Assembly: GCA_021324855.1 (NCBI GenBank)
Contig: JAJPIG010000029.1
Coordinates: 1 to 64,000 of the forward strand
Direction of reading: 5' to 3'
DNA length: 64,000 nucleotides
Origin: Pseudomonadota bacterium
GTDB taxonomy: Bacteria; Desulfobacterota; Binatia; Binatales; Binataceae
In this document: piece by piece, positions 1 through 64,000 of the stretch
Numbering within the stretch: position 1 is the stretch's first letter
Layout of the letters: the number at the start of each line of letters is the position of its first letter
Position numbers and translations under genes: made by a program
Notes under the pieces: generated by a model
Seen by the model: only the letters and a program-made list of their open reading frames with translations
Database searches by the model: none
What the model was told of the DNA's origin: nothing

Positions 1-1
1 A

Positions 2-487
2 TTGCTGCCCGAGCAGGTTTGGGATGAGGCTGATATCCCAGAGCGGTGGATGTATCTGGGCAAAGCCACTGGCTCCGCCATTCCCCTGATGTGGGCGCAT
101 GCTGAATACATTAAGCTGGTCCGCTCGTTGGCTGACGGTCGGGTCTTCGATCTGATTCCGGAGGTCGTCGACCGGTTTCAAAAGCGCCGCGAGCGCCCGC
201 GAATCGAAGTCTGGAAATCCAATCGGCGGATAAAATCGATCGAGCCCGGTCGGCGGCTGAGAATTCAGGCGCCTCATCCGTTCGTGTTGCACTGGTGCTG
301 GGGCGAATGGCGCGAGGTTCACGATACGCGCTCGACGCCGACCGCGGTCGGGATCGAATACGTTGACATCGAGGTCGCTCCCGACGAGCGGGCGCCGCTA
401 AGATTCACATTTTACTGGCCCGACGGCGCGCGCTGGGAAGGGCACGACTATTCGGTCGCCGTCGTGCCGGGCAACGGTCCGGCTTAA
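2..487 (+). CDS. Glucoamylase-like GH15 glycosidase, C-terminal part
   Basis: Only the last 161 codons are present; the gene begins upstream of the window. The visible start contains LPEQVWD, the region around the general-base glutamate of the GH15 (alpha/alpha)6 barrel, followed by a helix with MWAHAEYIKL, also typical of GH15 C-termini. After the barrel (about residue 65 onward) comes a beta-rich tail of about 95 residues (WGEWREVHDT, RFTFYWPDGARWEG) that looks like an appended immunoglobulin- or carbohydrate-type domain. GH15 enzymes release glucose from alpha-glucans or trehalose; which substrate is used cannot be told from this fragment. The stop codon overlaps that of the convergent DUF4911 gene by three bases. 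Confidence 0.82.
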   Translation: MLPEQVWDEADIPERWMYLGKATGSAIPLMWAHAEYIKLVRSLADGRVFDLIPEVVDRFQKRRERPRIEVWKSNRRIKSIEPGRRLRIQAPHPFVLHWCWGEWREVHDTRSTPTAVGIEYVDIEVAPDERAPLRFTFYWPDGARWEGHDYSVAVVPGNGPA

Positions 488-765
488 CCGATTCGCCGCA
501 TCGAAAAGCGGTCGCTGACCGCTGCGAGCAGATCCATCACCTCGGTCTCCGACTCGGGACTGTAGTAGAGGCGAAGGTGATGGCGCGTCGGATCTTCCGT
601 GCGCAGCGTCGCGAGATTGTCGTAGGATTCGATAATCGCCTTGAACAATATGATCTTCGATGGCTCGATCCACAGCACCACGCTGCGCATCGCGGCCGGC
701 GTTTGCGATTCGGACGATCGATCGGCGGCGCGGAAGTTGCCGCAATCATCGGATTCGGAAGTCAT
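484..765 (-). CDS. DUF4911 domain protein
   Basis: This 93-residue protein carries the pattern KAIIESYDNLATLRTEDP followed by a RLYYSPESE stretch, which resembles the small DUF4911 family of deltaproteobacteria. Function is unknown. The first 25 residues are polar and may not be translated; an in-frame ATG at residue 26 (MRSVVLWIEPSKI) would leave the conserved core intact. It is convergent with the glucoamylase gene, sharing three bases at the stop codons, and its start lies 37 bases from that of the divergent ArsA-like gene. The family name comes from memory of the motif, so the strand and frame are surer than the label. Confidence 0.62.
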   Translation of the reverse strand: MTSESDDCGNFRAADRSSESQTPAAMRSVVLWIEPSKIILFKAIIESYDNLATLRTEDPTRHHLRLYYSPESETEVMDLLAAVSDRFSMRRIG

Positions 766-802
766 ATGGATCGTGGCTCGTACTGCGCCTAAATTCTAGG
801 CG

Positions 803-1699
803 ATGGCACTGCCGCGGCTCATCTTTGTAACCGGTAAGGGCGGCACCGGCAAGAGTACAATCGCTGCCGCGCTCGCCCTCGCTTTTGCGCAGCGCGGACG
901 ATGCCTGCTCGCCAGCCTCGACGGCCGAGCATCGGCGGCGCAGATGCTCGACTTCGGGCAGGGCGGAGAATCCGTCGCCCGGCGCACCTCCAAAGTCCCC
1001 GAGCCGCTGACGCTCGATCGTCGCACCGAACTCGAAGCCTTCATCGGACGAATCGTTCCGATGCGCGCGATCGCGAATCGGATGCTTCGCAGCCGCACCT
1101 TCGGCTATGTGACCGCGGCCGTGCCGGGTTTGGAAGCGTTTCTTCTGATGGAGAGGATGCGGACCATCGCCGGCGATGCGGCGCTCAATAACTATCATGT
1201 CGTCGCCGATGCTCCCGCGAGCGGCAATGCGCTCGAGATGCTTTCGGTAGCCGGGGGTGTGCGCGGTTTGGCGCCGCTGGGCGTCCTCAATCGAATCGCG
1301 AACGGCGTCGAAGCGCTGCTCACGGATTCGCGCCGGTTCGGCGTTCTCGTGACTGCAACCCCGGACGAGCTTAGCGTGCTCGAGGCGCTCGATATCGCGC
1401 GCCGCCTGGACGAGTTGCACATCGCGCCTATCGCAATGCTCCTGAACTGCGCCGTCGATTCGATGTTCGAAGCTTCCGAACTCGAGGCGCTGCGTAAGCT
1501 CGATGGCCATCATCAGCTTGCCGTCCGGCGGCGCGAGCTTGCCCGACGCACCGACACTGCCCGGCGTCGGTTGAAATCCGCAGGCGTCGACCTAATCGAA
1601 TTGCCGATGCTGTTCTGCGCCGAATTACACGGCCGCGAGCTTTCGAGCCTCGCGCGCCGGCTTGGCGATACGCTTTTGGCCAATGAAGCCGCTGCTTGA
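803..1699 (+). CDS. ArsA-like P-loop ATPase, first of a pair
   Basis: A deviant Walker A of the SIMIBI class, GKGGTGKST at residues 11-19, includes the signature lysine (K12) that reaches across the dimer in ArsA/Get3/MinD proteins. Unlike classical ArsA, the switch I region reads LDGRAS rather than the usual DPAH-type motif; switch II is DAPASG. At 298 residues it is a half-size ArsA, which must dimerise to work. The next gene overlaps it by 17 bases and encodes a second half-size ArsA, so the two are probably translated together and may form a heterodimer. No arsB, arsD or arsR is nearby, so arsenite export is unlikely. Similar gene pairs occur in Actinobacteria and deltaproteobacteria without an assigned role. 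Confidence 0.82.
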   Translation: MALPRLIFVTGKGGTGKSTIAAALALAFAQRGRCLLASLDGRASAAQMLDFGQGGESVARRTSKVPEPLTLDRRTELEAFIGRIVPMRAIANRMLRSRTFGYVTAAVPGLEAFLLMERMRTIAGDAALNNYHVVADAPASGNALEMLSVAGGVRGLAPLGVLNRIANGVEALLTDSRRFGVLVTATPDELSVLEALDIARRLDELHIAPIAMLLNCAVDSMFEASELEALRKLDGHHQLAVRRRELARRTDTARRRLKSAGVDLIELPMLFCAELHGRELSSLARRLGDTLLANEAAA

Positions 1700-2777
1700 G
1701 TCGATTCTCGCCAGGCGTCTCGTGATCTGCGTCGGGCCGGGCGGGGTCGGCAAGACCACTTCCAGTGCGATGTTTGGGTTGAGCGCTGCTGGAGCGGGAA
1801 GAGCCGTCGACGTGATGACGATCGATCCGGCGCCGAGGCTGCTCGATGCGCTCGGGCTCGATACGGCGTCGAACGCGCCGCAGGCGGTCGACCTTAACGG
1901 CCTCGCGGCCCGGCGTGGCGGCCGGATGCGCGCGATGCGCCTCGATCCCAAACATACGTTCGATCGGATCGTCGCAAGCTACGCGCCGTCGGCGGTTGCG
2001 CGCGATGCGATCCTCGAGAACCGCATCTATCGAAATCTTTCGGCAGCGCTCGCTGGAATCGCCGATTACATGGCGATCGAACGGCTGCTCGAATTACACG
2101 AGCAGGGCGGGGCGGACCTGATTGTGCTCGATACGCCCCCCGCCGCAGAAGCGATGGAGTTCCTCGACGCGCCGCGCCGGCTGCTCGAGTTTCTCAACTC
2201 GCGCGCGGTCACTCTGCTCGGTGCCTCCGGCAGCATGCTCCGCGGTGGCATCTCCTTGGTCGATCTCGCCGCGCGCGCCGTGCTCTCCGCCTTCGATCGG
2301 GTGACGGGCCTCCATCTGCTCCGCGATGTCCAGGGTTTCGTCCGAGGCTTCGATGGGATGTATCCCGGCTTTGCGGATCGGGCGGCCCGCGCGCAAGCGC
2401 TACTGCGCGACAAATCGTGCATCGCGATAATCGTGACCACTGCCGAACCCGGGCGGAGCGCGCAGGTGCGCTCATTCGTCGACGGCTTAACCGCGACCGG
2501 GGTAGCGATCGGCGCAGTGCTCGTGAATCGCGTCAGTCCGGCGCTGCCGCGCCCGGTCGGCGCGCGCCGCTCCGATGTTGCGTCGGCGATTCGCCGTAAG
2601 CTCGGCGCCAACTTGGCTGATTTCCGCGCGCTCAAGCGGCGTGAAGTCGGCGCGCTCGCCGCGATCCGCGAAATCGTGCCGGAGGGAGTCCCGCTGATCA
2701 TCGCCCCCGATCTCGGACACGAACCGCGGCGACTGAGCGATCTGATTGAAATCGGACGGCGGCTTAAACCGGCCTAG
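1683..2777 (+). CDS. ArsA-like P-loop ATPase, second of a pair
   Basis: The start is taken at ATG 1683, 17 bases before the upstream stop; a start at 1662 would add seven poorly supported residues. The P-loop is GPGGVGKTT (residues 18-26): the signature lysine of the family is replaced by proline (P19), whereas the catalytic K24 remains. Switch I (TIDPAPRLLDALGL) and switch II (DTPPAAEAMEFLDAP) match the ArsA-like proteins often found as adjacent pairs. The predicted protein has 364 residues. Because its partner has the signature lysine but an unusual switch I, the two could build composite active sites; this is inference. The stop overlaps that of the convergent phasin-like gene. Confidence 0.82.
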   Translation: MKPLLESILARRLVICVGPGGVGKTTSSAMFGLSAAGAGRAVDVMTIDPAPRLLDALGLDTASNAPQAVDLNGLAARRGGRMRAMRLDPKHTFDRIVASYAPSAVARDAILENRIYRNLSAALAGIADYMAIERLLELHEQGGADLIVLDTPPAAEAMEFLDAPRRLLEFLNSRAVTLLGASGSMLRGGISLVDLAARAVLSAFDRVTGLHLLRDVQGFVRGFDGMYPGFADRAARAQALLRDKSCIAIIVTTAEPGRSAQVRSFVDGLTATGVAIGAVLVNRVSPALPRPVGARRSDVASAIRRKLGANLADFRALKRREVGALAAIREIVPEGVPLIIAPDLGHEPRRLSDLIEIGRRLKPA

Positions 2778-3112
2778 TGGCGCTTGTGGGTGCTCCGCGC
2801 AGCACGCGACGGCTTGCCGGTATCGAGCAGGCGGTCGACCTTCATGCTGAGATTGGTGAACTGTGAATTGAGATGATCGAGCCGCGACTTAATCTCGCGG
2901 ATGTCGCGCTTTGACGGAATATTGACGAAATCGAGCACGGTCTCGACATTGCGGTCGAACACGTGCTTGTTGGCCGTCAACCGCTCGCCGGCGCGCCCCA
3001 GTTGCCGGCGCAGCTTCTCGCTAGCCATCACTTCGCTGAAGAAGCTCGCGATGCCATCCTCGCTGAGCGCCCGCAGCCGGTCGATTAGCGTGCGCGCTTC
3101 CTTGCGTGCCAT
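2774..3112 (-). CDS. Phasin-like coiled-coil protein
   Basis: The start MARKEAR is placed at 3112; the open frame runs further upstream, but that part crosses a divergent gene and lacks family-like sequence. The 112-residue protein is helical and charged, with a conserved core (NVETVLDFVNIPSKRDIREIKSRL) then a heptad-like segment (LDHLNSQFTNLSMKVDRLL, residues 78-96) and a basic tail. The NIPSKxDI plus C-terminal coiled-coil layout resembles polyhydroxyalkanoate granule-associated (phasin/PhaE-type) proteins. No PHA synthase lies in the window, so a storage-granule role is only a suggestion. There is no Shine-Dalgarno sequence; see the palindrome at 3121. Confidence 0.6.
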   Translation of the reverse strand: MARKEARTLIDRLRALSEDGIASFFSEVMASEKLRRQLGRAGERLTANKHVFDRNVETVLDFVNIPSKRDIREIKSRLDHLNSQFTNLSMKVDRLLDTGKPSRAARSTHKRH

Positions 3113-3120
3113 GCGTATAA

Positions 3121-3130
3121 CTATATATAG
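3121..3130. promoter_or_regulatory. AT-rich palindrome in a divergent promoter region
   Basis: The ten-base perfect palindrome CTATATATAG sits between two divergent start codons only 39 bases apart (3112 minus, 3152 plus), in otherwise GC-rich DNA. It contains TATA-type -10 candidates on both strands. On the minus strand, initiation seven or so bases after such a -10 would begin almost at the phasin-like ATG, which has no ribosome binding site. A role as shared promoter is inference. Confidence 0.4.
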
Positions 3131-3151
3131 GACCGTCCGCAGCGCCAACCA

Positions 3152-3439
3152 ATGACCACAGTTGCCGCCATCGTGAGCTACACGTCGGGCTTCGCGTTGA
3201 TGCGTTTTCGCGGCTCGCCGCTGGAAGCGATCAGCACCTCGCTCGCGATCGATGCCGCGCTCGCGCCGCTCACGGCGCTGGTCGCCGCGCGGCGCGGGCG
3301 CTCGGCCATCCTCTGGGCCGTGATTGGATTTGTCTTCGGCGCGTGGGCGCTTTTCTGGGCCTTGGTAGTGCTCTCGTTCAAGCCGGTCCGGAGCGATCCA
3401 TCCGGTCCCGGATTTCCACCCACCTCCGATGCCGCCTGA
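3152..3439 (+). CDS. Small hypothetical membrane protein
   Basis: A 95-residue protein with an amphipathic N-terminal part, a hydrophobic segment around residues 30-47 (LAIDAALAPLTALVAA), a short basic turn (RRGRS) and a strong transmembrane helix at about residues 52-75 (ILWAVIGFVFGAWALFWALVVLSF), then a proline-rich tail. I do not recognise a family. The start at 3152 is the first ATG after the divergent promoter region and has no clear Shine-Dalgarno sequence. Coding status rests on the coherent membrane pattern and on tiling neatly between two better supported genes. Confidence 0.5.
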   Translation: MTTVAAIVSYTSGFALMRFRGSPLEAISTSLAIDAALAPLTALVAARRGRSAILWAVIGFVFGAWALFWALVVLSFKPVRSDPSGPGFPPTSDAA

Positions 3440-3531
3440 CTTGGCTGATCTGGCGGAGCGCGGTTGAATCGCCGCCCTGCCGATGGCTAACGTGGTCGTT
3501 GGCGGGTGGTGATACCGCCAGGAGCCGCCGG

Positions 3532-4452
3532 ATGGCCGCCAAAGTCGAATTCGCAATTTTCTCGCCGCAGGCCGGATTGAATCTCGAGGCTCTGATCGAC
3601 CGCTGCAACGTCGTGGAGCGCCTCGGGTTCCATTCGCTATGGCTGGTCGATCACGTATTCAGCCCGCTGTATCCTGATCTCGACCATCATGAATGCCTCG
3701 CGCTGTTGAGCGCGCTCGCGGCGCGCACCGGCAGCATCCGGCTTGGCATCCTGGTGCTCTGCAATTCGTTCCGCAACCCGGCGCTGACGGCCAAGATGCT
3801 GACCACGATCGATCACTTGAGCGGCGGCCGCCTCGAGGTCGGGATCGGCGCGGGGTGGGCCGAACGCGAGTACGTCGCGTATGGCTACGATTTTCCCTCG
3901 ATGATCGAGCGGCTTCGGCGGCTCGAGGAAAGCGCGCAGATCATCAAGGCCATGTTCACCGAGGATCGGCCGAGTTTCACCGGCCGCTATTACCGGATCA
4001 GCGAGGCGATTAATAATCCGAAGCCGCTTCAGAAACCGCATCCTCCCATCACGATCGGCGGAAGCGGAGAGAAGGTGATGCTGCGGATCGTCGCCAAGTA
4101 CGCCGATCGATGGAACTGCCCGTCGGCCTATCGTGATTTCAATCATAAGATGGCGGTGCTGAAGGAGCACTGCCGCGCGGTCGGCCGCGATTTTTCGACG
4201 CTTCAAATTTCGGAACAGACCCTCATCACGCTTGGGCGCAACGAAGCCGAAGTCGAAGAGAAGTGGAAGGTCGGCCAGAAAATGAAGCCGTTCGCCTATA
4301 CCGCCGTGCGCGGCACGCCGCCGCAGATCATCGAGCAGCTTCGCGAGCGGGTCGAACGCGGCGTCAGGATGTTCGTGCTCTATTTCAGCGATCAGGCGGC
4401 GACGGCGACGCTGGAGCTGTTCGCGCGAGAGGTGATGCCTGCGTTTGCGTAA
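3532..4452 (+). CDS. LLM-class F420-dependent oxidoreductase
   Basis: The protein (306 residues) has the luciferase-like TIM-barrel signatures: an N-terminal strand (VEFAIFSPQAG), ERLGFHSLWLVDHVF, LTAKMLTTIDHLSGGRLEVGIGAGW, and a C-terminal RGTPPQIIEQLRERVERGV. This pattern is that of LLM enzymes of the TIGR03560-like type, which normally use coenzyme F420 rather than FMN. The start at 3532 is preceded by CAGGAG at 3519-3524 and begins just before the conserved domain; the upstream extension of the frame is unrelated. Substrate unknown. It overlaps the next gene (TTG start) by eight bases, suggesting coupling with the MCE lipoprotein. Confidence 0.85.
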   Translation: MAAKVEFAIFSPQAGLNLEALIDRCNVVERLGFHSLWLVDHVFSPLYPDLDHHECLALLSALAARTGSIRLGILVLCNSFRNPALTAKMLTTIDHLSGGRLEVGIGAGWAEREYVAYGYDFPSMIERLRRLEESAQIIKAMFTEDRPSFTGRYYRISEAINNPKPLQKPHPPITIGGSGEKVMLRIVAKYADRWNCPSAYRDFNHKMAVLKEHCRAVGRDFSTLQISEQTLITLGRNEAEVEEKWKVGQKMKPFAYTAVRGTPPQIIEQLRERVERGVRMFVLYFSDQAATATLELFAREVMPAFA

Positions 4453-5230
4453 TTGTTTTAAAGGTCCGATTTTCGTCGCGCTTGCGAAGGGCGCCGGCGC
4501 TGCCGCGCTGATGTTGTGCCTCGCGATGCTTTCCGGATGCGCCGCGAGCGCATCGGGCGCGTCGACGATTGGGTTCACCACTGAGCTCGATTCCACTACC
4601 GGCCTCGCGGCCGGCTCGCCGGTGACCTACGACGGGCGGACCATCGGCTCCGTCAGTGATATCGGATGGAAGCTGAACGGCGATTCAAAGGTCAGCTTCG
4701 AGGTGCAATACCCGGAGGCGCAGAACGTACATCAGGATTCGATCATGGTGTTGCATTCCGATGCGATGCCGCCGGCCCTTGACCTCTACAATCCGAGCCC
4801 TAACGGCGCGGTCGCGATGCCGGGTTCGAAGATCGACGGCGTCTCCAGCCAGCGCGAGCTTGCCGCGCTCATCGGAGCGCGCGGGTTCAGCGCCGTGACC
4901 TCCTCGTTGGTCGGCGTGGCGGGAGCGCTTGGCAGCGCGCCGGGAGCGTCGCCGCCCGCGATGACCCTCGATCAGTTGCAGCGCGAGCTTGCCGCGGTGC
5001 AGGCGCAGGCCAAGGCCAATGCCGCACCGAACACCGCCGCGACTGCCGCGCAGCTTCAAGCGCTGAACCAGCAGGTGCAAAGCCTGCAGCAGCAGATGGT
5101 CACGCTCGGGAGCAGCCCGCAGGCGCAGCAGCTTCGCGACCAGATCAATCAGCTGGCGCATACGCTGAGCACGCTGCCGGCCCCACCGCCGAGCGGGTCC
5201 GGCACACTGGTGACGCCGCGCGTCTATTGA
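4445..5230 (+). CDS. MCE/MlaD-like lipoprotein
   Basis: A signal peptide with lipobox LSGC (Cys at about residue 32) is followed by a single MCE domain (about residues 40-140; TTGLAAGSPVTYDGRTIGSVSDI is diagnostic) and a Gln/Ala-rich coiled coil (about 175-245). MCE proteins bind lipids and form hexamers in phospholipid or sterol transport across the periplasm. Here there is no MlaE permease or MlaF ATPase beside it, so it may be the orphan lipoprotein (YrbD/PqiB-like) subunit of a system encoded elsewhere. Start is TTG at 4445, overlapping the upstream stop. Confidence 0.72.
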   Translation: MRNCFKGPIFVALAKGAGAAALMLCLAMLSGCAASASGASTIGFTTELDSTTGLAAGSPVTYDGRTIGSVSDIGWKLNGDSKVSFEVQYPEAQNVHQDSIMVLHSDAMPPALDLYNPSPNGAVAMPGSKIDGVSSQRELAALIGARGFSAVTSSLVGVAGALGSAPGASPPAMTLDQLQRELAAVQAQAKANAAPNTAATAAQLQALNQQVQSLQQQMVTLGSSPQAQQLRDQINQLAHTLSTLPAPPPSGSGTLVTPRVY

Positions 5231-5312
5231 TGCCCGGGCATCACACGATGGACACGCATCGCGGCGTGGCGTATCTGATTTCGACAATCTTGCGAGCTGA
5301 CGGGAGCGTTTG

Positions 5313-6851
5313 ATGAACGGAGCGGAAAGCCTGGTTCGTACAGCTGAGGCGTGCGGGATCTCGGTATGCTTTGCGAATCCGGGAACCACCGAGATGCCGC
5401 TGGTGGCGGCGCTCGATTCCGGCCGAATCAGAACAGTGCTGGGCTTGTTCGAGGGCGTCGTCTCAGGGGCGGCGGACGGCTACGCGCGCATCAGCGATTC
5501 TCCGGCGATGACGCTGCTGCATCTTGGACCCGGCTTCGCCAACAGTATCGCGAATTTCCACAATGCCCGACGCGCGCGCTCCGCGGCGCTGAACGTCATC
5601 GGCGATCATGCGACCTGGCATCTGAAATACGATGCTCCGCTCACGTCGGACATTGTGTCGCTGGCGCGCCCCGTCTCCGGATGGATTCGCTCCGCGGCGT
5701 CGTCGCAGTCGATTGCGCGCGATACCGCCGAAGCGATCGCCGCCGCCGGCCGCTATCCAGGCCGGATCGCAACGTTGATTGCGCCGGCAAATTGTCAGTG
5801 GGATCCGGCAGAGGGTCCGGCTGCGCCGCTCGCGAGCGCATCGCCGCCCGCCGTCGCCGATGACGCCATAAGGCGTGCCGCCGCCGCGATGCGCCGCGGA
5901 ATCCCGACCGTGCTGTTCCTCGGCGGGCCGGGACTGCGCGCCCGCAGCCTCACCGCGGCGGCGCGGCTCGCCGAGAAGACCGGATGCGCGTTGATGTGCG
6001 AGACCTTTCCGGCGCGGATGGAACGCGGCGCGGGCTATCCCGCCCTCGCGCGGCTGCCATACTTTCCCGAACAAGCGCTCGAAGCGCTCGCACCGTACAA
6101 GCTGATGATCCTTGCCGGCGCTCCGCGGCCGGTCGCATTTTTCGGCTATCCCAATGCGCCCAGCGTGCTGATTCCCGAGGGTTGCGAGTCCGAGGTGCTG
6201 GCCGAGCCCGAGCAGGATGTCGCGGCCGCTCTGGAAGCGCTTGCCGACGAACTGGGCGCGCCGGCCAAGCCGAAGATCCCGGCGCATGAGCGAGCTGCGA
6301 AACCGTCCGGCCCGTTGATCCCGCCTAATATCGGCGCGGCGCTAGGCGCGTTGATTCCCGAGAACGCTATCCTGATGGATGAGGGTGCGACGACCGGCTT
6401 CTCTGCCTATCTGACTTCGGCGGGCGCGCGGCCTCATACATATCTTGCGCTGACCGGCGGCGCGATCGGTCAGGGACTTCCATGCGCGACGGGTGCGGCG
6501 GTCGCTGCTCCGGATCGCAAGGTGATCGCGCTGCAGGCCGACGGCGGCGGGATGTACACGCTCCAGGCGCTGTGGACCAACGCGCGTGAGTCGCTCGATG
6601 TCACGACCATCATCTGCAACAACCGCAGCTATCGCATTCTCCAGGTCGAGCTGGCCCGCGCCGGCATCAACGAGCCCGGTCCCAGGGCGCGTTCGCTCAC
6701 GATGCTGGATAATCCGGAAATCAACTGGGTTGCGATGGCGCGCGGGATGGGCGTGCCGGGCGTGCGCGTCAACACCGCCGACGAGCTGGTGCGCGAGCTC
6801 GAACGGGCGCTCGCCGAGCGCGGTCCGAATCTTATCGAGATGATGATGTAG
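5313..6851 (+). CDS. ThDP-dependent acetolactate synthase/MdlC-like enzyme
   Basis: A full three-domain thiamine-diphosphate enzyme of 512 residues. The N-terminal PYR domain has the activating glutamate in [17 protein letters not shown]; the C-terminal PP domain has the Mg/ThDP motif in the form [15 protein letters not shown] and ICNNRSY. The first residue of the GDG motif is Ala here, as in several MdlC-like homologues. It lacks a regulatory small subunit, so the role is more likely decarboxylation or carboligation of a 2-oxo acid than valine biosynthesis. ATG 5313 follows GGGAG by about eight bases; a TTG at 5310 is an alternative. Its 3' end overlaps the convergent HAD gene by 20 bases. 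Confidence 0.82.
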
Positions 6852-7488
6852 CCGCGCGCGCGGCGGCTTCCGCAATCAGCGGCGCCAGATGCCCGGGCAA
6901 CTCGCCGATATGCGCTATGAGCTCATCGTGCGCGACACGGTCGCCGACGCCGATGAACCGGACTCCCGCGGCGGCCGCCGCCTCGCGATCGATATGGCTG
7001 TCGCCGACATAGACCGCGCGATCGGAGGCAACCCCGGCGCGCTGCAGGCATAGTTCGAGGATGTCGGGCGCGGGCTTGGGACGGACCTTGTCGCGCGCGG
7101 ATGCGACCGCATCGAAGACCTCGCTGAGTTCCAGAAACTCGATTAAGTCGGGCACGGTCGTCGAGCGGTTGGTCGCGAGACCAAGCTTGAAACGCCGCTT
7201 GAGCTCCAGCATGAACGGACGCAATGCGAAAGGCGTGCGGAGCAGGCGGAAGAAGGGCGCCGAGTCGAGACTCCGCGCAACTTCCTTCATTCTCCGGAGC
7301 TTTTCCAAATCAGCGCCGGCGCGCCGCTCGAACATTTGGATCGCGGCGTAGTAAATGCCTTCGCGCTCCTCAACCGGCGTCAGAGGCGGCTCGCCGATTT
7401 CCGCGAAGATCGCGTTGTAGTAGGCGATGTTCGCGTCGACCGAGTCGAACAGCACCCCGTCGGCGTCGAAGATGATCAGCTCAACCAT
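6832..7488 (-). CDS. HAD-superfamily phosphatase
   Basis: A 218-residue HAD hydrolase with all motifs: nucleophile and acid in [12 protein letters not shown] (D8, D10), the Thr/Ser of motif II in LATNRS, Lys of motif III near RPKPAPD, and motif [11 protein letters not shown]. The alpha-helical cap at residues 15-85 is of the C1 type seen in phosphoglycolate phosphatase and beta-phosphoglucomutase relatives. The start at 7488 begins right at motif I; the longer open frame upstream has no family similarity. It is 23 bases downstream of the VOC gene on the same strand. Substrate not predictable. Confidence 0.83.
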
Positions 7489-7511
7489 CAGGAATGCGGA
7501 ACCCGCGCCGC

Positions 7512-8051
7512 TTACGAATCGAACGCCCTCGCGGTCTCGGCCTTCCATTCGGTCATCAGCTTGAACTCCGGATTCTTGCCGAACTCCTCGACCGTCGCGC
7601 GCAGGATTTCGTCGTCGGAAAGGCTCAAATCGAGCGGCTTCACGATCGGCTGACGGACGTACCACGGCGCGTCGCAGAAAAACTCGAGGCGGTTGTTCTC
7701 GATATCGCGATAGTAGACCGAAAACCACGAGCCATGCGTGATCGGTTCGATGTCCTTGAGCTCCGCCGCCTTGAGCTGCTTGTAGCGGCTGCGTAATTCG
7801 CCGAGCGAATCCACCCTGAAAGCGATGTGATTGATTACGCGACAATCCGGCGGACCGGTGCGCCCCGCCGCCAGTGCGAGCATGTGATGGTCGACCTCGG
7901 GGTTGAGCGTCAGAAAGCAGATATCATTGCCGCGCGCTTGGCCGGAATCCGAAAGATGGAAGCCGAGCACGCTGGTGTAGAAGTCCCGCATTTTCGGAAA
8001 GTCGTAACAGTAGAGCACGACGTGACTGATGGTTGCCTTGCCGTGTTTCAT
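7512..8051 (-). CDS. VOC-superfamily (extradiol dioxygenase-like) protein
   Basis: The start MKHGK at 8051 is fixed by AGGAGG at 8061-8066. The protein of 179 residues has two beta-alpha-beta-beta-beta modules: SHVVLYCYDFPKMRDFYTSVLGF supplies the first His, NHIAFRVDSLGELRSRY the second, and NNRLEFFCD the Glu, the complete 2-His-1-carboxylate metal site of vicinal-oxygen-chelate enzymes. The overall form resembles 2,3-dihydroxybiphenyl dioxygenase-type domains, but at this size glyoxalase/bleomycin-type or epimerase activities are equally possible. It probably forms a two-gene unit with the HAD phosphatase. Confidence 0.8.
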   Translation of the reverse strand: MKHGKATISHVVLYCYDFPKMRDFYTSVLGFHLSDSGQARGNDICFLTLNPEVDHHMLALAAGRTGPPDCRVINHIAFRVDSLGELRSRYKQLKAAELKDIEPITHGSWFSVYYRDIENNRLEFFCDAPWYVRQPIVKPLDLSLSDDEILRATVEEFGKNPEFKLMTEWKAETARAFDS

Positions 8052-8220
8052 CGAGCACGCCTCCTCGGGCAATCATTAAGAATTAACATCCGCCCGACGC
8101 GCGGCACAATCGCGCTTCAGCGTATGGTAATCACGCAGTCGATAGTCCACGACCCGGCGTTGCGCGCCGATGGTCGATCCGGCACGCTATGCCGCTGAAA
8201 AGCCCTTCGAAGACGATCAC

Positions 8221-9120
8221 ATGGAACGGCGAACGCTCGGAAAGACCGGACTCAGTGTGAGCGAGCTCGGACTCGGCACCTCCGAGATCGGCTACGAGCG
8301 CGTCACGCAGCGCCAGATCAATGAACTCGTCAATGCTGCGCTTGATGCGGGCCTCAATCTGATCGATACCGCCGCCTGCTACGGCGCGGCCGAAGAGATG
8401 ATTGGACGCGCCGTGGGCCATCGCCGCGATGATTATTACATCGCGACGAAATGCGGCCACGCCTCGGGACTCCGGCTGCCGGACTGGAACCCGGAGCTGA
8501 TCGAGAAGAGCATCGAGCGAAGCCTCAAGCGTCTTCGCACCGACCACCTCGATATCGTCCAGTTCCATAGCTGTCCGATCGACGTGATGCAGCGCAATGA
8601 GGTGATAGAGGCGCTGCAGCACGCGCGCGACGCCGGCAAGACCCGTTTTATCGGCTACAGCGGCGATGGCGCCGCGGCGCAATGGGCGGTGCGCTCCGGG
8701 ATTTTCGACACGCTGCAAATCTCGGTCAGCATCGCCGACCAGGAAGCAGTCGAAGGCGCGATCGCGGAAGCTCGCGCGCACAATCTAGGCGTGATCGCGA
8801 AACGCCCGATCGCAAACGCGGTATGGCTCGCCGAACCCGATCGCGGTATCGATTGGTACTATCGTCCCTACCGCGAGCGGCTCGAGAAGCTCGGCTACGG
8901 ATTTCTGTTCGAGGATGCGAAGACCTCGGTCGCGACCGCGCTGCGCTTTACGCTGAGCGTTCCGGGCGTGCATACCGCGATCGTAGGAACCACCAAGCCG
9001 CGCCGATGGAGCCAGAATGCGGCGCTTATCGCGGCAGGCAAGCTCAAGCCGACGCAGTACAACGCCATCCGGACGCGATGGACCGCGGTTGCCGATGCCT
9101 CGTGGGTCGGCCAGCGATGA
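8221..9120 (+). CDS. Aldo/keto reductase
   Basis: The NADPH-binding TIM barrel of the AKR family, 299 residues. The catalytic tetrad is visible: Asp and Tyr in LIDTAACYG, Lys in IATKCG, His in IVQFHS; the cofactor region TIVGTTKPRR-type (AIVGTTKPRRW) follows near residue 260. The start is taken at ATG 8221, which matches the family N-terminus (MERRTLGKTGLSVSELGLG); an in-frame ATG at 8170 would add 17 residues. The ABC ATPase start follows after a single base, so the two are probably co-translated although their functions are not obviously linked. Confidence 0.86.
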   Translation: MERRTLGKTGLSVSELGLGTSEIGYERVTQRQINELVNAALDAGLNLIDTAACYGAAEEMIGRAVGHRRDDYYIATKCGHASGLRLPDWNPELIEKSIERSLKRLRTDHLDIVQFHSCPIDVMQRNEVIEALQHARDAGKTRFIGYSGDGAAAQWAVRSGIFDTLQISVSIADQEAVEGAIAEARAHNLGVIAKRPIANAVWLAEPDRGIDWYYRPYRERLEKLGYGFLFEDAKTSVATALRFTLSVPGVHTAIVGTTKPRRWSQNAALIAAGKLKPTQYNAIRTRWTAVADASWVGQR

Positions 9121-9121
9121 G

Positions 9122-9931
9122 ATGAAGCGCACGGCGCGACCGGTGATTGAGGTGTCGGGGCTGCGGATCGAGCGCGACACCGTAGTCCTCGAATCGATCG
9201 ATTGGCGCGTCGAGCGCGGACAGCATTGGGCGATCCTCGGCGCGAACGGTTCCGGCAAGACCTCGCTTCTAAGCGCGCTTATCGGCTACGTAGCGCCGAC
9301 CGCCGGTTCGATTGCCGTTTTGGGCGAGACCTACGGCCGCGCTGACTGGCGGCAATTGCGCACGCATATTGGGATCGTCAGCGCGAGCGTCGACCAGTTG
9401 ATGGCCGGTTACGAGACGGCCTTGGACATCGTGATCGGCGGCAAGTTCGCGCAGATCGGCTACTGGGGCGACAGCGCGCCCGCCGATCGCGCGCGGGCCG
9501 CGGGCATTCTCAGGAAAATAGAGGGCGAATATCTGCGCGATCGCGCGTGGCGATTTTTGTCGCAGGGCGAACGACAACGGGTGTTGATCGGACGGGCGCT
9601 GATGGCCGCGCCGAAGCTGCTCATCCTCGATGAACCGTGCGCCGGCCTCGATCCGGTCGCGCGCGAGCATTTCGTGCAGTTCCTCGAGCGGCTGGCGCGC
9701 CGTCGCGGCGGTCCCACTCTGGTGCTCGTCACACATCACGTGGAGGAGATTATGCCGGCCTTCTCGCACGTTCTGATTCTCAAATCCGGCACGGTGCTCG
9801 CCGCCGGCGAAAAGCATCGCGTGCTGACCTCCGCGATGCTCGGCCGGGCGTTCAATGCGCCGGTGAGCCTGGCGCGTCGCAATGGTCGCTACGCCGTGCG
9901 CGTGCGCCCGCGAATCGACCTGGTAATCTAA
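9122..9931 (+). CDS. ABC transporter ATP-binding protein (ModF/YlmA-like)
   Basis: A single nucleotide-binding domain of 269 residues: Walker A GANGSGKTS near residue 43, Q-loop region, signature LSQGERQR, Walker B LLILDEPCAGLD, and H-loop VTHHVEE. The signature with Gln in place of Gly and the overall layout match YlmA/ModF-type ATPases. No permease or binding protein is next to it, so it is an orphan; soluble or remotely encoded partners are possible. The ATG at 9122 directly follows the aldo/keto reductase stop. Confidence 0.85.
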   Translation: MKRTARPVIEVSGLRIERDTVVLESIDWRVERGQHWAILGANGSGKTSLLSALIGYVAPTAGSIAVLGETYGRADWRQLRTHIGIVSASVDQLMAGYETALDIVIGGKFAQIGYWGDSAPADRARAAGILRKIEGEYLRDRAWRFLSQGERQRVLIGRALMAAPKLLILDEPCAGLDPVAREHFVQFLERLARRRGGPTLVLVTHHVEEIMPAFSHVLILKSGTVLAAGEKHRVLTSAMLGRAFNAPVSLARRNGRYAVRVRPRIDLVI

Positions 9932-10003
9932 TGCTTCGCAGCGCAGGGTTGCGTCTGTGCGCAGCGTCGAATAGTTGATCGGAACACCTTACCAGCGGGA
10001 CCG

Positions 10004-10576
10004 ATGATGAGGCGGAAAACTTTCACCCTTACGAACTTGATGGCGTTGGCAATCATGCTCGCGATTGGAGCAGGAATCGCTTTCGGCGCCGATTCGGATG
10101 GATTACCGATGCGTAACACTGGACACTACGCCGTGCTCGATACCGACAAGGGCACGATTGTGATTGAACTCTACCCGGCGGTGGCGCCCAAGACCGTCGC
10201 CAATTTCGAGAAGCTTTCGCGCGACGGTTTTTACAACGGCCTGACCTTCCATCGCGTCGAGCCCGGCTTCGTGGTGCAGGGCGGCGACCCGGCTGGCAAC
10301 GGCACCGGCGGTCCCGGCTACACTGTGCCTGCCGAAATCAGCCAGACCGAGAAGCATCTGCGCGGCACGGTCGCGATGGCGCGCACGAGCGACCAGGTCA
10401 ATCCTGAGCGCGCGTCAAGCGGCAGCCAGTTCTATATCTGTCTGGCTCCGGCGCCGTTTCTCGACCAGCAGTACACGATTTTCGGCGGCGTGGTGAAAGG
10501 CATGGATGTGGTCGATCAGATCAAGGTCGGCGACCATATCAAGCACGTCACGCTCACGAGCGAGCCGCCTAAGTAA
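10004..10576 (+). CDS. Exported cyclophilin-type peptidyl-prolyl isomerase
   Basis: A signal peptide (residues 1-28, hydrophobic [17 protein letters not shown], cleavage before ADS) precedes a compact cyclophilin domain. Conserved parts include [19 protein letters not shown] with the catalytic Arg region, GFVVQGGDP, and [12 protein letters not shown]. These proteins isomerise X-Pro bonds during protein folding, here in the periplasm. The total of 190 residues fits the short bacterial class. It stands alone between the ABC ATPase and ptsP. Confidence 0.9.
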
Positions 10577-10695
10577 TCGAGCGGTGGCGATTGTGAGCGC
10601 GGACAAAGACAGCGATCCGACGCTGGGTAACACCGAGCAGTTACGCGCCACAGTTGCGCCGACCTATCTGACACAGAACTTCTGACGGCGCGCGG

Positions 10696-10724
10696 TTGTG
10701 ACCGTGGCGCGGGGCGGCTAAAAT
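10696..10724 (+). promoter_or_regulatory. Candidate promoter of ptsP
   Basis: TTGTGA at 10696-10701 and TAAAAT at 10719-10724 are separated by 17 bases, a good sigma-70 arrangement (4/6 and 5/6 matches). Initiation would fall near 10731, only about eight bases before the ptsP ATG at 10739. The -10 lies inside an inverted repeat, GGCTAA (10716-10721) with TTAGCC (10724-10729), extended by GCGGGG (10709-10714) with CCCCGC (10732-10737). It could be an operator or a start-proximal hairpin. Confidence 0.45.
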
Positions 10725-10738
10725 TAGCCAACCCCGCC

Positions 10739-13111
10739 ATGGCACAAACCCGGGACCGATTCGCGCTGATAGAGAACCTCTCCTCGATCGGCGGCGAACC
10801 GTCCCGCGACCTCCGTGAGACGCTGGATTTGATCGTCGCGACGGTCGCGGCCGGCCTCGAAACCGAGGTCTGTTCGCTTTACCTCTTCGATCCCAAGCGC
10901 GAACGGCTCGTGTTGCGCGCCACCGTCGGGCTCGAGGGAGACTCCGTCGGCAAGGTTTCGATGCGCGTCGATGAGGGCCTGGTCGGGATGGTGATCGAAA
11001 CCGGCGAGCCGCAAGCGGTCGAGGACGCGATCAGTCATCCGCGCTACAAGTATTTCCCGGAAACCGGCGAGGAACGCTATCACACCTTTCTTGGCGTCCC
11101 AGTGCAGAACGGGCGCGAACGTCCGATTGGCGTGCTGGTGGTACAGACGCGTCGGCGCCGCAAGTTTACCGCCGGCGAAATTCGCCTGCTCAAGGCCGCG
11201 GCTAATCAGGTCGCGCAGGTGCTCTCCCATTATCGGTTGCGCGAGACGCTCGCCACCAAGGAAAAGGAGCGCGACGAGTATCGCCGCCGGATGATCGAAG
11301 CAACCCGCCAGCTCAAGGACTATGAAAAAGTCGGCGGCAAAACCCGCGTCGCTGCGCCGGTCCGGATGCGCCGTCCACGCCTGGTCGGATTGCCCGCTTC
11401 GCCCGGCTTTGCTCACGGCGTGGCGCATGTCGTCGGCACGTTTCTAAGCACGATCGATCGGACGCGGCGCGCGCGCGACCCCAAGAGCGAGCTGAAGCGC
11501 TTCGATGAAGCGCTGGCGCGTTCGCTGGCCGAGCTGGCGGCGCTCAAGGCGCGGATGGCCCCCTTGATGCCCGAGGACGATCTCCGCATCTTCGACGGCC
11601 ATCGGCTGATCCTCGCCGACGAGGAGTTCATTGGCCGGGTGCGCCAGCAGATCGAACAAGGCTATGCGGCCGAAAGCGCGCTGTTCCGCGTGATCGACGA
11701 GTTGTCCGCCTCGATGCTGAACGTGGCGGATGCTTATCTCCGTGAACGGGCTAACGATTTCCGCGATGTCGGCCATCGCGTGCTGCGCCATCTGAGGCAG
11801 GAGGGCGGCAAAGCGTTGTCGCGGCGCACAATTCTGGTTGCTGACGAACTTACGCTTTCACAGCTAACGCTGGTATCGCACGAAAACATGGTTGGGATTG
11901 CACTGCAATCCGGCGGCGTCACCTCGCACGCCGCGATCCTGGCACGCGCCTTTGAAATCCCGACCGTGGTGGGGGTCGAGCACCTGATGGAATCGGTGAG
12001 CGAGGGTGACGACCTGGTGCTCGACGGTAACTCGGGCGTGCTGTACATCAACCCGTCGGTCGAAGTCGAGCGCGAGTACGACAGCCTGCATCGGCGATAC
12101 GAGACCTTCAAACGCGAGCTGATGGCCGCGCATGGCGAGAGTACCAGCACGCGCGACGGTTATCCCGTCCAGATCCTCGCGAACGTCGCCTTGCTCGCCG
12201 ATCTCAATCTTGCGCTGCGCTATGGCGCCGAAGGCGTTGGGCTCCTGCGGTCGGAATTCTCATTTCTGACCTACGAGGATTTTCCGGACGAGGATCAGCA
12301 GCTCAAACTTTACAGTCAGATGCTGAGCGCCGCCGGCGGACGCCCGGTCACGATTCGCACGCTCGATATCGGCGCGGACAAATATCCGCCGTATCTGCGC
12401 GTCCCGCGCGAGGAAAATCCGTTCCTCGGATGGCGCTCGATCCGAATCTCGCTCGAGATGTCAGGGCTGTTCAAGGTCCAACTGCGGGCGATCTTGCGCG
12501 CTGCAGCGCACCATCATGTGAAAATCCTGTTCCCGATGATCTCGAGTCTCGAAGAGCTGCGGCGCGCGCGCGAACTTCTCGGCGAGGCGCAGTCCGAGCT
12601 CTACAAGGAAGGCCTCGAGCATAATCCGCAGGTCGAGGTCGGGATCATGGTCGAAGTGCCGTCGGCAGTATGGCTCGCGCCGCGGCTCGCGCGCGAAGTC
12701 GATTTTTTTTCGATCGGCACCAACGACCTGATTCAGTATCTGCTGGCTGCCGACCGCAACAATCCCAAGGTGGCCCATCTTTACGAGTCGCTGCATCCGG
12801 CCGTCCTCTCTGCGATCGCCGATGTGATCAACGTCGGGCGCGCTGCCGGCAAAGAAGTCTGCCTCTGCGGCGAAATGGCGAGCGATCCGCTCTGCACGCT
12901 GCTTCTAGTCGGGATGGGGTTGACGCAGTTGAGCCTGAGCCCGCTATTCATACCGGTGGTCCGCAAGCTGGTTCGCGATAGCGATTATCAGACCGCCCGG
13001 CTTATCGCCCATGATACGCTCGAAATGGCATCGAGCCAGGAAATCAAAGGCTATCTCATCGAGCGCTATCGCGACCTGGGCCTAATCCAGATGGTCGAAA
13101 TGTACCGGTAG
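10739..13111 (+). CDS. ptsP: Phosphoenolpyruvate-protein phosphotransferase PtsP (enzyme I-Ntr)
   Basis: A 790-residue enzyme I with an N-terminal GAF sensor domain (about 1-170; EVCSLYLFDP, DEGLVGMVIETGEP), the feature that separates PtsP of the nitrogen PTS from sugar-PTS PtsI. Next come the HPr-binding helical part (210-350), the swivelling phosphohistidine domain (GGVTSHAAI, His397) and the PEP-binding TIM barrel (460-770; GLLRSEF, IRTLDIGADK, FFSIGTNDLIQY, CLCGEMASDP with the catalytic Cys). It passes phosphate from PEP to NPr and EIIA-Ntr, which regulate nitrogen, potassium and envelope functions; those partners are not in this window. No Shine-Dalgarno sequence precedes the ATG, and a hairpin-like repeat ends one base before it. 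Confidence 0.93.
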   Translation: MAQTRDRFALIENLSSIGGEPSRDLRETLDLIVATVAAGLETEVCSLYLFDPKRERLVLRATVGLEGDSVGKVSMRVDEGLVGMVIETGEPQAVEDAISHPRYKYFPETGEERYHTFLGVPVQNGRERPIGVLVVQTRRRRKFTAGEIRLLKAAANQVAQVLSHYRLRETLATKEKERDEYRRRMIEATRQLKDYEKVGGKTRVAAPVRMRRPRLVGLPASPGFAHGVAHVVGTFLSTIDRTRRARDPKSELKRFDEALARSLAELAALKARMAPLMPEDDLRIFDGHRLILADEEFIGRVRQQIEQGYAAESALFRVIDELSASMLNVADAYLRERANDFRDVGHRVLRHLRQEGGKALSRRTILVADELTLSQLTLVSHENMVGIALQSGGVTSHAAILARAFEIPTVVGVEHLMESVSEGDDLVLDGNSGVLYINPSVEVEREYDSLHRRYETFKRELMAAHGESTSTRDGYPVQILANVALLADLNLALRYGAEGVGLLRSEFSFLTYEDFPDEDQQLKLYSQMLSAAGGRPVTIRTLDIGADKYPPYLRVPREENPFLGWRSIRISLEMSGLFKVQLRAILRAAAHHHVKILFPMISSLEELRRARELLGEAQSELYKEGLEHNPQVEVGIMVEVPSAVWLAPRLAREVDFFSIGTNDLIQYLLAADRNNPKVAHLYESLHPAVLSAIADVINVGRAAGKEVCLCGEMASDPLCTLLLVGMGLTQLSLSPLFIPVVRKLVRDSDYQTARLIAHDTLEMASSQEIKGYLIERYRDLGLIQMVEMYR

Positions 13112-13179
13112 CGTCGGTGAACGAGAGTACCAGTCTTTTCCGGTCTGTCATGCCTGTTAGCTCATTCGTCGGGAAATGA

Positions 13180-13208
13180 TTGACTTTATAAGCACGGATT
13201 AGTTTACT
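13180..13208 (+). promoter_or_regulatory. Candidate sigma-70 promoter of the radical SAM gene
   Basis: TTGACT at 13180-13185 and TTTACT at 13203-13208 are 17 bases apart, in a locally AT-rich part of the 173-base gap after ptsP. A start point near 13215 would leave a 5' leader of about 70 bases before the gene at 13286. The -35 is strong and the -10 moderate (4/6). Confidence 0.45.
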
Positions 13209-13209
13209 C

Positions 13210-13223
13210 TGACCGGTCGGTTA
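13210..13223. promoter_or_regulatory. TetR-like operator candidate
   Basis: TGACCG-GT-CGGTTA is an inverted repeat (5 of 6 positions symmetrical, two-base centre) placed directly after the candidate -10 and over the expected transcription start. Its form recalls operators of TetR/AcrR-family repressors, which often contain GACCGGTCGGT-like cores. No TetR gene is in the window, so the regulator would be encoded elsewhere. Confidence 0.42.
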
Positions 13224-13285
13224 AGAGTCCGGGATTCCGTACTGCCCGAAAATCGAGCGGCTTCTCCGGACCGGGAGACGAAGAG

Positions 13286-15154
13286 ATGACGATCGCGCTC
13301 ATACTTGCCGTTCTGGCGGCGATCTTGGGGGCTGGCTATTACTACCTGGGAGCCAACCGTTATGGCGGCGACCAGCCAGCGGGCCGCAAGGCGCTTACGG
13401 CAAGTCGCGAGGCATTGGAGCGGGGCGCGGTCAAGGTTGAGGCGTGCCGCACGATTCGCGTCTATTTCATCAAGCCTTCGCGCTACGACGAGAAGGGTTA
13501 TGTCCAGTATTTCCGATGGGGCGTGCAGCCGAATAATTCCTTGACCGTGCTGGCGGCGCTAAACGAGGCCTACAACAAGCGCTACTCGGCGGAGCGCAAC
13601 GTCTATCTCGAAACCATCATCTGGGACGAAATCTGCGACGGCGTGGTCAGCGCAGCCACGATCAAAGCGATCAAGGAGAAGGCGCAGGAAGACGGCGTCG
13701 AGTTGATCGTCGGGCTCGCTGGCGTCCAATCCAACCAGTATCCGCGCGGCCGCGACCTGGCGCTGCAATTCGTGGCGCAGGGCGTTACCACGATGATGGG
13801 CGGGTTCCACGTCAGCGGCTATCCCGATTCGGTCAAGTTTCTCAATGAATGTGGGGTTACGACGGTTGTCGGCGAGGCCGAAAACCTGTGGGGCGAGATC
13901 ATCGAAGACTTCCTGCGCGGCGAACTCCGAATCCATTACTCAGTGACGGAGGGAATTCGGGCCAAGACCGGCCGCGACGACATCATGGTGCCGATCATCA
14001 CCGATGCGCAGCTTCCCACGCTCGATGATCGTTACCTGACGCGCTTCTTCAATCCTGCCATGACCACGCTCGACACGTCGCGCGGATGTCCGTTCACCTG
14101 CTCGTATTGCAGCGTGAAGAACGTGATGGGCCGGACGATGCGCTCCCGCGAGCCCGACGCGGTGGTCGGCTGGGTGCGCGACGCAATGCGCTATCACGGC
14201 ATCGAGTCGCTCTTCCTGGTCGATGACGATTTCTTCCGCAGTCCGCGATGGGAGGAAATCCTGACCGGACTGATCGAGGTCAAGCGCGAATTTCCGCGGC
14301 TTTCCTTCATGATGCAGGTCGATGTCGACGCGTCATGCTACGCCAACGTTGCCGAAGGCGAGACCGAAAGCGCCAAGCATCGGCGAAGCCGGCGCTTTGT
14401 GGAGCTCGCGGCGCGGGCCGGATGCTACATGGCATTCGTCGGGATCGAATCGCTCAATCCCGAAAATCTTAACTACGCGACCAAGTATCAGAACACCGAG
14501 GATCGGCAGCATCGGATGTCTTTCGAGCAGGCGCGCGCCCGCGTGCTGGAGAAATATCGGCGCGTGGTCGACAACTGGCACAAGTGGGGGGTGTCCGTGC
14601 ACGCCGGCTACATGCTGGGCTTTCCGTTCGACGGGCGCGATTGCGGGCGCATCGCGGCGCAGACGCTCAAGAAGCTCGGTTTTGACATCGTTTCGTTCTT
14701 CATTATGACGCCGCTGCCCGGCACCGAAGACCAGGTGCACCAAGCCAAGGAAGGTAATATCTTCGACTGGGACTTCAACAATTTCGATTCCCAGCATGTA
14801 ACCCTCAGACATCCCAAGCTCGATCAAAAGAGCTGGATGGAGGCGTATCGCGATGCGTTCACCGGTTTCTACACGCTCCCGCGTATGCTGCGATCAATTT
14901 TCACCGTCTGTGGCGGCCGCAACCTCAGCGCCGAGGCCCGGCGCTCCGTGATGCGACAGTTTCTGTATTATTTTTTCAGCTATCGCCAGGGACGGCATCC
15001 GATGGTTGGCGGTATCTGGCAGATTCGCCGCCGCGATGTGCGGCGCAGCGTGATCACCGACGACGAGGCGCGCAGTTTCTACCTGAACGGCGGCATGCGC
15101 TTCGACGCGATCCTGCGCGGCGATGACGACGGGTTCGCTGCCGCGCCGGCGTAA
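13286..15154 (+). CDS. Membrane-anchored B12-binding-type radical SAM protein
   Basis: Residues 1-22 form a hydrophobic helix (MTIALILAVLAAILGAGYYY) unusual for the family, so the enzyme is probably tethered to the inner membrane with its domains in the cytoplasm. Residues 55-230 look like a cobalamin-binding-type Rossmann domain (IRVYFIKPSRYDEKGYVQY, VELIVGLAG, TTMMGGFHVSGYPD), though the DxHxxG cobalamin motif is not evident. The radical SAM core starts at about 255 with C268, C272 and C275 (CPFTCSYC) binding the 4Fe-4S cluster, and continues through VDDDFF and FVGIESLNPENL to about 500. The last 100 residues are basic and unassigned. Such enzymes modify lipids, hopanoids or cofactors; the substrate cannot be predicted. 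Confidence 0.82.
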   Translation: MTIALILAVLAAILGAGYYYLGANRYGGDQPAGRKALTASREALERGAVKVEACRTIRVYFIKPSRYDEKGYVQYFRWGVQPNNSLTVLAALNEAYNKRYSAERNVYLETIIWDEICDGVVSAATIKAIKEKAQEDGVELIVGLAGVQSNQYPRGRDLALQFVAQGVTTMMGGFHVSGYPDSVKFLNECGVTTVVGEAENLWGEIIEDFLRGELRIHYSVTEGIRAKTGRDDIMVPIITDAQLPTLDDRYLTRFFNPAMTTLDTSRGCPFTCSYCSVKNVMGRTMRSREPDAVVGWVRDAMRYHGIESLFLVDDDFFRSPRWEEILTGLIEVKREFPRLSFMMQVDVDASCYANVAEGETESAKHRRSRRFVELAARAGCYMAFVGIESLNPENLNYATKYQNTEDRQHRMSFEQARARVLEKYRRVVDNWHKWGVSVHAGYMLGFPFDGRDCGRIAAQTLKKLGFDIVSFFIMTPLPGTEDQVHQAKEGNIFDWDFNNFDSQHVTLRHPKLDQKSWMEAYRDAFTGFYTLPRMLRSIFTVCGGRNLSAEARRSVMRQFLYYFFSYRQGRHPMVGGIWQIRRRDVRRSVITDDEARSFYLNGGMRFDAILRGDDDGFAAAPA

Positions 15155-15276
15155 ACTTCCGAACGCGAAAAACCGGGGCATTATAGAGTTCGCGATCACT
15201 TCGGCCGCCGGATTTGTGCTAGGCTGCTGGTCTGGTAGGTGGCGTAAAAGTGCAACGCCGGCTTCAGGGCGGCTCC

Positions 15277-15549
15277 ATGGTCAGCGACGCTCAGATCGAC
15301 GCCTTGGCCAATCATCTCGTCGAAGGACTTATCAGCCGCGGCGTGATCAAGCCCAAGGCAGACGCGAGTGAGCTCGTCGCCTGCGTTATCGAGCTGATGT
15401 CGGCGAATTTCGAGACCGAGGCCCAGATTGAAGACGAGGCCGAGCGAATGGCCGCGGAGCAGGCGCGGCTGAATCGGGGCCTCGACGCCGATCGCCTGCG
15501 CGTGATGATCAAGCAGCGTCTGGCCGAGAAGAAGGGTTTCACGCTCTAG
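15277..15549 (+). CDS. DUF507 family protein, first copy
   Basis: A 90-residue helical protein (VSDAQIDALANHLVEGLISRG, then an acidic segment with E/D/A-rich helices and VMIKQRLAEKKGFTL at the end) resembling one half of the DUF507 family, whose function is unknown. The frame also allows a GTG start at 15250; ATG 15277 is preferred because it gives the family's usual beginning. A second DUF507 gene follows 26 bases downstream. Both stand before groESL but are separated from it by the CIRCE-bearing promoter region. Confidence 0.68.
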   Translation: MVSDAQIDALANHLVEGLISRGVIKPKADASELVACVIELMSANFETEAQIEDEAERMAAEQARLNRGLDADRLRVMIKQRLAEKKGFTL

Positions 15550-15575
15550 GCACGGGCTACACCGGGAGCATCCCG

Positions 15576-15854
15576 ATGAGATTGAGCGAGGGACGCGTTC
15601 TCTACCTGGCGCGTGAGTCTCTGAACCGGCTGCGCGCCGAAGGCTTGGCGGAGATTCCGAACTACTCGCTCGCGCTCAGAGTCGCGCGCGAACTTGTCGC
15701 GGATTGGAATGAGCGCGGCGATGCGATCGACGCCGCTGTGCGGCGCAAGATTGCGTCGATCAAGCGGGGCATCGTCGAGGGCAGCCCCGAGTGGAACATC
15801 CTCTACCGCCGCTATCGCGAAGAAGAAATGCGCAAGAAGGGTCCTGCGCGCTAG
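15576..15854 (+). CDS. DUF507 family protein, second copy
   Basis: A 92-residue protein beginning MRLSEGRVLYLARESLNRL and ending in a basic helical tail (IVEGSPEWNILYRRYREEEMRKKG), the common DUF507 pattern. It is preceded by GGGAGCAT. Compared with the first copy it is more basic; together the two cover the length of the longer DUF507 proteins found in some deep-branching bacteria, which suggests they act as a pair. No biochemical function is known for the family. Confidence 0.75.
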   Translation: MRLSEGRVLYLARESLNRLRAEGLAEIPNYSLALRVARELVADWNERGDAIDAAVRRKIASIKRGIVEGSPEWNILYRRYREEEMRKKGPAR

Positions 15855-15967
15855 AGCCCGGCAGCGAATTTTTCTGCAACTGGAGCATATTTCTTCAGGT
15901 TCTGAAAAGTCGTTTTCGTTTTTCTTTCGCTAGTTCTTCGATCTGATTATTCAAAAGTCACTTGCGA

Positions 15968-15994
15968 TTAGCACTCTCATAATGCGACTGCCAA
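15968..15994. promoter_or_regulatory. CIRCE operator (HrcA binding site) for groESL
   Basis: TTAGCACTC (15968-15976), a nine-base spacer, then GACTGCCAA (15986-15994). The left arm matches the CIRCE consensus exactly; the right arm matches GAGTGCTAA at 7 of 9 positions, and the nine-base spacing is exactly that of CIRCE. It lies 110 bases before groES, implying repression by HrcA, which is not in the window. Confidence 0.85.
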
Positions 15995-16022
15995 TTGACA
16001 ATCCAAGCAGCGTGATTATGCT
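15995..16022 (+). promoter_or_regulatory. Candidate groESL promoter
   Basis: A perfect TTGACA -35 at 15995-16000 immediately follows the CIRCE element; TATGCT at 16017-16022, 16 bases on, is a moderate -10. HrcA bound to CIRCE would block the polymerase upstream face. The leader to groES would be about 75 bases and contains the ribosome binding site AAGGAGG at 16086-16092. Confidence 0.5.
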
Positions 16023-16103
16023 GATGACTCGGAAGGCGCGTCTCGTGTCCTTCATCACAAGAAAACTGAAAACCAAGGGACGCCAAGGAGGTCTCGCAAT
16101 CCT

Positions 16104-16394
16104 ATGGAGAAGATTAGGCCGTTAGGCGATCGGATCCTCGTCAAGCGCATCAAGGAGGAGGAGAAGACGAAAGGCGGAATCATCATTCCGGACACAGCGA
16201 AGGAAAAGCCCCAGGAGGGCAAGGTCGTGGCAGTCGGTCGCGGCAAGAAGACCGAAGACGGCAAAGTCATCGCGCTCGATGTCAAGGCTGGGGACAAGGT
16301 GCTGTTCGGCAAGTATTCCGGCAGCGAGGTCAAAATCGAAGGCGAAGAGCATCTCATCCTCCGCGAGGACGACATCCTAGGCGTGCTCGAATAG
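16104..16394 (+). CDS. groES: Co-chaperonin GroES
   Basis: A complete 96-residue Gro[35 protein letters not shown] carries the mobile loop ([10 protein letters not shown]) that docks on GroEL, followed by [21 protein letters not shown] and the C-terminal [10 protein letters not shown]. It caps the GroEL ring in the cytoplasm during ATP-dependent folding. A strong Shine-Dalgarno (AAGGAGG, 16086-16092) precedes it. groEL follows after 47 bases in the same operon, under a CIRCE operator. Confidence 0.98.
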
Positions 16395-16408
16395 GCTCGA
16401 TCGTTTAA

Positions 16409-18061
<1,653 letters not shown>

Positions 18062-18092
18062 CACGGCTGAGCTGCGCATAGCAGCCGGCATG

Positions 18093-18130
18093 GAAGGGCG
18101 GGCGCCATCGGCACCCGCCCTTCGCTTTTC
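18093..18130 (+). terminator. Intrinsic terminator after groEL
   Basis: A perfect 10-base-pair stem, GAAGGGCGGG (18093-18102) with CCCGCCCTTC (18114-18123), encloses an 11-base loop that can itself pair (GCC/GGC). It is followed by GCTTTTCT. It lies 31 bases after the groEL stop. Confidence 0.85.
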
Positions 18131-18193
18131 TGGGATTGTTATTTCCTGGAACCAAGCGCGAAAATCAAAACTGAAATTCTGCCTGGAGGAGTG

Positions 18194-18907
18194 ATGCGCG
18201 TGCGTCAAGGTCGAATCTGGAAGGAAATCGCTTTCGCTGCGCTCATGACCATAATTGGACTCGCGCTGAGCCCGAGCCTGGATCGCGCAGCGAACAATCC
18301 GGCTGGGCAAGTTACCGTTCCTGAGTCCGCCTTGGATTCTTTGATCGGGGAGCCGAACCAGCATTTCGATCGAGCGGCCAAGCATTACGCCAATGGCGAC
18401 ACCGACGCGGCGGCATCGGAGATCCGAGCCGCGGCGGCGCTGATTCGGATCGAGGCGGGGCGTGGGAGCGCATCGGACGCAGCCAAACTGACCACCACAT
18501 CGACCGATCTCGATACGCTGGCCGGCAATGTCGCGAACGGCAATGTTGGCTCGCGGCGCGATCTCGACCTTGCGTTTGCGCGCGCCGACCTTGCCTTGGC
18601 GAGCCATTACCGCTCGATGGCCAATCAGGCTCTGGCCGACAAGGATCGCGCCGGCGCGGTGCGATGGCTCAAGGCGGCTGGCGACTGCGTGGACGAGGCC
18701 GCCGCTTGGACCGGACGAACACCATCTGGCGCCGAGGCCCAGGTGTCGGACCAGATGCATGCGCTTCAGGCGAAGATTCGTACCAGCGCCAACTGGAGTT
18801 ACGATGAGGGCAAGAAGGGCATCGGTTATCTGGGCGCGCAGATACAGTATCTTGGCCAGCAGATGCAGAATTTCGGCGCTTCAGGCGGCAAAGGCCGTGG
18901 GAACTGA
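18194..18907 (+). CDS. Hypothetical exported helical protein
   Basis: A 237-residue protein with an N-terminal signal or anchor (IAFAALMTIIGLALSPS, about residues 12-29) and a helical, alanine-rich body containing FDRAAKHYANGDTDAAASEIRAAAALIRIEA (TPR-like in flavour), several further helices, and an end with GIGYLGAQIQYLGQQMQNFG. I do not recognise a family; there is some similarity in style to stress-related YfdX-type helical proteins but not enough to name it. GGAGGA at 18185-18190 lies very close to ATG 18194; GTG 18200 is a better-spaced alternative. It follows groESL but is behind a terminator. Confidence 0.6.
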   Translation: MRVRQGRIWKEIAFAALMTIIGLALSPSLDRAANNPAGQVTVPESALDSLIGEPNQHFDRAAKHYANGDTDAAASEIRAAAALIRIEAGRGSASDAAKLTTTSTDLDTLAGNVANGNVGSRRDLDLAFARADLALASHYRSMANQALADKDRAGAVRWLKAAGDCVDEAAAWTGRTPSGAEAQVSDQMHALQAKIRTSANWSYDEGKKGIGYLGAQIQYLGQQMQNFGASGGKGRGN

Positions 18908-19014
18908 GTGAATCGCGCCGCGACCGCCGGAGTCGAAGTCTTTGCCGTGCGGAATCGATCGGTTATCGTGTTAGCCCTGCCGATTAGTCTTCATCGAAAG
19001 GGGAGTTTGCTGCT

Positions 19015-19299
19015 ATGCGATTTCGTAACCTGCTCATCGGTTCCGCGATGGTTTCCGCGATGACCCTCGGCGCAGCCTGTTCATCGTCGAGTACCACCGC
19101 CGTGGCGCCGCCGCCACCACCGCCTCCGCCGCCCGCGCCCGTTACCACCAGCTCGACCAGCAGCAGCACCAGCACGAGCACGATTACGAGGACAGAGCCG
19201 GATGGAACTGTCGTCAAAGAGACTACGGTAACGACTATGAACAACGGCCGCATCCAGCAGAAGCAGGTGACCACGACCTACGAGTATCCGGCGCGTTGA
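19015..19299 (+). CDS. Small exported protein with Pro and Ser/Thr tracts
   Basis: A 94-residue protein. Residues 1-22 form a signal peptide ending in LGAAC, a weak lipobox (Cys22), so it may be a lipoprotein. Nine consecutive prolines (residues 32-40, bases 19108-19134) are followed by a Thr/Ser tract (44-58) and a short beta-like tail with DGTVVKETTVTTMNNGRIQQ. The tracts make an extended linker that would hold the tail away from the membrane. No family recognised. Preceded by AAAGGGGAG. Confidence 0.62.
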   Translation: MRFRNLLIGSAMVSAMTLGAACSSSSTTAVAPPPPPPPPPAPVTTSSTSSSTSTSTITRTEPDGTVVKETTVTTMNNGRIQQKQVTTTYEYPAR

Positions 19300-19367
19300 A
19301 AACCGCGCCCCGCTTTATGGTAATGCTCATCGAACCGCGCATGGTTCCTGGCCCGGGGAAGAGATGA

Positions 19368-19910
19368 GTGAGGACCGAAACCGCATCCGTTGAGATTGCT
19401 ACCGCCCCGCGCAGGTTTGCGCGATGGCTCGCGCACGAGGGCGAGGCGATTGCGCCATCGGCGATCTTCTTTCTCGCGGGTTTCGGGTTGATCCTGCTGA
19501 TGGTCAAGCTGTTCGTCGCGCAGTATTCGATCGAGCTGCGCGTGATCTCCAACGCGATCGTCGGCGCGCTCATCGCCGCCAAAGTCTCGCTCATCCTCGA
19601 TCGGCTGGACTGGGCGCGTTCCCACGGCTACCCGCGCGCGGTGGTTGTCGCGGGCAAGGTCACCGGCTACACGATCTGCGTGGTGGTGCTCGGCCTTGCC
19701 GAGCATATGATCGACGGCTGGCGCGAAAGCGGATCCTTCCACGGCGGCCTGCTGCTGTTCGATCAGAGGTTCCATGCGAGCCGCTTTTTCGCGATTGTGA
19801 TGTGCGTCGCGATACTGTTCACGATCTTCTTCGTGATGCAGGAGGTGAACCGCCGCTTGGGTGCAGGCCAAATGTACGAGCTGTTCTTCGAACGTCCGCG
19901 CGCCCGCTAG
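19368..19910 (+). CDS. Hypothetical membrane protein with four helices
   Basis: A 180-residue protein with four predicted transmembrane segments, at about residues 30-53 (AIFFLAGFGLILLMVKLF), 60-80 (ISNAIVGALIAAKVSLIL), 89-112 (AVVVAGKVTGYTICVVVLGL) and 138-160 (FFAIVMCVAILFTIFFVM), and charged loops between. Start is GTG 19368 with GGGGAAGAG upstream. Family not recognised. Its end is convergent with the lipoprotein gene at 19912, leaving one base between the stops. Confidence 0.65.
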   Translation: MRTETASVEIATAPRRFARWLAHEGEAIAPSAIFFLAGFGLILLMVKLFVAQYSIELRVISNAIVGALIAAKVSLILDRLDWARSHGYPRAVVVAGKVTGYTICVVVLGLAEHMIDGWRESGSFHGGLLLFDQRFHASRFFAIVMCVAILFTIFFVMQEVNRRLGAGQMYELFFERPRAR

Positions 19911-19911
19911 C

Positions 19912-20352
19912 TCAGAGCACTTGCCGGCATATGAATGCGGCTGCGGCATTCTGCGGCTCGCGCTTGTGATAGAGGACGAATTGCGCGGTGCCGATGTAAA
20001 GCCGGCCGAGGCAGGTGACCACTGGCATGTCGACCACGCCGCTCAGCGGTTCGGCGAAATCGGGGCGCGCGCGTCCGAGCGCGTCGAGCACTTCGATATA
20101 GCCGGAAGCGAAAATGACAAAGCCGGTCGGCGCATCGAAGCGCCAGCGACCGTTCGAGACCACGTGCTTGCCGCCGGCGCGCATCGTCACGGTTTGCGTG
20201 AAGGCGCCATCGGGCCGGAGCGTAAGCGTCTCCGAAGCAACCGGGTAATCGGCGACGTAGGTGCCGTAAACCGCGGCGACATCCGTCGCCTTGCAACCGG
20301 CGCTCCCGGCGGCGAGCAAAACGCATGCGAAAAGGAGGGCGTATCGGCTCAT
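19912..20352 (-). CDS. Hypothetical lipoprotein downstream of addA
   Basis: A 146-residue protein with a clear lipoprotein signal (SRYALLFACVLLAAGSAGC, Cys at residue 20) and a small beta-rich body (YGTYVADYPVASETLTLRPDGAFTQTV, NGRWRF). The beta pattern resembles NlpE/META-type lipocalin-like folds, but I cannot assign a family. The ATG at 20352 overlaps the addA stop by four bases, so translation is coupled to the helicase-nuclease gene, an odd pairing for an envelope protein. Confidence 0.68.
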   Translation of the reverse strand: MSRYALLFACVLLAAGSAGCKATDVAAVYGTYVADYPVASETLTLRPDGAFTQTVTMRAGGKHVVSNGRWRFDAPTGFVIFASGYIEVLDALGRARPDFAEPLSGVVDMPVVTCLGRLYIGTAQFVLYHKREPQNAAAAFICRQVL

Positions 20353-23300
20353 GATCGGCCGCTCCAGCATCGCGAGACGTAACCGCATCCGAGGCGTCGG
20401 CATTCGGAAGATGAAGCAGGTTTTTTCGGCCACGCGTCGAGGATGTCATCGCGAGCGCGTGCATCGAGGATCGCGCGCCCGAGCGCGAGAATATGGTTTT
20501 GAATAACGGCAGCATCTGAGGCCGGCAGCTCGCGACGTTCGGTGCGATCCCGGATGTAAATAATCTCTGCACCGATTTCGCATCCGGGATATCGCTGCGA
20601 AGCCGCCAGCGCGTAGCACCGCAACTGCGTCTCGTAGTCGCCATCGTGCGCATGCGCATACTTGTAGTCGCGGACCAAAAGACGCGCATCGCGCTCGACC
20701 AGCGCATCGATCTGTCCCCGCACGAACACCGTCATTCCATCTTCCACGAGTCGCATCAGAAACGGAATTTCCCGTCCGATGATCTTGCCATCCTCGCCGG
20801 TATGCTCGTTGACATAGCGGACGAGGTCGCGGACCAAGGCCTCGCGCCAAACGCGATTGAGCGGGGCCTCGGCGGCGACCGCATCGATCATTTCACGGAT
20901 CGCCGGTTCGACCCGGCCGCCTGCGGCGGCCGGGTCGAACCGCTCCAGTACGGCATGCGCGATGGCGCCCATAGTGGTGGCGGGGCCGCCAGGCGTGACG
21001 CTTAGCGCCGCGCCCGGCGGCCCCTCCGGCAGACCCAGCTCGTACCGCAGGTAGAACTGCCGCGGACAGCGCGCGAAGTCGTTGAGCTGGCTCACGCTCG
21101 CCGCGACCTCGCGCACCGCCGGCGCACGGAAGCGCAGGCGGCGCGCGGCGGTCGCGAACAACTCGCGCGCGGCGTCAGGATCGGGCGACGGGGCGCGATG
21201 GAAGTGCGGACGGTTTACGAGGTCTTCAGCGCGATGGACAAGGAGCGGGATGCGACATTGCGGGGTATTGAGTTCAACGCGCATCGGCGACGCTGCGTGA
21301 GCGGAAAACTTGCGCAGCGCGTCAACACCGATCGCCTCGCGCACAATCGCAGCCCAGTATTTGTCCGTGCTGCCCTCGCTTAGGATCAGGCGGTCGCGCG
21401 CGCGAGTGATCGCGACGTAAAGAATTCGCGCAGACTCAGCCTTTTCCTGGTCGGCGACGCTTTCGCGATATTCATCCAAAAGGAAATTTGGAAGCGATTC
21501 CTCGGAGATGCCGGCGGTAGCGCGCAGGAGCAGTCCCGCGTGTGGTGACATGAGGAAATCGTAAGGGGCGTTTGGGGGCTGCCGGCCGATATCGCCGACG
21601 AAAACGATCGGAAATTCAAGCCCCTTGGCCTGGTGGATCGTCATCAGGCGCACGACATTTTCATGCTCGCCGATGATCTGCGCCTGCGGTTCCAGCGGTT
21701 CCTCCGCGACCAGACGGCGCAGATGGTCGACGAACTGGACCAGGCCAAAAAACGAATGGCTCTGGAACGCACGCGCCATTTCGACCAACTTGCGCACGTT
21801 CGCCGCGCGTTGGCGTCCGTCGTCGAGGCCGAGTTGGACGGCTTCAAAACGGGTCACCTCGAGCGCGCGCTCGATGATGGCGGTCAGCGACATTCGCTCG
21901 CGCATCGCGCGCAGATCTGCCAATGCCGCATGCGCGGCGAGGACGGCTTCGCGTTCCTCGGCGAGCCACTCGAAGCGTTCGTGCGAATCGTTGAACAGCG
22001 CGCAGATCGATCGCGGCGCACGATCGGGTTCGCGCCCGGTTTCTAGATGAAGCGCGATCGCGAACAGGCATTGATCGGAGATGCCGAAAAGGGGCGAGCG
22101 CAGCGCGGCGGTAAGCGCAATTGAATCCTCGGGGTTGACGATCGTCGCCAGCAGCGAGGCGAGGTCGAGCACCTCGGGCGAGCCGTAAAATCCGCGTCCC
22201 TTGATGGTGTAGGAGGGGACGCCGGCGGCGCGCAGCGCGCGTTCATAGATCGCGACCTGTTCGAATGAGCGCAGCAGGATTGCGATGTCACCGAAACAAG
22301 CCCCCCGCGGCGCGTTGTTCCCTGGATCGGTCACGCACTCGCGACCCTCGACAATCGCAACTATCCGCGAGGCGATCGCGGCCGCCTCGCGCTCGCGGCG
22401 TTCGCGGGCGCCCTTCACCGACGGAGTCAGAATCAGTTCGACGGCGGGCTCATCGCGTTGAGCATCGCGATGATGCACCAGCCGATGATCGTCGGACCAT
22501 ACGATTCTGTAATCCTGGCGAGGGCCATCCTGCGGACGCATCGCGCGTGCGGCGATCTGGTTGACGAATTCGAGGATCGGTCGGAGCGAGCGGCGATTCT
22601 GCCGCAGAGGCCGCACCGCCGCCGCAGGTTTGCGAGGGTTGTTGAAGACCCGAACGTCGGCGCCCCGGAAACGATAGATCGATTGCTTCTCGTCGCCGAC
22701 GATGAACAACTCCGGCCGCGGCGGATCGCCTTCGGCCAGCAGGCGCACGATCTGGTCCTGGATTGGATCAGTATCCTGGTATTCGTCAACCAGCAGCGCG
22801 GATAATTCCCGACGGTAGGCCGCAGCGATTTCACCGCGCTCCTCCAGCAAGTTGCGGCATCGCACAAGCAGGTCATCGAAGGTCGCGACATTGTTTTCGC
22901 GGCGACGGTTGTCAAGATCGCGCGCTAGATCCGCGATCAGCGAGGCGGTTTCGCGCGTGAGCGGCGCAGCGCATGCGGCCCCATACGCCTCGCGGATCGC
23001 CTCCGCAGCGGCTCTGATTGCTCCTACCACCGACTTGAGGTCCTGCTTGCGCGCATCCGGCATCGCCTTTATCAGCAAGTCGAGTACGCCGAATTCGTCG
23101 AACGGAGAGTCGGGGCGAAGTCGCCTAATTGCGCAGCGCAGCTCGGGCCACGCAATACTGAGGTCGTGCAGTTTCTCGCCTGCGACTCCGCCGATCCCGC
23201 GCATCTTCACGAGATCGTCAACCAAATCGATAAGGTGCGCGATGTCTTTTGCGATTTGCGCGCCGCGAGCGCCAAGCAAGGCGGCGCTGGCATCGCCCTT

Positions 23301-23906
23301 TTCGATCAGCCATTCGGGCGGATGGCCGAGGCGATCGAGCTCCCTGACCAGGCGAACCGCGGTCGGCACTGCGCCTTCGGTACGGCCGGCGCCCTCGAGA
23401 CCGCGCACGCGGACCAGACGTTGCGCCGCAGGATCGCCGCGCCGGACACGATCGACGATAAACGCGCGGCATCGGTCCTCGACGAACGTTGCCGTCTCGA
23501 GATCGTCGAGAATCTCAAAACCAGGAGCGAGACCGGCTTCGAGCGGATGTTCGCGCAGGATGCGGCCGCAAAACGCGTGAATGGTCGAGAGACGGGCGAG
23601 GCCGAGCTTGCGGCGCGCCGTGATCAGCCGGGTACGCAACGGTCCCTCGGTTTCGCACCCGACCCGCATATCGAGGACCTCGGCGATGCGCCGGCGCATG
23701 TCGGCGGTCGCCTTCTCGGTGTAGGTGATCGCGGCGATGGCTTCGGGAGCGACGGGCGCGCGGCCCTGGATGTCGCCGGCCAGCAATGCGACGAAGCGCT
23801 GCGCCAGCACCTCAGTTTTTCCCGAGCCGGCCGAGGCGCGAACGATTACATGGCCGGGCGCGAAGACGGCGGCGCGCTGCTCGTCGGTGAGTTCGCTCAC
23901 GGCCAT
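20349..23906 (-). CDS. addA: AddA-like helicase-nuclease
   Basis: An 1185-residue UvrD/RecB-like superfamily 1A helicase with C-terminal nuclease. Walker A ASAGSGKTEVLAQRF is at about residues 24-38; DEYQDTDPIQ (motif II), VGDEKQSIYRFRGAD (III), MTIHQAKGLEFPIVFVGD (V) and ILYVAITRARDRL (VI) are intact. The RecB-type PD-(D/E)XK nuclease near the end has the catalytic VRDYKYA and QLRCYALA. Cysteines in FARCPRQFYL and near the C-terminus (CRRLGCGYVSRC) could bind a 4Fe-4S cluster, more often reported for AddB. With AddB it should process double-strand breaks for recombination. It starts three bases after addB. Confidence 0.9.
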   Translation of the reverse strand: MAVSELTDEQRAAVFAPGHVIVRASAGSGKTEVLAQRFVALLAGDIQGRAPVAPEAIAAITYTEKATADMRRRIAEVLDMRVGCETEGPLRTRLITARRKLGLARLSTIHAFCGRILREHPLEAGLAPGFEILDDLETATFVEDRCRAFIVDRVRRGDPAAQRLVRVRGLEGAGRTEGAVPTAVRLVRELDRLGHPPEWLIEKGDASAALLGARGAQIAKDIAHLIDLVDDLVKMRGIGGVAGEKLHDLSIAWPELRCAIRRLRPDSPFDEFGVLDLLIKAMPDARKQDLKSVVGAIRAAAEAIREAYGAACAAPLTRETASLIADLARDLDNRRRENNVATFDDLLVRCRNLLEERGEIAAAYRRELSALLVDEYQDTDPIQDQIVRLLAEGDPPRPELFIVGDEKQSIYRFRGADVRVFNNPRKPAAAVRPLRQNRRSLRPILEFVNQIAARAMRPQDGPRQDYRIVWSDDHRLVHHRDAQRDEPAVELILTPSVKGARERREREAAAIASRIVAIVEGRECVTDPGNNAPRGACFGDIAILLRSFEQVAIYERALRAAGVPSYTIKGRGFYGSPEVLDLASLLATIVNPEDSIALTAALRSPLFGISDQCLFAIALHLETGREPDRAPRSICALFNDSHERFEWLAEEREAVLAAHAALADLRAMRERMSLTAIIERALEVTRFEAVQLGLDDGRQRAANVRKLVEMARAFQSHSFFGLVQFVDHLRRLVAEEPLEPQAQIIGEHENVVRLMTIHQAKGLEFPIVFVGDIGRQPPNAPYDFLMSPHAGLLLRATAGISEESLPNFLLDEYRESVADQEKAESARILYVAITRARDRLILSEGSTDKYWAAIVREAIGVDALRKFSAHAASPMRVELNTPQCRIPLLVHRAEDLVNRPHFHRAPSPDPDAARELFATAARRLRFRAPAVREVAASVSQLNDFARCPRQFYLRYELGLPEGPPGAALSVTPGGPATTMGAIAHAVLERFDPAAAGGRVEPAIREMIDAVAAEAPLNRVWREALVRDLVRYVNEHTGEDGKIIGREIPFLMRLVEDGMTVFVRGQIDALVERDARLLVRDYKYAHAHDGDYETQLRCYALAASQRYPGCEIGAEIIYIRDRTERRELPASDAAVIQNHILALGRAILDARARDDILDAWPKKPASSSECRRLGCGYVSRCWSGRS

Positions 23907-23909
23907 CGC

Positions 23910-26900
23910 TCAGAGGTTCCTGCGCTGGAAATTACGGCAGACCGGTCGATACGGACAGTGATCAGAACAGTGGCGAGGATCGACGTCGAACCGGCCGGCG
24001 CTCGCCTCACGCACGATCGCAACGATCCGATCAGCGACCGGATCGTCGATGCGCTCGCGGGCGTCGTTAGCCGGATCGACGAGGTCGGACGGAATCTCTT
24101 TAATGAGCTCCGGTTGGCGGCCGCGCAGAAGCAGGTAGCCGCCTTCGAGCTTCACGTCAGGGGCGAGCTCGGATCGAAACTCCTCGAGCGCCCCCATCAG
24201 GTAAACGGGAATCTGGAAAGCAATCCTGCCGAACTCGCGCTTTTCGGGATCGATGAGCGGCCTGTAGGTATCGGGCTTGCGCGCGCGTTTGTAGTCGATG
24301 ACGCGAATTCGCTCGATTCGGCCGGCGCGCCGGTGAAGTTCGAGGCGATCGATGCGGCCATGAATCGGCAGGTCCGGCCCGCCCGCGCGATCGCGCAGCA
24401 CGAACCTGAACTCGTGCTCGGAGCGAAGCTCGGCGTCGGGCGATCGCGCGAGCATTGCGAGGTGGTAATCGGCGGCGCGTTCCGCTACGCGCCGGATGGT
24501 CTCCCACTCGAGATCGAAGAAATCGCGGTCGCGCGCCTGCGCACGCTTTTCGCCGTGAATTTCCTTGAGCAACGGACCGACGAGCGCGCGGGCGCGGTCG
24601 ATGGGCTTTGCCTCGATCGCGCCAATCACGCGGTACAACACTTCATGCATCAGGCTGCCGGATTCGAGCGCGCTCAGCTCGTAATCCGGTTCGTCTTCAT
24701 CGCGCAGCCGCAGGACGCGTCGGGCGAAAAATTTGAAGCCGCACGCGCCCAGCTCGTCCAGCTGCGTCGGACTCCATCCGCTGGGATCGTCGACCAAAAT
24801 GCGGCGGAGCGCTTCCGACGGCGCGATACGTCCATCGAAGCGGCCTGCGGTCGCGAACTTCGTCGGATCCGGATGGTATAGCCCCTCGGAATCCTCGCGC
24901 GTAGGAAGGGCGAGCCACGCCTCGCGTTGTCGTTCGATGGCGGAGCGTCGCGCGATCGAATCGAGCGTGGCGCGGTCCATAATGCACTCGGCGCCCGGTA
25001 ATTCAAGCCGGCGATCGAAGGCGGCCCGCTCGAGAAATTCCTCGCGTGCGAAGCAGTTATTGGTTTGTATAAAGCTTCCGGCGGAAACATCGATGATTCG
25101 ATGCTCGTCGCCGCCGAGCACGCGCAGGACTTCATCAACAAACGGCGAGCGGACCAAAGGATTGGTTTCGGCGGCGGCGTAAGTAAGCACCACGCGCCGC
25201 GCCGGCATCGACAGAGCAAGAAAAAAAAGGAACGAGTCTTCGGCGTTACGCTGGGCGCGTCCGCGCAGGATGCTTCCCAGTGACGACGGCGCGAAGGCGC
25301 GGAACCGGCGGCGCAGGATGTCCCGCAGGACCGAATTCAGATCACGCCGGATGGTTTCGCTGATGATCGGATCCTCGCCGTGATAAACCGGGAAAGTGCC
25401 TTCGTCGAGGCCGATTACGAACACTAGGTCGAAGTCGAGACCGCGCGCATCCTGCACGGGCATCGCACGCACACCGTCCGAATCGCGCGCATCATCAACG
25501 CCGGGCGCGGCGCCGAGCGACGTTTCCAGCAGGCGCTCGAAATCCGCAGGCTGAATCCCGCCGGCCAGGAGTCCGCGATCGGCGAGTGTGGCAAACTGGT
25601 CGAGGATCGTCCGAATGCCACCCCAGGCGCGCGCCGCGTCGGTGGGGCTCCCGCCGCGCGCGGGATCAAACTGCAGTGCGGCAAGGATTCTTTCGAAGCG
25701 ATCAAGATGCTCGGCGAGCGTGCCGGGGCTATCGAGCGACGCGAGCGTGTCAGCCAAAAATTCGAGCGTGTACGCGCCGCCCTCGAACCATCGTTGGCGC
25801 CGTTCGAGGCGCTCGCGGTCGGCCGCCGAAGCGCGCGTCAGCGCCTCGGCCATCTCATCGCGATGTCTCTGTAGTGCATCGCGCAACGGCGTTGCGCCTT
25901 CATCGATGTAGCCAATTCCGGCCATCACCCGCACGGCCGCGTCCGCATTATGAATACCGAGATGCGGCGAGCGTAGAATGGCGATTAGATCATCGCGGCG
26001 ATAGCCGTCGCGCGGCGCGCGCAAGAGGTTGAGCAGCAAGCGCGCGGTCGGCGTGGTCATGAGCGGCGCGTTGTGATGCACGGCGAGTGGGATGCGATAA
26101 CGCCGGAAGACGGTGCGCAGATGGTCGGCGTAGGGCGCGAGGTCGCGCGCCACGATTGCGATGCGCGCCGGAGGAATGCCTTCGCGCGCTTCAAGTTGAC
26201 GTCGAATCTCGCGCGCGACGTGTTCGACCTCGCCCAGGCGCGAGGGCGCGCGCACGATCTCCAGCGTCGAGTCGGGCGGCGGCGCATCCTGCGGCGGTTC
26301 CGTAAACAGATGCTCGAGCACGAAGCCCAAAGCGCCGGGCCGACCGCCGCGCCGGATGAACTCGGGCAGCACCTGGTCGGCGATGGATTCCTCGGCGACG
26401 AAACGGTTCCAGGTTAGATCGGCGAACCGTGTCGCATCGACGTTACGCGGACTGGCCTGGATCGTAATCGATGCGTCGCCGACCACGCGAATGAGCGCGG
26501 TGACGATCATGAACTGGAGGATGCTGAAATCGTAAATTTCCGCGATCGTCACGCGTGTGATGCCTTCGAGCGCCGCGGGGCGGCGGCTGCGCCGCTCGGC
26601 ATCGTGCAACATTTCCAGTACGGTCGATTCGCGATCGTGGGCATCAGCAAGCCGATGACGCGCGAGAATCGCCTCGTACTCAGCGAAGATCGCAACTACG
26701 GCTGCGAGGCGACCCGCGCTCTTGAGCTTTCGGATCGCTTCGGTGAAATCCTCAGGCTTGAGCGCGGCGCTCTTGAACTGGCGGATGAGGCCGTGGACGT
26801 GATCGATGACGCCCGGTACGAGGGGCAGCTCGGAATTGTGCGCGGCGCGGAGCGCCGCTTCGACGATCAGGCGTTCGCCGGCGGTGTCGATCGCGGCGCG

Positions 26901-27047
26901 GTCGTCATGACACTCACGCCATAAACGCCGGACGAGCTGCGGAAATGTGAACAGACGGTAATCCCACGCGCAGCCCTGCGCGCTTTCGCGCCGAAGCACA
27001 TCTTCGACCTTGTGAGAGGTCGGGTAGATCGAAAGGACGCGGTCCAT
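23910..27047 (-). CDS. addB: AddB-like nuclease subunit
   Basis: A 1045-residue partner of AddA. The N-terminal helicase-like part lacks a working P-loop (YPTSHKVEDVL where Walker A would be), as in known AddB proteins. The C-terminal PD-(D/E)XK nuclease shows GSLMHEVLYR, GRIDRLELH, VIDYKRAR and a following Gln/Tyr helix. Four Cys typical of the AddB 4Fe-4S staple are present: one in LGACGFKFFARR and three in CSDHCPYRPVC at the C-terminus. It lies between an SbcD-like gene (88 bases upstream) and addA (3 bases downstream), a compact break-processing unit. Confidence 0.87.
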   Translation of the reverse strand: MDRVLSIYPTSHKVEDVLRRESAQGCAWDYRLFTFPQLVRRLWRECHDDRAAIDTAGERLIVEAALRAAHNSELPLVPGVIDHVHGLIRQFKSAALKPEDFTEAIRKLKSAGRLAAVVAIFAEYEAILARHRLADAHDRESTVLEMLHDAERRSRRPAALEGITRVTIAEIYDFSILQFMIVTALIRVVGDASITIQASPRNVDATRFADLTWNRFVAEESIADQVLPEFIRRGGRPGALGFVLEHLFTEPPQDAPPPDSTLEIVRAPSRLGEVEHVAREIRRQLEAREGIPPARIAIVARDLAPYADHLRTVFRRYRIPLAVHHNAPLMTTPTARLLLNLLRAPRDGYRRDDLIAILRSPHLGIHNADAAVRVMAGIGYIDEGATPLRDALQRHRDEMAEALTRASAADRERLERRQRWFEGGAYTLEFLADTLASLDSPGTLAEHLDRFERILAALQFDPARGGSPTDAARAWGGIRTILDQFATLADRGLLAGGIQPADFERLLETSLGAAPGVDDARDSDGVRAMPVQDARGLDFDLVFVIGLDEGTFPVYHGEDPIISETIRRDLNSVLRDILRRRFRAFAPSSLGSILRGRAQRNAEDSFLFFLALSMPARRVVLTYAAAETNPLVRSPFVDEVLRVLGGDEHRIIDVSAGSFIQTNNCFAREEFLERAAFDRRLELPGAECIMDRATLDSIARRSAIERQREAWLALPTREDSEGLYHPDPTKFATAGRFDGRIAPSEALRRILVDDPSGWSPTQLDELGACGFKFFARRVLRLRDEDEPDYELSALESGSLMHEVLYRVIGAIEAKPIDRARALVGPLLKEIHGEKRAQARDRDFFDLEWETIRRVAERAADYHLAMLARSPDAELRSEHEFRFVLRDRAGGPDLPIHGRIDRLELHRRAGRIERIRVIDYKRARKPDTYRPLIDPEKREFGRIAFQIPVYLMGALEEFRSELAPDVKLEGGYLLLRGRQPELIKEIPSDLVDPANDARERIDDPVADRIVAIVREASAGRFDVDPRHCSDHCPYRPVCRNFQRRNL

Positions 27048-27135
27048 GCCCCTCGCGGATCGATCTTAGTCCCGCACACAGATTTTTGCCGCGTGCCGAC
27101 GCAACGCAAATTCACATACCCTGGAGAGGGCCTGT

Positions 27136-27873
27136 TTACGTCCTGATGACGATCTGCTCGAGGAACGGAGCTTCGCCGCGAACGAACGAGACCCACGCGA
27201 CCGAACCCGCCCCATCGTTCGAATAAAGCGGCGCTGGCGTGCCGCAATAGGCGGCGCGCGTCCCGGCCTGGGAGACATCGTTGAAGACGTGCACATGGCC
27301 GAGCGCGATATAATGATAGGCGCTGGCGGCGATCTCGCCGGCCGTGATGCGCGATGAACGTTCACTCTCGTCGTCAGTGAAGAGCCCGTGTGCGAGTGCG
27401 ATATTCCAGCGGTCGGGCGCCGGCGCGGGTATGCCGGCGAGCGGACGATAATCCGGCGAATGTTCAACCAGCGCACGCCCCCAGAGCCGCGCCGCCAGCG
27501 CGGGGAAGTCGAGCGTGCGTCCTTCGGGTTCAAGTATAAGATGAAGATTTTGCGGGAAGCGCGCCGGCTCGAGCCCTGCATAGATCGATCGCTCGTCGTG
27601 CGCGTCATGATTCCCGGGGACCATTACTACAGGCATCTCCGCCCGCGCGATGGTCTCGAATGCGAAGGCGAGAGCCTCGTCGGCGATGCGGCTCGAATCG
27701 AACAAATCCCCGACGATCAGCAGCAGATCGGCCTCGCGCTCGTTGGCGATCGCGATCACGCGGCTGAACGCGTCACGGAGGCGGCGCCGGATCAAGGCGC
27801 CTTTCGGGCCGCTTCCGACGCTGTCGCTTTCGAGGTGCACATCGGAGGTATGGAGCAACTTGAGCGGGCGCAT
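27136..27873 (-). CDS. SbcD/Mre11-like metallophosphoesterase
   Basis: A 245-residue calcineurin-type phosphoesterase with all five motifs: HTSDVHL, VGDLFDSS, PGNHDAHDE, ALAHGLF and ALGHVHV, which together bind two metal ions. The order and spacing are those of SbcD/Mre11 DNA nucleases, but it stops after the catalytic domain and lacks the long C-terminal part that docks SbcC. No sbcC is in the window. Being first in the addBA operon, it likely works on DNA ends with AddAB. Start MRPLKLLHTSDVHL is standard. Confidence 0.82.
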   Translation of the reverse strand: MRPLKLLHTSDVHLESDSVGSGPKGALIRRRLRDAFSRVIAIANEREADLLLIVGDLFDSSRIADEALAFAFETIARAEMPVVMVPGNHDAHDERSIYAGLEPARFPQNLHLILEPEGRTLDFPALAARLWGRALVEHSPDYRPLAGIPAPAPDRWNIALAHGLFTDDESERSSRITAGEIAASAYHYIALGHVHVFNDVSQAGTRAAYCGTPAPLYSNDGAGSVAWVSFVRGEAPFLEQIVIRT

Positions 27874-27998
27874 TGTTTCTGGCGAAAATCCGTATTGACT
27901 CAGAATCGGGCAGCCGATAGCGATTCTACTGGCTCTTCGCGCGCTCAGCCATACTGATGGGACGCCGCGCCGGGGAGTCGGGGAGGGCAGTTGATCCC

Positions 27999-29018
27999 GT
28001 GATCGTCGTAATGAAAGCGCATGCGACCGAGGACGATATCCGCACGGTCGTCCGAATGGTCGAGGAGCTCGACTATCGCGCGCATGTGATTCGCGGCATC
28101 GAACGCACCGTGGTGGCCTGCGTCGGCGACGAACGCGGCGAGTTCCATCAGCTACAGCATCTCGAATCCGTTTCCGGCGTCGAGCGGGTGATGCCGGTGT
28201 TGCGATCGTTCAAGCTCGCGAGCCGCGAGGTGCGGCCCGAAGGCTCGCGCATCAAGGTAAACGGCGTCGAGGTCGGCGGCCCGCGTCTCACCGTCATCGC
28301 GGGGCCGTGCGCCGTCGAGAGCGCCGAGCAGGTTGAGGGCGCTGCAGAGGCGGTCAAGCGCGCCGGCGCGCACATGCTGCGTGGCGGCGCGTTCAAGCCG
28401 CGCACCTCGCCATACTCGTTCCAGGGCATGGAAGATGAAGGCCTGAAGCTGCTGGAGCATGCCGGGCGCAAGGTTGGGCTGCCGATCGTCACCGAAATCA
28501 TGGACCCGCACGACATCGACCTGGTCGTGGAGCATTCCGATGTGCTCCAGGTCGGAGCGCGCAACGCGCAGAATTTTTCGCTGCTCCGCCGGCTCGGCAA
28601 GGTCAGAAAACCGGTGCTGCTCAAGCGCGGGATGTCAACGCGGCTCGAAGAGTTCGTGATGGCCGCGGAGTACATCCTGTCCGAGGGCAATCCCGATGTG
28701 ATCCTGTGCGAACGCGGGATTCGCACCTTCGAGACCGCGACGCGCAACACGCTCGATCTGAACGCGGTTCCGCTGCTCAAGGAATGGACTCATCTGCCGG
28801 TCGTGGTCGATCCCAGCCACGGGACGGGAATCTGGTCATTGGTGATGCCGATGGCGCTCGCGGCGGTCGCGGCGGGCGCGGACGGCCTCCTGATCGAAGT
28901 GCATCCGACGCCCGAGAAGGCGCTCTCCGACGGTCCGCAACAACTCAAGCCGCGGCGCTTTGCCGAATTGATGACAGCGCTCAAGCCGGTCGCCGCGGCG
29001 ATCGGCCGCTCATTGTAA
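27999..29018 (+). CDS. aroF: DAHP synthase (3-deoxy-7-phosphoheptulonate synthase), type I-beta
   Basis: A 339-residue enzyme: an N-terminal ferredoxin-like regulatory domain (VIVVMKAHATEDDIRTVVRMVEE, residues 1-75) then the TIM barrel (IAGPCAVESAEQ, RGGAFKPRTSPYSFQG, QVGARNAQNF, LLKRGMS, VDPSHGTG) that condenses PEP with erythrose 4-phosphate as the first step of the shikimate pathway. GTG 27999 gives the usual family start and is preceded by GGGGAGGG. It heads a five-gene plus-strand run ending with mpl. Confidence 0.93.
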   Translation: MIVVMKAHATEDDIRTVVRMVEELDYRAHVIRGIERTVVACVGDERGEFHQLQHLESVSGVERVMPVLRSFKLASREVRPEGSRIKVNGVEVGGPRLTVIAGPCAVESAEQVEGAAEAVKRAGAHMLRGGAFKPRTSPYSFQGMEDEGLKLLEHAGRKVGLPIVTEIMDPHDIDLVVEHSDVLQVGARNAQNFSLLRRLGKVRKPVLLKRGMSTRLEEFVMAAEYILSEGNPDVILCERGIRTFETATRNTLDLNAVPLLKEWTHLPVVVDPSHGTGIWSLVMPMALAAVAAGADGLLIEVHPTPEKALSDGPQQLKPRRFAELMTALKPVAAAIGRSL

Positions 29019-29069
29019 AGCTCCCGCGCGATTTTGATCGCCGCGCATGCTACGCTCATCGCAATTCAG

Positions 29070-29999
29070 GTGAGCGCGCATCCGATCAAGCCTCCAGCAT
29101 TGCGGCCGGGCGACACGGTGGGTGTGGTCGCATCGGCCGCCGCCGTCGAGCGCGAATATCTCGAACGCGGCGTGAGCGCGCTCGGCGCGCTCGGCTATCG
29201 GGTCAAAGTGTCGCGGCGCGCGCTCGCGCGCGATGGAATTCTGGCCGGCAGCGATTGCGAGCGGGCCGAGGAGCTGATGGCCTTCTTTGCGGATCCCGAG
29301 GTGCGCGCGATCTTCGGCGCGCGCGGCGGTTACGGATGCGGCCGTTTGCTGCCGTTGCTCGACTTTGATGCGATCGCGCGCACGCCCAAGGCGTTCATCG
29401 GGTTTTCCGACGCGACCTTCATCCTCAACGCGATAGTCGCGCGGAGCCGGATGATTTGCTTTCACGGCCCGATGGTCGCGATGGACTTCGCTCACGGACT
29501 CAGCCCGCGCTCGCTTGCTCATCTACGCGGCCTCTTAAGCGGCGAGCTTCGCGGCTTCGAGCTGCAGGCGCGCGAGACGATGCGTCCCGGGACCGGCGCC
29601 GGCGAGTTGATCGGCGGATGCCTTTCGGTCGTCACCGCGATGCTGGCGACGCCGTACGCGCCTGATTTCACCGGCCGTGTGCTGTTTCTCGAGGATACCG
29701 GCGAGAAGGCCTATCGGATCGATCGAATGCTGGTGCAACTCAAACAGGCGGGCGTGTTCGCGCGCGTCGCCGGGGTGGTCTTCGGCGCGATCCGCGCGCC
29801 TACCGACAGCGAAGCCGAAGCGCGGCTGACGCTAGAGTTCGTTCGCCAGCAGATGAGCGACTTGAGTTGTCCCGTGCTGTTTGGAATCGAGGCGGGCCAC
29901 GGCACCGAAAATCTGACGCTGCCACTCGGCCTGACAGTGCGAATAGACGGCGCACGCGGCAGGATGATGGCGGTCGAGCCTGCGGTCGCGGCGCGTTGA
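29070..29999 (+). CDS. ldcA: Muramoyltetrapeptide LD-carboxypeptidase (S66 family)
   Basis: A 309-residue cytoplasmic serine peptidase. The S66 triad is visible: nucleophile Ser in GFSDATF, Glu in LEDTGEKAYRIDRML, and His in GIEAGHGTENLTLPLG; RPGDTVGVVASA is the normal start. It trims the terminal D-alanine of murein tetrapeptides so that the tripeptide can be reused, in partnership with Mpl, which is encoded three genes on. The GTG at 29070 fits the family start; the upstream part of the frame adds only unrelated residues. Confidence 0.88.
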   Translation: MSAHPIKPPALRPGDTVGVVASAAAVEREYLERGVSALGALGYRVKVSRRALARDGILAGSDCERAEELMAFFADPEVRAIFGARGGYGCGRLLPLLDFDAIARTPKAFIGFSDATFILNAIVARSRMICFHGPMVAMDFAHGLSPRSLAHLRGLLSGELRGFELQARETMRPGTGAGELIGGCLSVVTAMLATPYAPDFTGRVLFLEDTGEKAYRIDRMLVQLKQAGVFARVAGVVFGAIRAPTDSEAEARLTLEFVRQQMSDLSCPVLFGIEAGHGTENLTLPLGLTVRIDGARGRMMAVEPAVAAR

Positions 30000-30011
30000 A
30001 CGGGGACCGCG

Positions 30012-31142
30012 ATGGCATGGGCGGAAGTCGAGAAGGCGCTGGCGGAGGCGATCGCTCAACAAGTAGTTCCGGGAGCGGTGCTGATCGCGCGACGTGGCGA
30101 TGAAGTCGTTTACCAGGGCGCGTTCGGCCATCGAACTTTGATGCCGGAACCCCAGCCGCTGAAGCTCGAAACGGTTTTCGACCTGTCGTCACTCACCAAA
30201 CCGCTGGCGACGGCCACGATCGCGATGATGCTCGTGCGGGAGGGCAAGTTGCGGCTCGACGATCGCGTGACGCGCTTCTTCCACAACTTTGGCGTGCACG
30301 GCAAAGGCTCGATAACCTTTCGTCAACTGCTGGCGCACTGTTCAGGACTCGCCGCGTGGCGGCCGTTTTTTCAGCAGGTGATGGAGATTGAAAAAGGCGG
30401 CAAGGTCAATTTCATGGCGAGCCAGGGCGCCAAGGAATTCGTCTACGAGCAAATTCATCGCGAGAAGCTCGACGCGCCGCCTGGCACGAAAGTCATCTAC
30501 TCGGATCTGAATTTCATCCTGCTCGGCGAAACCATCGAGCGAATCACCGGCGCGAGCCTCAATCGGATCTGCCGGGACCGGATTTTTCGGCCGCTTAAAC
30601 TCAAGTCGACGGATTTTATTGACATCTCGATGGTCCGCTCGCGGCGTCTAGAGCCGGTCGCCGAGATGTTCGCCGCGACTGAGATATGTCCGTCGCGCAA
30701 ACGCCTCCTCGTCGGTGAGGTGCACGACGACAACGCCTTCGCGATGGGCGGCGTGGCGGGGCATGCGGGGCTGTTCGCGCCTGCGCGCGACGTTGATCGG
30801 ATTGCGGCAGAGCTCATCGCGAGCTGGGCCGGGCGTTCGCAGTTCATTCCGCAAAGCGTCACCCGTGAATTCTGGCGGCGCGATGGAACCGTGGCGGGTT
30901 CGACCTGGGCGCTTGGTTGGGACACGCCTTCGCCGCAGCATTCCAGCTCGGGACGGTATTTTTCGCCCGAAGCCGTCGGCCATCTCGGGTTTACCGGCAC
31001 GTCGATTTGGATCGAGCCATCGCGCGCGATCGCGATCACGCTGCTGACCAACCGGGTACATCCGCGGCGCGACAACCAGGGGATACGCGAGTTCCGCCCG
31101 CGCATCCACGATCTCGTAATGGAAGCGATAGGAGCGGTCTGA
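30012..31142 (+). CDS. Beta-lactamase-fold serine hydrolase
   Basis: A 376-residue protein of the class C beta-lactamase/esterase type. The SxxK motif is S60-L-T-K63 ([11 protein letters not shown]), the second motif is YSDLN near residue 160, and the third (HLGFTGT) near residue 325. There is no signal peptide, so it acts in the cytoplasm, unlike penicillin-binding proteins. It is 12 bases after ldcA, hinting at action on a muropeptide or amino-sugar-peptide fragment, though the family also includes esterases. Substrate not known. Confidence 0.83.
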
Positions 31143-31159
31143 GCACCGGGGCGCGAGCG

Positions 31160-33493
31160 ATGGAAGATAATGCGCAATGCGCGAAGCCGCGACCCGCCGA
31201 AACGGTGAAGGATTTCGTATGCGGGATGACCGTCGATCCGGCGCGCACCCCGCATCGCTTCGTCTACCGCAACGTGACGTTCCACTTCTGCGGCGCCGGC
31301 TGCCGCGCAAAGTTCGCCGCCGATCCCGAGAAGTACCTGCATCCGGAAGCGGCGAGCCAGACTGCGCCGGGCCGGCCAACGATCTACACCTGCCCGATGC
31401 ATCCCGAGATTCGGCGCGACGCGCCGGGCGCGTGTCCGATCTGCGGGATGGCGCTGGAGCCGCTCCAACCGCAGGCCGAGGCGACGCCCGATCCTGAACT
31501 GGCGGACATGACGCGCCGCTTCTGGATCAGCACGGCTCTCGCGATTCCGGTGCTCATCCTCGGCATGTCCGACGCGCTTCCCGCCGTGCCGGTCCATCGC
31601 GTACTCGGCCCGCGCGCGATCGGGTGGTTTGAGTTGGTACTCGCGTCGCCCGTTGTGCTTTGGGGCGCGGCGCCGTTCTTCGCCCGCGGCTGGCGATCGC
31701 TCGTGACGCGGCGTTTGAACATGTTCACGCTCATCGCGCTCGGCGTCGGGATCGCGTACGTTTACAGCGTTTGTGCCATTCTCTTTCCGGGGCTCTTTCC
31801 CCCCAGCGCGCTCGGCCCGGCCGGCATCCCGCCGACCTACTTTGAAGCGGCATCCGTGATCACGGCTCTGGTACTGCTGGGGCAGATGCTGGAGCTGAGG
31901 GCACGGAGCCAGACCTCGGGTGCGATTCGTGCCTTGCTCGGGCTCGCGCCGCGCACTGCGACCCTGATCGATGAGACCGGAGCGGAGCGCGAGGTCGAGC
32001 TCGATCGCATCGCGGTCGGCGATCGGTTGCGCGTGCGTCCGGGCGAGAAGGTGCCGGTCGACGGCGTAGTGCTCGACGGCGCGAGCGCGATCGACGAATC
32101 GATGGTTACTGGCGAGGCGCTTCCGGTCGCGAAGCATCCCGGCGATCGCGTAATCGGCGGGACCGTGAACGGCACCGGCGCGATAGTAATCCGCGCAGAA
32201 CACGTAGGCGCCGATACTGTTTTGCAGCAGATCGTGCGGATGGTTGCCGATGCGCAGCGAAGCCGTGCGCCGATTCAGCGTCTGGCCGACCTGGTCGCAG
32301 GCTACTTCGTGCCGATCGTGGTGATCGTCGCAGTCATCGCATTCGCGGTGTGGTATGCGATCGGTCCTGCACCCCAGTTGCCGCATGCGCTACTGGCGGC
32401 AGTCTCGGTGTTGATCATCGCCTGTCCGTGCGCGCTCGGATTGGCCACGCCGATGTCGATCATGGTTGGAGTCGGGCGCGGCGCGTCGGCCGGCGTCCTG
32501 ATTCGGAATGCCGAGGCGCTCGAAGCCCTCGAAAGCATCGATACGCTGGTCGTCGACAAGACCGGCACGCTGACCGAGGGCCGGCCGCGCCTGATGCGAA
32601 TCGTCGCGGCGCCTGGAATCGACGAAAACGACCTGCTGCGGCTTGCAGCGAGCGTCGAGCGCGCCAGCGAACATCCATTGGGCGGGGCGATTATCGCGGC
32701 GGCGCGCGAACGTGGTCTTGCGCTGACCGAGCCGCGAGATTTCCAGGCAATCGCGGGCGTTGGCGTCGTCGCCACTGTCGATGGACGCAGGGTCGCGGTC
32801 GGCAGCGAGCGGCTCTTCGTCGAGAATGGCGCAGAGGTCGACGATCTCGTGAAACAGTCGGCAACGATGCGGGCGGAAGGGCAGACCGTGATGTTCGCCG
32901 CACTGGATGATCGGCCGGCGGGGTTGCTGGCGGTTGCCGATCCGATTAAGGAATCGTCCGCCGAAGCAGTCCGGATGCTGCGCGAAAGCGGCGTGCGAAT
33001 CGTGATGCTGACCGGAGATCATCGGCAAAGCGCGGAGGCCGTCGCCCGGCGTTTAGGAATCGACGAGGTCGAAGCCGAGGTGATGCCCGCAGATAAGGCG
33101 CAAATCGTGCGGCGGCTTCAATCCGAGGGACGCCGAGTCGCGATGGCCGGTGACGGAATCAACGACGCACCGGCGCTCGCGCAGGCGCAGGTCGGAATTG
33201 CGATGGGCACCGGCACGGATGTCGCGATGGAGAGCGCAGCGATCACGCTGGTGCGCGGCGATCTGCGCGGAATCGTGAGAGCGCTGCGTTTAAGTCACGC
33301 TACGATGCGTAATATCAGGCAGAATTTGTTTTTTGCGTTCATATATAATGTGCTTGGGGTTCCGATCGCGGCCGGCGTCCTGTATCCGGTGAGCGGGCTG
33401 ATGCTGAGTCCGATAATCGCGAGCGCCGCGATGAGCGCCAGTTCCGTGTCCGTGGTTACCAATGCGCTTAGGCTGCGGCGCGTGAAGCTGTGA
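31160..33493 (+). CDS. Copper-type heavy-metal P1B ATPase with YHS and CPMHP domains
   Basis: A 777-residue P1B pump. The first 45 residues are a YHS domain ([29 protein letters not shown]), followed by a short heavy-metal-binding domain ([22 protein letters not shown], read as separate Cys pairs); there is no classical HMA domain. The membrane core has [13 protein letters not shown] (CPC motif), and the catalytic parts [19 protein letters not shown] and [12 protein letters not shown] are intact. The start at 31160 is 17 bases past the serine hydrolase stop and the frame upstream is only overlap. Cu(I) export is the likely role from CPC and the Met/Cys domains. No copA-type regulator or chaperone is adjacent. 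Confidence 0.9.
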
Positions 33494-33514
33494 ATTCATT
33501 GGGGTAGGCAGCAG

Positions 33515-34993
33515 ATGAACCAGGCTTCCGCGGCCGAATCGGCAGCGCGGCTCGCGCGGCTGCCCCGGACGATTCATCACGTCCATCTGATGGGTATCGG
33601 CGGCACCGCAATGGCGGCGCTGGCTGGAATGTTCGTCGAACAGGGCTTTCGTGTAAGCGGCTCTGACGGGCCGGTCTATGAACCGACGGCGTCGCTGCTC
33701 GCGCGGATGCATGTGAAGGTCTCACCCTTCGGAGCGGATAACCTCTTTCCGCCGCCTGACCTCGTCGTGGTCGGAAACGTCATCACCAAAGTAAATCCTG
33801 AGGCCGAGGCGCTGCTGCAATCGTCGATAGCGTATCTTTCGATGCCTGAAGCGCTGGCGCATTTTTTCCTGCGCGATCGCCGCGTGCTGATGGTGACCGG
33901 GACACACGGCAAGACCACGTCGACCGCGATGATGGCGCACGTGTTGATGTCCGGCGGGCGCGATCCATCGATGCTGGTGGGCGGACTGGCGCGCGACTTC
34001 GGATCGAATTATCGGCTCGGCGCGGGACCAGATTTCGTCATCGAGGGCGACGAGTACGACACCGCGTTTTTCGACAAGCGGCCGAAGTTTCTCTCTTATG
34101 GCGCGCACGCCGCGATTATCACCGCGGTCGAGTTCGACCATGCCGATATTTACCGTGATCTCGATCACGTCAAGGCTTCCTTCCGTGCGCTCGCGCGACA
34201 AATGGCCCCGAACTCTCTGCTGGTGGTCTCGGCCGATTCGGCCGATGCGATAGACGCCAGCGCGACCGGCTCGGCGCGGCGGATGACCTTCGGTCTGAAC
34301 GCCGGCGACTTCCGCGCAGAGAATCTCAAGATCGGACCGGAGGGCGCGCGCTTCACCATCGCGCACCGCGGCAGACCGATTAGCGGTGAAATCTTTCAGC
34401 GTATCGACGGCCGTATGAATGTCGCCAACGCGCTCGGCGTCTACGTGCTGCTGCGCGAAATCGGAATCCCGAGCGCGGAGATCGAACGCGGCCTTGCGAG
34501 CTTCAGCGGCGTGGCGCGGCGCCAGGAGATCGTCGGCGAGGCGGAGGGCGTCACGGTTATCGATGACTTCGCGCATCATCCAACCGCGATTCGTTCGACG
34601 CTCGATGCGATTGCTGAGCGCTTCGCAGGACGCCGCATCCTCGCCGCCTTCGAGCCGCGCTCGAATACCTCGCGGCGCAATATCTTTCAGGACGGCTTTT
34701 CGACGGCTTTCGATCGCGCCGCGCACGTCTACCTGGCACCGGTCTACTTCAAGGACAATGATCCGATTCCGTCGGCGCAACGTCTTTCCGTGATCGCGCT
34801 TGCCTCGACGATCAGCGGGCGCGGACCACAGGCGAAAGCGTGCTCATCGAACGATGAACTTCTGGCCGCGATGTTGCACGACGTGCAGCCGGGCGATGTC
34901 GCGCTGTTCATGTCGAACGGCGCCTTCGAGCGCATCCCGCGCCGCTTCCTCGATGAGCTGAAGGCGCGCGGCGCGCGAAGCTCGCGCCGCTAA
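33515..34993 (+). CDS. mpl: UDP-MurNAc:L-Ala-gamma-D-Glu-meso-DAP ligase Mpl
   Basis: A 492-residue Mur ligase: HLMGIGGTAMAALAGMF (Rossmann), VTGTHGKTTSTAMMA (ATP loop), and EGDEYDTAFFDKRPKF, the pattern that separates Mpl from MurC. It attaches recycled tripeptide to UDP-MurNAc, returning it to peptidoglycan synthesis. With LdcA in the same run, the tripeptide branch of recycling is encoded together. GGGGTAGG precedes the start. The stop overlaps that of the convergent dehydrogenase by three bases. Confidence 0.92.
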   Translation: MNQASAAESAARLARLPRTIHHVHLMGIGGTAMAALAGMFVEQGFRVSGSDGPVYEPTASLLARMHVKVSPFGADNLFPPPDLVVVGNVITKVNPEAEALLQSSIAYLSMPEALAHFFLRDRRVLMVTGTHGKTTSTAMMAHVLMSGGRDPSMLVGGLARDFGSNYRLGAGPDFVIEGDEYDTAFFDKRPKFLSYGAHAAIITAVEFDHADIYRDLDHVKASFRALARQMAPNSLLVVSADSADAIDASATGSARRMTFGLNAGDFRAENLKIGPEGARFTIAHRGRPISGEIFQRIDGRMNVANALGVYVLLREIGIPSAEIERGLASFSGVARRQEIVGEAEGVTVIDDFAHHPTAIRSTLDAIAERFAGRRILAAFEPRSNTSRRNIFQDGFSTAFDRAAHVYLAPVYFKDNDPIPSAQRLSVIALASTISGRGPQAKACSSNDELLAAMLHDVQPGDVALFMSNGAFERIPRRFLDELKARGARSSRR

Positions 34994-35997
34994 TAGCCGA
35001 GCTTCCGGTCGATCTCGTTGAGCAGCGGCTCGCCCTGCGCGTAGCGGCGCAAGTTCTCCGCGAACAGTTCGCAAGTGAGATCGAAATAGCCCTTAAACGG
35101 ACCCGCGATGTGGGGCGTCATGATGACCGATTCCATGTCCCACAGCGGGCTCGTCTCCGGAAGCGGCTCGCGCTCGAAGACATCCAGGCCGGCGCCCGCG
35201 ATGCGTTTTTCATTGAGCGCGCGAATCAGAGCGGATTCATCGACAAGGTCGCCGCGCCCGACGTTGATCAGCACCGCCGTCGGCTTCATCACGGAGAGTT
35301 CCCGCTCGCCGATGAAATGGCGGGTCGCTGACGTGAGCGGCAGAATCAACACGACGAAGTCCGCTTCGCGCAGCAGCGCGTCGCGTTCGTCGGGACCATA
35401 GATGCGGCGCGGGAGGCGGCCCTCAGGATCGCCGATGCCGGCGGGCGACCATCCGGGGTCCCGCAGCGATTTCGGATCGCGCTTGAGCGCTACGACGTCC
35501 ATGCCGAGCGCTTTCGCCTGGCGCGCCAGCTCGCGTCCGATCGATCCGTAGCCCACGATGCCCACGGTCTTGCCGCGCAGCGTATCGGCGTTCTTCATGA
35601 ATTCGGTCGGCGGGAGCCATTGGTGGCGAAGCTGCGCGCGGCTTGTGATGTGCAGCCGATGCACGTGCATCAGCATCATCGCGAGCGCGAACTCGCCCAG
35701 CGATGCCGAATGCACCCCGCTGGTGGTGGTAAGCCGGACCGTGCTGTTGTAGGCGGGCGTCTTCATCATGTGATCGACGCCGGCAGTGATGAGTTGAATC
35801 CACTTGAGCTGCGGCGCGGCCTGCAGCAGTTCCTCGGGAACTATGAACGTGAGCAAAATATCGCACCCGCCGCGCACCAGTTCGACGATGTCAGCGGCCG
35901 AAGCACACTGCCGATCGACCAACTCGATGCCGGGGACGGCGTCGAGCACAAGCCGGCGCTGACGTTCCTGGAGCGGAATGGCGGAGACGATCTTCAT
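34990..35997 (-). CDS. D-2-hydroxyacid dehydrogenase
   Basis: A 335-residue NAD(P)-dependent enzyme of the formate/glycerate dehydrogenase family. The nucleotide fold is at about residues 145-290: VGIVGYGSIGRELARQAKALGM, then the catalytic Arg in INVGRGDLVDE, Glu in GLDVFEREPLP, and His in VIMTPHIAGP. An N-terminal substrate-binding lobe contains QLITAGVDHM. It reduces 2-keto acids or oxidises D-2-hydroxyacids; the specific one is unknown. ATG 35997 gives the usual start. Confidence 0.88.
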   Translation of the reverse strand: MKIVSAIPLQERQRRLVLDAVPGIELVDRQCASAADIVELVRGGCDILLTFIVPEELLQAAPQLKWIQLITAGVDHMMKTPAYNSTVRLTTTSGVHSASLGEFALAMMLMHVHRLHITSRAQLRHQWLPPTEFMKNADTLRGKTVGIVGYGSIGRELARQAKALGMDVVALKRDPKSLRDPGWSPAGIGDPEGRLPRRIYGPDERDALLREADFVVLILPLTSATRHFIGERELSVMKPTAVLINVGRGDLVDESALIRALNEKRIAGAGLDVFEREPLPETSPLWDMESVIMTPHIAGPFKGYFDLTCELFAENLRRYAQGEPLLNEIDRKLGY

Positions 35998-36094
35998 GAT
36001 CACGAATTTCGCACGGCGCATCGCAGGCTTCAAGCGGCGAATGCGACTTGAGCGTCGGGACCGTGCTGCTTATCATCGGGCGAGGGATCGGCAG

Positions 36095-36841
36095 GTGCGA
36101 GCCGCTTTGTCCATCTTGATTTTGTCGGCCCTTTCGTTGTTCTTCGCGCCGGAGCTGGGCGCGCAAACCCCGGCGAATCAATCTTTGTCCGCCCCTGCCG
36201 CGCCGAACCTCGTCAACCCGGCGCCGGCCGCGCCTTCGCCGGCGAGCCGCCCGCCCGCCGATAGCGATGCGACGCTCGAAGTTGCGCCAAAGATCGCTCC
36301 GCCCGGTTCGCCGGCCGGGCAGCAACCGCCCGAAGCGACTGACGCGAACAATTCACCCGGTTCCGCGCCGCTCGCCCTTTCGCCGGCTGCTCACGGCCGG
36401 CCGTACTTGGGAGTCTCGGTGCAATCGGCGCTGGTCAGATTTCATAAAGAGGAAATACACGGCCTCGAAATTATCGGCGTCGACAAGGGCAGCCCCGCCG
36501 AACGCGCCGGGCTTACGGCGCCATCCGGCATGACGACGGTCGGTGCGACCGGCGAGACTGCCGGGTTCTTTCTCGGTCCGGTCGGCGAGCTGATGAAGCC
36601 GCTGCTCGCGCGCTCAGGGCAGCTTGGATCGGCCGGCGATATGATCGTCGCCGTCGACGATCAGCGCGTCATCGACGCGGATTCGATGAACCGGGTGCTT
36701 GCGAACGTTGCGCCGGGCGAAACCGTTTGGTTCACGCTGATGCGAATCACGCGCGATGGCAAGGTCAAGAACGAAAAGATTCCGATCGTGATGGGATCGG
36801 CGGGCAATTCGATGTCCTCAGACCTCGTTCGCAATCACTGA
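36095..36841 (+). CDS. Exported PDZ-domain protein
   Basis: A 248-residue protein starting at GTG 36095, after GAGGG at 36082. Residues 1-24 are a signal peptide (AALSILILSALSLFFAPELGA), then a Pro/Ala-rich linker (25-100) and a PDZ domain (about 105-235: RPYLGVSVQSALVRF, GSPAERAGL, MIVAVDDQRVIDADSMNRVL). No protease domain is fused, so it likely binds a peptide end or regulates a periplasmic partner. Longer starts at 35978 or 35996 would put a basic stretch before the signal. Confidence 0.7.
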   Translation: MRAALSILILSALSLFFAPELGAQTPANQSLSAPAAPNLVNPAPAAPSPASRPPADSDATLEVAPKIAPPGSPAGQQPPEATDANNSPGSAPLALSPAAHGRPYLGVSVQSALVRFHKEEIHGLEIIGVDKGSPAERAGLTAPSGMTTVGATGETAGFFLGPVGELMKPLLARSGQLGSAGDMIVAVDDQRVIDADSMNRVLANVAPGETVWFTLMRITRDGKVKNEKIPIVMGSAGNSMSSDLVRNH

Positions 36842-36854
36842 ATCTTCGGATAGT

Positions 36855-36863
36855 TGCTATAAT
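36855..36863 (+). promoter_or_regulatory. Extended -10 promoter candidate for the mfd operon
   Basis: TGCTATAAT is a perfect extended -10 element (TG-N-TATAAT) 14 bases after the PDZ gene stop. No good -35 is seen, as is common for extended -10 promoters. A start near 36870 would give mfd a leader of about 114 bases. Confidence 0.5.
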
Positions 36864-36930
36864 CAATGCGATAGCGGCGTCGAAGCAGGCTTACGGCGGT
36901 CGGCGGCGCGGCAATGAATGAATCGCGCGG

Positions 36931-36961
36931 CTGCGCGTGCGAGTATCACCGCACGCAGCAG
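36931..36961 (+). promoter_or_regulatory. Hairpin in the mfd leader
   Basis: GCGTGCG (36935-36941) pairs perfectly with CGCACGC (36950-36956) around an eight-base loop, and CTGC (36931-36934) extends it by pairing with GCAG (36958-36961) past one bulged A. It ends 22 bases before the TTG start of mfd. No T-run follows, so it is not a classical terminator; a role in translation or attenuation is possible. Confidence 0.4.
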
Positions 36962-36983
36962 TGGGGCGCGTGTGTGTGCTTAA

Positions 36984-39900
36984 TTGGAACGAAACCTCAA
37001 AGAAGCAGTCGGCGAGCTTAAGGCGCGGCTCGACAGCGGTGACTACCGGCGCATCCCGGTGCTCGGGCTCAAGGGCGCAGCGCAATCCTTGATGCTGCGC
37101 GAAGCTGTGCTGTCTTTCGACCGCCCGATCCTCGCGATCGCGCCGCAAGCAGCCGAGGCCGAATCGATCGCCGCCGAGTTGGGCTTTTTCCTCGATGAGC
37201 CGCCCGATGCCGATGCGGTATCGCGTCGCGTCCATCTGCTGCGTGGATGGGAGTTGAAGCCGCTGGCCCATCTTTCGCCCGCAGTCGATATCCAGGGCGC
37301 GCAGTTCGCCGCGCTTTACGCTTTGTTGCGTCTGCGCGCGCCGGTCATCGTGACCTCGGTCGAGGCGATTATGATGCGCACCATACCGAGCGCGCGCTTT
37401 GCCGATTCGATCGTCAAAATTGCGCCGGCCGACGCGATCGATCTCGAGACGCTCATCGACACTCTCGCTGAACTTGGCTACCAGCGCGTGCCGCAGGTCG
37501 AGGAGCTCGGCGATTTCAGCGTACGCGGCGGGATTGTCGACGTCTTCTCGCCGCTTTTCCACGATCCGCTGCGAATCGAGTTCGAGGACGAGATCGTGGT
37601 TTCGATCCGGCGCTTCGAAGCCGCGACGCAGCGCTCGCTCGGCTCGGTGCCGGAAGCGGTCATTATTCAGGTCCGCTACGTCGCCTCCGGCACGCTCAAG
37701 GATGAGCGGATTCACAATCAGGTTGCGTTGCGCGCGGCAGAGATCGGTCTGGTGCGCAGGGAATCGGGCGAACTGCTCGAATTGATCGAGAGCGGTCTCC
37801 TGTTTCCGGGCGCGGAACTTCTGATGCCTTACGTCTACGGCGCGCTTGGCACGATATTCGATTATCTGCCCGACGCGACGGTTGCGTGGCTGATCGAATC
37901 CGGACGCGGACTCGCCGCCGCGCACAAGTACGCCGAGCGCATCGATGCCGAGGCTTCATCGGCGCAGGAACGCCCGGTCTTTTATCCGCCGCCCGAGGCG
38001 CTCTATATGACTGCGGCCGAATGGGAGCGAGCCATCGATGCGCGCATCGCGGTCGAGACCGGATCGTTGATCACCGTCGCACCGCCCGAAGCGGGCCGCT
38101 CGACTCCAATCGAGGTCAACGCGCAGCCGGGCCTGCGGCTTACTACGACCTCGATCGAAGGGCGACACGCACCGCCTTCGTTCGAACCATTGGTGGCGCT
38201 TTTAAATGAGGTGCGGCGGACGCAGGGCCGCGCGCTGCTGGTCGTCGAGGGGCCGAGCCAGGCGGCGCGCTTAAAGCGGCATCTCGAGGCCTACCAGGTC
38301 GAGGTCAACACCGACTGCAAAAGTTTCGCCGCGCTGCTCGAATGGCCCGAGTATCGCCCGGTCATTATGGAAGGCGAGCTTGCGGCGGGTGTCGGGCTGC
38401 CGCTCGACGGCATCTACCTGTTCAGTGAAGAGGAAATTTTCGGCGAGCCACGCGTGCGCCGGCGGTCGCGTCCGGTCGCGAGGGGCGCGCTGCTGAACCT
38501 CGAGGAGCTGAAGCCCGACGATTACGTGGTGCACATCGATCACGGGATTGGGCGTTACCGCGGCCTCAAGCATCTCAAGGTCGCCGATGTCGAGGGCGAT
38601 TTTCTCAACCTCGAGTACGCGGGCAACGACACGATGTACGTGCCGGTCGAGCGGATCAACCTGGTGCAGCGCTACATCGGCGGGGGCGATGGCACCGAGC
38701 CGAAGCTCGATCGCCTGGGCAGCGGTTCGTGGGAGAAGGTCAAGCGGCGCACCAAGGAAGCCGTGCTCGCGATGGCGAGCGAACTGCTCGAAGTCTATGC
38801 GGCGCGCGAGGTGATGGAAGGGCATGCCTTTCCGCATCCCGGCAGCGACTATCATGAGTTCGCCGAACGCTTCGAATTTGAGGAGACGCCCGATCAGCTC
38901 GCCGCGATCGACGAGGTCGTGCGCGACATGGCGCGCGCGAAACCGATGGACCGCCTGATCTGCGGCGACGCCGGTTTCGGCAAGACCGAGGTTGCGATGC
39001 GCGCGGCGTTTATGGCCGTCATGGACGGGCGGCAGGTCGCGATGCTCGTGCCGACCACGATCCTCGCCGAACAGCACTGGAACACCTTCACCAGACGCTT
39101 CAAGGATTATCCGGTGCGCATCGAGATGGTATCGCGCTTTCGGACGCCGCGTGAGAACAAGCAAACGATCGAGGATCTTAGGCGCGGCGCGGTCGATATC
39201 GTGATCGGCACGCATCGCCTGCTGCAGAGCGACGTTGAGTTTAAGCGGCTTGGCCTGCTGATCATCGACGAGGAACATCGTTTCGGCGTGGCCGACAAGG
39301 AGCGGATCAAGCGGATGCGCAAGCTGGTCGACGTACTGACGCTGACCGCAACGCCGATCCCACGCACGCTACACATGGCGATGCTCGGGATTCGCGACCT
39401 CTCGGTCATCCAGACGCCGCCGCCGGACCGGCAATCGGTGCGGACCTTCGTCGCGCACTTCGACGACGCGCTGCTGCGCGAAGTCATATTGCGCGAGCTG
39501 AATCGCGGCGGGCAGGTCTTTTTTGTCCACAACCGGGTCGAGAACATCGACTACATCGCACGCCACGTCCGCGCTATCGTGCCCGAGGCGCGGACCGGCG
39601 TCGCGCACGGTCAGATGAACGAGCGCGAACTCGAGCGCGTGATGCGCGATTTCATCGAGAATCGAATCAATGTGCTGGTCTGCTCCGCGATTATCGAATC
39701 CGGCCTCGACATCCCCAACGCGAACACGATGATTATCAATCGCGCCGACCATTTCGGGCTGGCGCAGCTTTACCAGTTGCGCGGACGAGTGGGGCGCTCG
39801 CGGCAGAAGGCCTATGCCTATCTTCTGATCCCCGGCGAGCACATCATCACGCGTGACGCGAAGCGGCGGATCGAAGCGCTGCGCGAGCTGGTCGAATCAG

Positions 39901-40556
39901 ACGCCGGTACCGGCTTTCAGCTTTCGATGCGCGATCTCGAGCATCGCGGCGCGGGCAATCTCCTTGGCCGCGAGCAGTCCGGTCAGATCGCGGCGGTAGG
40001 GTTCGAGCTGTACACCGAGATGATGGAGCAGGCGATTCACGAGCTTCGCGGCGAACCGCAACATGCCGACTTCGAGCCCGAACTCCGCCTCGGCATCCCG
40101 GCCTACATCCCGCAGGACTTCGTACCGGACGAAAACGAGCGGCTGGTCCTGTACCGCCGTATGGCGCGCGCGGAAAGCGACCGCGATCTCGATGAGCTGC
40201 GCGACGAGTTGCGCGATCGTTTCGGACCGTTGCCTACATTGATCGATAACCTGACGGCCGCGATGAGCATCCGGCGCAAGATGAAGGAGCTGCTCATCAT
40301 GAGCGCCATCATGAAGGGCGAGCAACTCGAGATCCGCTTTCATTCCGATGCGCCGGTCGATCCGACGCGGCTGGCGGCGCTGGCCGCCGCGAATCGCGAT
40401 CGAATTCGGTTGACCCCCGCATTCGTCGTGATGGTTCGGTTCAAGGTCGGCGAATATGCGCAAACTTTTGCGCAGCTCGACGATATCTTGCAGGCGCTGG
40501 CGGCGTGTGAAAAGTTGGAAAACTGGTCGGGGCGAAGCGGTGAACTTGCAAACTGA
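36984..40556 (+). CDS. mfd: Transcription-repair coupling factor Mfd
   Basis: A 1190-residue SF2 translocase. The N-terminal UvrB-like part (about 1-350) is followed by the RNA-polymerase-interacting domain ([20 protein letters not shown], about 510-590) and the RecG-like motor: [16 protein letters not shown] (Walker A), IIDEEHRFG (DEEH), [13 protein letters not shown], and [20 protein letters not shown]-terminal TRCF domain closes it. It removes RNA polymerase stalled at lesions and recruits UvrA, which is encoded three genes downstream. The frame has a TAA immediately before the TTG at 36984, so TTG is the earliest start; there is no clear Shine-Dalgarno site. It overlaps the next gene by 17 bases. 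Confidence 0.95.
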
Positions 40557-41538
40557 AACAGCGCGATTTCGATTTTGGCGCGCCGCGGCCGGCGCGCTGC
40601 TGTTGCTTGGATCGGCGGCGATCGCGCCGACCTCGGCGCGGGCGCAGATGATAAGCCAGGTGATCGCCAGCGTCGATGGCGACCCGATTACCTCGCAGGA
40701 CGTCAAGGCGTTCGCGGCAGCCAACGGAATCAAGATGCCGCCGCCGGGCGATCCGAACGAGAAAGCCGCGAACCGGGCGATCCTCAAGGGCATCATCGAG
40801 AACAAAATGCTCGACCAGGAGAGCAAGAAGTACGCGGATAAAATCGAGGACGCACAAGTCAACGAGTACATCCAGAGCATCGAGCAGCAGAATCATCTGA
40901 CCGATCAGCAGTTCCGCGACCAATTGGTGCAGAACGGCCTCACCTACGACGACTTCCGGCAGCACGCCCGCGAGCAACTGATGCGGATGGCGATGCTTCA
41001 GGACGAGGTGCGCAGCAAAGTCACGATCCCGCAGTCGGAAGTGGTCGCCTACTACAAGGCGCATCCCGATGAATTCCAGGTCACCAAGGAGCGCTTCAAG
41101 CTCGCGCAGATTTTGATCGCGGTGCCTGCCAATGCCACGCCGGCGCAGGTCGCTGCCGCCCGGAAGAAGGCTGAAGACGTGAGGGCAAAGGCCGTCAAGG
41201 GCGAGGACTTCGGCGCGCTCGCGCTGCAGTACTCCGACGACGATTCCAAGAGCAAAGGCGGCGAGTTGGGCTACTTCGGTCCGGACGAGATTCTCCCGCA
41301 GATCGATGATGCAGTGAAAAATCTCAAGCCCGGCGATATTTCGCCGGTCGTGCGCAGTGACTTCGGGTTTCATATCCTGAAGCTCGAGGAGCATGAGAAG
41401 CCCGGGCTTCAGCCACTCGACCAGCCGACTATCGACAAGATTCGCGACAAGCTTGCCACCGAGGCCGCCAAGGGCCGCTTCAAAAGCTGGGTCGAAAACG
41501 ATCTGGTGAAGGATCATCACATCGAGACCTTTTATTAG
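40540..41538 (+). CDS. Periplasmic SurA/PpiC-type peptidyl-prolyl isomerase
   Basis: A 332-residue protein with a signal peptide (FRFWRAAAGALLLLGSAAIAP, cleaved near ARAQM), a SurA-N-like helical domain (about 30-180: VIASVDGDPITSQDVKAFAA, QDEVRSKVTIPQSEVVAYY) and one parvulin domain (about 185-290: LAQILIAVPANAT, SKGGELGYFGPDEILP, FGFHILKLEEH). Such chaperones fold outer-membrane proteins. GTG 40540 fits best; longer starts run inside mfd. The placement next to pdxA matches the surA-pdxA order of many Gram-negatives. Confidence 0.86.
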   Translation: MNLQTETARFRFWRAAAGALLLLGSAAIAPTSARAQMISQVIASVDGDPITSQDVKAFAAANGIKMPPPGDPNEKAANRAILKGIIENKMLDQESKKYADKIEDAQVNEYIQSIEQQNHLTDQQFRDQLVQNGLTYDDFRQHAREQLMRMAMLQDEVRSKVTIPQSEVVAYYKAHPDEFQVTKERFKLAQILIAVPANATPAQVAAARKKAEDVRAKAVKGEDFGALALQYSDDDSKSKGGELGYFGPDEILPQIDDAVKNLKPGDISPVVRSDFGFHILKLEEHEKPGLQPLDQPTIDKIRDKLATEAAKGRFKSWVENDLVKDHHIETFY

Positions 41539-41541
41539 CCG

Positions 41542-42552
41542 ATGGCGTCGCGGCGACAGGCTCGGCCGATCGTGATCAGCCAGGGCGACCCCGCTGGAAT
41601 CGGCGCGGAGGTTATTCTCAAGGCGGCGGCGACTCTCAGCCGCGGGAAGCGGGCGCCGCGACTTGTGGTGATTGGCGACATCGCGGCAATGCGCGCCGCG
41701 GCGGATCGGATCGGCAATGTGCCGGAACCGATCGAATGGCATCCCGGCGAAGCGATTCCGTCGTTGACGCGTCGGATCGCCGTGATGAGCATCGGCAAAC
41801 TGTCTCCGTCAGCCTATCGTCCCGGAAAGCCGAGCGTGGAAGGCGGCGATGCCGCCTATCGCTATGTTGTGGAGGCGGCGCGGATGACGATGCGCGGTGA
41901 TGCGCGCGCGATGGTGACGGCGCCGATCAGCAAGGAATGGATAAATCGTGCGGGCCATCGGTTTCCCGGCCATTCTGAGCTGCTCGCGAAGCTCGCACGC
42001 ACCCGGCTCTGGCGCATGATGTTCGTGGGGACCGAGCTGCGCCTGGCGCTGGTTACGGTCCATATCGGGCTGGCGCGCGTGCCGCGCGCGCTGAGCATCG
42101 AAAAGGTTTTTCAAACGATTATGCTGCTGGCGGCGCATCTGCGCGAACGGCTCGATGTGCGCCGGCCGCGAATCGGCGTGCTGGGCCTCAATCCGCATGC
42201 GGGCGAAAACGGCCTGTTCGGCGACGAAGAGCAGCGAATCATCGGGCCCGCGATTGAGCGGGCTCGCCACGCTCGGATCGCGGCGTTCGGACCCCTCGCG
42301 CCCGATACCGCCTTCGGACGGGTCGAAGGGAAGTTCCGTTTCGATGCCGCCGTTGCGATGTATCACGACCAGGGGCTGATCGCGCTCAAGACGCTCGATT
42401 TCGACCACGCCGTGAACGTGACGCTGGGGCTGCCGTTCGTGCGTACTTCGCCCGACCATGGCACGGCGTTCGATATTGCGGGCTGCAACCGGGCCAGCGC
42501 TTCGAGCATGATAGCGGCGATCGATTATGCGGGACGGGCGAGTGCGGTATAA
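41542..42552 (+). CDS. pdxA: 4-hydroxythreonine-4-phosphate dehydrogenase PdxA
   Basis: A 336-residue enzyme of pyridoxal phosphate synthesis (DXP-dependent route): [15 protein letters not shown] at the start, [24 protein letters not shown] with metal-binding His, [16 protein letters not shown], and the end [12 protein letters not shown]. It oxidises 4-phosphohydroxy-L-threonine, giving the substrate for PdxJ. The start is three bases after the isomerase stop. Confidence 0.95.
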
Positions 42553-42581
42553 TTCCGGGATCGCAATTTAAAGCGGCGTCG

Positions 42582-45413
42582 ATGGCGGATCGCATCATCA
42601 TCAAGGGCGCGCGCGAGCACAATCTGAAGAATCTCGACCTTGAGATTCCGCGCGATCGCCTGGTCGTGATCACCGGCCTCTCGGGCTCGGGTAAGTCGTC
42701 GCTCGCCTTCGACACCATCTACGCGGAAGGGCAGCGGCGTTACGTCGAATCGCTTTCCGCCTACGCGCGCCAGCTTCTGGAGCAGATGGAGAAGCCGGAC
42801 CTTGATTCGATCGAGGGGCTGTCGCCTGCGATCTCGATCGAGCAGAAAACGACTTCGCGCAACCCGCGTTCGACGGTCGGCACGATCACCGAAATCTACG
42901 ACTACCTGCGTCTGCTGTTCGCGCGCGTCGGCCACGCGTTCTGCTACAACTGCGGCCGCGAGATTACTCAGCAGAGCGTGCAGCAGATCGTCGATCGGAT
43001 CATGGGATGGCCCGAGGGGACGCGCATCCACATCCTCGCGCCCATCGTACGCGATCGTAAGGGCGAATATCGCAAGGAGTTGAGCGATCTGCGGCGCGCC
43101 GGCTTCGTCCGCGTCAAGATCGACGGGCAGCCCTACGAGCTCGGCGCCGAACCCACGCTCAACAAGAACCAGCGGCATACGATCGAGGTGATCGTCGACC
43201 GGCTCGCGATTCGCGCCGGGATCGAAAAGCGCCTTGCCGATTCGCTGGAGGTCGCGTTTCGCCACGGCCAGGATCTGCTGAAAATCGAACGACTCGAGAG
43301 CAAGGGCGAGAACGAAATCTATTTCAGCCAGCGCTTTGCCTGCGTGCAGTGCGGCATCTCGTATCCCGAGATCACGCCGCGGATGTTTTCGTTCAACAGC
43401 CCGCACGGCGCGTGCAGCGAATGCTCGGGAATCGGATCGATCATGTACTTCGATCCCGAGCTGGTGGTCCAGAACGAGGACCTGAGCATCGCCGACGGCG
43501 CAATCGCGCCGTGGGCGACGATGACCTACATGCAGCCGGTGCTCGAGGCGCTTGCGGCGCATTACGGCTTCAGTCTCGATCAGCCGTGGAAATCGATTCC
43601 CGCCAAGGTCCGCAAGGCGCTCCTGAACGGTTCGGGCGACGAGGAAATCGAGTTCACTTCCCAGCGCGGCCATCATCGGCACGACTACGCGCGGCCGTTC
43701 GAGGGCGTGCTGCAATGGCTCGATCGGCGCTACAAGGAGACCGAATCCGAAGGCATCCGCGAGGTGCTCGAATCGTACATGAGCATGCGGCCGTGCCCGA
43801 TCTGCAAGGGCGCGCGGCTCAAGAAGGAAAGCCTGTTCGTCCGCTTCAACGGCAAGTCAATCAACCTTGTCACCGCGATGTCGATCAAGCAGGCGGTGAG
43901 CTTCTTCGCCGAGCCGAAACTGAGCCCGCAGGAGAGCGAGATTGCGCGGCTGATTCTAAAGGAGATTCGCGAGCGGCTGAATTTCCTCGTCGACGTGGGG
44001 CTCGACTACCTGACGCTCGATCGCACCTCCGGAAGCCTCTCCGGCGGCGAGGGCCAGCGCATCCGCCTGGCGACCCAGATCGGATCGAGCCTGGTTGGCG
44101 TGCTCTACATCCTCGACGAGCCGTCGATCGGGCTTCATCAGCGCGACAATCAGCGGCTGCTCGCGACGCTCAAGCGCTTGCGCGATCTCGGCAATACGGT
44201 GCTGGTCGTAGAGCACGATCGCGAGACGATGCTCGAGGCCGATCACATCATTGATATGGGACCGGGCGCGGGCGCCCACGGCGGATACATCGTGGCGCAG
44301 GGCACGCCGCGGGAGATCATGCGCAATCCCGATTCGCTGACCGGCAGGTATCTCGCCGAAGAAATTGAAATTCCGGTGCCGGCGCGCCGGCGCCGTCCGA
44401 GCGGGCGATGGCTCACGATTCGGGGCGCGCGTGAAAACAACCTGCGCGATATCACGGTGGCGTTCCCGCTTGGGTTATTCATCTGCGTGACGGGAGTCTC
44501 CGGTTCCGGCAAATCGACGCTGATTCTCGATACGCTTTATCGCGCGCTCGCGCAGAAGCTCAATAACAGTCGCGAGCGAGCAGGGCTCTATCGCGCGCTC
44601 GAAGGCGTCGAGCATCTCGACAAGGTCATCCATGTCGACCAGAGTCCGATCGGACGGACGCCGCGCTCGAATCCCGCGACATACACGGGGCTCTTCACGC
44701 ATATGCGGGAACTATTCGCGCAACTGCCCGATGCGCGGATGCGCGGGTATGGCCCGGGACGATTTTCATTCAACGTGAAGGGCGGGCGATGCGAGGCGTG
44801 CCAGGGCGACGGCATTATCCGGATCGAAATGCACTTCCTGCCCGACGTTTACGTGACCTGCGAGGTCTGCGGCGGCAAGCGTTACAATCGCGACACGCTC
44901 GAAATTCAGTACAAGGGCAAGAATATCGCGGAAGTGCTGAATATGACGGTGCTCGACGCGATCGAATTCATGGGCTCGGTGCCGCCGATCCGGCAGAAGC
45001 TCGAGACGCTGCGCGATGTCGGCCTGGATTACATCCATCTCGGGCAGTCAGCGACCACGCTTTCGGGCGGCGAGGCGCAGCGCATCAAGCTCGCCAAGGA
45101 ACTCGCGCGGCGCGCGACCGGTCGCACGCTCTACATCCTCGACGAGCCGACGACCGGGCTTCACTTCGACGACATCAGGAAGCTGCTGACGGTACTTGGC
45201 AGGCTGGCGGATTCGGGTAATACGGTGATTGTGATCGAGCACAACCTCGAGGTGATCAAAACCGCTGACTACATCATCGATCTCGGTCCCGAAGGCGGCG
45301 ACCGCGGCGGGAACCTGGTCGCGAAGGGCACGCCCGAGGAAGTGGCGGCAGCGGCAGATTCCTACACCGGCCAGTTTCTCAGGCAGGTGCTGGGCGCGCG
45401 CGCCGCGGCGTAA
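42582..45413 (+). CDS. uvrA: Excinuclease ABC subunit A
   Basis: A 943-residue UvrA with two ABC ATPase modules: [28 protein letters not shown] and [17 protein letters not shown] (Walker A), [12 protein letters not shown] and [12 protein letters not shown] (signatures), [11 protein letters not shown] and [11 protein letters not shown] (Walker B). Zinc-binding Cys pairs are present (CVQCG with [14 protein letters not shown] with CEVCGGKRY). It detects DNA damage and loads UvrB. It ends the mfd operon, 29 bases after pdxA. Confidence 0.98.
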
Positions 45414-45422
45414 TCAGCCGCA

Positions 45423-45439
45423 TTAAAGCTATACTTTAA
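45423..45439. terminator. Weak bidirectional hairpin between uvrA and the DUF488 gene
   Basis: TTAAAG (45423-45428), loop CTATA, CTTTAA (45434-45439) is a perfect six-base stem in the 15-base convergent gap and beyond, overlapping the DUF488 stop. The stem is AT-rich and weak, and A/T runs are short, so it may only help end transcription from either side. Confidence 0.3.
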
Positions 45440-45995
45440 GTTGCAGGCGGGCCTGGCCGCCGTCATAAATCAGGCGGCCATCGTCGATGCTTGCGAACTC
45501 GGCGAGACGATGCGGCGTGAGCTTGCCATCGGGCATGATGTGCTCCACAGTCCATCCCCGAATTACGAGATGGTCCGAGATGATCCGCCGATGGCATCGC
45601 CACCACAGCCCCTCCGAGCACATGATGGCGACACGGGTGTTTGACGCAACCGCGGTAAGCTCGCGAAGTCCCGCGGCAAACTCTTCGGTCTCCGTGTAAT
45701 CGGCATACGAGCGGAAGGCGGGATGGGTCCAGGCGGTATGGGGCGAGTCGGGCCGCACCCCGTGGCGGCGTCCGCCGAGCGATTTCATCCAGCGGTATTC
45801 GATTCCCGCGCCTTCGAGCGAGCGCGCAAGGTCGGCCTGATTAAACTGCGGCCATCGACGTGAGCTTGGATAGGAACGGACGTCGGCCAGCACGGCGATG
45901 CGATGCACCGCGAGCAGTTCAAGGAAGCGCTCGATCGGATGCGTAGAATGTCCGACCGTAAAGAGATGGTTGCGCGTCTGAGCTGGTTGCTCCAT
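45429..45995 (-). CDS. DUF488 family protein
   Basis: A 188-residue protein with LFTVGHSTHPIERFLELLAVHRIAVLADVRSYPSSRR at the start and VAIMCSEGLWWRCHRRIISDHLVIRGW near residue 145, both diagnostic of DUF488. The conserved Cys in MCSE and the following RCHR suggest a redox or nucleotide-processing role, but function is unknown. It is the last gene of a minus-strand run starting with two M16 peptidases, 32 bases after the DUF2182 gene. Confidence 0.9.
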   Translation of the reverse strand: MEQPAQTRNHLFTVGHSTHPIERFLELLAVHRIAVLADVRSYPSSRRWPQFNQADLARSLEGAGIEYRWMKSLGGRRHGVRPDSPHTAWTHPAFRSYADYTETEEFAAGLRELTAVASNTRVAIMCSEGLWWRCHRRIISDHLVIRGWTVEHIMPDGKLTPHRLAEFASIDDGRLIYDGGQARLQLKV

Positions 45996-46027
45996 CTAAA
46001 GCCGATCGAGTCCGGCCGCGAACGAGG

Positions 46028-46825
46028 TTAACGCGCAAACGCGATCCAGACTCCCATCGCGACCAGCGCCAGCGCGGCAGTGTTCGCAACGACCCGCTCC
46101 CATGGCATTACTTTTTCGAGCAGGACGAAAACCGCGATCGCCGCGACCCACAGCAGATTCATCACGCCGGCCGCAAACAACAGCGCCATCAGCATCCAGC
46201 AGCATCCGACGCAGAACAGCCCGTGCTTCAGTCCCATCGTGAACGCGCCGCTCGCGCCCTCGCGCCACTCGGTCATGAAGAAGCCGAGGGGAGAACGACA
46301 ATGGCGCAGGCAGACCTGCTTCAAGGGCGTGACCTGGTAGATGCCGGCGGCGATTAGAATCGCAGCGCCGATCGCCGGCGTCACGGTCAGATCGCCCGAG
46401 ATTAATGTCGTACGCTGCAAGGCGAGTTGGATCAGCGTCGCGGCCGCGCTGAAGAAGGTCCACGCCGCGATGTATCCGGCGACGAACATCGCGATTTTCG
46501 CGCTCGCTCCGGCGCCGCGCGGACGCACCGCGCGCGCATACATCGTGATCATCGGGCTCGCGCTCGGCACCATCATCGCGATCATCATCACGCTCCACAT
46601 CACGAACGCGGTCACCGCATCGCCGAGCGACCACGGATGCGGTTGACTCAGCGCCATCTTCATTCCGGGCATCCCGGGCATGTCCATATCGCCCGGCATC
46701 GGCATCCGCAGCAGATAGAGCCATGAAAGAATCGTGATGGCCGCGAGTCCGCCCCACAGCGCGAGCTTGTCAGCCGCCGGCAGTGCCGGCCCGGGGAAGT
46801 TTTCGCGGGGTTCAGCGGCAGCCAT
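46028..46825 (-). CDS. DUF2182 multi-pass membrane protein
   Basis: A 265-residue integral membrane protein with about six helices; VMWSVMMIAMMVPSASPM and GLKHGLFCVGCCWMLMAL are the DUF2182 signatures, the latter with a Cys cluster thought to bind metal. After the first helix there is a methionine-rich segment (residues 41-57, MPMPGDMDMPGMPGMKM) with seven Met in 17 residues, a Cu(I)-binding style. It follows a DUF1326 gene by 34 bases, the usual partner. Function is uncharacterised; metal handling is inference. Confidence 0.88.
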   Translation of the reverse strand: MAAAEPRENFPGPALPAADKLALWGGLAAITILSWLYLLRMPMPGDMDMPGMPGMKMALSQPHPWSLGDAVTAFVMWSVMMIAMMVPSASPMITMYARAVRPRGAGASAKIAMFVAGYIAAWTFFSAAATLIQLALQRTTLISGDLTVTPAIGAAILIAAGIYQVTPLKQVCLRHCRSPLGFFMTEWREGASGAFTMGLKHGLFCVGCCWMLMALLFAAGVMNLLWVAAIAVFVLLEKVMPWERVVANTAALALVAMGVWIAFAR

Positions 46826-46859
46826 GCGAACGCGCAATCAGCTCCGGCCTGCCGGGGTA

Positions 46860-47474
46860 TCAGCCGACCGACCAGTTGATCGGCGAGAAGTGGCCATTGC
46901 GTCCGGAGTTGTTGAAGTTGAAATCGTGATCCCGGTAATGGCTTTCCTTACCTTGTGCGACAGCCAGGTGCGACGAAAACGGATGCGACACGTTTTCGAG
47001 CCAGACGACGTTTTGATTCGCTCCGGTGAGCCCTTCGATCGCGATCTCAGCTAATCCCGGCATCGATAATCTGCGCTGGCGCCCTTCCATCGCGAATTCG
47101 ATCGCGGCCGGTTTGGTCGGCAGCAGCTTCGAAATCAGCGGGCTGAACAGCGAGGGTGGACCGCCGGCCGCGCCGCTGAAGATCTTGCCCAGCGCATCGC
47201 GCTGTTCGGCGGAGCCGCGGCTATCCACATACACCGCCAGCACACCGTTGCCCTGGCCCATCGGGCCGGGTGTCGAAAGCGCCTGGACCGCGTTCAGGCC
47301 GGACAGGTCAACAGCGCCATAGCTTCCGCGGTTGATATGAATCGCGAGTACTACGTCGCAGTGGCCTTCGGTCGGGTTGGCGGCCAGATGCGAAAGCAGG
47401 CACGGGCAAAGCACGGTGCAGTTGCAGGATTCAAAGTACTCGCCCTCAATTCGCCAGCGTTCCGTATTGCTCAT
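46860..47474 (-). CDS. DUF1326 domain protein
   Basis: A 204-residue soluble protein starting WRIEGEYFESCNCTVLCPCLLS, with the four Cys in C-x-C-x3-C-x-C order that mark DUF1326, and SHPFSSHLAVAQGKESHYRDHDF near the end, which supplies conserved His. The ATG at 47474 follows GGGAGGG. DUF1326 is nearly always coded next to DUF2182, as here, suggesting a shared metal-related membrane complex; no function has been shown to my knowledge. Confidence 0.9.
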   Translation of the reverse strand: MSNTERWRIEGEYFESCNCTVLCPCLLSHLAANPTEGHCDVVLAIHINRGSYGAVDLSGLNAVQALSTPGPMGQGNGVLAVYVDSRGSAEQRDALGKIFSGAAGGPPSLFSPLISKLLPTKPAAIEFAMEGRQRRLSMPGLAEIAIEGLTGANQNVVWLENVSHPFSSHLAVAQGKESHYRDHDFNFNNSGRNGHFSPINWSVG

Positions 47475-47495
47475 CAAGCCCTCCCTGGCAGGAAC

Positions 47496-48860
47496 TCAGT
47501 TGTGCTTCGCCTCTTCCTGCAGCGCTTTGGCGTTGATCGCCGCTTCGGCCTGATTGGCGACGGCAACGACGATCATCGCATCGGGATGCAGGTACTTGCG
47601 GGCGACCTCCTGCACCTGCTGCGTCGTCACCGCGTTGATGTAGCCGGGATATTTGTCGATGTAATCAAGGCCGAGGCCGTAAAGCTCGATGTCGAGCATG
47701 TATCCGGCGATCGCGGATTGCCGGTCGATCTTGAGCGGGAAGCTGCCGATCAGGAACTTTTTAGCCGATGCGAGCTCGGCGTCCGACACCGGATGATCGC
47801 GGATCTCGTTGACCTGCTGCAGGATCAGCTTCATCGCCTCGTTCGCGCTGCGATTTTTGGTCTGCAGCGCGATCCGAATCGAGCCCGGAAACTTTCCGGC
47901 CTCGTTCTGACTGCTGATTGAATACGCGAGTCCGGCGCGCGATCGCACCACGGCCATCAGGCGGGATGCGAAGCCGCCGCCGCCCAGCACGTAGTTCATC
48001 ACCTGGAAGCGGTAATAGTCGGGATTCGAGCGAGCCATCCCGGGAAAGCCCATAATCAAATTCGCCTGCGCCACGTTGCGATCGATAATCGTGAGGTGGA
48101 CGCCGGGCGGCACTTTCGGCGGCGTCTGTTCGGTTTCCGGCGTCACCTTCCCGGCCGGGCCGGCGAGCTCCTTTTCGAGCGCCGCTTTGATTTGATCGGT
48201 GTCGACATCGCCAACCACTGCGATCACCGCGCTCCCCATCTTGTAGTACTCGCGGTAGAAGTCGCGCACGTCAGCGGGCGTGAGCTTGCTTACCGAGTCG
48301 GTGGTGCCATCGGCGTCGTGACCGTACGGCGTATCGTCGAACATCTGCTTGCGGAACGCGACGCCCGCAACATAGCCGGGCTGCTGCTCGGCGGCCTTGA
48401 TGGCGGCGATCACCTCGGCGCGCTTGCGCAGAATATCGTCATCATGCAGGGCAGGGTGCTGAAGGACATCGGCGAGCAAGGCGAGCGTTTCGGGCTCGTA
48501 TTTCTTGAGCGAAGTGAATGACGCTTCCGCAAAATCCTCGCTCGCATCGACCGAGAGCGAGCTACCCATGAAATCGACCTGCTGATTAAACTGATCGGCG
48601 CTGAGCTTGCCCGCGCCAAGCGTCAGACATCGCGCAGTCAGGCTCGCAAACCCGGCTTTCCCGGCGGGGTCGCGGCGCGATCCGGCGTCGAACGCAATCG
48701 ACATCGTGACCATCGGCAGTTGATGCTGCTCCGAAACGAGCAGGATCGCGCCGTTGTTGAGCGTGACCCGCTTGATCTGGAGCGCATGGGAGGGGGTTGC
48801 GGCGAGCGCGATGAACATCGCCGTCACGAGCAGTCCGGCCAGAGAACGCGCCGCCCTCAT
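47496..48860 (-). CDS. M16 peptidase-like protein without zinc motif
   Basis: A 454-residue exported protein (signal peptide LAGLLVTAMFIALAATPSHA) with the M16 fold: TLNNGAILLVSEQHQLPMVTMSIAFDAGSRRDPAGKAGFASLTARCL at the N-terminal domain, where the HxxEH zinc motif is replaced, and VRSRAGLAYSISSQ in the C-terminal domain (R/Y motif). It is therefore the non-catalytic partner of the active M16 protease whose gene overlaps it by four bases; together they form the usual heterodimer. Confidence 0.9.
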   Translation of the reverse strand: MRAARSLAGLLVTAMFIALAATPSHALQIKRVTLNNGAILLVSEQHQLPMVTMSIAFDAGSRRDPAGKAGFASLTARCLTLGAGKLSADQFNQQVDFMGSSLSVDASEDFAEASFTSLKKYEPETLALLADVLQHPALHDDDILRKRAEVIAAIKAAEQQPGYVAGVAFRKQMFDDTPYGHDADGTTDSVSKLTPADVRDFYREYYKMGSAVIAVVGDVDTDQIKAALEKELAGPAGKVTPETEQTPPKVPPGVHLTIIDRNVAQANLIMGFPGMARSNPDYYRFQVMNYVLGGGGFASRLMAVVRSRAGLAYSISSQNEAGKFPGSIRIALQTKNRSANEAMKLILQQVNEIRDHPVSDAELASAKKFLIGSFPLKIDRQSAIAGYMLDIELYGLGLDYIDKYPGYINAVTTQQVQEVARKYLHPDAMIVVAVANQAEAAINAKALQEEAKHN

Positions 48861-50278
48861 CGCAGCGCACCTTCGTCGAGAGCGACGTGCTGGACCGCCC
48901 CGCCCGGATGACCGCCGCCGGCGCCCTTGGGCAGCACGCCGGTCGGAATCAGGATGCCGAGCGTGCGATTGTTCTCGACCAGGTACTGGCGGGCGACGCG
49001 CTGGATGTCAGCCGCGGTGACCTTCTCGATCGATGGCAGGTACTGATCGACCATGCGGTAATCGCCGAGCATCTGGTAAAGACCCAGCAGCATCGCTTCG
49101 CGAAAGATTGAATCCTGGCTGAACACGAAGTCCGCCTGCTCAAGATTCTTGGCTTTGCGCAGCTCGTCGGCGCTTACGGGCGTATCGCGAAGTGCCTGGA
49201 GTTGGCGATCAATCTCGGCGAGCGCGTCGCTCGTCTTTACCCCGGGCCGCAACTCCGCGGAAACCCAGAAAAGTCCCGGGTCGAATGACGTCATGTCGTA
49301 GCTCGCTTCGGCATCCACCGCGAGACGCTTGTCGATCACCAGCGATTTATAGAGGCGCGAGCTTTTGCCGTCGCTCAGGATTTCCGAGGCGACCTCAAGC
49401 GCGAACGCATCGTTGTGGTCCTTGAAGTTCGGCACGTGGAAAGCCTCGGCGAACGCCGGCACGTCGGCCGCATGACGCAGCATCACCTGGCGCGCGCCCT
49501 CCTGCGGCGGTTCGATCTCGGTCACCGGCAGCGGCTTGGGACCGTTCTTGATGCTCCCGAAATCCTCGCCGATCTGTTTCAGCACCTTGTCGGCATCGAA
49601 ATCGCCGACCGCGACGATCACCGCGTTCTGCGGCGAGTAGTAGACACTGTGATACGCCAACACATCGTTAAGGGTGAGCCCCTCGATGTCGTGCATCCAG
49701 CCGATGACCGGCCAATGGTATGGATGCGCGAGGAAGGCCTGCGCCTGCGCGATCTCGGCAAGCGCATCCGCGGGATTATCCTCCGTGCGCATCCGCCGCT
49801 CTTCCATCACGACTGCCTTCTCAGAGTCGAAACCCTTGGGATCGAAATTCGCCATCCGGTCTGCTTCAAGCGAAATCGGCACATCGAGATGATCGCGATT
49901 GATCACCTCGAAGTAGTCGGTAAAGTCGGCGGTAGTGAACGCATTGTCCATCCCGCCGTTCTCCTGGATGATGTTCGAGAACTCCTCGGGTTTGAGCTTC
50001 TTGGTGCCGCGGAACATCATGTGCTCGAGCAGATGCGAGAGGCCGGTCCTGCCGAACTGTTCGTTGCGCGAGCCGACCTTGTAGAAGATGTTGAAGGTGG
50101 CAACCGGCGCCTTGTGGTTTTCGAGCACCAGCACCGTCAGGCCATTGCCGAGCGTTTGCATCTTCACCGCCTCGCTAAGGCCGGCGGCGGAAGCTGTTAT
50201 CGAAAGCATCAACAATGCGGCAGCAAGAGCGATGGCGACCGAACTGGGACGGAAGAACAAAGTGCGGATGAATTGCAT
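48857..50278 (-). CDS. M16 zinc metallopeptidase, catalytic subunit
   Basis: A 473-residue exported protease with signal peptide (SSVAIALAAALLMLSITASA) and a complete inverzincin motif, GLSHLLEHMMFRGTKKL (HLLEH), with the distal Glu in VVMEERRMRTEDNP. M16 peptidases degrade short peptides inside a closed chamber; periplasmic pairs of this kind are widespread. It starts the minus-strand run that continues into DUF1326/DUF2182/DUF488. The start is at 50278, 113 bases from the divergent VWA gene. Confidence 0.93.
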   Translation of the reverse strand: MQFIRTLFFRPSSVAIALAAALLMLSITASAAGLSEAVKMQTLGNGLTVLVLENHKAPVATFNIFYKVGSRNEQFGRTGLSHLLEHMMFRGTKKLKPEEFSNIIQENGGMDNAFTTADFTDYFEVINRDHLDVPISLEADRMANFDPKGFDSEKAVVMEERRMRTEDNPADALAEIAQAQAFLAHPYHWPVIGWMHDIEGLTLNDVLAYHSVYYSPQNAVIVAVGDFDADKVLKQIGEDFGSIKNGPKPLPVTEIEPPQEGARQVMLRHAADVPAFAEAFHVPNFKDHNDAFALEVASEILSDGKSSRLYKSLVIDKRLAVDAEASYDMTSFDPGLFWVSAELRPGVKTSDALAEIDRQLQALRDTPVSADELRKAKNLEQADFVFSQDSIFREAMLLGLYQMLGDYRMVDQYLPSIEKVTAADIQRVARQYLVENNRTLGILIPTGVLPKGAGGGHPGGAVQHVALDEGALR

Positions 50279-50391
50279 GGGAGTGAAAACCAGTTAGGCA
50301 ATCGCTTCGCGCGAAGTCAAGCCGAAACGCGCGCGGACAAATTGCGCAACCACTTCCAGTCTGCGAAAATCAATTAGGCGTCCTCCAACGC

Positions 50392-52437
50392 ATGGATAAC
50401 CAAGCCACAGGCCAGAGCCTGCATTCGATTCGCGGCGTCCTGACCAAGTTCATGCGCATGCTGTTTCCGGTCGAGTTCCGTATCGACTCGCTGGTCGGAT
50501 GCGACGCGATTCTGCCGTTTCACTACCCGTTGATGGCCGGCGAGATGATCTATCTGCCCGAGAAGGTCGAATCGCTGGTCAACGCCGAACATTCAACGGG
50601 CTACTATTTCACCACCGCCGCGCATCTGGCGGGCCGGCACGAGTTCGGCACCTTCGCGCTCAAGCTTGGCGATCTGCCGGGTTTCGAGGGCCGGGGCGAA
50701 ACCGGCGTCGAAGCGATAGATTGTTTCGTCGCGAGCTTCGATGATCCCGGATTGGCTAGCGCGATACTCCGGTTGTGTGAGACGGCTCGCGTCGATGCTG
50801 CGCTCAGGCGGCGCTATCGCGGCCTCGCGCCTCGCATCAAGCACGTTAATCGCGCGCTCGCGACCGGACTCAGACCCGGTTCGCTCAGCACGATGCTCAT
50901 TCATTGCGCGCTGGATATCCCTTATCCCGCTGACGGCTTCGAGAAATTCATAGCCGGCGCCGCGGAGCTGATCGCTCCGTTGCGCGCGCCCGGCGCGAGC
51001 GTCGAGACCAGCGCAGCGCAGACGGTGGCGCTTTATCGATGGCTGAAAAATCTTATCGCGATGGCGCGCCAGGCCGAGGCCGACGAATTGGCGCGCGAGG
51101 CGATGCGCCTGGGGAGCGACCTGGCGAGCGCAGGCGGACTTTCCGACGAGCAGATGCCGGGCGGAGAGAGCGGCGAGGAAGGCGAGGGCGGTGGCGAAGG
51201 CGAGAGCATGCAGTTCGATGTGTCCGGCCGCGAAGCCAAGGGCGGCAAGGGCCGGATGCTCACCGCCGATGAAATTCGCGAACTGCTCGCGCAGGGCGCT
51301 GAGTTAAAGCCGGCCGAATCCGGCGGCGAAAACGAAGGCGGCGGCCTCTATCATACGGAGCTTACGCCCAAGCAAGCCGAAGAACTGGAGCAATTGCGCG
51401 AGCAACTCGGCGAGGTCGGCGCCGGCCATGCCGGACGCTTTATGGTAGGGCGCAATCGCGATGCCTATTACGCGTACGACGAATGGGACTACGTGCTCGG
51501 CGATTATCGGCATAGCTGGTGCCGGCTGCGGGAGGTCGAGCTGAGCGGCGACGGCGGCGATTTCTTTACCCACACGCTCGCCCGCTACGCAGAGTTGCTG
51601 CCGCAGGTTCGCCGGCATTTCCAGCGCATCCGGCCGGCATCGTACCGCATGGTGCGCGGGCTCGAAGACGGCGAGGAGATCGATTTCGACCGCACGATCG
51701 AGTCGCGCGTCGCCATCCGGATGGGCCAGGCGCCCGACGATCGCGTCTACAAGGCGCGCAAAAAAGAAGCGCGCGATGTCGCGACGCTGTTCCTCCTCGA
51801 CATGTCGGCCTCGACCGACGAGCCGATCGCGCGCGAGTCGCACGCGGTCGCGCATACCAGCGACGATTGGACGCGCAACTGGTCGCGGGGGCAATCCTCC
51901 CGTCCTCGCCGGATCATCGATGTCAACAAGGAAGCGCTCGTAATCATGGCGCAGGCGCTCGAAGAGCTCGGCGATTCCTATGCCATCATGGGTTTCTCGG
52001 GCCACGGCCGCGATAACGTCGAGTTCTACCGCATCAAGGAATTCAACAGCGAGCTGTCAGACGAGGTGAAGTCGCGCATCGGCGCAATCGAGCCGAAGCG
52101 CTCGACGCGGATGGGTACGGCGATTCGTCACGTGCGCGAGAAATTCAAGGACGTTAACTCGCGCGCCAAGCATGTGATCCTGCTGAGCGACGGCTTCCCG
52201 CAGGATTTCGATTACGGGCACGACCGCCGCTCCAATGCCTATGGCGTGCAGGATACGATGGTTGCGTTGAAGGAACTGGAATTGATCGGCGTGCTGCCCT
52301 TCTGCATCACGGTCGATCGCACCGGGCACGATTACCTGCGTCAGATGTGCTCGGCGAATCGCTACCTGGTGATCGACGACATCACGTCGCTTCCGCGTCA
52401 GCTACCGAAAATTTACGAACAAGTGGTGCGCTGGTAA
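50392..52437 (+). CDS. NorD/CbbO-like VWA-domain protein
   Basis: A 681-residue protein with an N-terminal helical region (1-240), an acidic Gly/Glu-rich linker (about 250-285), a middle domain (HTLARYAELLPQVRRHFQRIRP) and a C-terminal von Willebrand A domain (about 465-670) with an intact MIDAS: DMSAST, and LLSDGFPQDFDYG. The layout matches NorD/CbbO activators that work with a MoxR/NorQ AAA+ ATPase in metal-centre insertion or enzyme remodelling. No MoxR gene or nitric oxide reductase is nearby, so its partner must be elsewhere. Confidence 0.82.
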   Translation: MDNQATGQSLHSIRGVLTKFMRMLFPVEFRIDSLVGCDAILPFHYPLMAGEMIYLPEKVESLVNAEHSTGYYFTTAAHLAGRHEFGTFALKLGDLPGFEGRGETGVEAIDCFVASFDDPGLASAILRLCETARVDAALRRRYRGLAPRIKHVNRALATGLRPGSLSTMLIHCALDIPYPADGFEKFIAGAAELIAPLRAPGASVETSAAQTVALYRWLKNLIAMARQAEADELAREAMRLGSDLASAGGLSDEQMPGGESGEEGEGGGEGESMQFDVSGREAKGGKGRMLTADEIRELLAQGAELKPAESGGENEGGGLYHTELTPKQAEELEQLREQLGEVGAGHAGRFMVGRNRDAYYAYDEWDYVLGDYRHSWCRLREVELSGDGGDFFTHTLARYAELLPQVRRHFQRIRPASYRMVRGLEDGEEIDFDRTIESRVAIRMGQAPDDRVYKARKKEARDVATLFLLDMSASTDEPIARESHAVAHTSDDWTRNWSRGQSSRPRRIIDVNKEALVIMAQALEELGDSYAIMGFSGHGRDNVEFYRIKEFNSELSDEVKSRIGAIEPKRSTRMGTAIRHVREKFKDVNSRAKHVILLSDGFPQDFDYGHDRRSNAYGVQDTMVALKELELIGVLPFCITVDRTGHDYLRQMCSANRYLVIDDITSLPRQLPKIYEQVVRW

Positions 52438-52439
52438 CG

Positions 52440-55285
<2,846 letters not shown>

Positions 55286-55387
55286 TTAAACGAGCGGCAG
55301 TCAGATTTTAGAAGAGATGATGTTGCAACGCCACGACCAGCGCCGATTCGGCGCGTTCGCGCCCGCTCTGTCGTCGCGCCGCGCACT

Positions 55388-56251
55388 ATGAAGCAGAGCG
55401 CGCTCGCGGCGATGGCGTTCTTCCTTGTCGGCCTGGCGATTGGCGCCGTCCTGATCTGGTTCATCCTGCCGCCCGCGATGACGATACGGGTTTCGGCGCA
55501 CCGTTCGAGTCCGTCGAGTTCGCCCACCCCCGCGCATCCTGATGTGGTCGCGGCCCTGGATCGATGTCAGCCGAAGCTGGCTGACTGCAACGCCTATCAT
55601 GATTGCGTTCGGCGCGAGGCCGGCGACGCGATCGCCAACGGCCTGCCGGATTGCCCGGCCGCCCCCGCGCCGCCCGCTCCGGCCAAAGCTGAGTATATCG
55701 TCTGCTTCTCGCCGCGGGTGCCGGCGGATGGATGCGATCCGATGACCGTGGCGGTCCGTTCAATCGACGCCGCGAAGCGCATGGTCGAGCTGCAGACCTA
55801 CACGCTCACCAGTCAGGCTGCCGTCGATGCGTTGGTCAGGGCGGCGGCGCGGCAGGTTGCGGTCAGCATGATCGTCGATCGCCAGATGCTTGCAACGCAA
55901 CCTGAACTGGTCCTGGACCTCGCGCGGGCCGGGCTTGCGATCAGAGTTGATGCAACCGTGCGCGGCGCGGCGCGTGACAGCGTGATGCTGATAGACGGAA
56001 CGATCGTGTTGGCGGGCTCGTTCGATTTTACCGATGAAGCCGAGCACGAAAACGCCGACCAGTTGCTGATAACCAATGACAGCGCGATCGTCGAACGTTA
56101 CCTTGCCAACTGGCGATTTCATCTGGCGCACTCCGAGCCGATCGAAATGGAGGTGGTGCCCGCGCCATCGCCGACTCCGACGCGTCATCGAGTGCTGCGC
56201 AGACCGCGCCATCCGCGGCGGTCGGCTCATGAGAACCACACCGACGATTGA
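55388..56251 (+). CDS. Phospholipase D-fold protein with degenerate HKD motif
   Basis: A 287-residue protein with an N-terminal anchor helix (ALAAMAFFLVGLAIGAVLIWFIL), a Cys-containing linker (C59, C66, C72 region) and one PLD/Nuc-type domain (about 105-255; FSPRVPADGCDPMTVAVRSIDAAKRMVELQTY fits the family). Where the Nuc family has HxKxxxxD it reads R196-D-S198 followed by D203; the rest (LIDGTIVLAGSFDFTDEAEHENADQLL) is well kept. Loss of His and Lys argues against hydrolase activity; it may bind nucleic acid or another ligand instead. The C-terminus is basic. Confidence 0.72.
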   Translation: MKQSALAAMAFFLVGLAIGAVLIWFILPPAMTIRVSAHRSSPSSSPTPAHPDVVAALDRCQPKLADCNAYHDCVRREAGDAIANGLPDCPAAPAPPAPAKAEYIVCFSPRVPADGCDPMTVAVRSIDAAKRMVELQTYTLTSQAAVDALVRAAARQVAVSMIVDRQMLATQPELVLDLARAGLAIRVDATVRGAARDSVMLIDGTIVLAGSFDFTDEAEHENADQLLITNDSAIVERYLANWRFHLAHSEPIEMEVVPAPSPTPTRHRVLRRPRHPRRSAHENHTDD

Positions 56252-56260
56252 TCGCGTGCG

Positions 56261-57037
56261 ATGGCCCGCAGCATCTACGAATTCCCTGAAATTTTCCGGC
56301 GCGTTCATATGGAGCATCCGGCCGAAATCGGCCGCGAGGTCGAGTTTCTGCGCAAGGTTTGGCGGCGCCATCTGAAGCGGCCGGTGAAGCGCGCGCTTGA
56401 TATCGCATGCGGCGATTCGCCGCACGGACAGATCCTGATGCGCGCGGGGATAGAGGTTGCCGGCGTCGATCGCTCTCCGACTATGATCGCAAAAGGGCGC
56501 GCCGACTCGCAGCACGCGATGCGGATTTATCGCCGGCCGATCGAACGCTTTCGCATCCCGGAGCGACCCTTTGACGCGGCCTTCTTCATGTCCGAGACGT
56601 TTCCGATCATGGTGAGCAACGCCGACCTCATGAGTCATCTGCGTTCGGTCGCGCGCCTGCTTAAACGCGGCGGTCTCTACTGCGTGGACATCGATCGGCA
56701 CGACGGCATCGATGTAACCCGCAGGCGCTACCTGTGGCGCGAGCGATCGGTGCGAATCGGCAAGATCAACGTCGAAATCCGCGAGTACAATCGGCGGATT
56801 AGCTGGACTTCCGCCCTGCACTCGATCTACGAACTCGAATGCCGCATCCACTTTCCGGATCGCGTCGTGATCACGCGCGACGTTATCCCCGTACGCTACA
56901 CTGTGCCCGCGACGCTGGAGCTGACCGCGGCCGCATCGGGATGTTTCGAGCTCATCGCGAGCTACGCCGATCTCTCGTTCACGAAGCCGATTGGCAGTTG
57001 CCACGGACGATGGTGGGGCGTGATGCGGCGGCTGTGA
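56261..57037 (+). CDS. Class I SAM-dependent methyltransferase
   Basis: A 258-residue protein with the Rossmann methyltransferase pattern: ALDIACGDSPHGQILMRAGIEVAGVDRSPTMI (motif I and acidic loop II, residues 45-77), FDAAFFMSETFP (motif IV area) and LKRGGLYCVDIDR (motif VI). The C-terminal part is beta-rich, as in small-molecule methyltransferases. Substrate unknown. It starts nine bases after the PLD-fold gene. Confidence 0.83.
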   Translation: MARSIYEFPEIFRRVHMEHPAEIGREVEFLRKVWRRHLKRPVKRALDIACGDSPHGQILMRAGIEVAGVDRSPTMIAKGRADSQHAMRIYRRPIERFRIPERPFDAAFFMSETFPIMVSNADLMSHLRSVARLLKRGGLYCVDIDRHDGIDVTRRRYLWRERSVRIGKINVEIREYNRRISWTSALHSIYELECRIHFPDRVVITRDVIPVRYTVPATLELTAAASGCFELIASYADLSFTKPIGSCHGRWWGVMRRL

Positions 57038-57044
57038 GCCCCGC

Positions 57045-57665
57045 TCAAATTCCGCGCAGGTGATCGATTAAATCAAGATGCTCCGCGCGCCACGCCGAAT
57101 CGCCTTGCAGGATTTGGATCGAGCCGAGTTCGACCAGCGGCTCGGCGCCGGTGAGTTGATTGACGATGGTGCGAATTACGCCGCGATGCGCGACCAGCAA
57201 CACGTACGCGCCGGTCGCGTCGCCGCATAGCGCCAACATCCGTTCGAGTCCGCGTGCCACGCGCGCAGTAAATTCGCGGCGGTTTTCGCCGCCGGGGAAA
57301 GTGAAGTCGGGTGCGAACCTCGCTTGCATCCATCGCCGGTGCTCGGCGGGATGACGATCACGAATCTCCTCCGCGGTCAGACCTTCAAATAATCCAAAAT
57401 TGATCTCGCGAAATTCTTCGATTGGGGTGAGATCAGCCGTTTTGCTCGCGAGTAGACGCGCGCTCTCAATTGCGCGCAGTAACGGACTCGCGAAGATCGG
57501 CGCGGGGTCGCCAGCAATATGTTGCTGCAGGGCGGCACGCGTGGCGCGCATCTGAGCGCGCCCGAGATCTGAAAGCAGGACATCCGTAACGCCGTGGTAG
57601 CGGATGCTGGAATTGCCCTCGGTCTCACCGTGACGCACGAGCACGAAGGTGGTCGGCTTAGTCAT
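57045..57665 (-). CDS. Histidine phosphatase family protein
   Basis: A 206-residue branch-1 histidine phosphatase: LVRHGETEGN with the phosphohistidine, second Arg in ASPLLRAIESAR, Glu in EFREINFGLFEGLT, and second His in VAHRGVIRT. Candidates are phosphoserine phosphatase (PspA-type), cobalamin/alpha-ribazole phosphatase or a phosphoglycerate mutase-like enzyme. It overlaps DUF1015 by eight bases, which in other bacteria often sits with serine-pathway genes, so phosphoserine is an attractive substrate; that is inference. Confidence 0.87.
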   Translation of the reverse strand: MTKPTTFVLVRHGETEGNSSIRYHGVTDVLLSDLGRAQMRATRAALQQHIAGDPAPIFASPLLRAIESARLLASKTADLTPIEEFREINFGLFEGLTAEEIRDRHPAEHRRWMQARFAPDFTFPGGENRREFTARVARGLERMLALCGDATGAYVLLVAHRGVIRTIVNQLTGAEPLVELGSIQILQGDSAWRAEHLDLIDHLRGI

Positions 57666-58956
57666 AGACCGGATTCAGCGCGAGACCGGTCGCGAGCTTC
57701 GGGAAGAAGTAGGTCGATTTCTCGGGCATCGTCGCGCCCGCGTCGCTCACCCGCTCGACATCGCCGATCGACGGCGGGTTCATCAGGAAGCAACCGTCCG
57801 CGTCGCCGCGCGCGACTGTATCGAGCGCGGCGTCAAAATCGATCGTGTATTCGATATTTCCGCCAGCGCGAACCGCTTCGCGGCCGATGCCGAAGATGCG
57901 TTCGAGAATCGCGCCGTGGAGAATCGAGACGTCGAGTTCACGAACCGCCTGCGGCGTATCGGGCAGAATCGATGCCATCGCCGAGCGATCGCGTAAGTGC
58001 AAGAGGCGAAGGGCCGGGTCGTTCTTCAAAGCGACCGCAATCGTACCGGGGCCGGCGTCTTTCAATCGCTTGCGTAATTCATCACGGTCGGCGACCTGTT
58101 CGATCGTGAACAGCTCTGCGGCGCGCGTTGGGAACGAAGCGCACGCGACGGAATCGAGATCTTTCACCACGCGATGCGTCGCGAGAATTACAAGCCCGGG
58201 ATCGTCGGAGGCGACCAGTGTTGCGAGCGTATAGTCGTAAGGCCGTGCATCTGCGGGGTTGCCGTCGGTTTCACGCCGGCGCCGGCGATATTCCAGCGCG
58301 GTTTCATAGCGATGATGTCCGTCGGCAATCAGGATGCGCGGGATCTCGAGCGCGTTCTGTATGATCGTGATTTCGCCGGCATCGGCGATCTCCCGAAGTT
58401 CGTTCTTGATTCCGAGATCGTCGACCGCCGCCAATTTCGGTTCGCGCGCCGCAACCCGTTCGCGCAATTGCTCCAGTTCCGGATGAGGCCCCGGGTAGAG
58501 TCCGAAGATCGGGCTGATATTGGTCTCGGTCGCCGCCAGCAGGCGCATCCGATCTGCTTTTGCGGCGGGAAAGGTGCGCTCGTGCGGCCGGATGCGTCCC
58601 GAATCGAACGGCTCCAGCTTCAGACGCGCAATCAAACCTGTGCGTGAGAGCTTCTGTCCGGCGATCGAGAAGCGCTGCGTGTAAAGATAGATCGCGGGGC
58701 GCGCAGCGCGCCGCAGCACGCCGCTTTCGATCCAGCTCCGCAACGTACGCGCCGACGCCTCGTAGCGATCCGGTTCGCGCGCCAGCTCGATGCGCACGAT
58801 GTTGTATGGACTCCGCTCATAAAGCCGCGCCTGCATCGCCGGGTCGATGAGGTCGTAGGGAGGCGCGATTACTTGGTTCAGCGAACCGGCCCGGCTTGGA
58901 TCGTAGAGCAGACCGCGAAACGGTTCGATGCGGCGGCTGAGCTGGGTCATTTTCAA
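57658..58956 (-). CDS. DUF1015 family protein
   Basis: A 432-residue protein matching DUF1015: FRGLLYDPSRAGSLNQVIAPPYDLID at the start, NIVRIELA, RPHERTFPAAKADRMRL, ILIADGHHRYETALEYRRRR and FLMNPPSIGDVERVSDAGATMPEKSTYFFPKLATGL. It is widespread and uncharacterised. It is coded three bases after tsaC and overlaps the histidine phosphatase gene, in a six-gene run that begins with alr. Confidence 0.92.
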   Translation of the reverse strand: MKMTQLSRRIEPFRGLLYDPSRAGSLNQVIAPPYDLIDPAMQARLYERSPYNIVRIELAREPDRYEASARTLRSWIESGVLRRAARPAIYLYTQRFSIAGQKLSRTGLIARLKLEPFDSGRIRPHERTFPAAKADRMRLLAATETNISPIFGLYPGPHPELEQLRERVAAREPKLAAVDDLGIKNELREIADAGEITIIQNALEIPRILIADGHHRYETALEYRRRRRETDGNPADARPYDYTLATLVASDDPGLVILATHRVVKDLDSVACASFPTRAAELFTIEQVADRDELRKRLKDAGPGTIAVALKNDPALRLLHLRDRSAMASILPDTPQAVRELDVSILHGAILERIFGIGREAVRAGGNIEYTIDFDAALDTVARGDADGCFLMNPPSIGDVERVSDAGATMPEKSTYFFPKLATGLALNPVYD

Positions 58957-58959
58957 GTC

Positions 58960-59586
58960 TTACTTTAGATACTCCACGATTGCGCTTTCCGCGATCGCGC
59001 CCCTCCGTATTATACGAACACGCGCACCGTCAAAGCCGACCACGGTGCTGGGCGAAACCGCGCTCGCCGGCCCGCCGTCGAAATAGACCGCAACGCCACC
59101 GCCAAAATAAGCGCGTGCCTCTTCGATCGATCGCGCCGGAGGCTCGCCGCTTCGATTCGCGCTGGTCGCCGTTAGCGGATGGCCGAGCGCGGATGTAAGC
59201 GCGCGGCAGAGCGGATGCGGCGAGACGCGAACGCCGACGCCGCCGTCAGGTCCGATCAATCCAGCCGGAATCTCAGTGCGAGCCGGGAGCACCAAGGTTA
59301 GTGGCCCGGGCCAGAATTTTTCGGCAAGCGCGCGAGCGGCCGCCGGTGCCTCGCGCGCGATGCTGAACGCCATCGTGGTGTCAGCGGCGATCAGCGCGAT
59401 CGGCGAATCCGGTTGACGCATCTTTAGCGAGAAGAGATGGTCGAGAGCGCCCGGGGTGGAAAAATCAACACCGAGCGCATAAAAGGTCTCTGTCGGGTAG
59501 ACGACCACCTCGCCGCGGCGTAGTGCGTCAACCGCACGCACAAGCATCGCGCTTTCACGGTCATCAGCTTTCGTCCCGGTCCGCAT
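58960..59586 (-). CDS. tsaC: L-threonylcarbamoyladenylate synthase (Sua5/YrdC family)
   Basis: A 208-residue single-domain TsaC: VVYPTETFYALGVD, LKMRQPDSPIALI (KxR motif), FWPGPLTLVLPA, GVGVRVSPHP and TATSANRSGEPP. It makes threonylcarbamoyl-AMP from Thr, bicarbonate and ATP for t6A37 of tRNA. The start at 59586 is 11 bases after the purD stop; the longer frame is purD antiframe. The Sua5 C-terminal domain is absent. Confidence 0.92.
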   Translation of the reverse strand: MRTGTKADDRESAMLVRAVDALRRGEVVVYPTETFYALGVDFSTPGALDHLFSLKMRQPDSPIALIAADTTMAFSIAREAPAAARALAEKFWPGPLTLVLPARTEIPAGLIGPDGGVGVRVSPHPLCRALTSALGHPLTATSANRSGEPPARSIEEARAYFGGGVAVYFDGGPASAVSPSTVVGFDGARVRIIRRGAIAESAIVEYLK

Positions 59587-59597
59587 CGATTCGCCAA

Positions 59598-60926
59598 CTA
59601 ACGCTGTTCCGCGTCCAGCGCAACGAGCCCCCGCCGCGCGATGTCGCGACGCAGATATTTGCCTTCGAATTCGATCAGATCGGCGGCCTCGTAGGCGCCC
59701 GCAACCGCGGTCGTTAGATCGTCGGCCATCGCCGTAACTGCCATCACGCGCCCACCGTCGGTGATGATGTGCCCGTCGCGCAGCGCCGTACCGGCCTGAA
59801 AAACCTTGATGCGAATCCGCTCCAGCGCCCATCGCACTTTGAGCGGCGACGGCTCCTTGCCCTCGATTTTTTCGAGTCCGCTGATCGGAAGTCCTTTCCG
59901 GTAATCGTTCGGATAGCCGCCCGAGGCGAGCACTACGGCGACCGCGCTTCTCGGCGCGAGCTGCACGACGGCGTCCTGGATTCGGCCCTCGGCCGCAGCG
60001 AGCAGTGCTTCGGCGAGATCGCCCGAGTAGCGCATCATCAACGCCTGACATTCGGGATCGCCGAAGCGGACGTTGAATTCGAGCACATTGATGCGGTCGC
60101 CGCTGACCATAAGGCCGGCATAGAGCACGCCGCGATAAGGAACCTCCATCGCGCGCATCGTGGCGATCGTCGGCTCAACCACCTCGCGCATCACGCGCTT
60201 CTCGAACGCGGCGTCGTAATGCGGGAGCGGCGAGTACGCGCCCATTCCGCCGGTGTTCGGTCCCCGGTCGTCATCGAAAATCGTCTTATGATCCTGGACG
60301 AGGCCGAGCGGCGCGGCGCGCTCGCCATCGCAAAGCGCGAAAAACGAAACCTCCTCGCCAGTGAGGAACTCTTCGATCACAATGCGGCGGCCAGCCGCGC
60401 CAAACCGCTCCGATTCCATCGCCTCCCCGACCGCGGCCAGTGCCGTCTCGCGATCGCGACATACAGTGACGCCTTTTCCAAGCGCGAGGCCGTCAGCCTT
60501 CACGACCATCGGGCCGCGCTGCGCCTCGACGTAGCGGCGCGCGGCGGCGATGTCGGTGAAGCTCTCGAACTCTGCGTTCGGCACCCCCGCGCGACGCATC
60601 ACGTGCTTCGCAAATGTCTTGCTGGATTCGAGTTGCGCCGCGGCGCGCGAAGGGCCGAAAATTCGGAGGCCGCGTTTTTCGAATTCATCGACGATGCCGG
60701 CGGAAAGCGGCTCTTCGGGCCCGACCACCGTGAGATCGATCCGATTGGCGGCGGCGAAATCGGCCACGCCGGCGACATCTGAAGGCGCAATCGGAACCGG
60801 CTTCGCGAGCTGAGCGATCCCCGGATTACCGGCCGTGCAGAACAACCCGCGAACTGATGGACTCTGACTCAACCGCCAGCACAGCGCGTGCTCGCGTCCT
60901 CCTTTTCCGACGACCAGGACCTTCAT
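59598..60926 (-). CDS. purD: Phosphoribosylamine-glycine ligase
   Basis: A complete 442-residue ATP-grasp ligase: MKVLVVGKGGREHALCWRL, VVGPEEPLSAGIVDEF, VKADGLALGKGV (ATP loop), DHKTIFDDDRGPNTGGMGAYSP and EFNVRFGDPECQ. It joins 5-phosphoribosylamine with glycine in purine synthesis. It is nine bases downstream of purH. Confidence 0.97.
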   Translation of the reverse strand: MKVLVVGKGGREHALCWRLSQSPSVRGLFCTAGNPGIAQLAKPVPIAPSDVAGVADFAAANRIDLTVVGPEEPLSAGIVDEFEKRGLRIFGPSRAAAQLESSKTFAKHVMRRAGVPNAEFESFTDIAAARRYVEAQRGPMVVKADGLALGKGVTVCRDRETALAAVGEAMESERFGAAGRRIVIEEFLTGEEVSFFALCDGERAAPLGLVQDHKTIFDDDRGPNTGGMGAYSPLPHYDAAFEKRVMREVVEPTIATMRAMEVPYRGVLYAGLMVSGDRINVLEFNVRFGDPECQALMMRYSGDLAEALLAAAEGRIQDAVVQLAPRSAVAVVLASGGYPNDYRKGLPISGLEKIEGKEPSPLKVRWALERIRIKVFQAGTALRDGHIITDGGRVMAVTAMADDLTTAVAGAYEAADLIEFEGKYLRRDIARRGLVALDAEQR

Positions 60927-60935
60927 CGAGGCGGC

Positions 60936-62501
60936 CTAATGGCGGAAATGGCGAACCCCTGTGAAGACCATCGCAAGGCCATGCTGGTCGGCGGCCGCGA
61001 TCACCTCGTTGTCGCGCAATGCGCCGCCAGGCTGTGCGATCGCGGTAGCCCCCGCCTCGGCGGCGAGCGTCGGTCCGTCGGGAAACGGAAACAGCGCTTC
61101 GGAAACCAGCACCGATCCCTTGAGCGGGATTTTAAGCCGCGCCGCCTTTTCGCGCGCCGCGTAGACCGGATCAATGCGCGAGGTGGCGCCGCCGCCGATG
61201 GCGAGCGTGCGATCTTCGGCGGCAAACACGATCGCGTTTGACTTCACGTGCTTGCAGACGCGAATCCCGAAATCCATGGCGTTCAATTCGGCTGCGGTCG
61301 GCGGGCGTTTTGTGACGACCTTGCCCCGGCGCGGATCTTCGATCGAAAGGTCAGGCGTTTGCACCAGCAACCCGCCGATTACATGGCGGACGTCGAGCTC
61401 GTCGCGCCGGAGCGCCGCGGGATGAAACCGGATCACGCGGCGGTTCTTCTTCTTGCGCAGGAAATCGAGCACGCCCACGCCGTAGTCAGGCCCGATCAGA
61501 ACCTCGGTGAAGAGTTCGTCGACCAGCCGCGCAAATTCGAGGTCCCACGGGCGATTCGTCACGATGATTCCGCCGAAAGGCGAATCCGGATCGGTGGCAA
61601 AGGCCTTGTCCCACGCCGCTTTGAGGGTCGGTCCCACGCCGACGCCGCAGGGCGTGTTATGTTTCAGGATCGCGACCACCGCGTCGCGCGAGTCCTCGAA
61701 CTCGAGGATCAGATTGGCCGCCGAGCTGATGTCGATCACGTTATTGAACGACAGCTCGCGACCATGAAGCTGCTCGGCGATACGATGGAAATCGCCGTAA
61801 AGCGCGCCGACCTGATGCGGGTTTTCGCCGTAGCGCAGCATCTGCGCCAACGGCAACGAGAGACTGAAGCTTTCGCCGAACGGCTCAGTCTGAGCTTCAA
61901 ACCGGGTGGCAAGATAGTTCGAGATCGCGCAGTCGTACGCCGTCACGCGCGCAAAAGCTTTGCGCGCCAGCCGCGCGCGGGTCGCAAGCGAGAGCGCGCC
62001 GTGGCGTTCATCGAGTTCGGCGATGAGCGCCGGGTAGTCGGCGGGATCGACCACCACCGCGACATCGGCGTAATTTTTCGCCGACGCGCGCACCAGCGTC
62101 GGACCGCCGATATCGATATTCTCGATCGCATCGTCGAGGCCGGCGTCGGCGCGCGCGATGGTCTGTTCGAACGGATAGAAGTTCACCACCACCAGGTCGA
62201 TGGGCTCGATGCCGTGAATTTCCATCTCGCGGCGATGGCTCTCTAGCTCGCGGCGCGCGAGAATGCCGCCGTGAATCTTTGGATGGAGCGTTTTCACACG
62301 CCCGTCGAGCATCTCGGGCGAGCCGGTGAACTGCTCGACCGGCCGGACCTTCACGCCCTCGCGCTCCAGTGCGGCGCGCGTGCCCCCGGTCGAGAGAATC
62401 TCCACACCATAGGTGGTCAGGCTTGCAGCCAGCCCGGCCAGCCCGTTCTTGTCCGAGACCCCAAGCAGGGCGCGGCGAATTGGCTTGTCGTCAGAGCTCA
62501 T
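60936..62501 (-). CDS. purH: Bifunctional AICAR transformylase/IMP cyclohydrolase
   Basis: A 521-residue PurH. The N-terminal MGS-like cyclohydrolase domain (about 1-195) has ALLGVSDKNGLAGLAASL, STGGTRAAL, GRVKTLHPKIHGGIL; the C-terminal transformylase domain has LRYGENPHQVGALY, KHNTPCGVG and FGGIIVTNRPWD. It catalyses the last two steps to IMP. ATG 62501 gives the usual start (MSSDDKPIRRALLGV); GTG 62507 is possible. It begins 14 bases after alr. Confidence 0.97.
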   Translation of the reverse strand: MSSDDKPIRRALLGVSDKNGLAGLAASLTTYGVEILSTGGTRAALEREGVKVRPVEQFTGSPEMLDGRVKTLHPKIHGGILARRELESHRREMEIHGIEPIDLVVVNFYPFEQTIARADAGLDDAIENIDIGGPTLVRASAKNYADVAVVVDPADYPALIAELDERHGALSLATRARLARKAFARVTAYDCAISNYLATRFEAQTEPFGESFSLSLPLAQMLRYGENPHQVGALYGDFHRIAEQLHGRELSFNNVIDISSAANLILEFEDSRDAVVAILKHNTPCGVGVGPTLKAAWDKAFATDPDSPFGGIIVTNRPWDLEFARLVDELFTEVLIGPDYGVGVLDFLRKKKNRRVIRFHPAALRRDELDVRHVIGGLLVQTPDLSIEDPRRGKVVTKRPPTAAELNAMDFGIRVCKHVKSNAIVFAAEDRTLAIGGGATSRIDPVYAAREKAARLKIPLKGSVLVSEALFPFPDGPTLAAEAGATAIAQPGGALRDNEVIAAADQHGLAMVFTGVRHFRH

Positions 62502-62515
62502 GGATACGTTTTCGG

Positions 62516-63649
62516 TTAATCTTTGTAGATTCGTGAAACGCGCCTGCCGACCGTGCAAAGCATCTCGTACGAGATCGTCTGGGCGAGCCGCGCGACTTCA
62601 TTGACGCTGATAATTTCACTGCCGCTGATGCCCCATAATATCACTTCGTCGCCGGGGCGCGCGTCGGGGATTTCGGTCACGTCCGCCATCGTCAGATCCA
62701 TGCAGACCGCGCCAACAATCGGCGCGCGATGCCCGCGAATCAGCACCTCGCCGCCATGCTGAAGACCGCGCCGGTAGCCGTCAGCATAGCCGACGGAGAG
62801 CACTGCGATCAGACTGGGGCGCTGCGTCACGAAGGTATGCCCATAGCTGACGCCGGTTCCGGCGGCAACCCGCTTCACCTGTAGCAAGCGGGTTTTGAAG
62901 GTCATGACCGGAGTGAGCGCGGCGCGCTCGGCGACGGCGGCGACCGGCGGCAGGCCGTAGACCGCGAGACCGGGACGCACTAGGTTCCGATGCGCATCGG
63001 AGCGCAGCACCAGCGCCGCGGAATTGGCGACATGAGTGATCGTTACTGCAAAGCCGGCCTCGGTGAGCCGCCGGATCGCAGTTGCAAACTCGCCGAGTTG
63101 ACGATCGGTTACGGGGCTGGCCGGATCGTGTGCGCTGGCAAGCAGAGTGCCGGCGCCTTCAAGTCTGAGATAGCGCTCGCTGCGTAACTGGTCGATCACA
63201 CCGTCGAGCTCCTCGAGCCGGACGCCGAGTCGGGTTGCGCCGGTATCGAGCTTCAGATGGACGGGAAAATTGTGCCGGCCGAGAGCGGCCGCGGCGGCGC
63301 CGATCGCGTGAATCGAATCGCGATCGAAAACCAACGGCGTCAGATTGAGGTCGACAATCCGGCATGCATCTTCAGGAAAGAACCCGCCGAGCAGATAAAT
63401 TCTCGCCTCGCACCCGGCGGCGCGCAACTCACGCGCCTCCGAGATCGTCGCGACGCCGAAATGAGCGCATCCTTCCTTCGCGAGCGCGCGTGAGACCGCG
63501 ACCGCGCCATGGCCGTAAGCGTCGGCCTTGACGACCACCATCATCGCGGCGTCATGAGCGAGGCTCCGAAGCAGACGATAGTTCGAGCGGAGCGCGGAAA
63601 GATCAATCTCGGCGACGGCCCGATAACAACTTTGGTCCGTAATATTCAT
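62516..63649 (-). CDS. alr: Alanine racemase
   Basis: A 377-residue PLP enzyme: VAEIDLSALRSNYRLLRS, MMVVVKADAYGHGAVAVSRAL with the PLP lysine, LKLDTGATRLGV, and GTGVSYGHTF with the catalytic tyrosine in the C-terminal domain, plus GYADGYRRGL. It supplies D-alanine for peptidoglycan. ATG 63649 gives the family start; the upstream frame overlaps the thiS leader in antisense. It is the first gene of the alr-purH-purD-tsaC-DUF1015-phosphatase run. Confidence 0.95.
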   Translation of the reverse strand: MNITDQSCYRAVAEIDLSALRSNYRLLRSLAHDAAMMVVVKADAYGHGAVAVSRALAKEGCAHFGVATISEARELRAAGCEARIYLLGGFFPEDACRIVDLNLTPLVFDRDSIHAIGAAAAALGRHNFPVHLKLDTGATRLGVRLEELDGVIDQLRSERYLRLEGAGTLLASAHDPASPVTDRQLGEFATAIRRLTEAGFAVTITHVANSAALVLRSDAHRNLVRPGLAVYGLPPVAAVAERAALTPVMTFKTRLLQVKRVAAGTGVSYGHTFVTQRPSLIAVLSVGYADGYRRGLQHGGEVLIRGHRAPIVGAVCMDLTMADVTEIPDARPGDEVILWGISGSEIISVNEVARLAQTISYEMLCTVGRRVSRIYKD

Positions 63650-63723
63650 CGATTGCCGTCGGCCCGGATTTTGAGGACTCAGATAACCATCAGCGGTCCG
63701 ACCAGTCAACAAATAGAGCATTT

Positions 63724-63753
63724 TTGACACTGCTCGCGGGGCTTTGATATAAA
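63724..63753 (+). promoter_or_regulatory. Sigma-70 promoter of the thi operon
   Basis: A perfect TTGACA -35 (63724-63729), 18-base spacer and TATAAA -10 (63748-63753, 5/6). Transcription would start near 63760, at the 5' edge of the TPP aptamer. It is the clearest promoter in the window. Confidence 0.75.
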
Positions 63754-63761
63754 CAATTGCG

Positions 63762-63847
63762 AGGCTGGGGGTGTGCGGAAACGCACTGAGACCTCTTCGA
63801 GAGAACCCCTTGAACCTGATCCGGGTAATGCCGGCGTAGGGAAGCCG
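63762..63847 (+). ncRNA. TPP riboswitch (THI element)
   Basis: All conserved parts of the thiamine pyrophosphate aptamer are present in order. P1 is GGCT (63763-63766) with AGCC (63843-63846); P2 is a G-run (63767-63771) with CCCC (63806-63809); P3 is GTGCG/CGCAC around a GAAA tetraloop; CTGAGA (63786-63791) is the thi-box core; a P3a stem CTCT/AGAG follows; then CCTTGAACCTGATC and CCGG-GTAATG-CCGG with CGTAGGGAA form P4/P5. It precedes thiS, the expected target, which TPP binding would switch off. Confidence 0.97.
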
Positions 63848-63876
63848 TCCTGCCAAGCCACGCTAGTTTGCTTCCC
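63839..63876 (+). promoter_or_regulatory. Possible riboswitch expression-platform hairpin
   Basis: GGGAAGC (63839-63845) is perfectly complementary to GCTTCCC (63870-63876). Its 5' arm takes part of the 3' strand of aptamer P1, so this hairpin and the ligand-bound aptamer compete. No T-run follows, so control is likelier at translation (the thiS site GAGAGGAA at 63895-63902) than by termination. Confidence 0.5.
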
Positions 63877-63916
63877 AAGTGAGCTTTCCGGATCGAGAGG
63901 AACGAACCGCATTGCG

Positions 63917-64000
63917 ATGGCGTCGGGCGCGCGCGAAATCATTCTGAACGGGGAACCGTACCGGCTTGACGGCCACACGCCGCTCGCCGTGTTGATCGAG
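63917..64000 (+). CDS. thiS: Sulfur carrier protein ThiS, N-terminal part
   Basis: Twenty-eight codons to the window edge read as a ubiquitin-like ThiS start: a short lead then EIILNGEPYRLDGHTPLAVL, matching the family LNGEP and the first helix. The C-terminal GlyGly is beyond the window. ThiS carries sulfur as a thiocarboxylate for thiazole synthesis with ThiG. It follows a TPP riboswitch, which supports the call despite the short length. GAGAGGAA is 14 bases before the ATG. Confidence 0.85.
   Translation, partial: MASGAREIILNGEPYRLDGHTPLAVLIE

What the first reader, a model, noticed from the sequence alone, without database searches (positions are those of the whole stretch)
19912..27873. 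SbcD-like nuclease, AddB, AddA and a lipoprotein in one minus-strand unit
A short Mre11/SbcD-type phosphoesterase without SbcC heads the addBA genes, both helicase-nuclease subunits appear to have intact PD-(D/E)XK nucleases, and both carry Cys sets suited to an iron-sulfur cluster. The last gene, overlapping addA by four bases, is an envelope lipoprotein, which is hard to explain functionally. A three-protein end-resection machine is a testable idea.
Basis: partly seen in the sequence, partly recalled or inferred. Interest (0 to 1): 0.52.

Follow-up and report, generated by a model that had tools for sequence, protein, structure and literature searches.

The report
Helicase-nuclease with two iron-sulfur sites
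The genes are a DNA-break-processing helicase-nuclease whose two halves both carry an iron-sulfur-type clamp, next to a small Mre11-like nuclease and an unrelated lipoprotein that are probably just neighbours; the double clamp is a little-noticed variant, the neighbourhood is probably not a new machine.

Summary
In detail: on the minus strand lie sbcD-like (27873-27136), addB (27047-23910), addA (23906-20349) and a small exported protein (20352-19912). The SbcD-like protein is a bare Mre11/SbcD catalytic core. Both Add subunits have intact PD-(D/E)XK motifs and four conserved cysteines. The proposed three-protein machine is not supported. In this family (Candidatus Binataceae, 35 draft genomes searched) the small SbcD is present in 30, AddB of this type in 13, next to each other in 10; 18 genomes keep SbcD without this AddB. 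Presence of addBA follows the SbcD tree (3 changes; none of 1000 shuffles as low), so the pair looks inherited in one syntenic block with groEL and aroF. The lipoprotein has no match in the other 56 genomes searched. The genome also holds a second AddAB pair and a YhaO/YhaN-like pair; no canonical SbcC was seen. The real point of interest is AddA: its nuclease domain is of the AddB/AdnA/Cas4 iron-staple type. Staple-bearing AddA also occurs in other families of the phylum and is not a recent copy of the AddB domain. Two-staple AddAB is a variant of a known enzyme, possibly the older form.

The parts
27136..27873 (-). small SbcD/Mre11-type phosphodiesterase, catalytic core only (245 aa)
   Evidence: Pfam Metallophos; TIGR00619 sbcd 59.3 bits, below its cut-off 77.65; metal ligands invariant 10 of 10; AlphaFold model pLDDT 90.4 matches Mre11/SbcD, Z 20.6-24.7, to E. 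coli SbcD residues up to 275 only
27048..27135 (.). 88-nt gap between sbcD-like and addB, no terminator-like site in it
23910..27047 (-). AddB-type subunit (1045 aa): helicase-like region without Walker A, C-terminal PD-(D/E)XK nuclease
24288..24350 (-). AddB nuclease motif D900 to D918-Y-K920
   Evidence: invariant 14 of 14
24741..24743 (-). AddB first staple cysteine C769
   Evidence: same column as the AddA cysteine
23937..23969 (-). AddB staple cysteine triad C1027, C1031, C1037
   Evidence: invariant 14 of 14
20349..23906 (-). AddA-type subunit (1185 aa): UvrD/SF1A motor plus C-terminal PD-(D/E)XK nuclease
21066..21068 (-). AddA first staple cysteine C947
   Evidence: invariant 13 of 13
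20661..20708 (-). AddA nuclease motif D1067 to D1080-Y-K1082
   Evidence: invariant 13 of 13
20367..20402 (-). AddA staple cysteine triad C1169, C1174, C1180
   Evidence: invariant 13 of 13; all four absent from the genome's second AddA
19912..20352 (-). small exported (lipoprotein-like) orphan, 146 aa; judged not part of the system
   Evidence: no Pfam or NCBIfam match; found in 1 of 57 genomes, its own

Best explanation
addA and addB encode an AddAB-type helicase-nuclease. AddA is the only ATP-driven motor and unwinds DNA from a broken end along the 3' strand; its nuclease cuts the 3' strand. AddB is a motor-less scaffold whose nuclease cuts the 5' strand, leaving a 3' tail for RecA. Each nuclease domain is clamped by its own four-cysteine iron-sulfur staple, whereas the well-studied B. 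subtilis AddAB has one, in AddB. It is a second AddAB in this organism, beside a single-staple pair on another contig. The small SbcD is a separate Mre11-type phosphodiesterase core that probably trims hairpin or blocked ends without a Rad50-type partner; it is a conserved neighbour of groEL/aroF and not a subunit. The lipoprotein is a local newcomer translated off the end of the transcript. Shown by sequence or model: domain content, motifs, conservation, phylogeny, synteny. Inferred: strand assignment, metal content, activities, co-transcription.
For: Domains and motifs. AddA nuclease model (pLDDT 88.9) superposes on AdnA Z 17.4 (228 residues, 3.4 A, model 18..273), Cas4-family ACE1 Z 17.3, B. 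subtilis AddB Z 15.8 (22..275), and on RecB only Z 10.7 without the C-terminal tail (1..231) (one best chain per entry is shown there). All four cysteines fall in the same alignment columns in 19 of 23 AddA and 23 of 23 AddB nuclease domains of a set that I chose. Second AddAB: AddB2 in 31 of 35 family genomes, in 12 of the 13 that have the window type. SbcD independence: 18 genomes with SbcD and without this AddB. Vertical inheritance. Lipoprotein orphan. The roles of AddA and AddB are taken from B. subtilis AddAB (PMC4824097, passages read).
Against: NCBIfam equivalog cut-offs for AddA and AddB (Gram-positive and alpha models) are not reached. In Foldseek's own ranking of the AddA nuclease model, after AdnA and ACE1, the B. 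subtilis chains listed are AddA (4ceh_A 1.1e-7), and no AddB chain is among the 50 rows shown; the preference for AddB over AddA rests on the second-look alignment. Cysteine sets in this fold can hold zinc instead of iron-sulfur (a DUF3799 protein, PMC3466216 passages). The addBA-SbcD adjacency is kept in 10 of 13 genomes, which leaves room for a functional link. No biochemistry on these proteins was met in my searches.
Confidence: 0.75

Rival explanations
1. The three proteins form one resection machine: SbcD opens blocked ends and hands them to AddAB as a stable partner.
For: Adjacent, same strand, in 10 of 13 genomes with this AddB; AddB and SbcD trees look largely congruent by eye; B. subtilis has addB-addA-sbcD-sbcC in one putative operon (PMC1533848, passages).
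Against: 18 genomes keep SbcD without this AddB; 3 of 13 have it without or away from SbcD; a response-regulator gene on the opposite strand sits between the two in 4 genomes; groEL and aroF are kept as neighbours in many loci too, so linkage may be plain synteny; no SbcD hit beside AddAB in 13 loci from other families (some are short pieces).
Confidence: 0.1
2. The window AddAB serves mainly to destroy foreign linear DNA, recombination being served by the genome's second AddAB.
For: It is the patchy one of two AddAB pairs: 13 of 35 genomes against 31 of 35.
Against: It sits between housekeeping genes and not in a defence island, and looks vertically inherited. In PADLOC, AddA and AddB match helicase models such as GajB in the rows shown (25 of 49 for AddA); the small SbcD has one weak match to an 'Effector' endonuclease model, 1.6e-7.
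Confidence: 0.15
3. The extra cysteines of AddA bind zinc or are structural only; there is one true iron-sulfur cluster, in AddB.
For: A zinc-bound relative with the same fold is known (3L0A, PMC3466216 passages; 3l0a is Z 13.2).
Against: Best fold matches are AdnA, Cas4-family and AddB proteins; four cysteines invariant 13 of 13.
Confidence: 0.15
4. The small SbcD is not a DNA enzyme but a nucleotide or other phosphodiesterase.
For: No cap domain, no SbcC beside it; a Thermus phosphoesterase (1uf3) reaches Z 20.0, tied with the lowest Mre11 rows, and Rv0805 and GpdQ follow at 17-18.
Against: The 39 highest-ranked entries are Mre11/SbcD, Z 20.6-24.7.
Confidence: 0.2

Closest known systems
AddAB of Bacillus subtilis
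   Same: One SF1A motor in AddA, two nuclease domains, iron-staple nuclease in AddB (PMC4824097, PMC7430649 passages)
   Different: Here AddA also has the staple; AddB has no Walker A; protein similarity low (AddB 28.5 bits to 3u44_B)
AdnAB of mycobacteria
   Same: AdnA's nuclease domain is the top fold match of the AddA nuclease domain
   Different: By recall both AdnA and AdnB are motors; here AddB has none. The AdnB chain's alignment ends before a cysteine triad
Second AddAB of the same genome (AddAB2, contig C36)
   Same: Same gene order and domains; AddB2 has the staple
   Different: AddA2 lacks all four staple cysteines; AddA pair only 29% identical over 899 residues
SbcD/Mre11 and YhaO
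   Same: Catalytic core and metal ligands
   Different: No cap domain, no C-terminal helices, no SbcC/Rad50 gene next to it

Membership tests
AddAB-type helicase-nuclease | UvrD-type SF1A motor with Walker A in AddA | tested here: met
   UvrD-helicase 5.7e-55; GxGKT in 13 of 13
AddAB-type helicase-nuclease | C-terminal PD-(D/E)XK nuclease in both subunits | tested here: met
AddAB-type helicase-nuclease | iron-staple cysteines in AddB | tested here: met
   invariant 14 of 14; iron itself not tested
AddAB-type helicase-nuclease | ATP-dependent resection, Chi response | not testable with these tools
   needs purified enzyme
NCBIfam equivalogs addA_Gpos / addB_Gpos and addA_alphas / addB_alphas | score over the curated cut-off | tested here: not met
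   347.6 of 707.65 and 84.4 of 903.7; 270.2 of 860.75 and 43 of 486.5: not members of these clade-specific groups
Single-staple AddAB as in B. subtilis | staple in AddB only | tested here: not met
   four cysteines also in AddA, same alignment columns
AdnAB | two motor subunits (recalled) | tested here: not met
   no GxGK[TS] in AddB, 14 of 14
SbcCD / Mre11-Rad50 | phosphodiesterase core with metal ligands | tested here: met
SbcCD / Mre11-Rad50 | cap domain and C-terminal partner-binding helices | tested here: not met
   protein ends where E. coli SbcD is at residue 275 (alignment)
SbcCD / Mre11-Rad50 | SbcC/Rad50 gene beside it | tested here: not met
   neighbours are aroF and addB
SbcCD / Mre11-Rad50 | SbcC anywhere in the genome | tested here: inconclusive
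   no TIGR00618 match over cut-off, best match is SMC; the cut-off is reached in 1 of 14 control genomes only; genome 96% complete

The most novel reading that the evidence does not exclude
AddAB enzymes originally carried an iron-sulfur staple in both nuclease domains, and the textbook single-staple enzymes are derived by one loss in AddA. In two-staple lineages the cutting of both DNA strands at a break would be redox- or iron-dependent.
Probability: 0.35. Interest if true: 0.55.

Novelty: new variant of a known kind. Interest (0 to 1): 0.4.

Why it matters
Iron-staple nuclease domains are described as seemingly rare, and as first found in the AddB subunit of AddAB (PMC7430649, passages). 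A motor subunit with its own staple, spread over several families of a phylum, would mean that the standard picture of AddAB describes one branch only, and gives a simple test of whether iron-sulfur clusters control strand cutting at DNA breaks. It also warns against reading gene neighbourhood as machinery: here the neighbourhood looks like a vertically inherited block.

Tried and rejected
Three-protein machine: rejected as main reading because SbcD and this addBA are often apart. Lipoprotein as a member: rejected; in 6 of the 12 other Binataceae genomes with this AddB another exported-looking, acidic, low-complexity protein follows addA, and one also sits beside groEL in G020, which has no addBA of this type. 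Recent copying of the AddB staple domain into AddA: rejected, AddA1 plus AddB1 as one clade p-AU 0.0004. A weaker test (AddA1 together with all AddB against the other AddA) was not rejected, p-AU 0.465; it asks only about position near the root. Horizontal spread of addBA within the family: not supported. Plasmid collection searched with the AddA nuclease domain: no match at 1e-6. No promoter or terminator signal above chance. B. subtilis AddA is not among the rows, which shows one best chain per entry; no conclusion is drawn from that. Literature searches on Fe-S in AddA (25 of 198 papers listed; 12 of 15; 10 of 23), SbcD with addBA (13 of 13) and SbcD without SbcC (12 of 17) showed, in the titles and abstract starts listed, no report of a two-staple AddAB. 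Yeeles 2009, Sinha 2009 and a paper tried under a recalled DOI (10.1073/pnas.1913546116, meant to be the AdnAB structure) are not held, so I cannot say that it is not in print.
Full report
What is there. The window lies on contig C16 of a 3.75-Mb draft genome, 96% complete. The four genes exist as described: SbcD-like 27873-27136, AddB 27047-23910, AddA 23906-20349 and a small exported protein 20352-19912, all minus strand, with gaps of 88 and 3 nt and a 4-nt overlap. A scan of named genomes with the AddB alignment found 14 loci, all metagenome-assembled, titled Deltaproteobacteria, Proteobacteria, bacterium or (2 of 14) Candidatus Binataceae. The contigs of those two match in length G033:C12 (20,695 bases, JADMIL010000048.1) and G018:C264 (19,740 bases, JAMXLL010000264.1). 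I therefore call family f1 Candidatus Binataceae.

The SbcD-like protein. It has the Metallophos domain and scores 59.3 bits against TIGR00619, below the cut-off of 77.65. All eight metal ligands are invariant in 10 of 10 sequences; in 16 sequences H195 is Asn in L061 and L062, the two most distant short relatives. The AlphaFold model (pLDDT 90.4) has Mre11 and SbcD entries as its 39 highest-ranked matches (Z 20.6-24.7), followed by a Thermus phosphoesterase at 20.0, and ends where E. coli SbcD is at residue 275. So it is a catalytic core without cap domain or partner-binding helices. The sbcC model gave three weak matches in the genome, none over its cut-off; the best is SMC, and the cut-off is reached in only 1 of 14 control genomes, so absence of SbcC is not firmly shown. 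The genome does have a 412-aa SbcD-like and a 1161-aa AAA_27 protein side by side on C25, next to an OLD-type ATPase and an N6-methylase, which I read as a YhaO/YhaN-like pair; that name is recalled.

The Add subunits. AddA has UvrD N- and C-terminal domains and a PDDEXK_1 nuclease; AddB has a UvrD_C-like and a weak ADDB_N-like region (below cut-off) and PDDEXK_1. AddB lacks a GxGK[TS] motif in 14 of 14; AddA has GxGKT in 13 of 13. Nuclease motifs and four cysteines are invariant in 14 of 14 AddB and 13 of 13 AddA. The NCBIfam equivalog cut-offs are not reached, so the proteins belong to none of those named AddAB clades.

The staple in AddA. The AddA nuclease domain was modelled from 12 sequences (pLDDT 88.9, pTM 0.83). 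Foldseek ranks AdnA and Cas4-family ACE1 first, then B. subtilis AddA (1.1e-7), with no AddB among the 50 rows shown. The second-look alignment gives AdnA Z 17.4, ACE1 17.3 and B. subtilis AddB 15.8 over nearly the whole length, cysteine tail included, and RecB over residues 1-231 only (Z 10.7); it shows one best chain per entry. A profile search against solved structures gave AdnB first (4.9e-6) with an alignment that stops before any cysteine triad, and Cas4 4r5q (0.0033) over a stretch holding the first cysteine. In an alignment of 46 nuclease domains the four cysteines sit in the same columns in 23 of 23 AddB and 19 of 23 AddA rows; the four AddA rows without them are the genome's own AddA2 and those of G048, G035 and G164. 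These counts are not a survey: 9 of the 13 fetched outside loci were put in (G246, G198, G429 and G114 were left out), and most of the loci were picked as good matches to the staple-bearing AddA profile. With the cysteine columns removed, AddA and AddB domains are two sides of one branch, the staple label changes once, and a clade of AddA1 with AddB1 is rejected (p-AU 0.0004). One early loss in AddA is the simplest history, since all AddB rows have the staple; the support around the staple-less group is moderate (76-90), long branches are present, and the root is assumed.

How wide. The AddA1 nuclease profile matched 104 of 395 genomes of the phylum at E <= 0.001; by eye these include AddB proteins and staple-less AddA. 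Of the 30 best loci, 23 show a cysteine triad near the end of the frame; four of the 23 are Binataceae and some look like AddB. I then fetched 13 loci, mostly around such hits. Both subunits show first cysteine and triad by pattern in 6 (G328, G086, G117, G071, G108, G246). G198 has both triads, its AddB first cysteine not matched by my pattern. In G164, G048 and G035 only AddB has the set. In G332, G429 and G114 no AddB was found in the piece, and the first cysteine of G429 was not matched. No SbcD hit lies in any of the 13 pieces. So the double staple is not special to this family.

The neighbourhood. Among 35 Binataceae genomes (G000 to G034; G005 is only 53% complete) the small SbcD is found in 30 and the window-type AddB in 13. 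In 10 they lie within 2 kb on one strand: G000, G013, G031, G025 and G007 directly, G033, G030, G006, G021 and G012 with 0.8-1.8 kb between. G004 and G018 have them on different contigs; G008 has AddBA beside groEL and no small SbcD; 18 have SbcD only. Of the 22 other genomes of the class, the window-type AddB was strong in one, G046, without small SbcD. In 4 genomes a response-regulator gene on the other strand separates sbcD and addB, and one lies upstream of addB in G018. On the SbcD tree, presence of addBA among 30 genomes needs 3 changes; 1000 shuffles needed at least 5, mean 9.6. The AddB tree groups the genomes in much the same way by eye; I made no formal congruence test. groEL, aroF and two enzyme genes are kept around the site in many of the loci as well, so adjacency may be no more than inherited order.

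Redundancy. A second AddB/AddA pair lies on C36. Its AddB2 is strong in 31 of 35 family genomes, missing in G008, G014, G016 and G027, and accompanies the window type in 12 of 13. The window pair is therefore the optional one.

The lipoprotein. No family match, none in 17 loci fetched from relatives, and 1 of 57 genomes, its own. In G013, G031, G012 and G008 addA abuts groEL. It is a local orphan.

Literature. Passages read: PMC4824097 (B. subtilis AddAB: one motor, two nucleases, AddB cutting the 5' strand), PMC1533848 (addB-addA-sbcD-sbcC putative operon in B. subtilis), PMC7430649 (iron-staple domains seem rare, first found in AddB), PMC3466216 (staple family, zinc variant), PMC5704561 and PMC1193525; PMC8262859 (Binatota) was searched for six repair terms and holds none. 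Others were seen as search listings only.

Verdict. Observation confirmed. AddAB with a staple in both nuclease domains: a new variant of a known kind, perhaps the older form. The three-protein machine and the lipoprotein link are not supported.

Noticed in passing
G000 contig C36, L044:10442-13798 (AddB2) and 7008-10553 (AddA2), minus strand: A second, single-staple AddAB pair in the same genome; its AddB is strong in 31 of 35 family genomes.
   Followed up: yes
G000 contig C25, L043:4660-13058: SbcD-like (412 aa) and SbcC-like AAA_27 (1161 aa) pair beside an OLD-type ATPase with TOPRIM and an HsdM-type methylase: looks like a defence island.
   Followed up: partly
L085, L087, L088, L093 (between sbcD and addB), L091 (upstream of addB): A response-regulator receiver-domain gene on the opposite strand recurs at this site in Binataceae.
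   Followed up: partly
L086, L093, L087, L085, L091, L099, downstream of addA; also L055:5742-6212 beside groEL: A small exported-looking, acidic, Asp/Asn/Ser/Gln-rich low-complexity protein follows addA in 6 genomes and also stands beside groEL in one without this addBA.
   Followed up: partly
window 19015-19299, +: Another short lipoprotein-like ORF rich in Ser/Thr/Pro with no Pfam match.
   Followed up: no
G000 contig C21, L045:286-5241: Cas4-like, Cas1-like and Cas3-like ORFs on one strand at a contig end, judged by eye: a CRISPR-Cas locus.
   Followed up: no
L155 (G117), AddB 1240-4359 and AddA 7412-11017: addB and addA are separated by about 3 kb in this two-staple genome; the insert was not read.
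   Followed up: no
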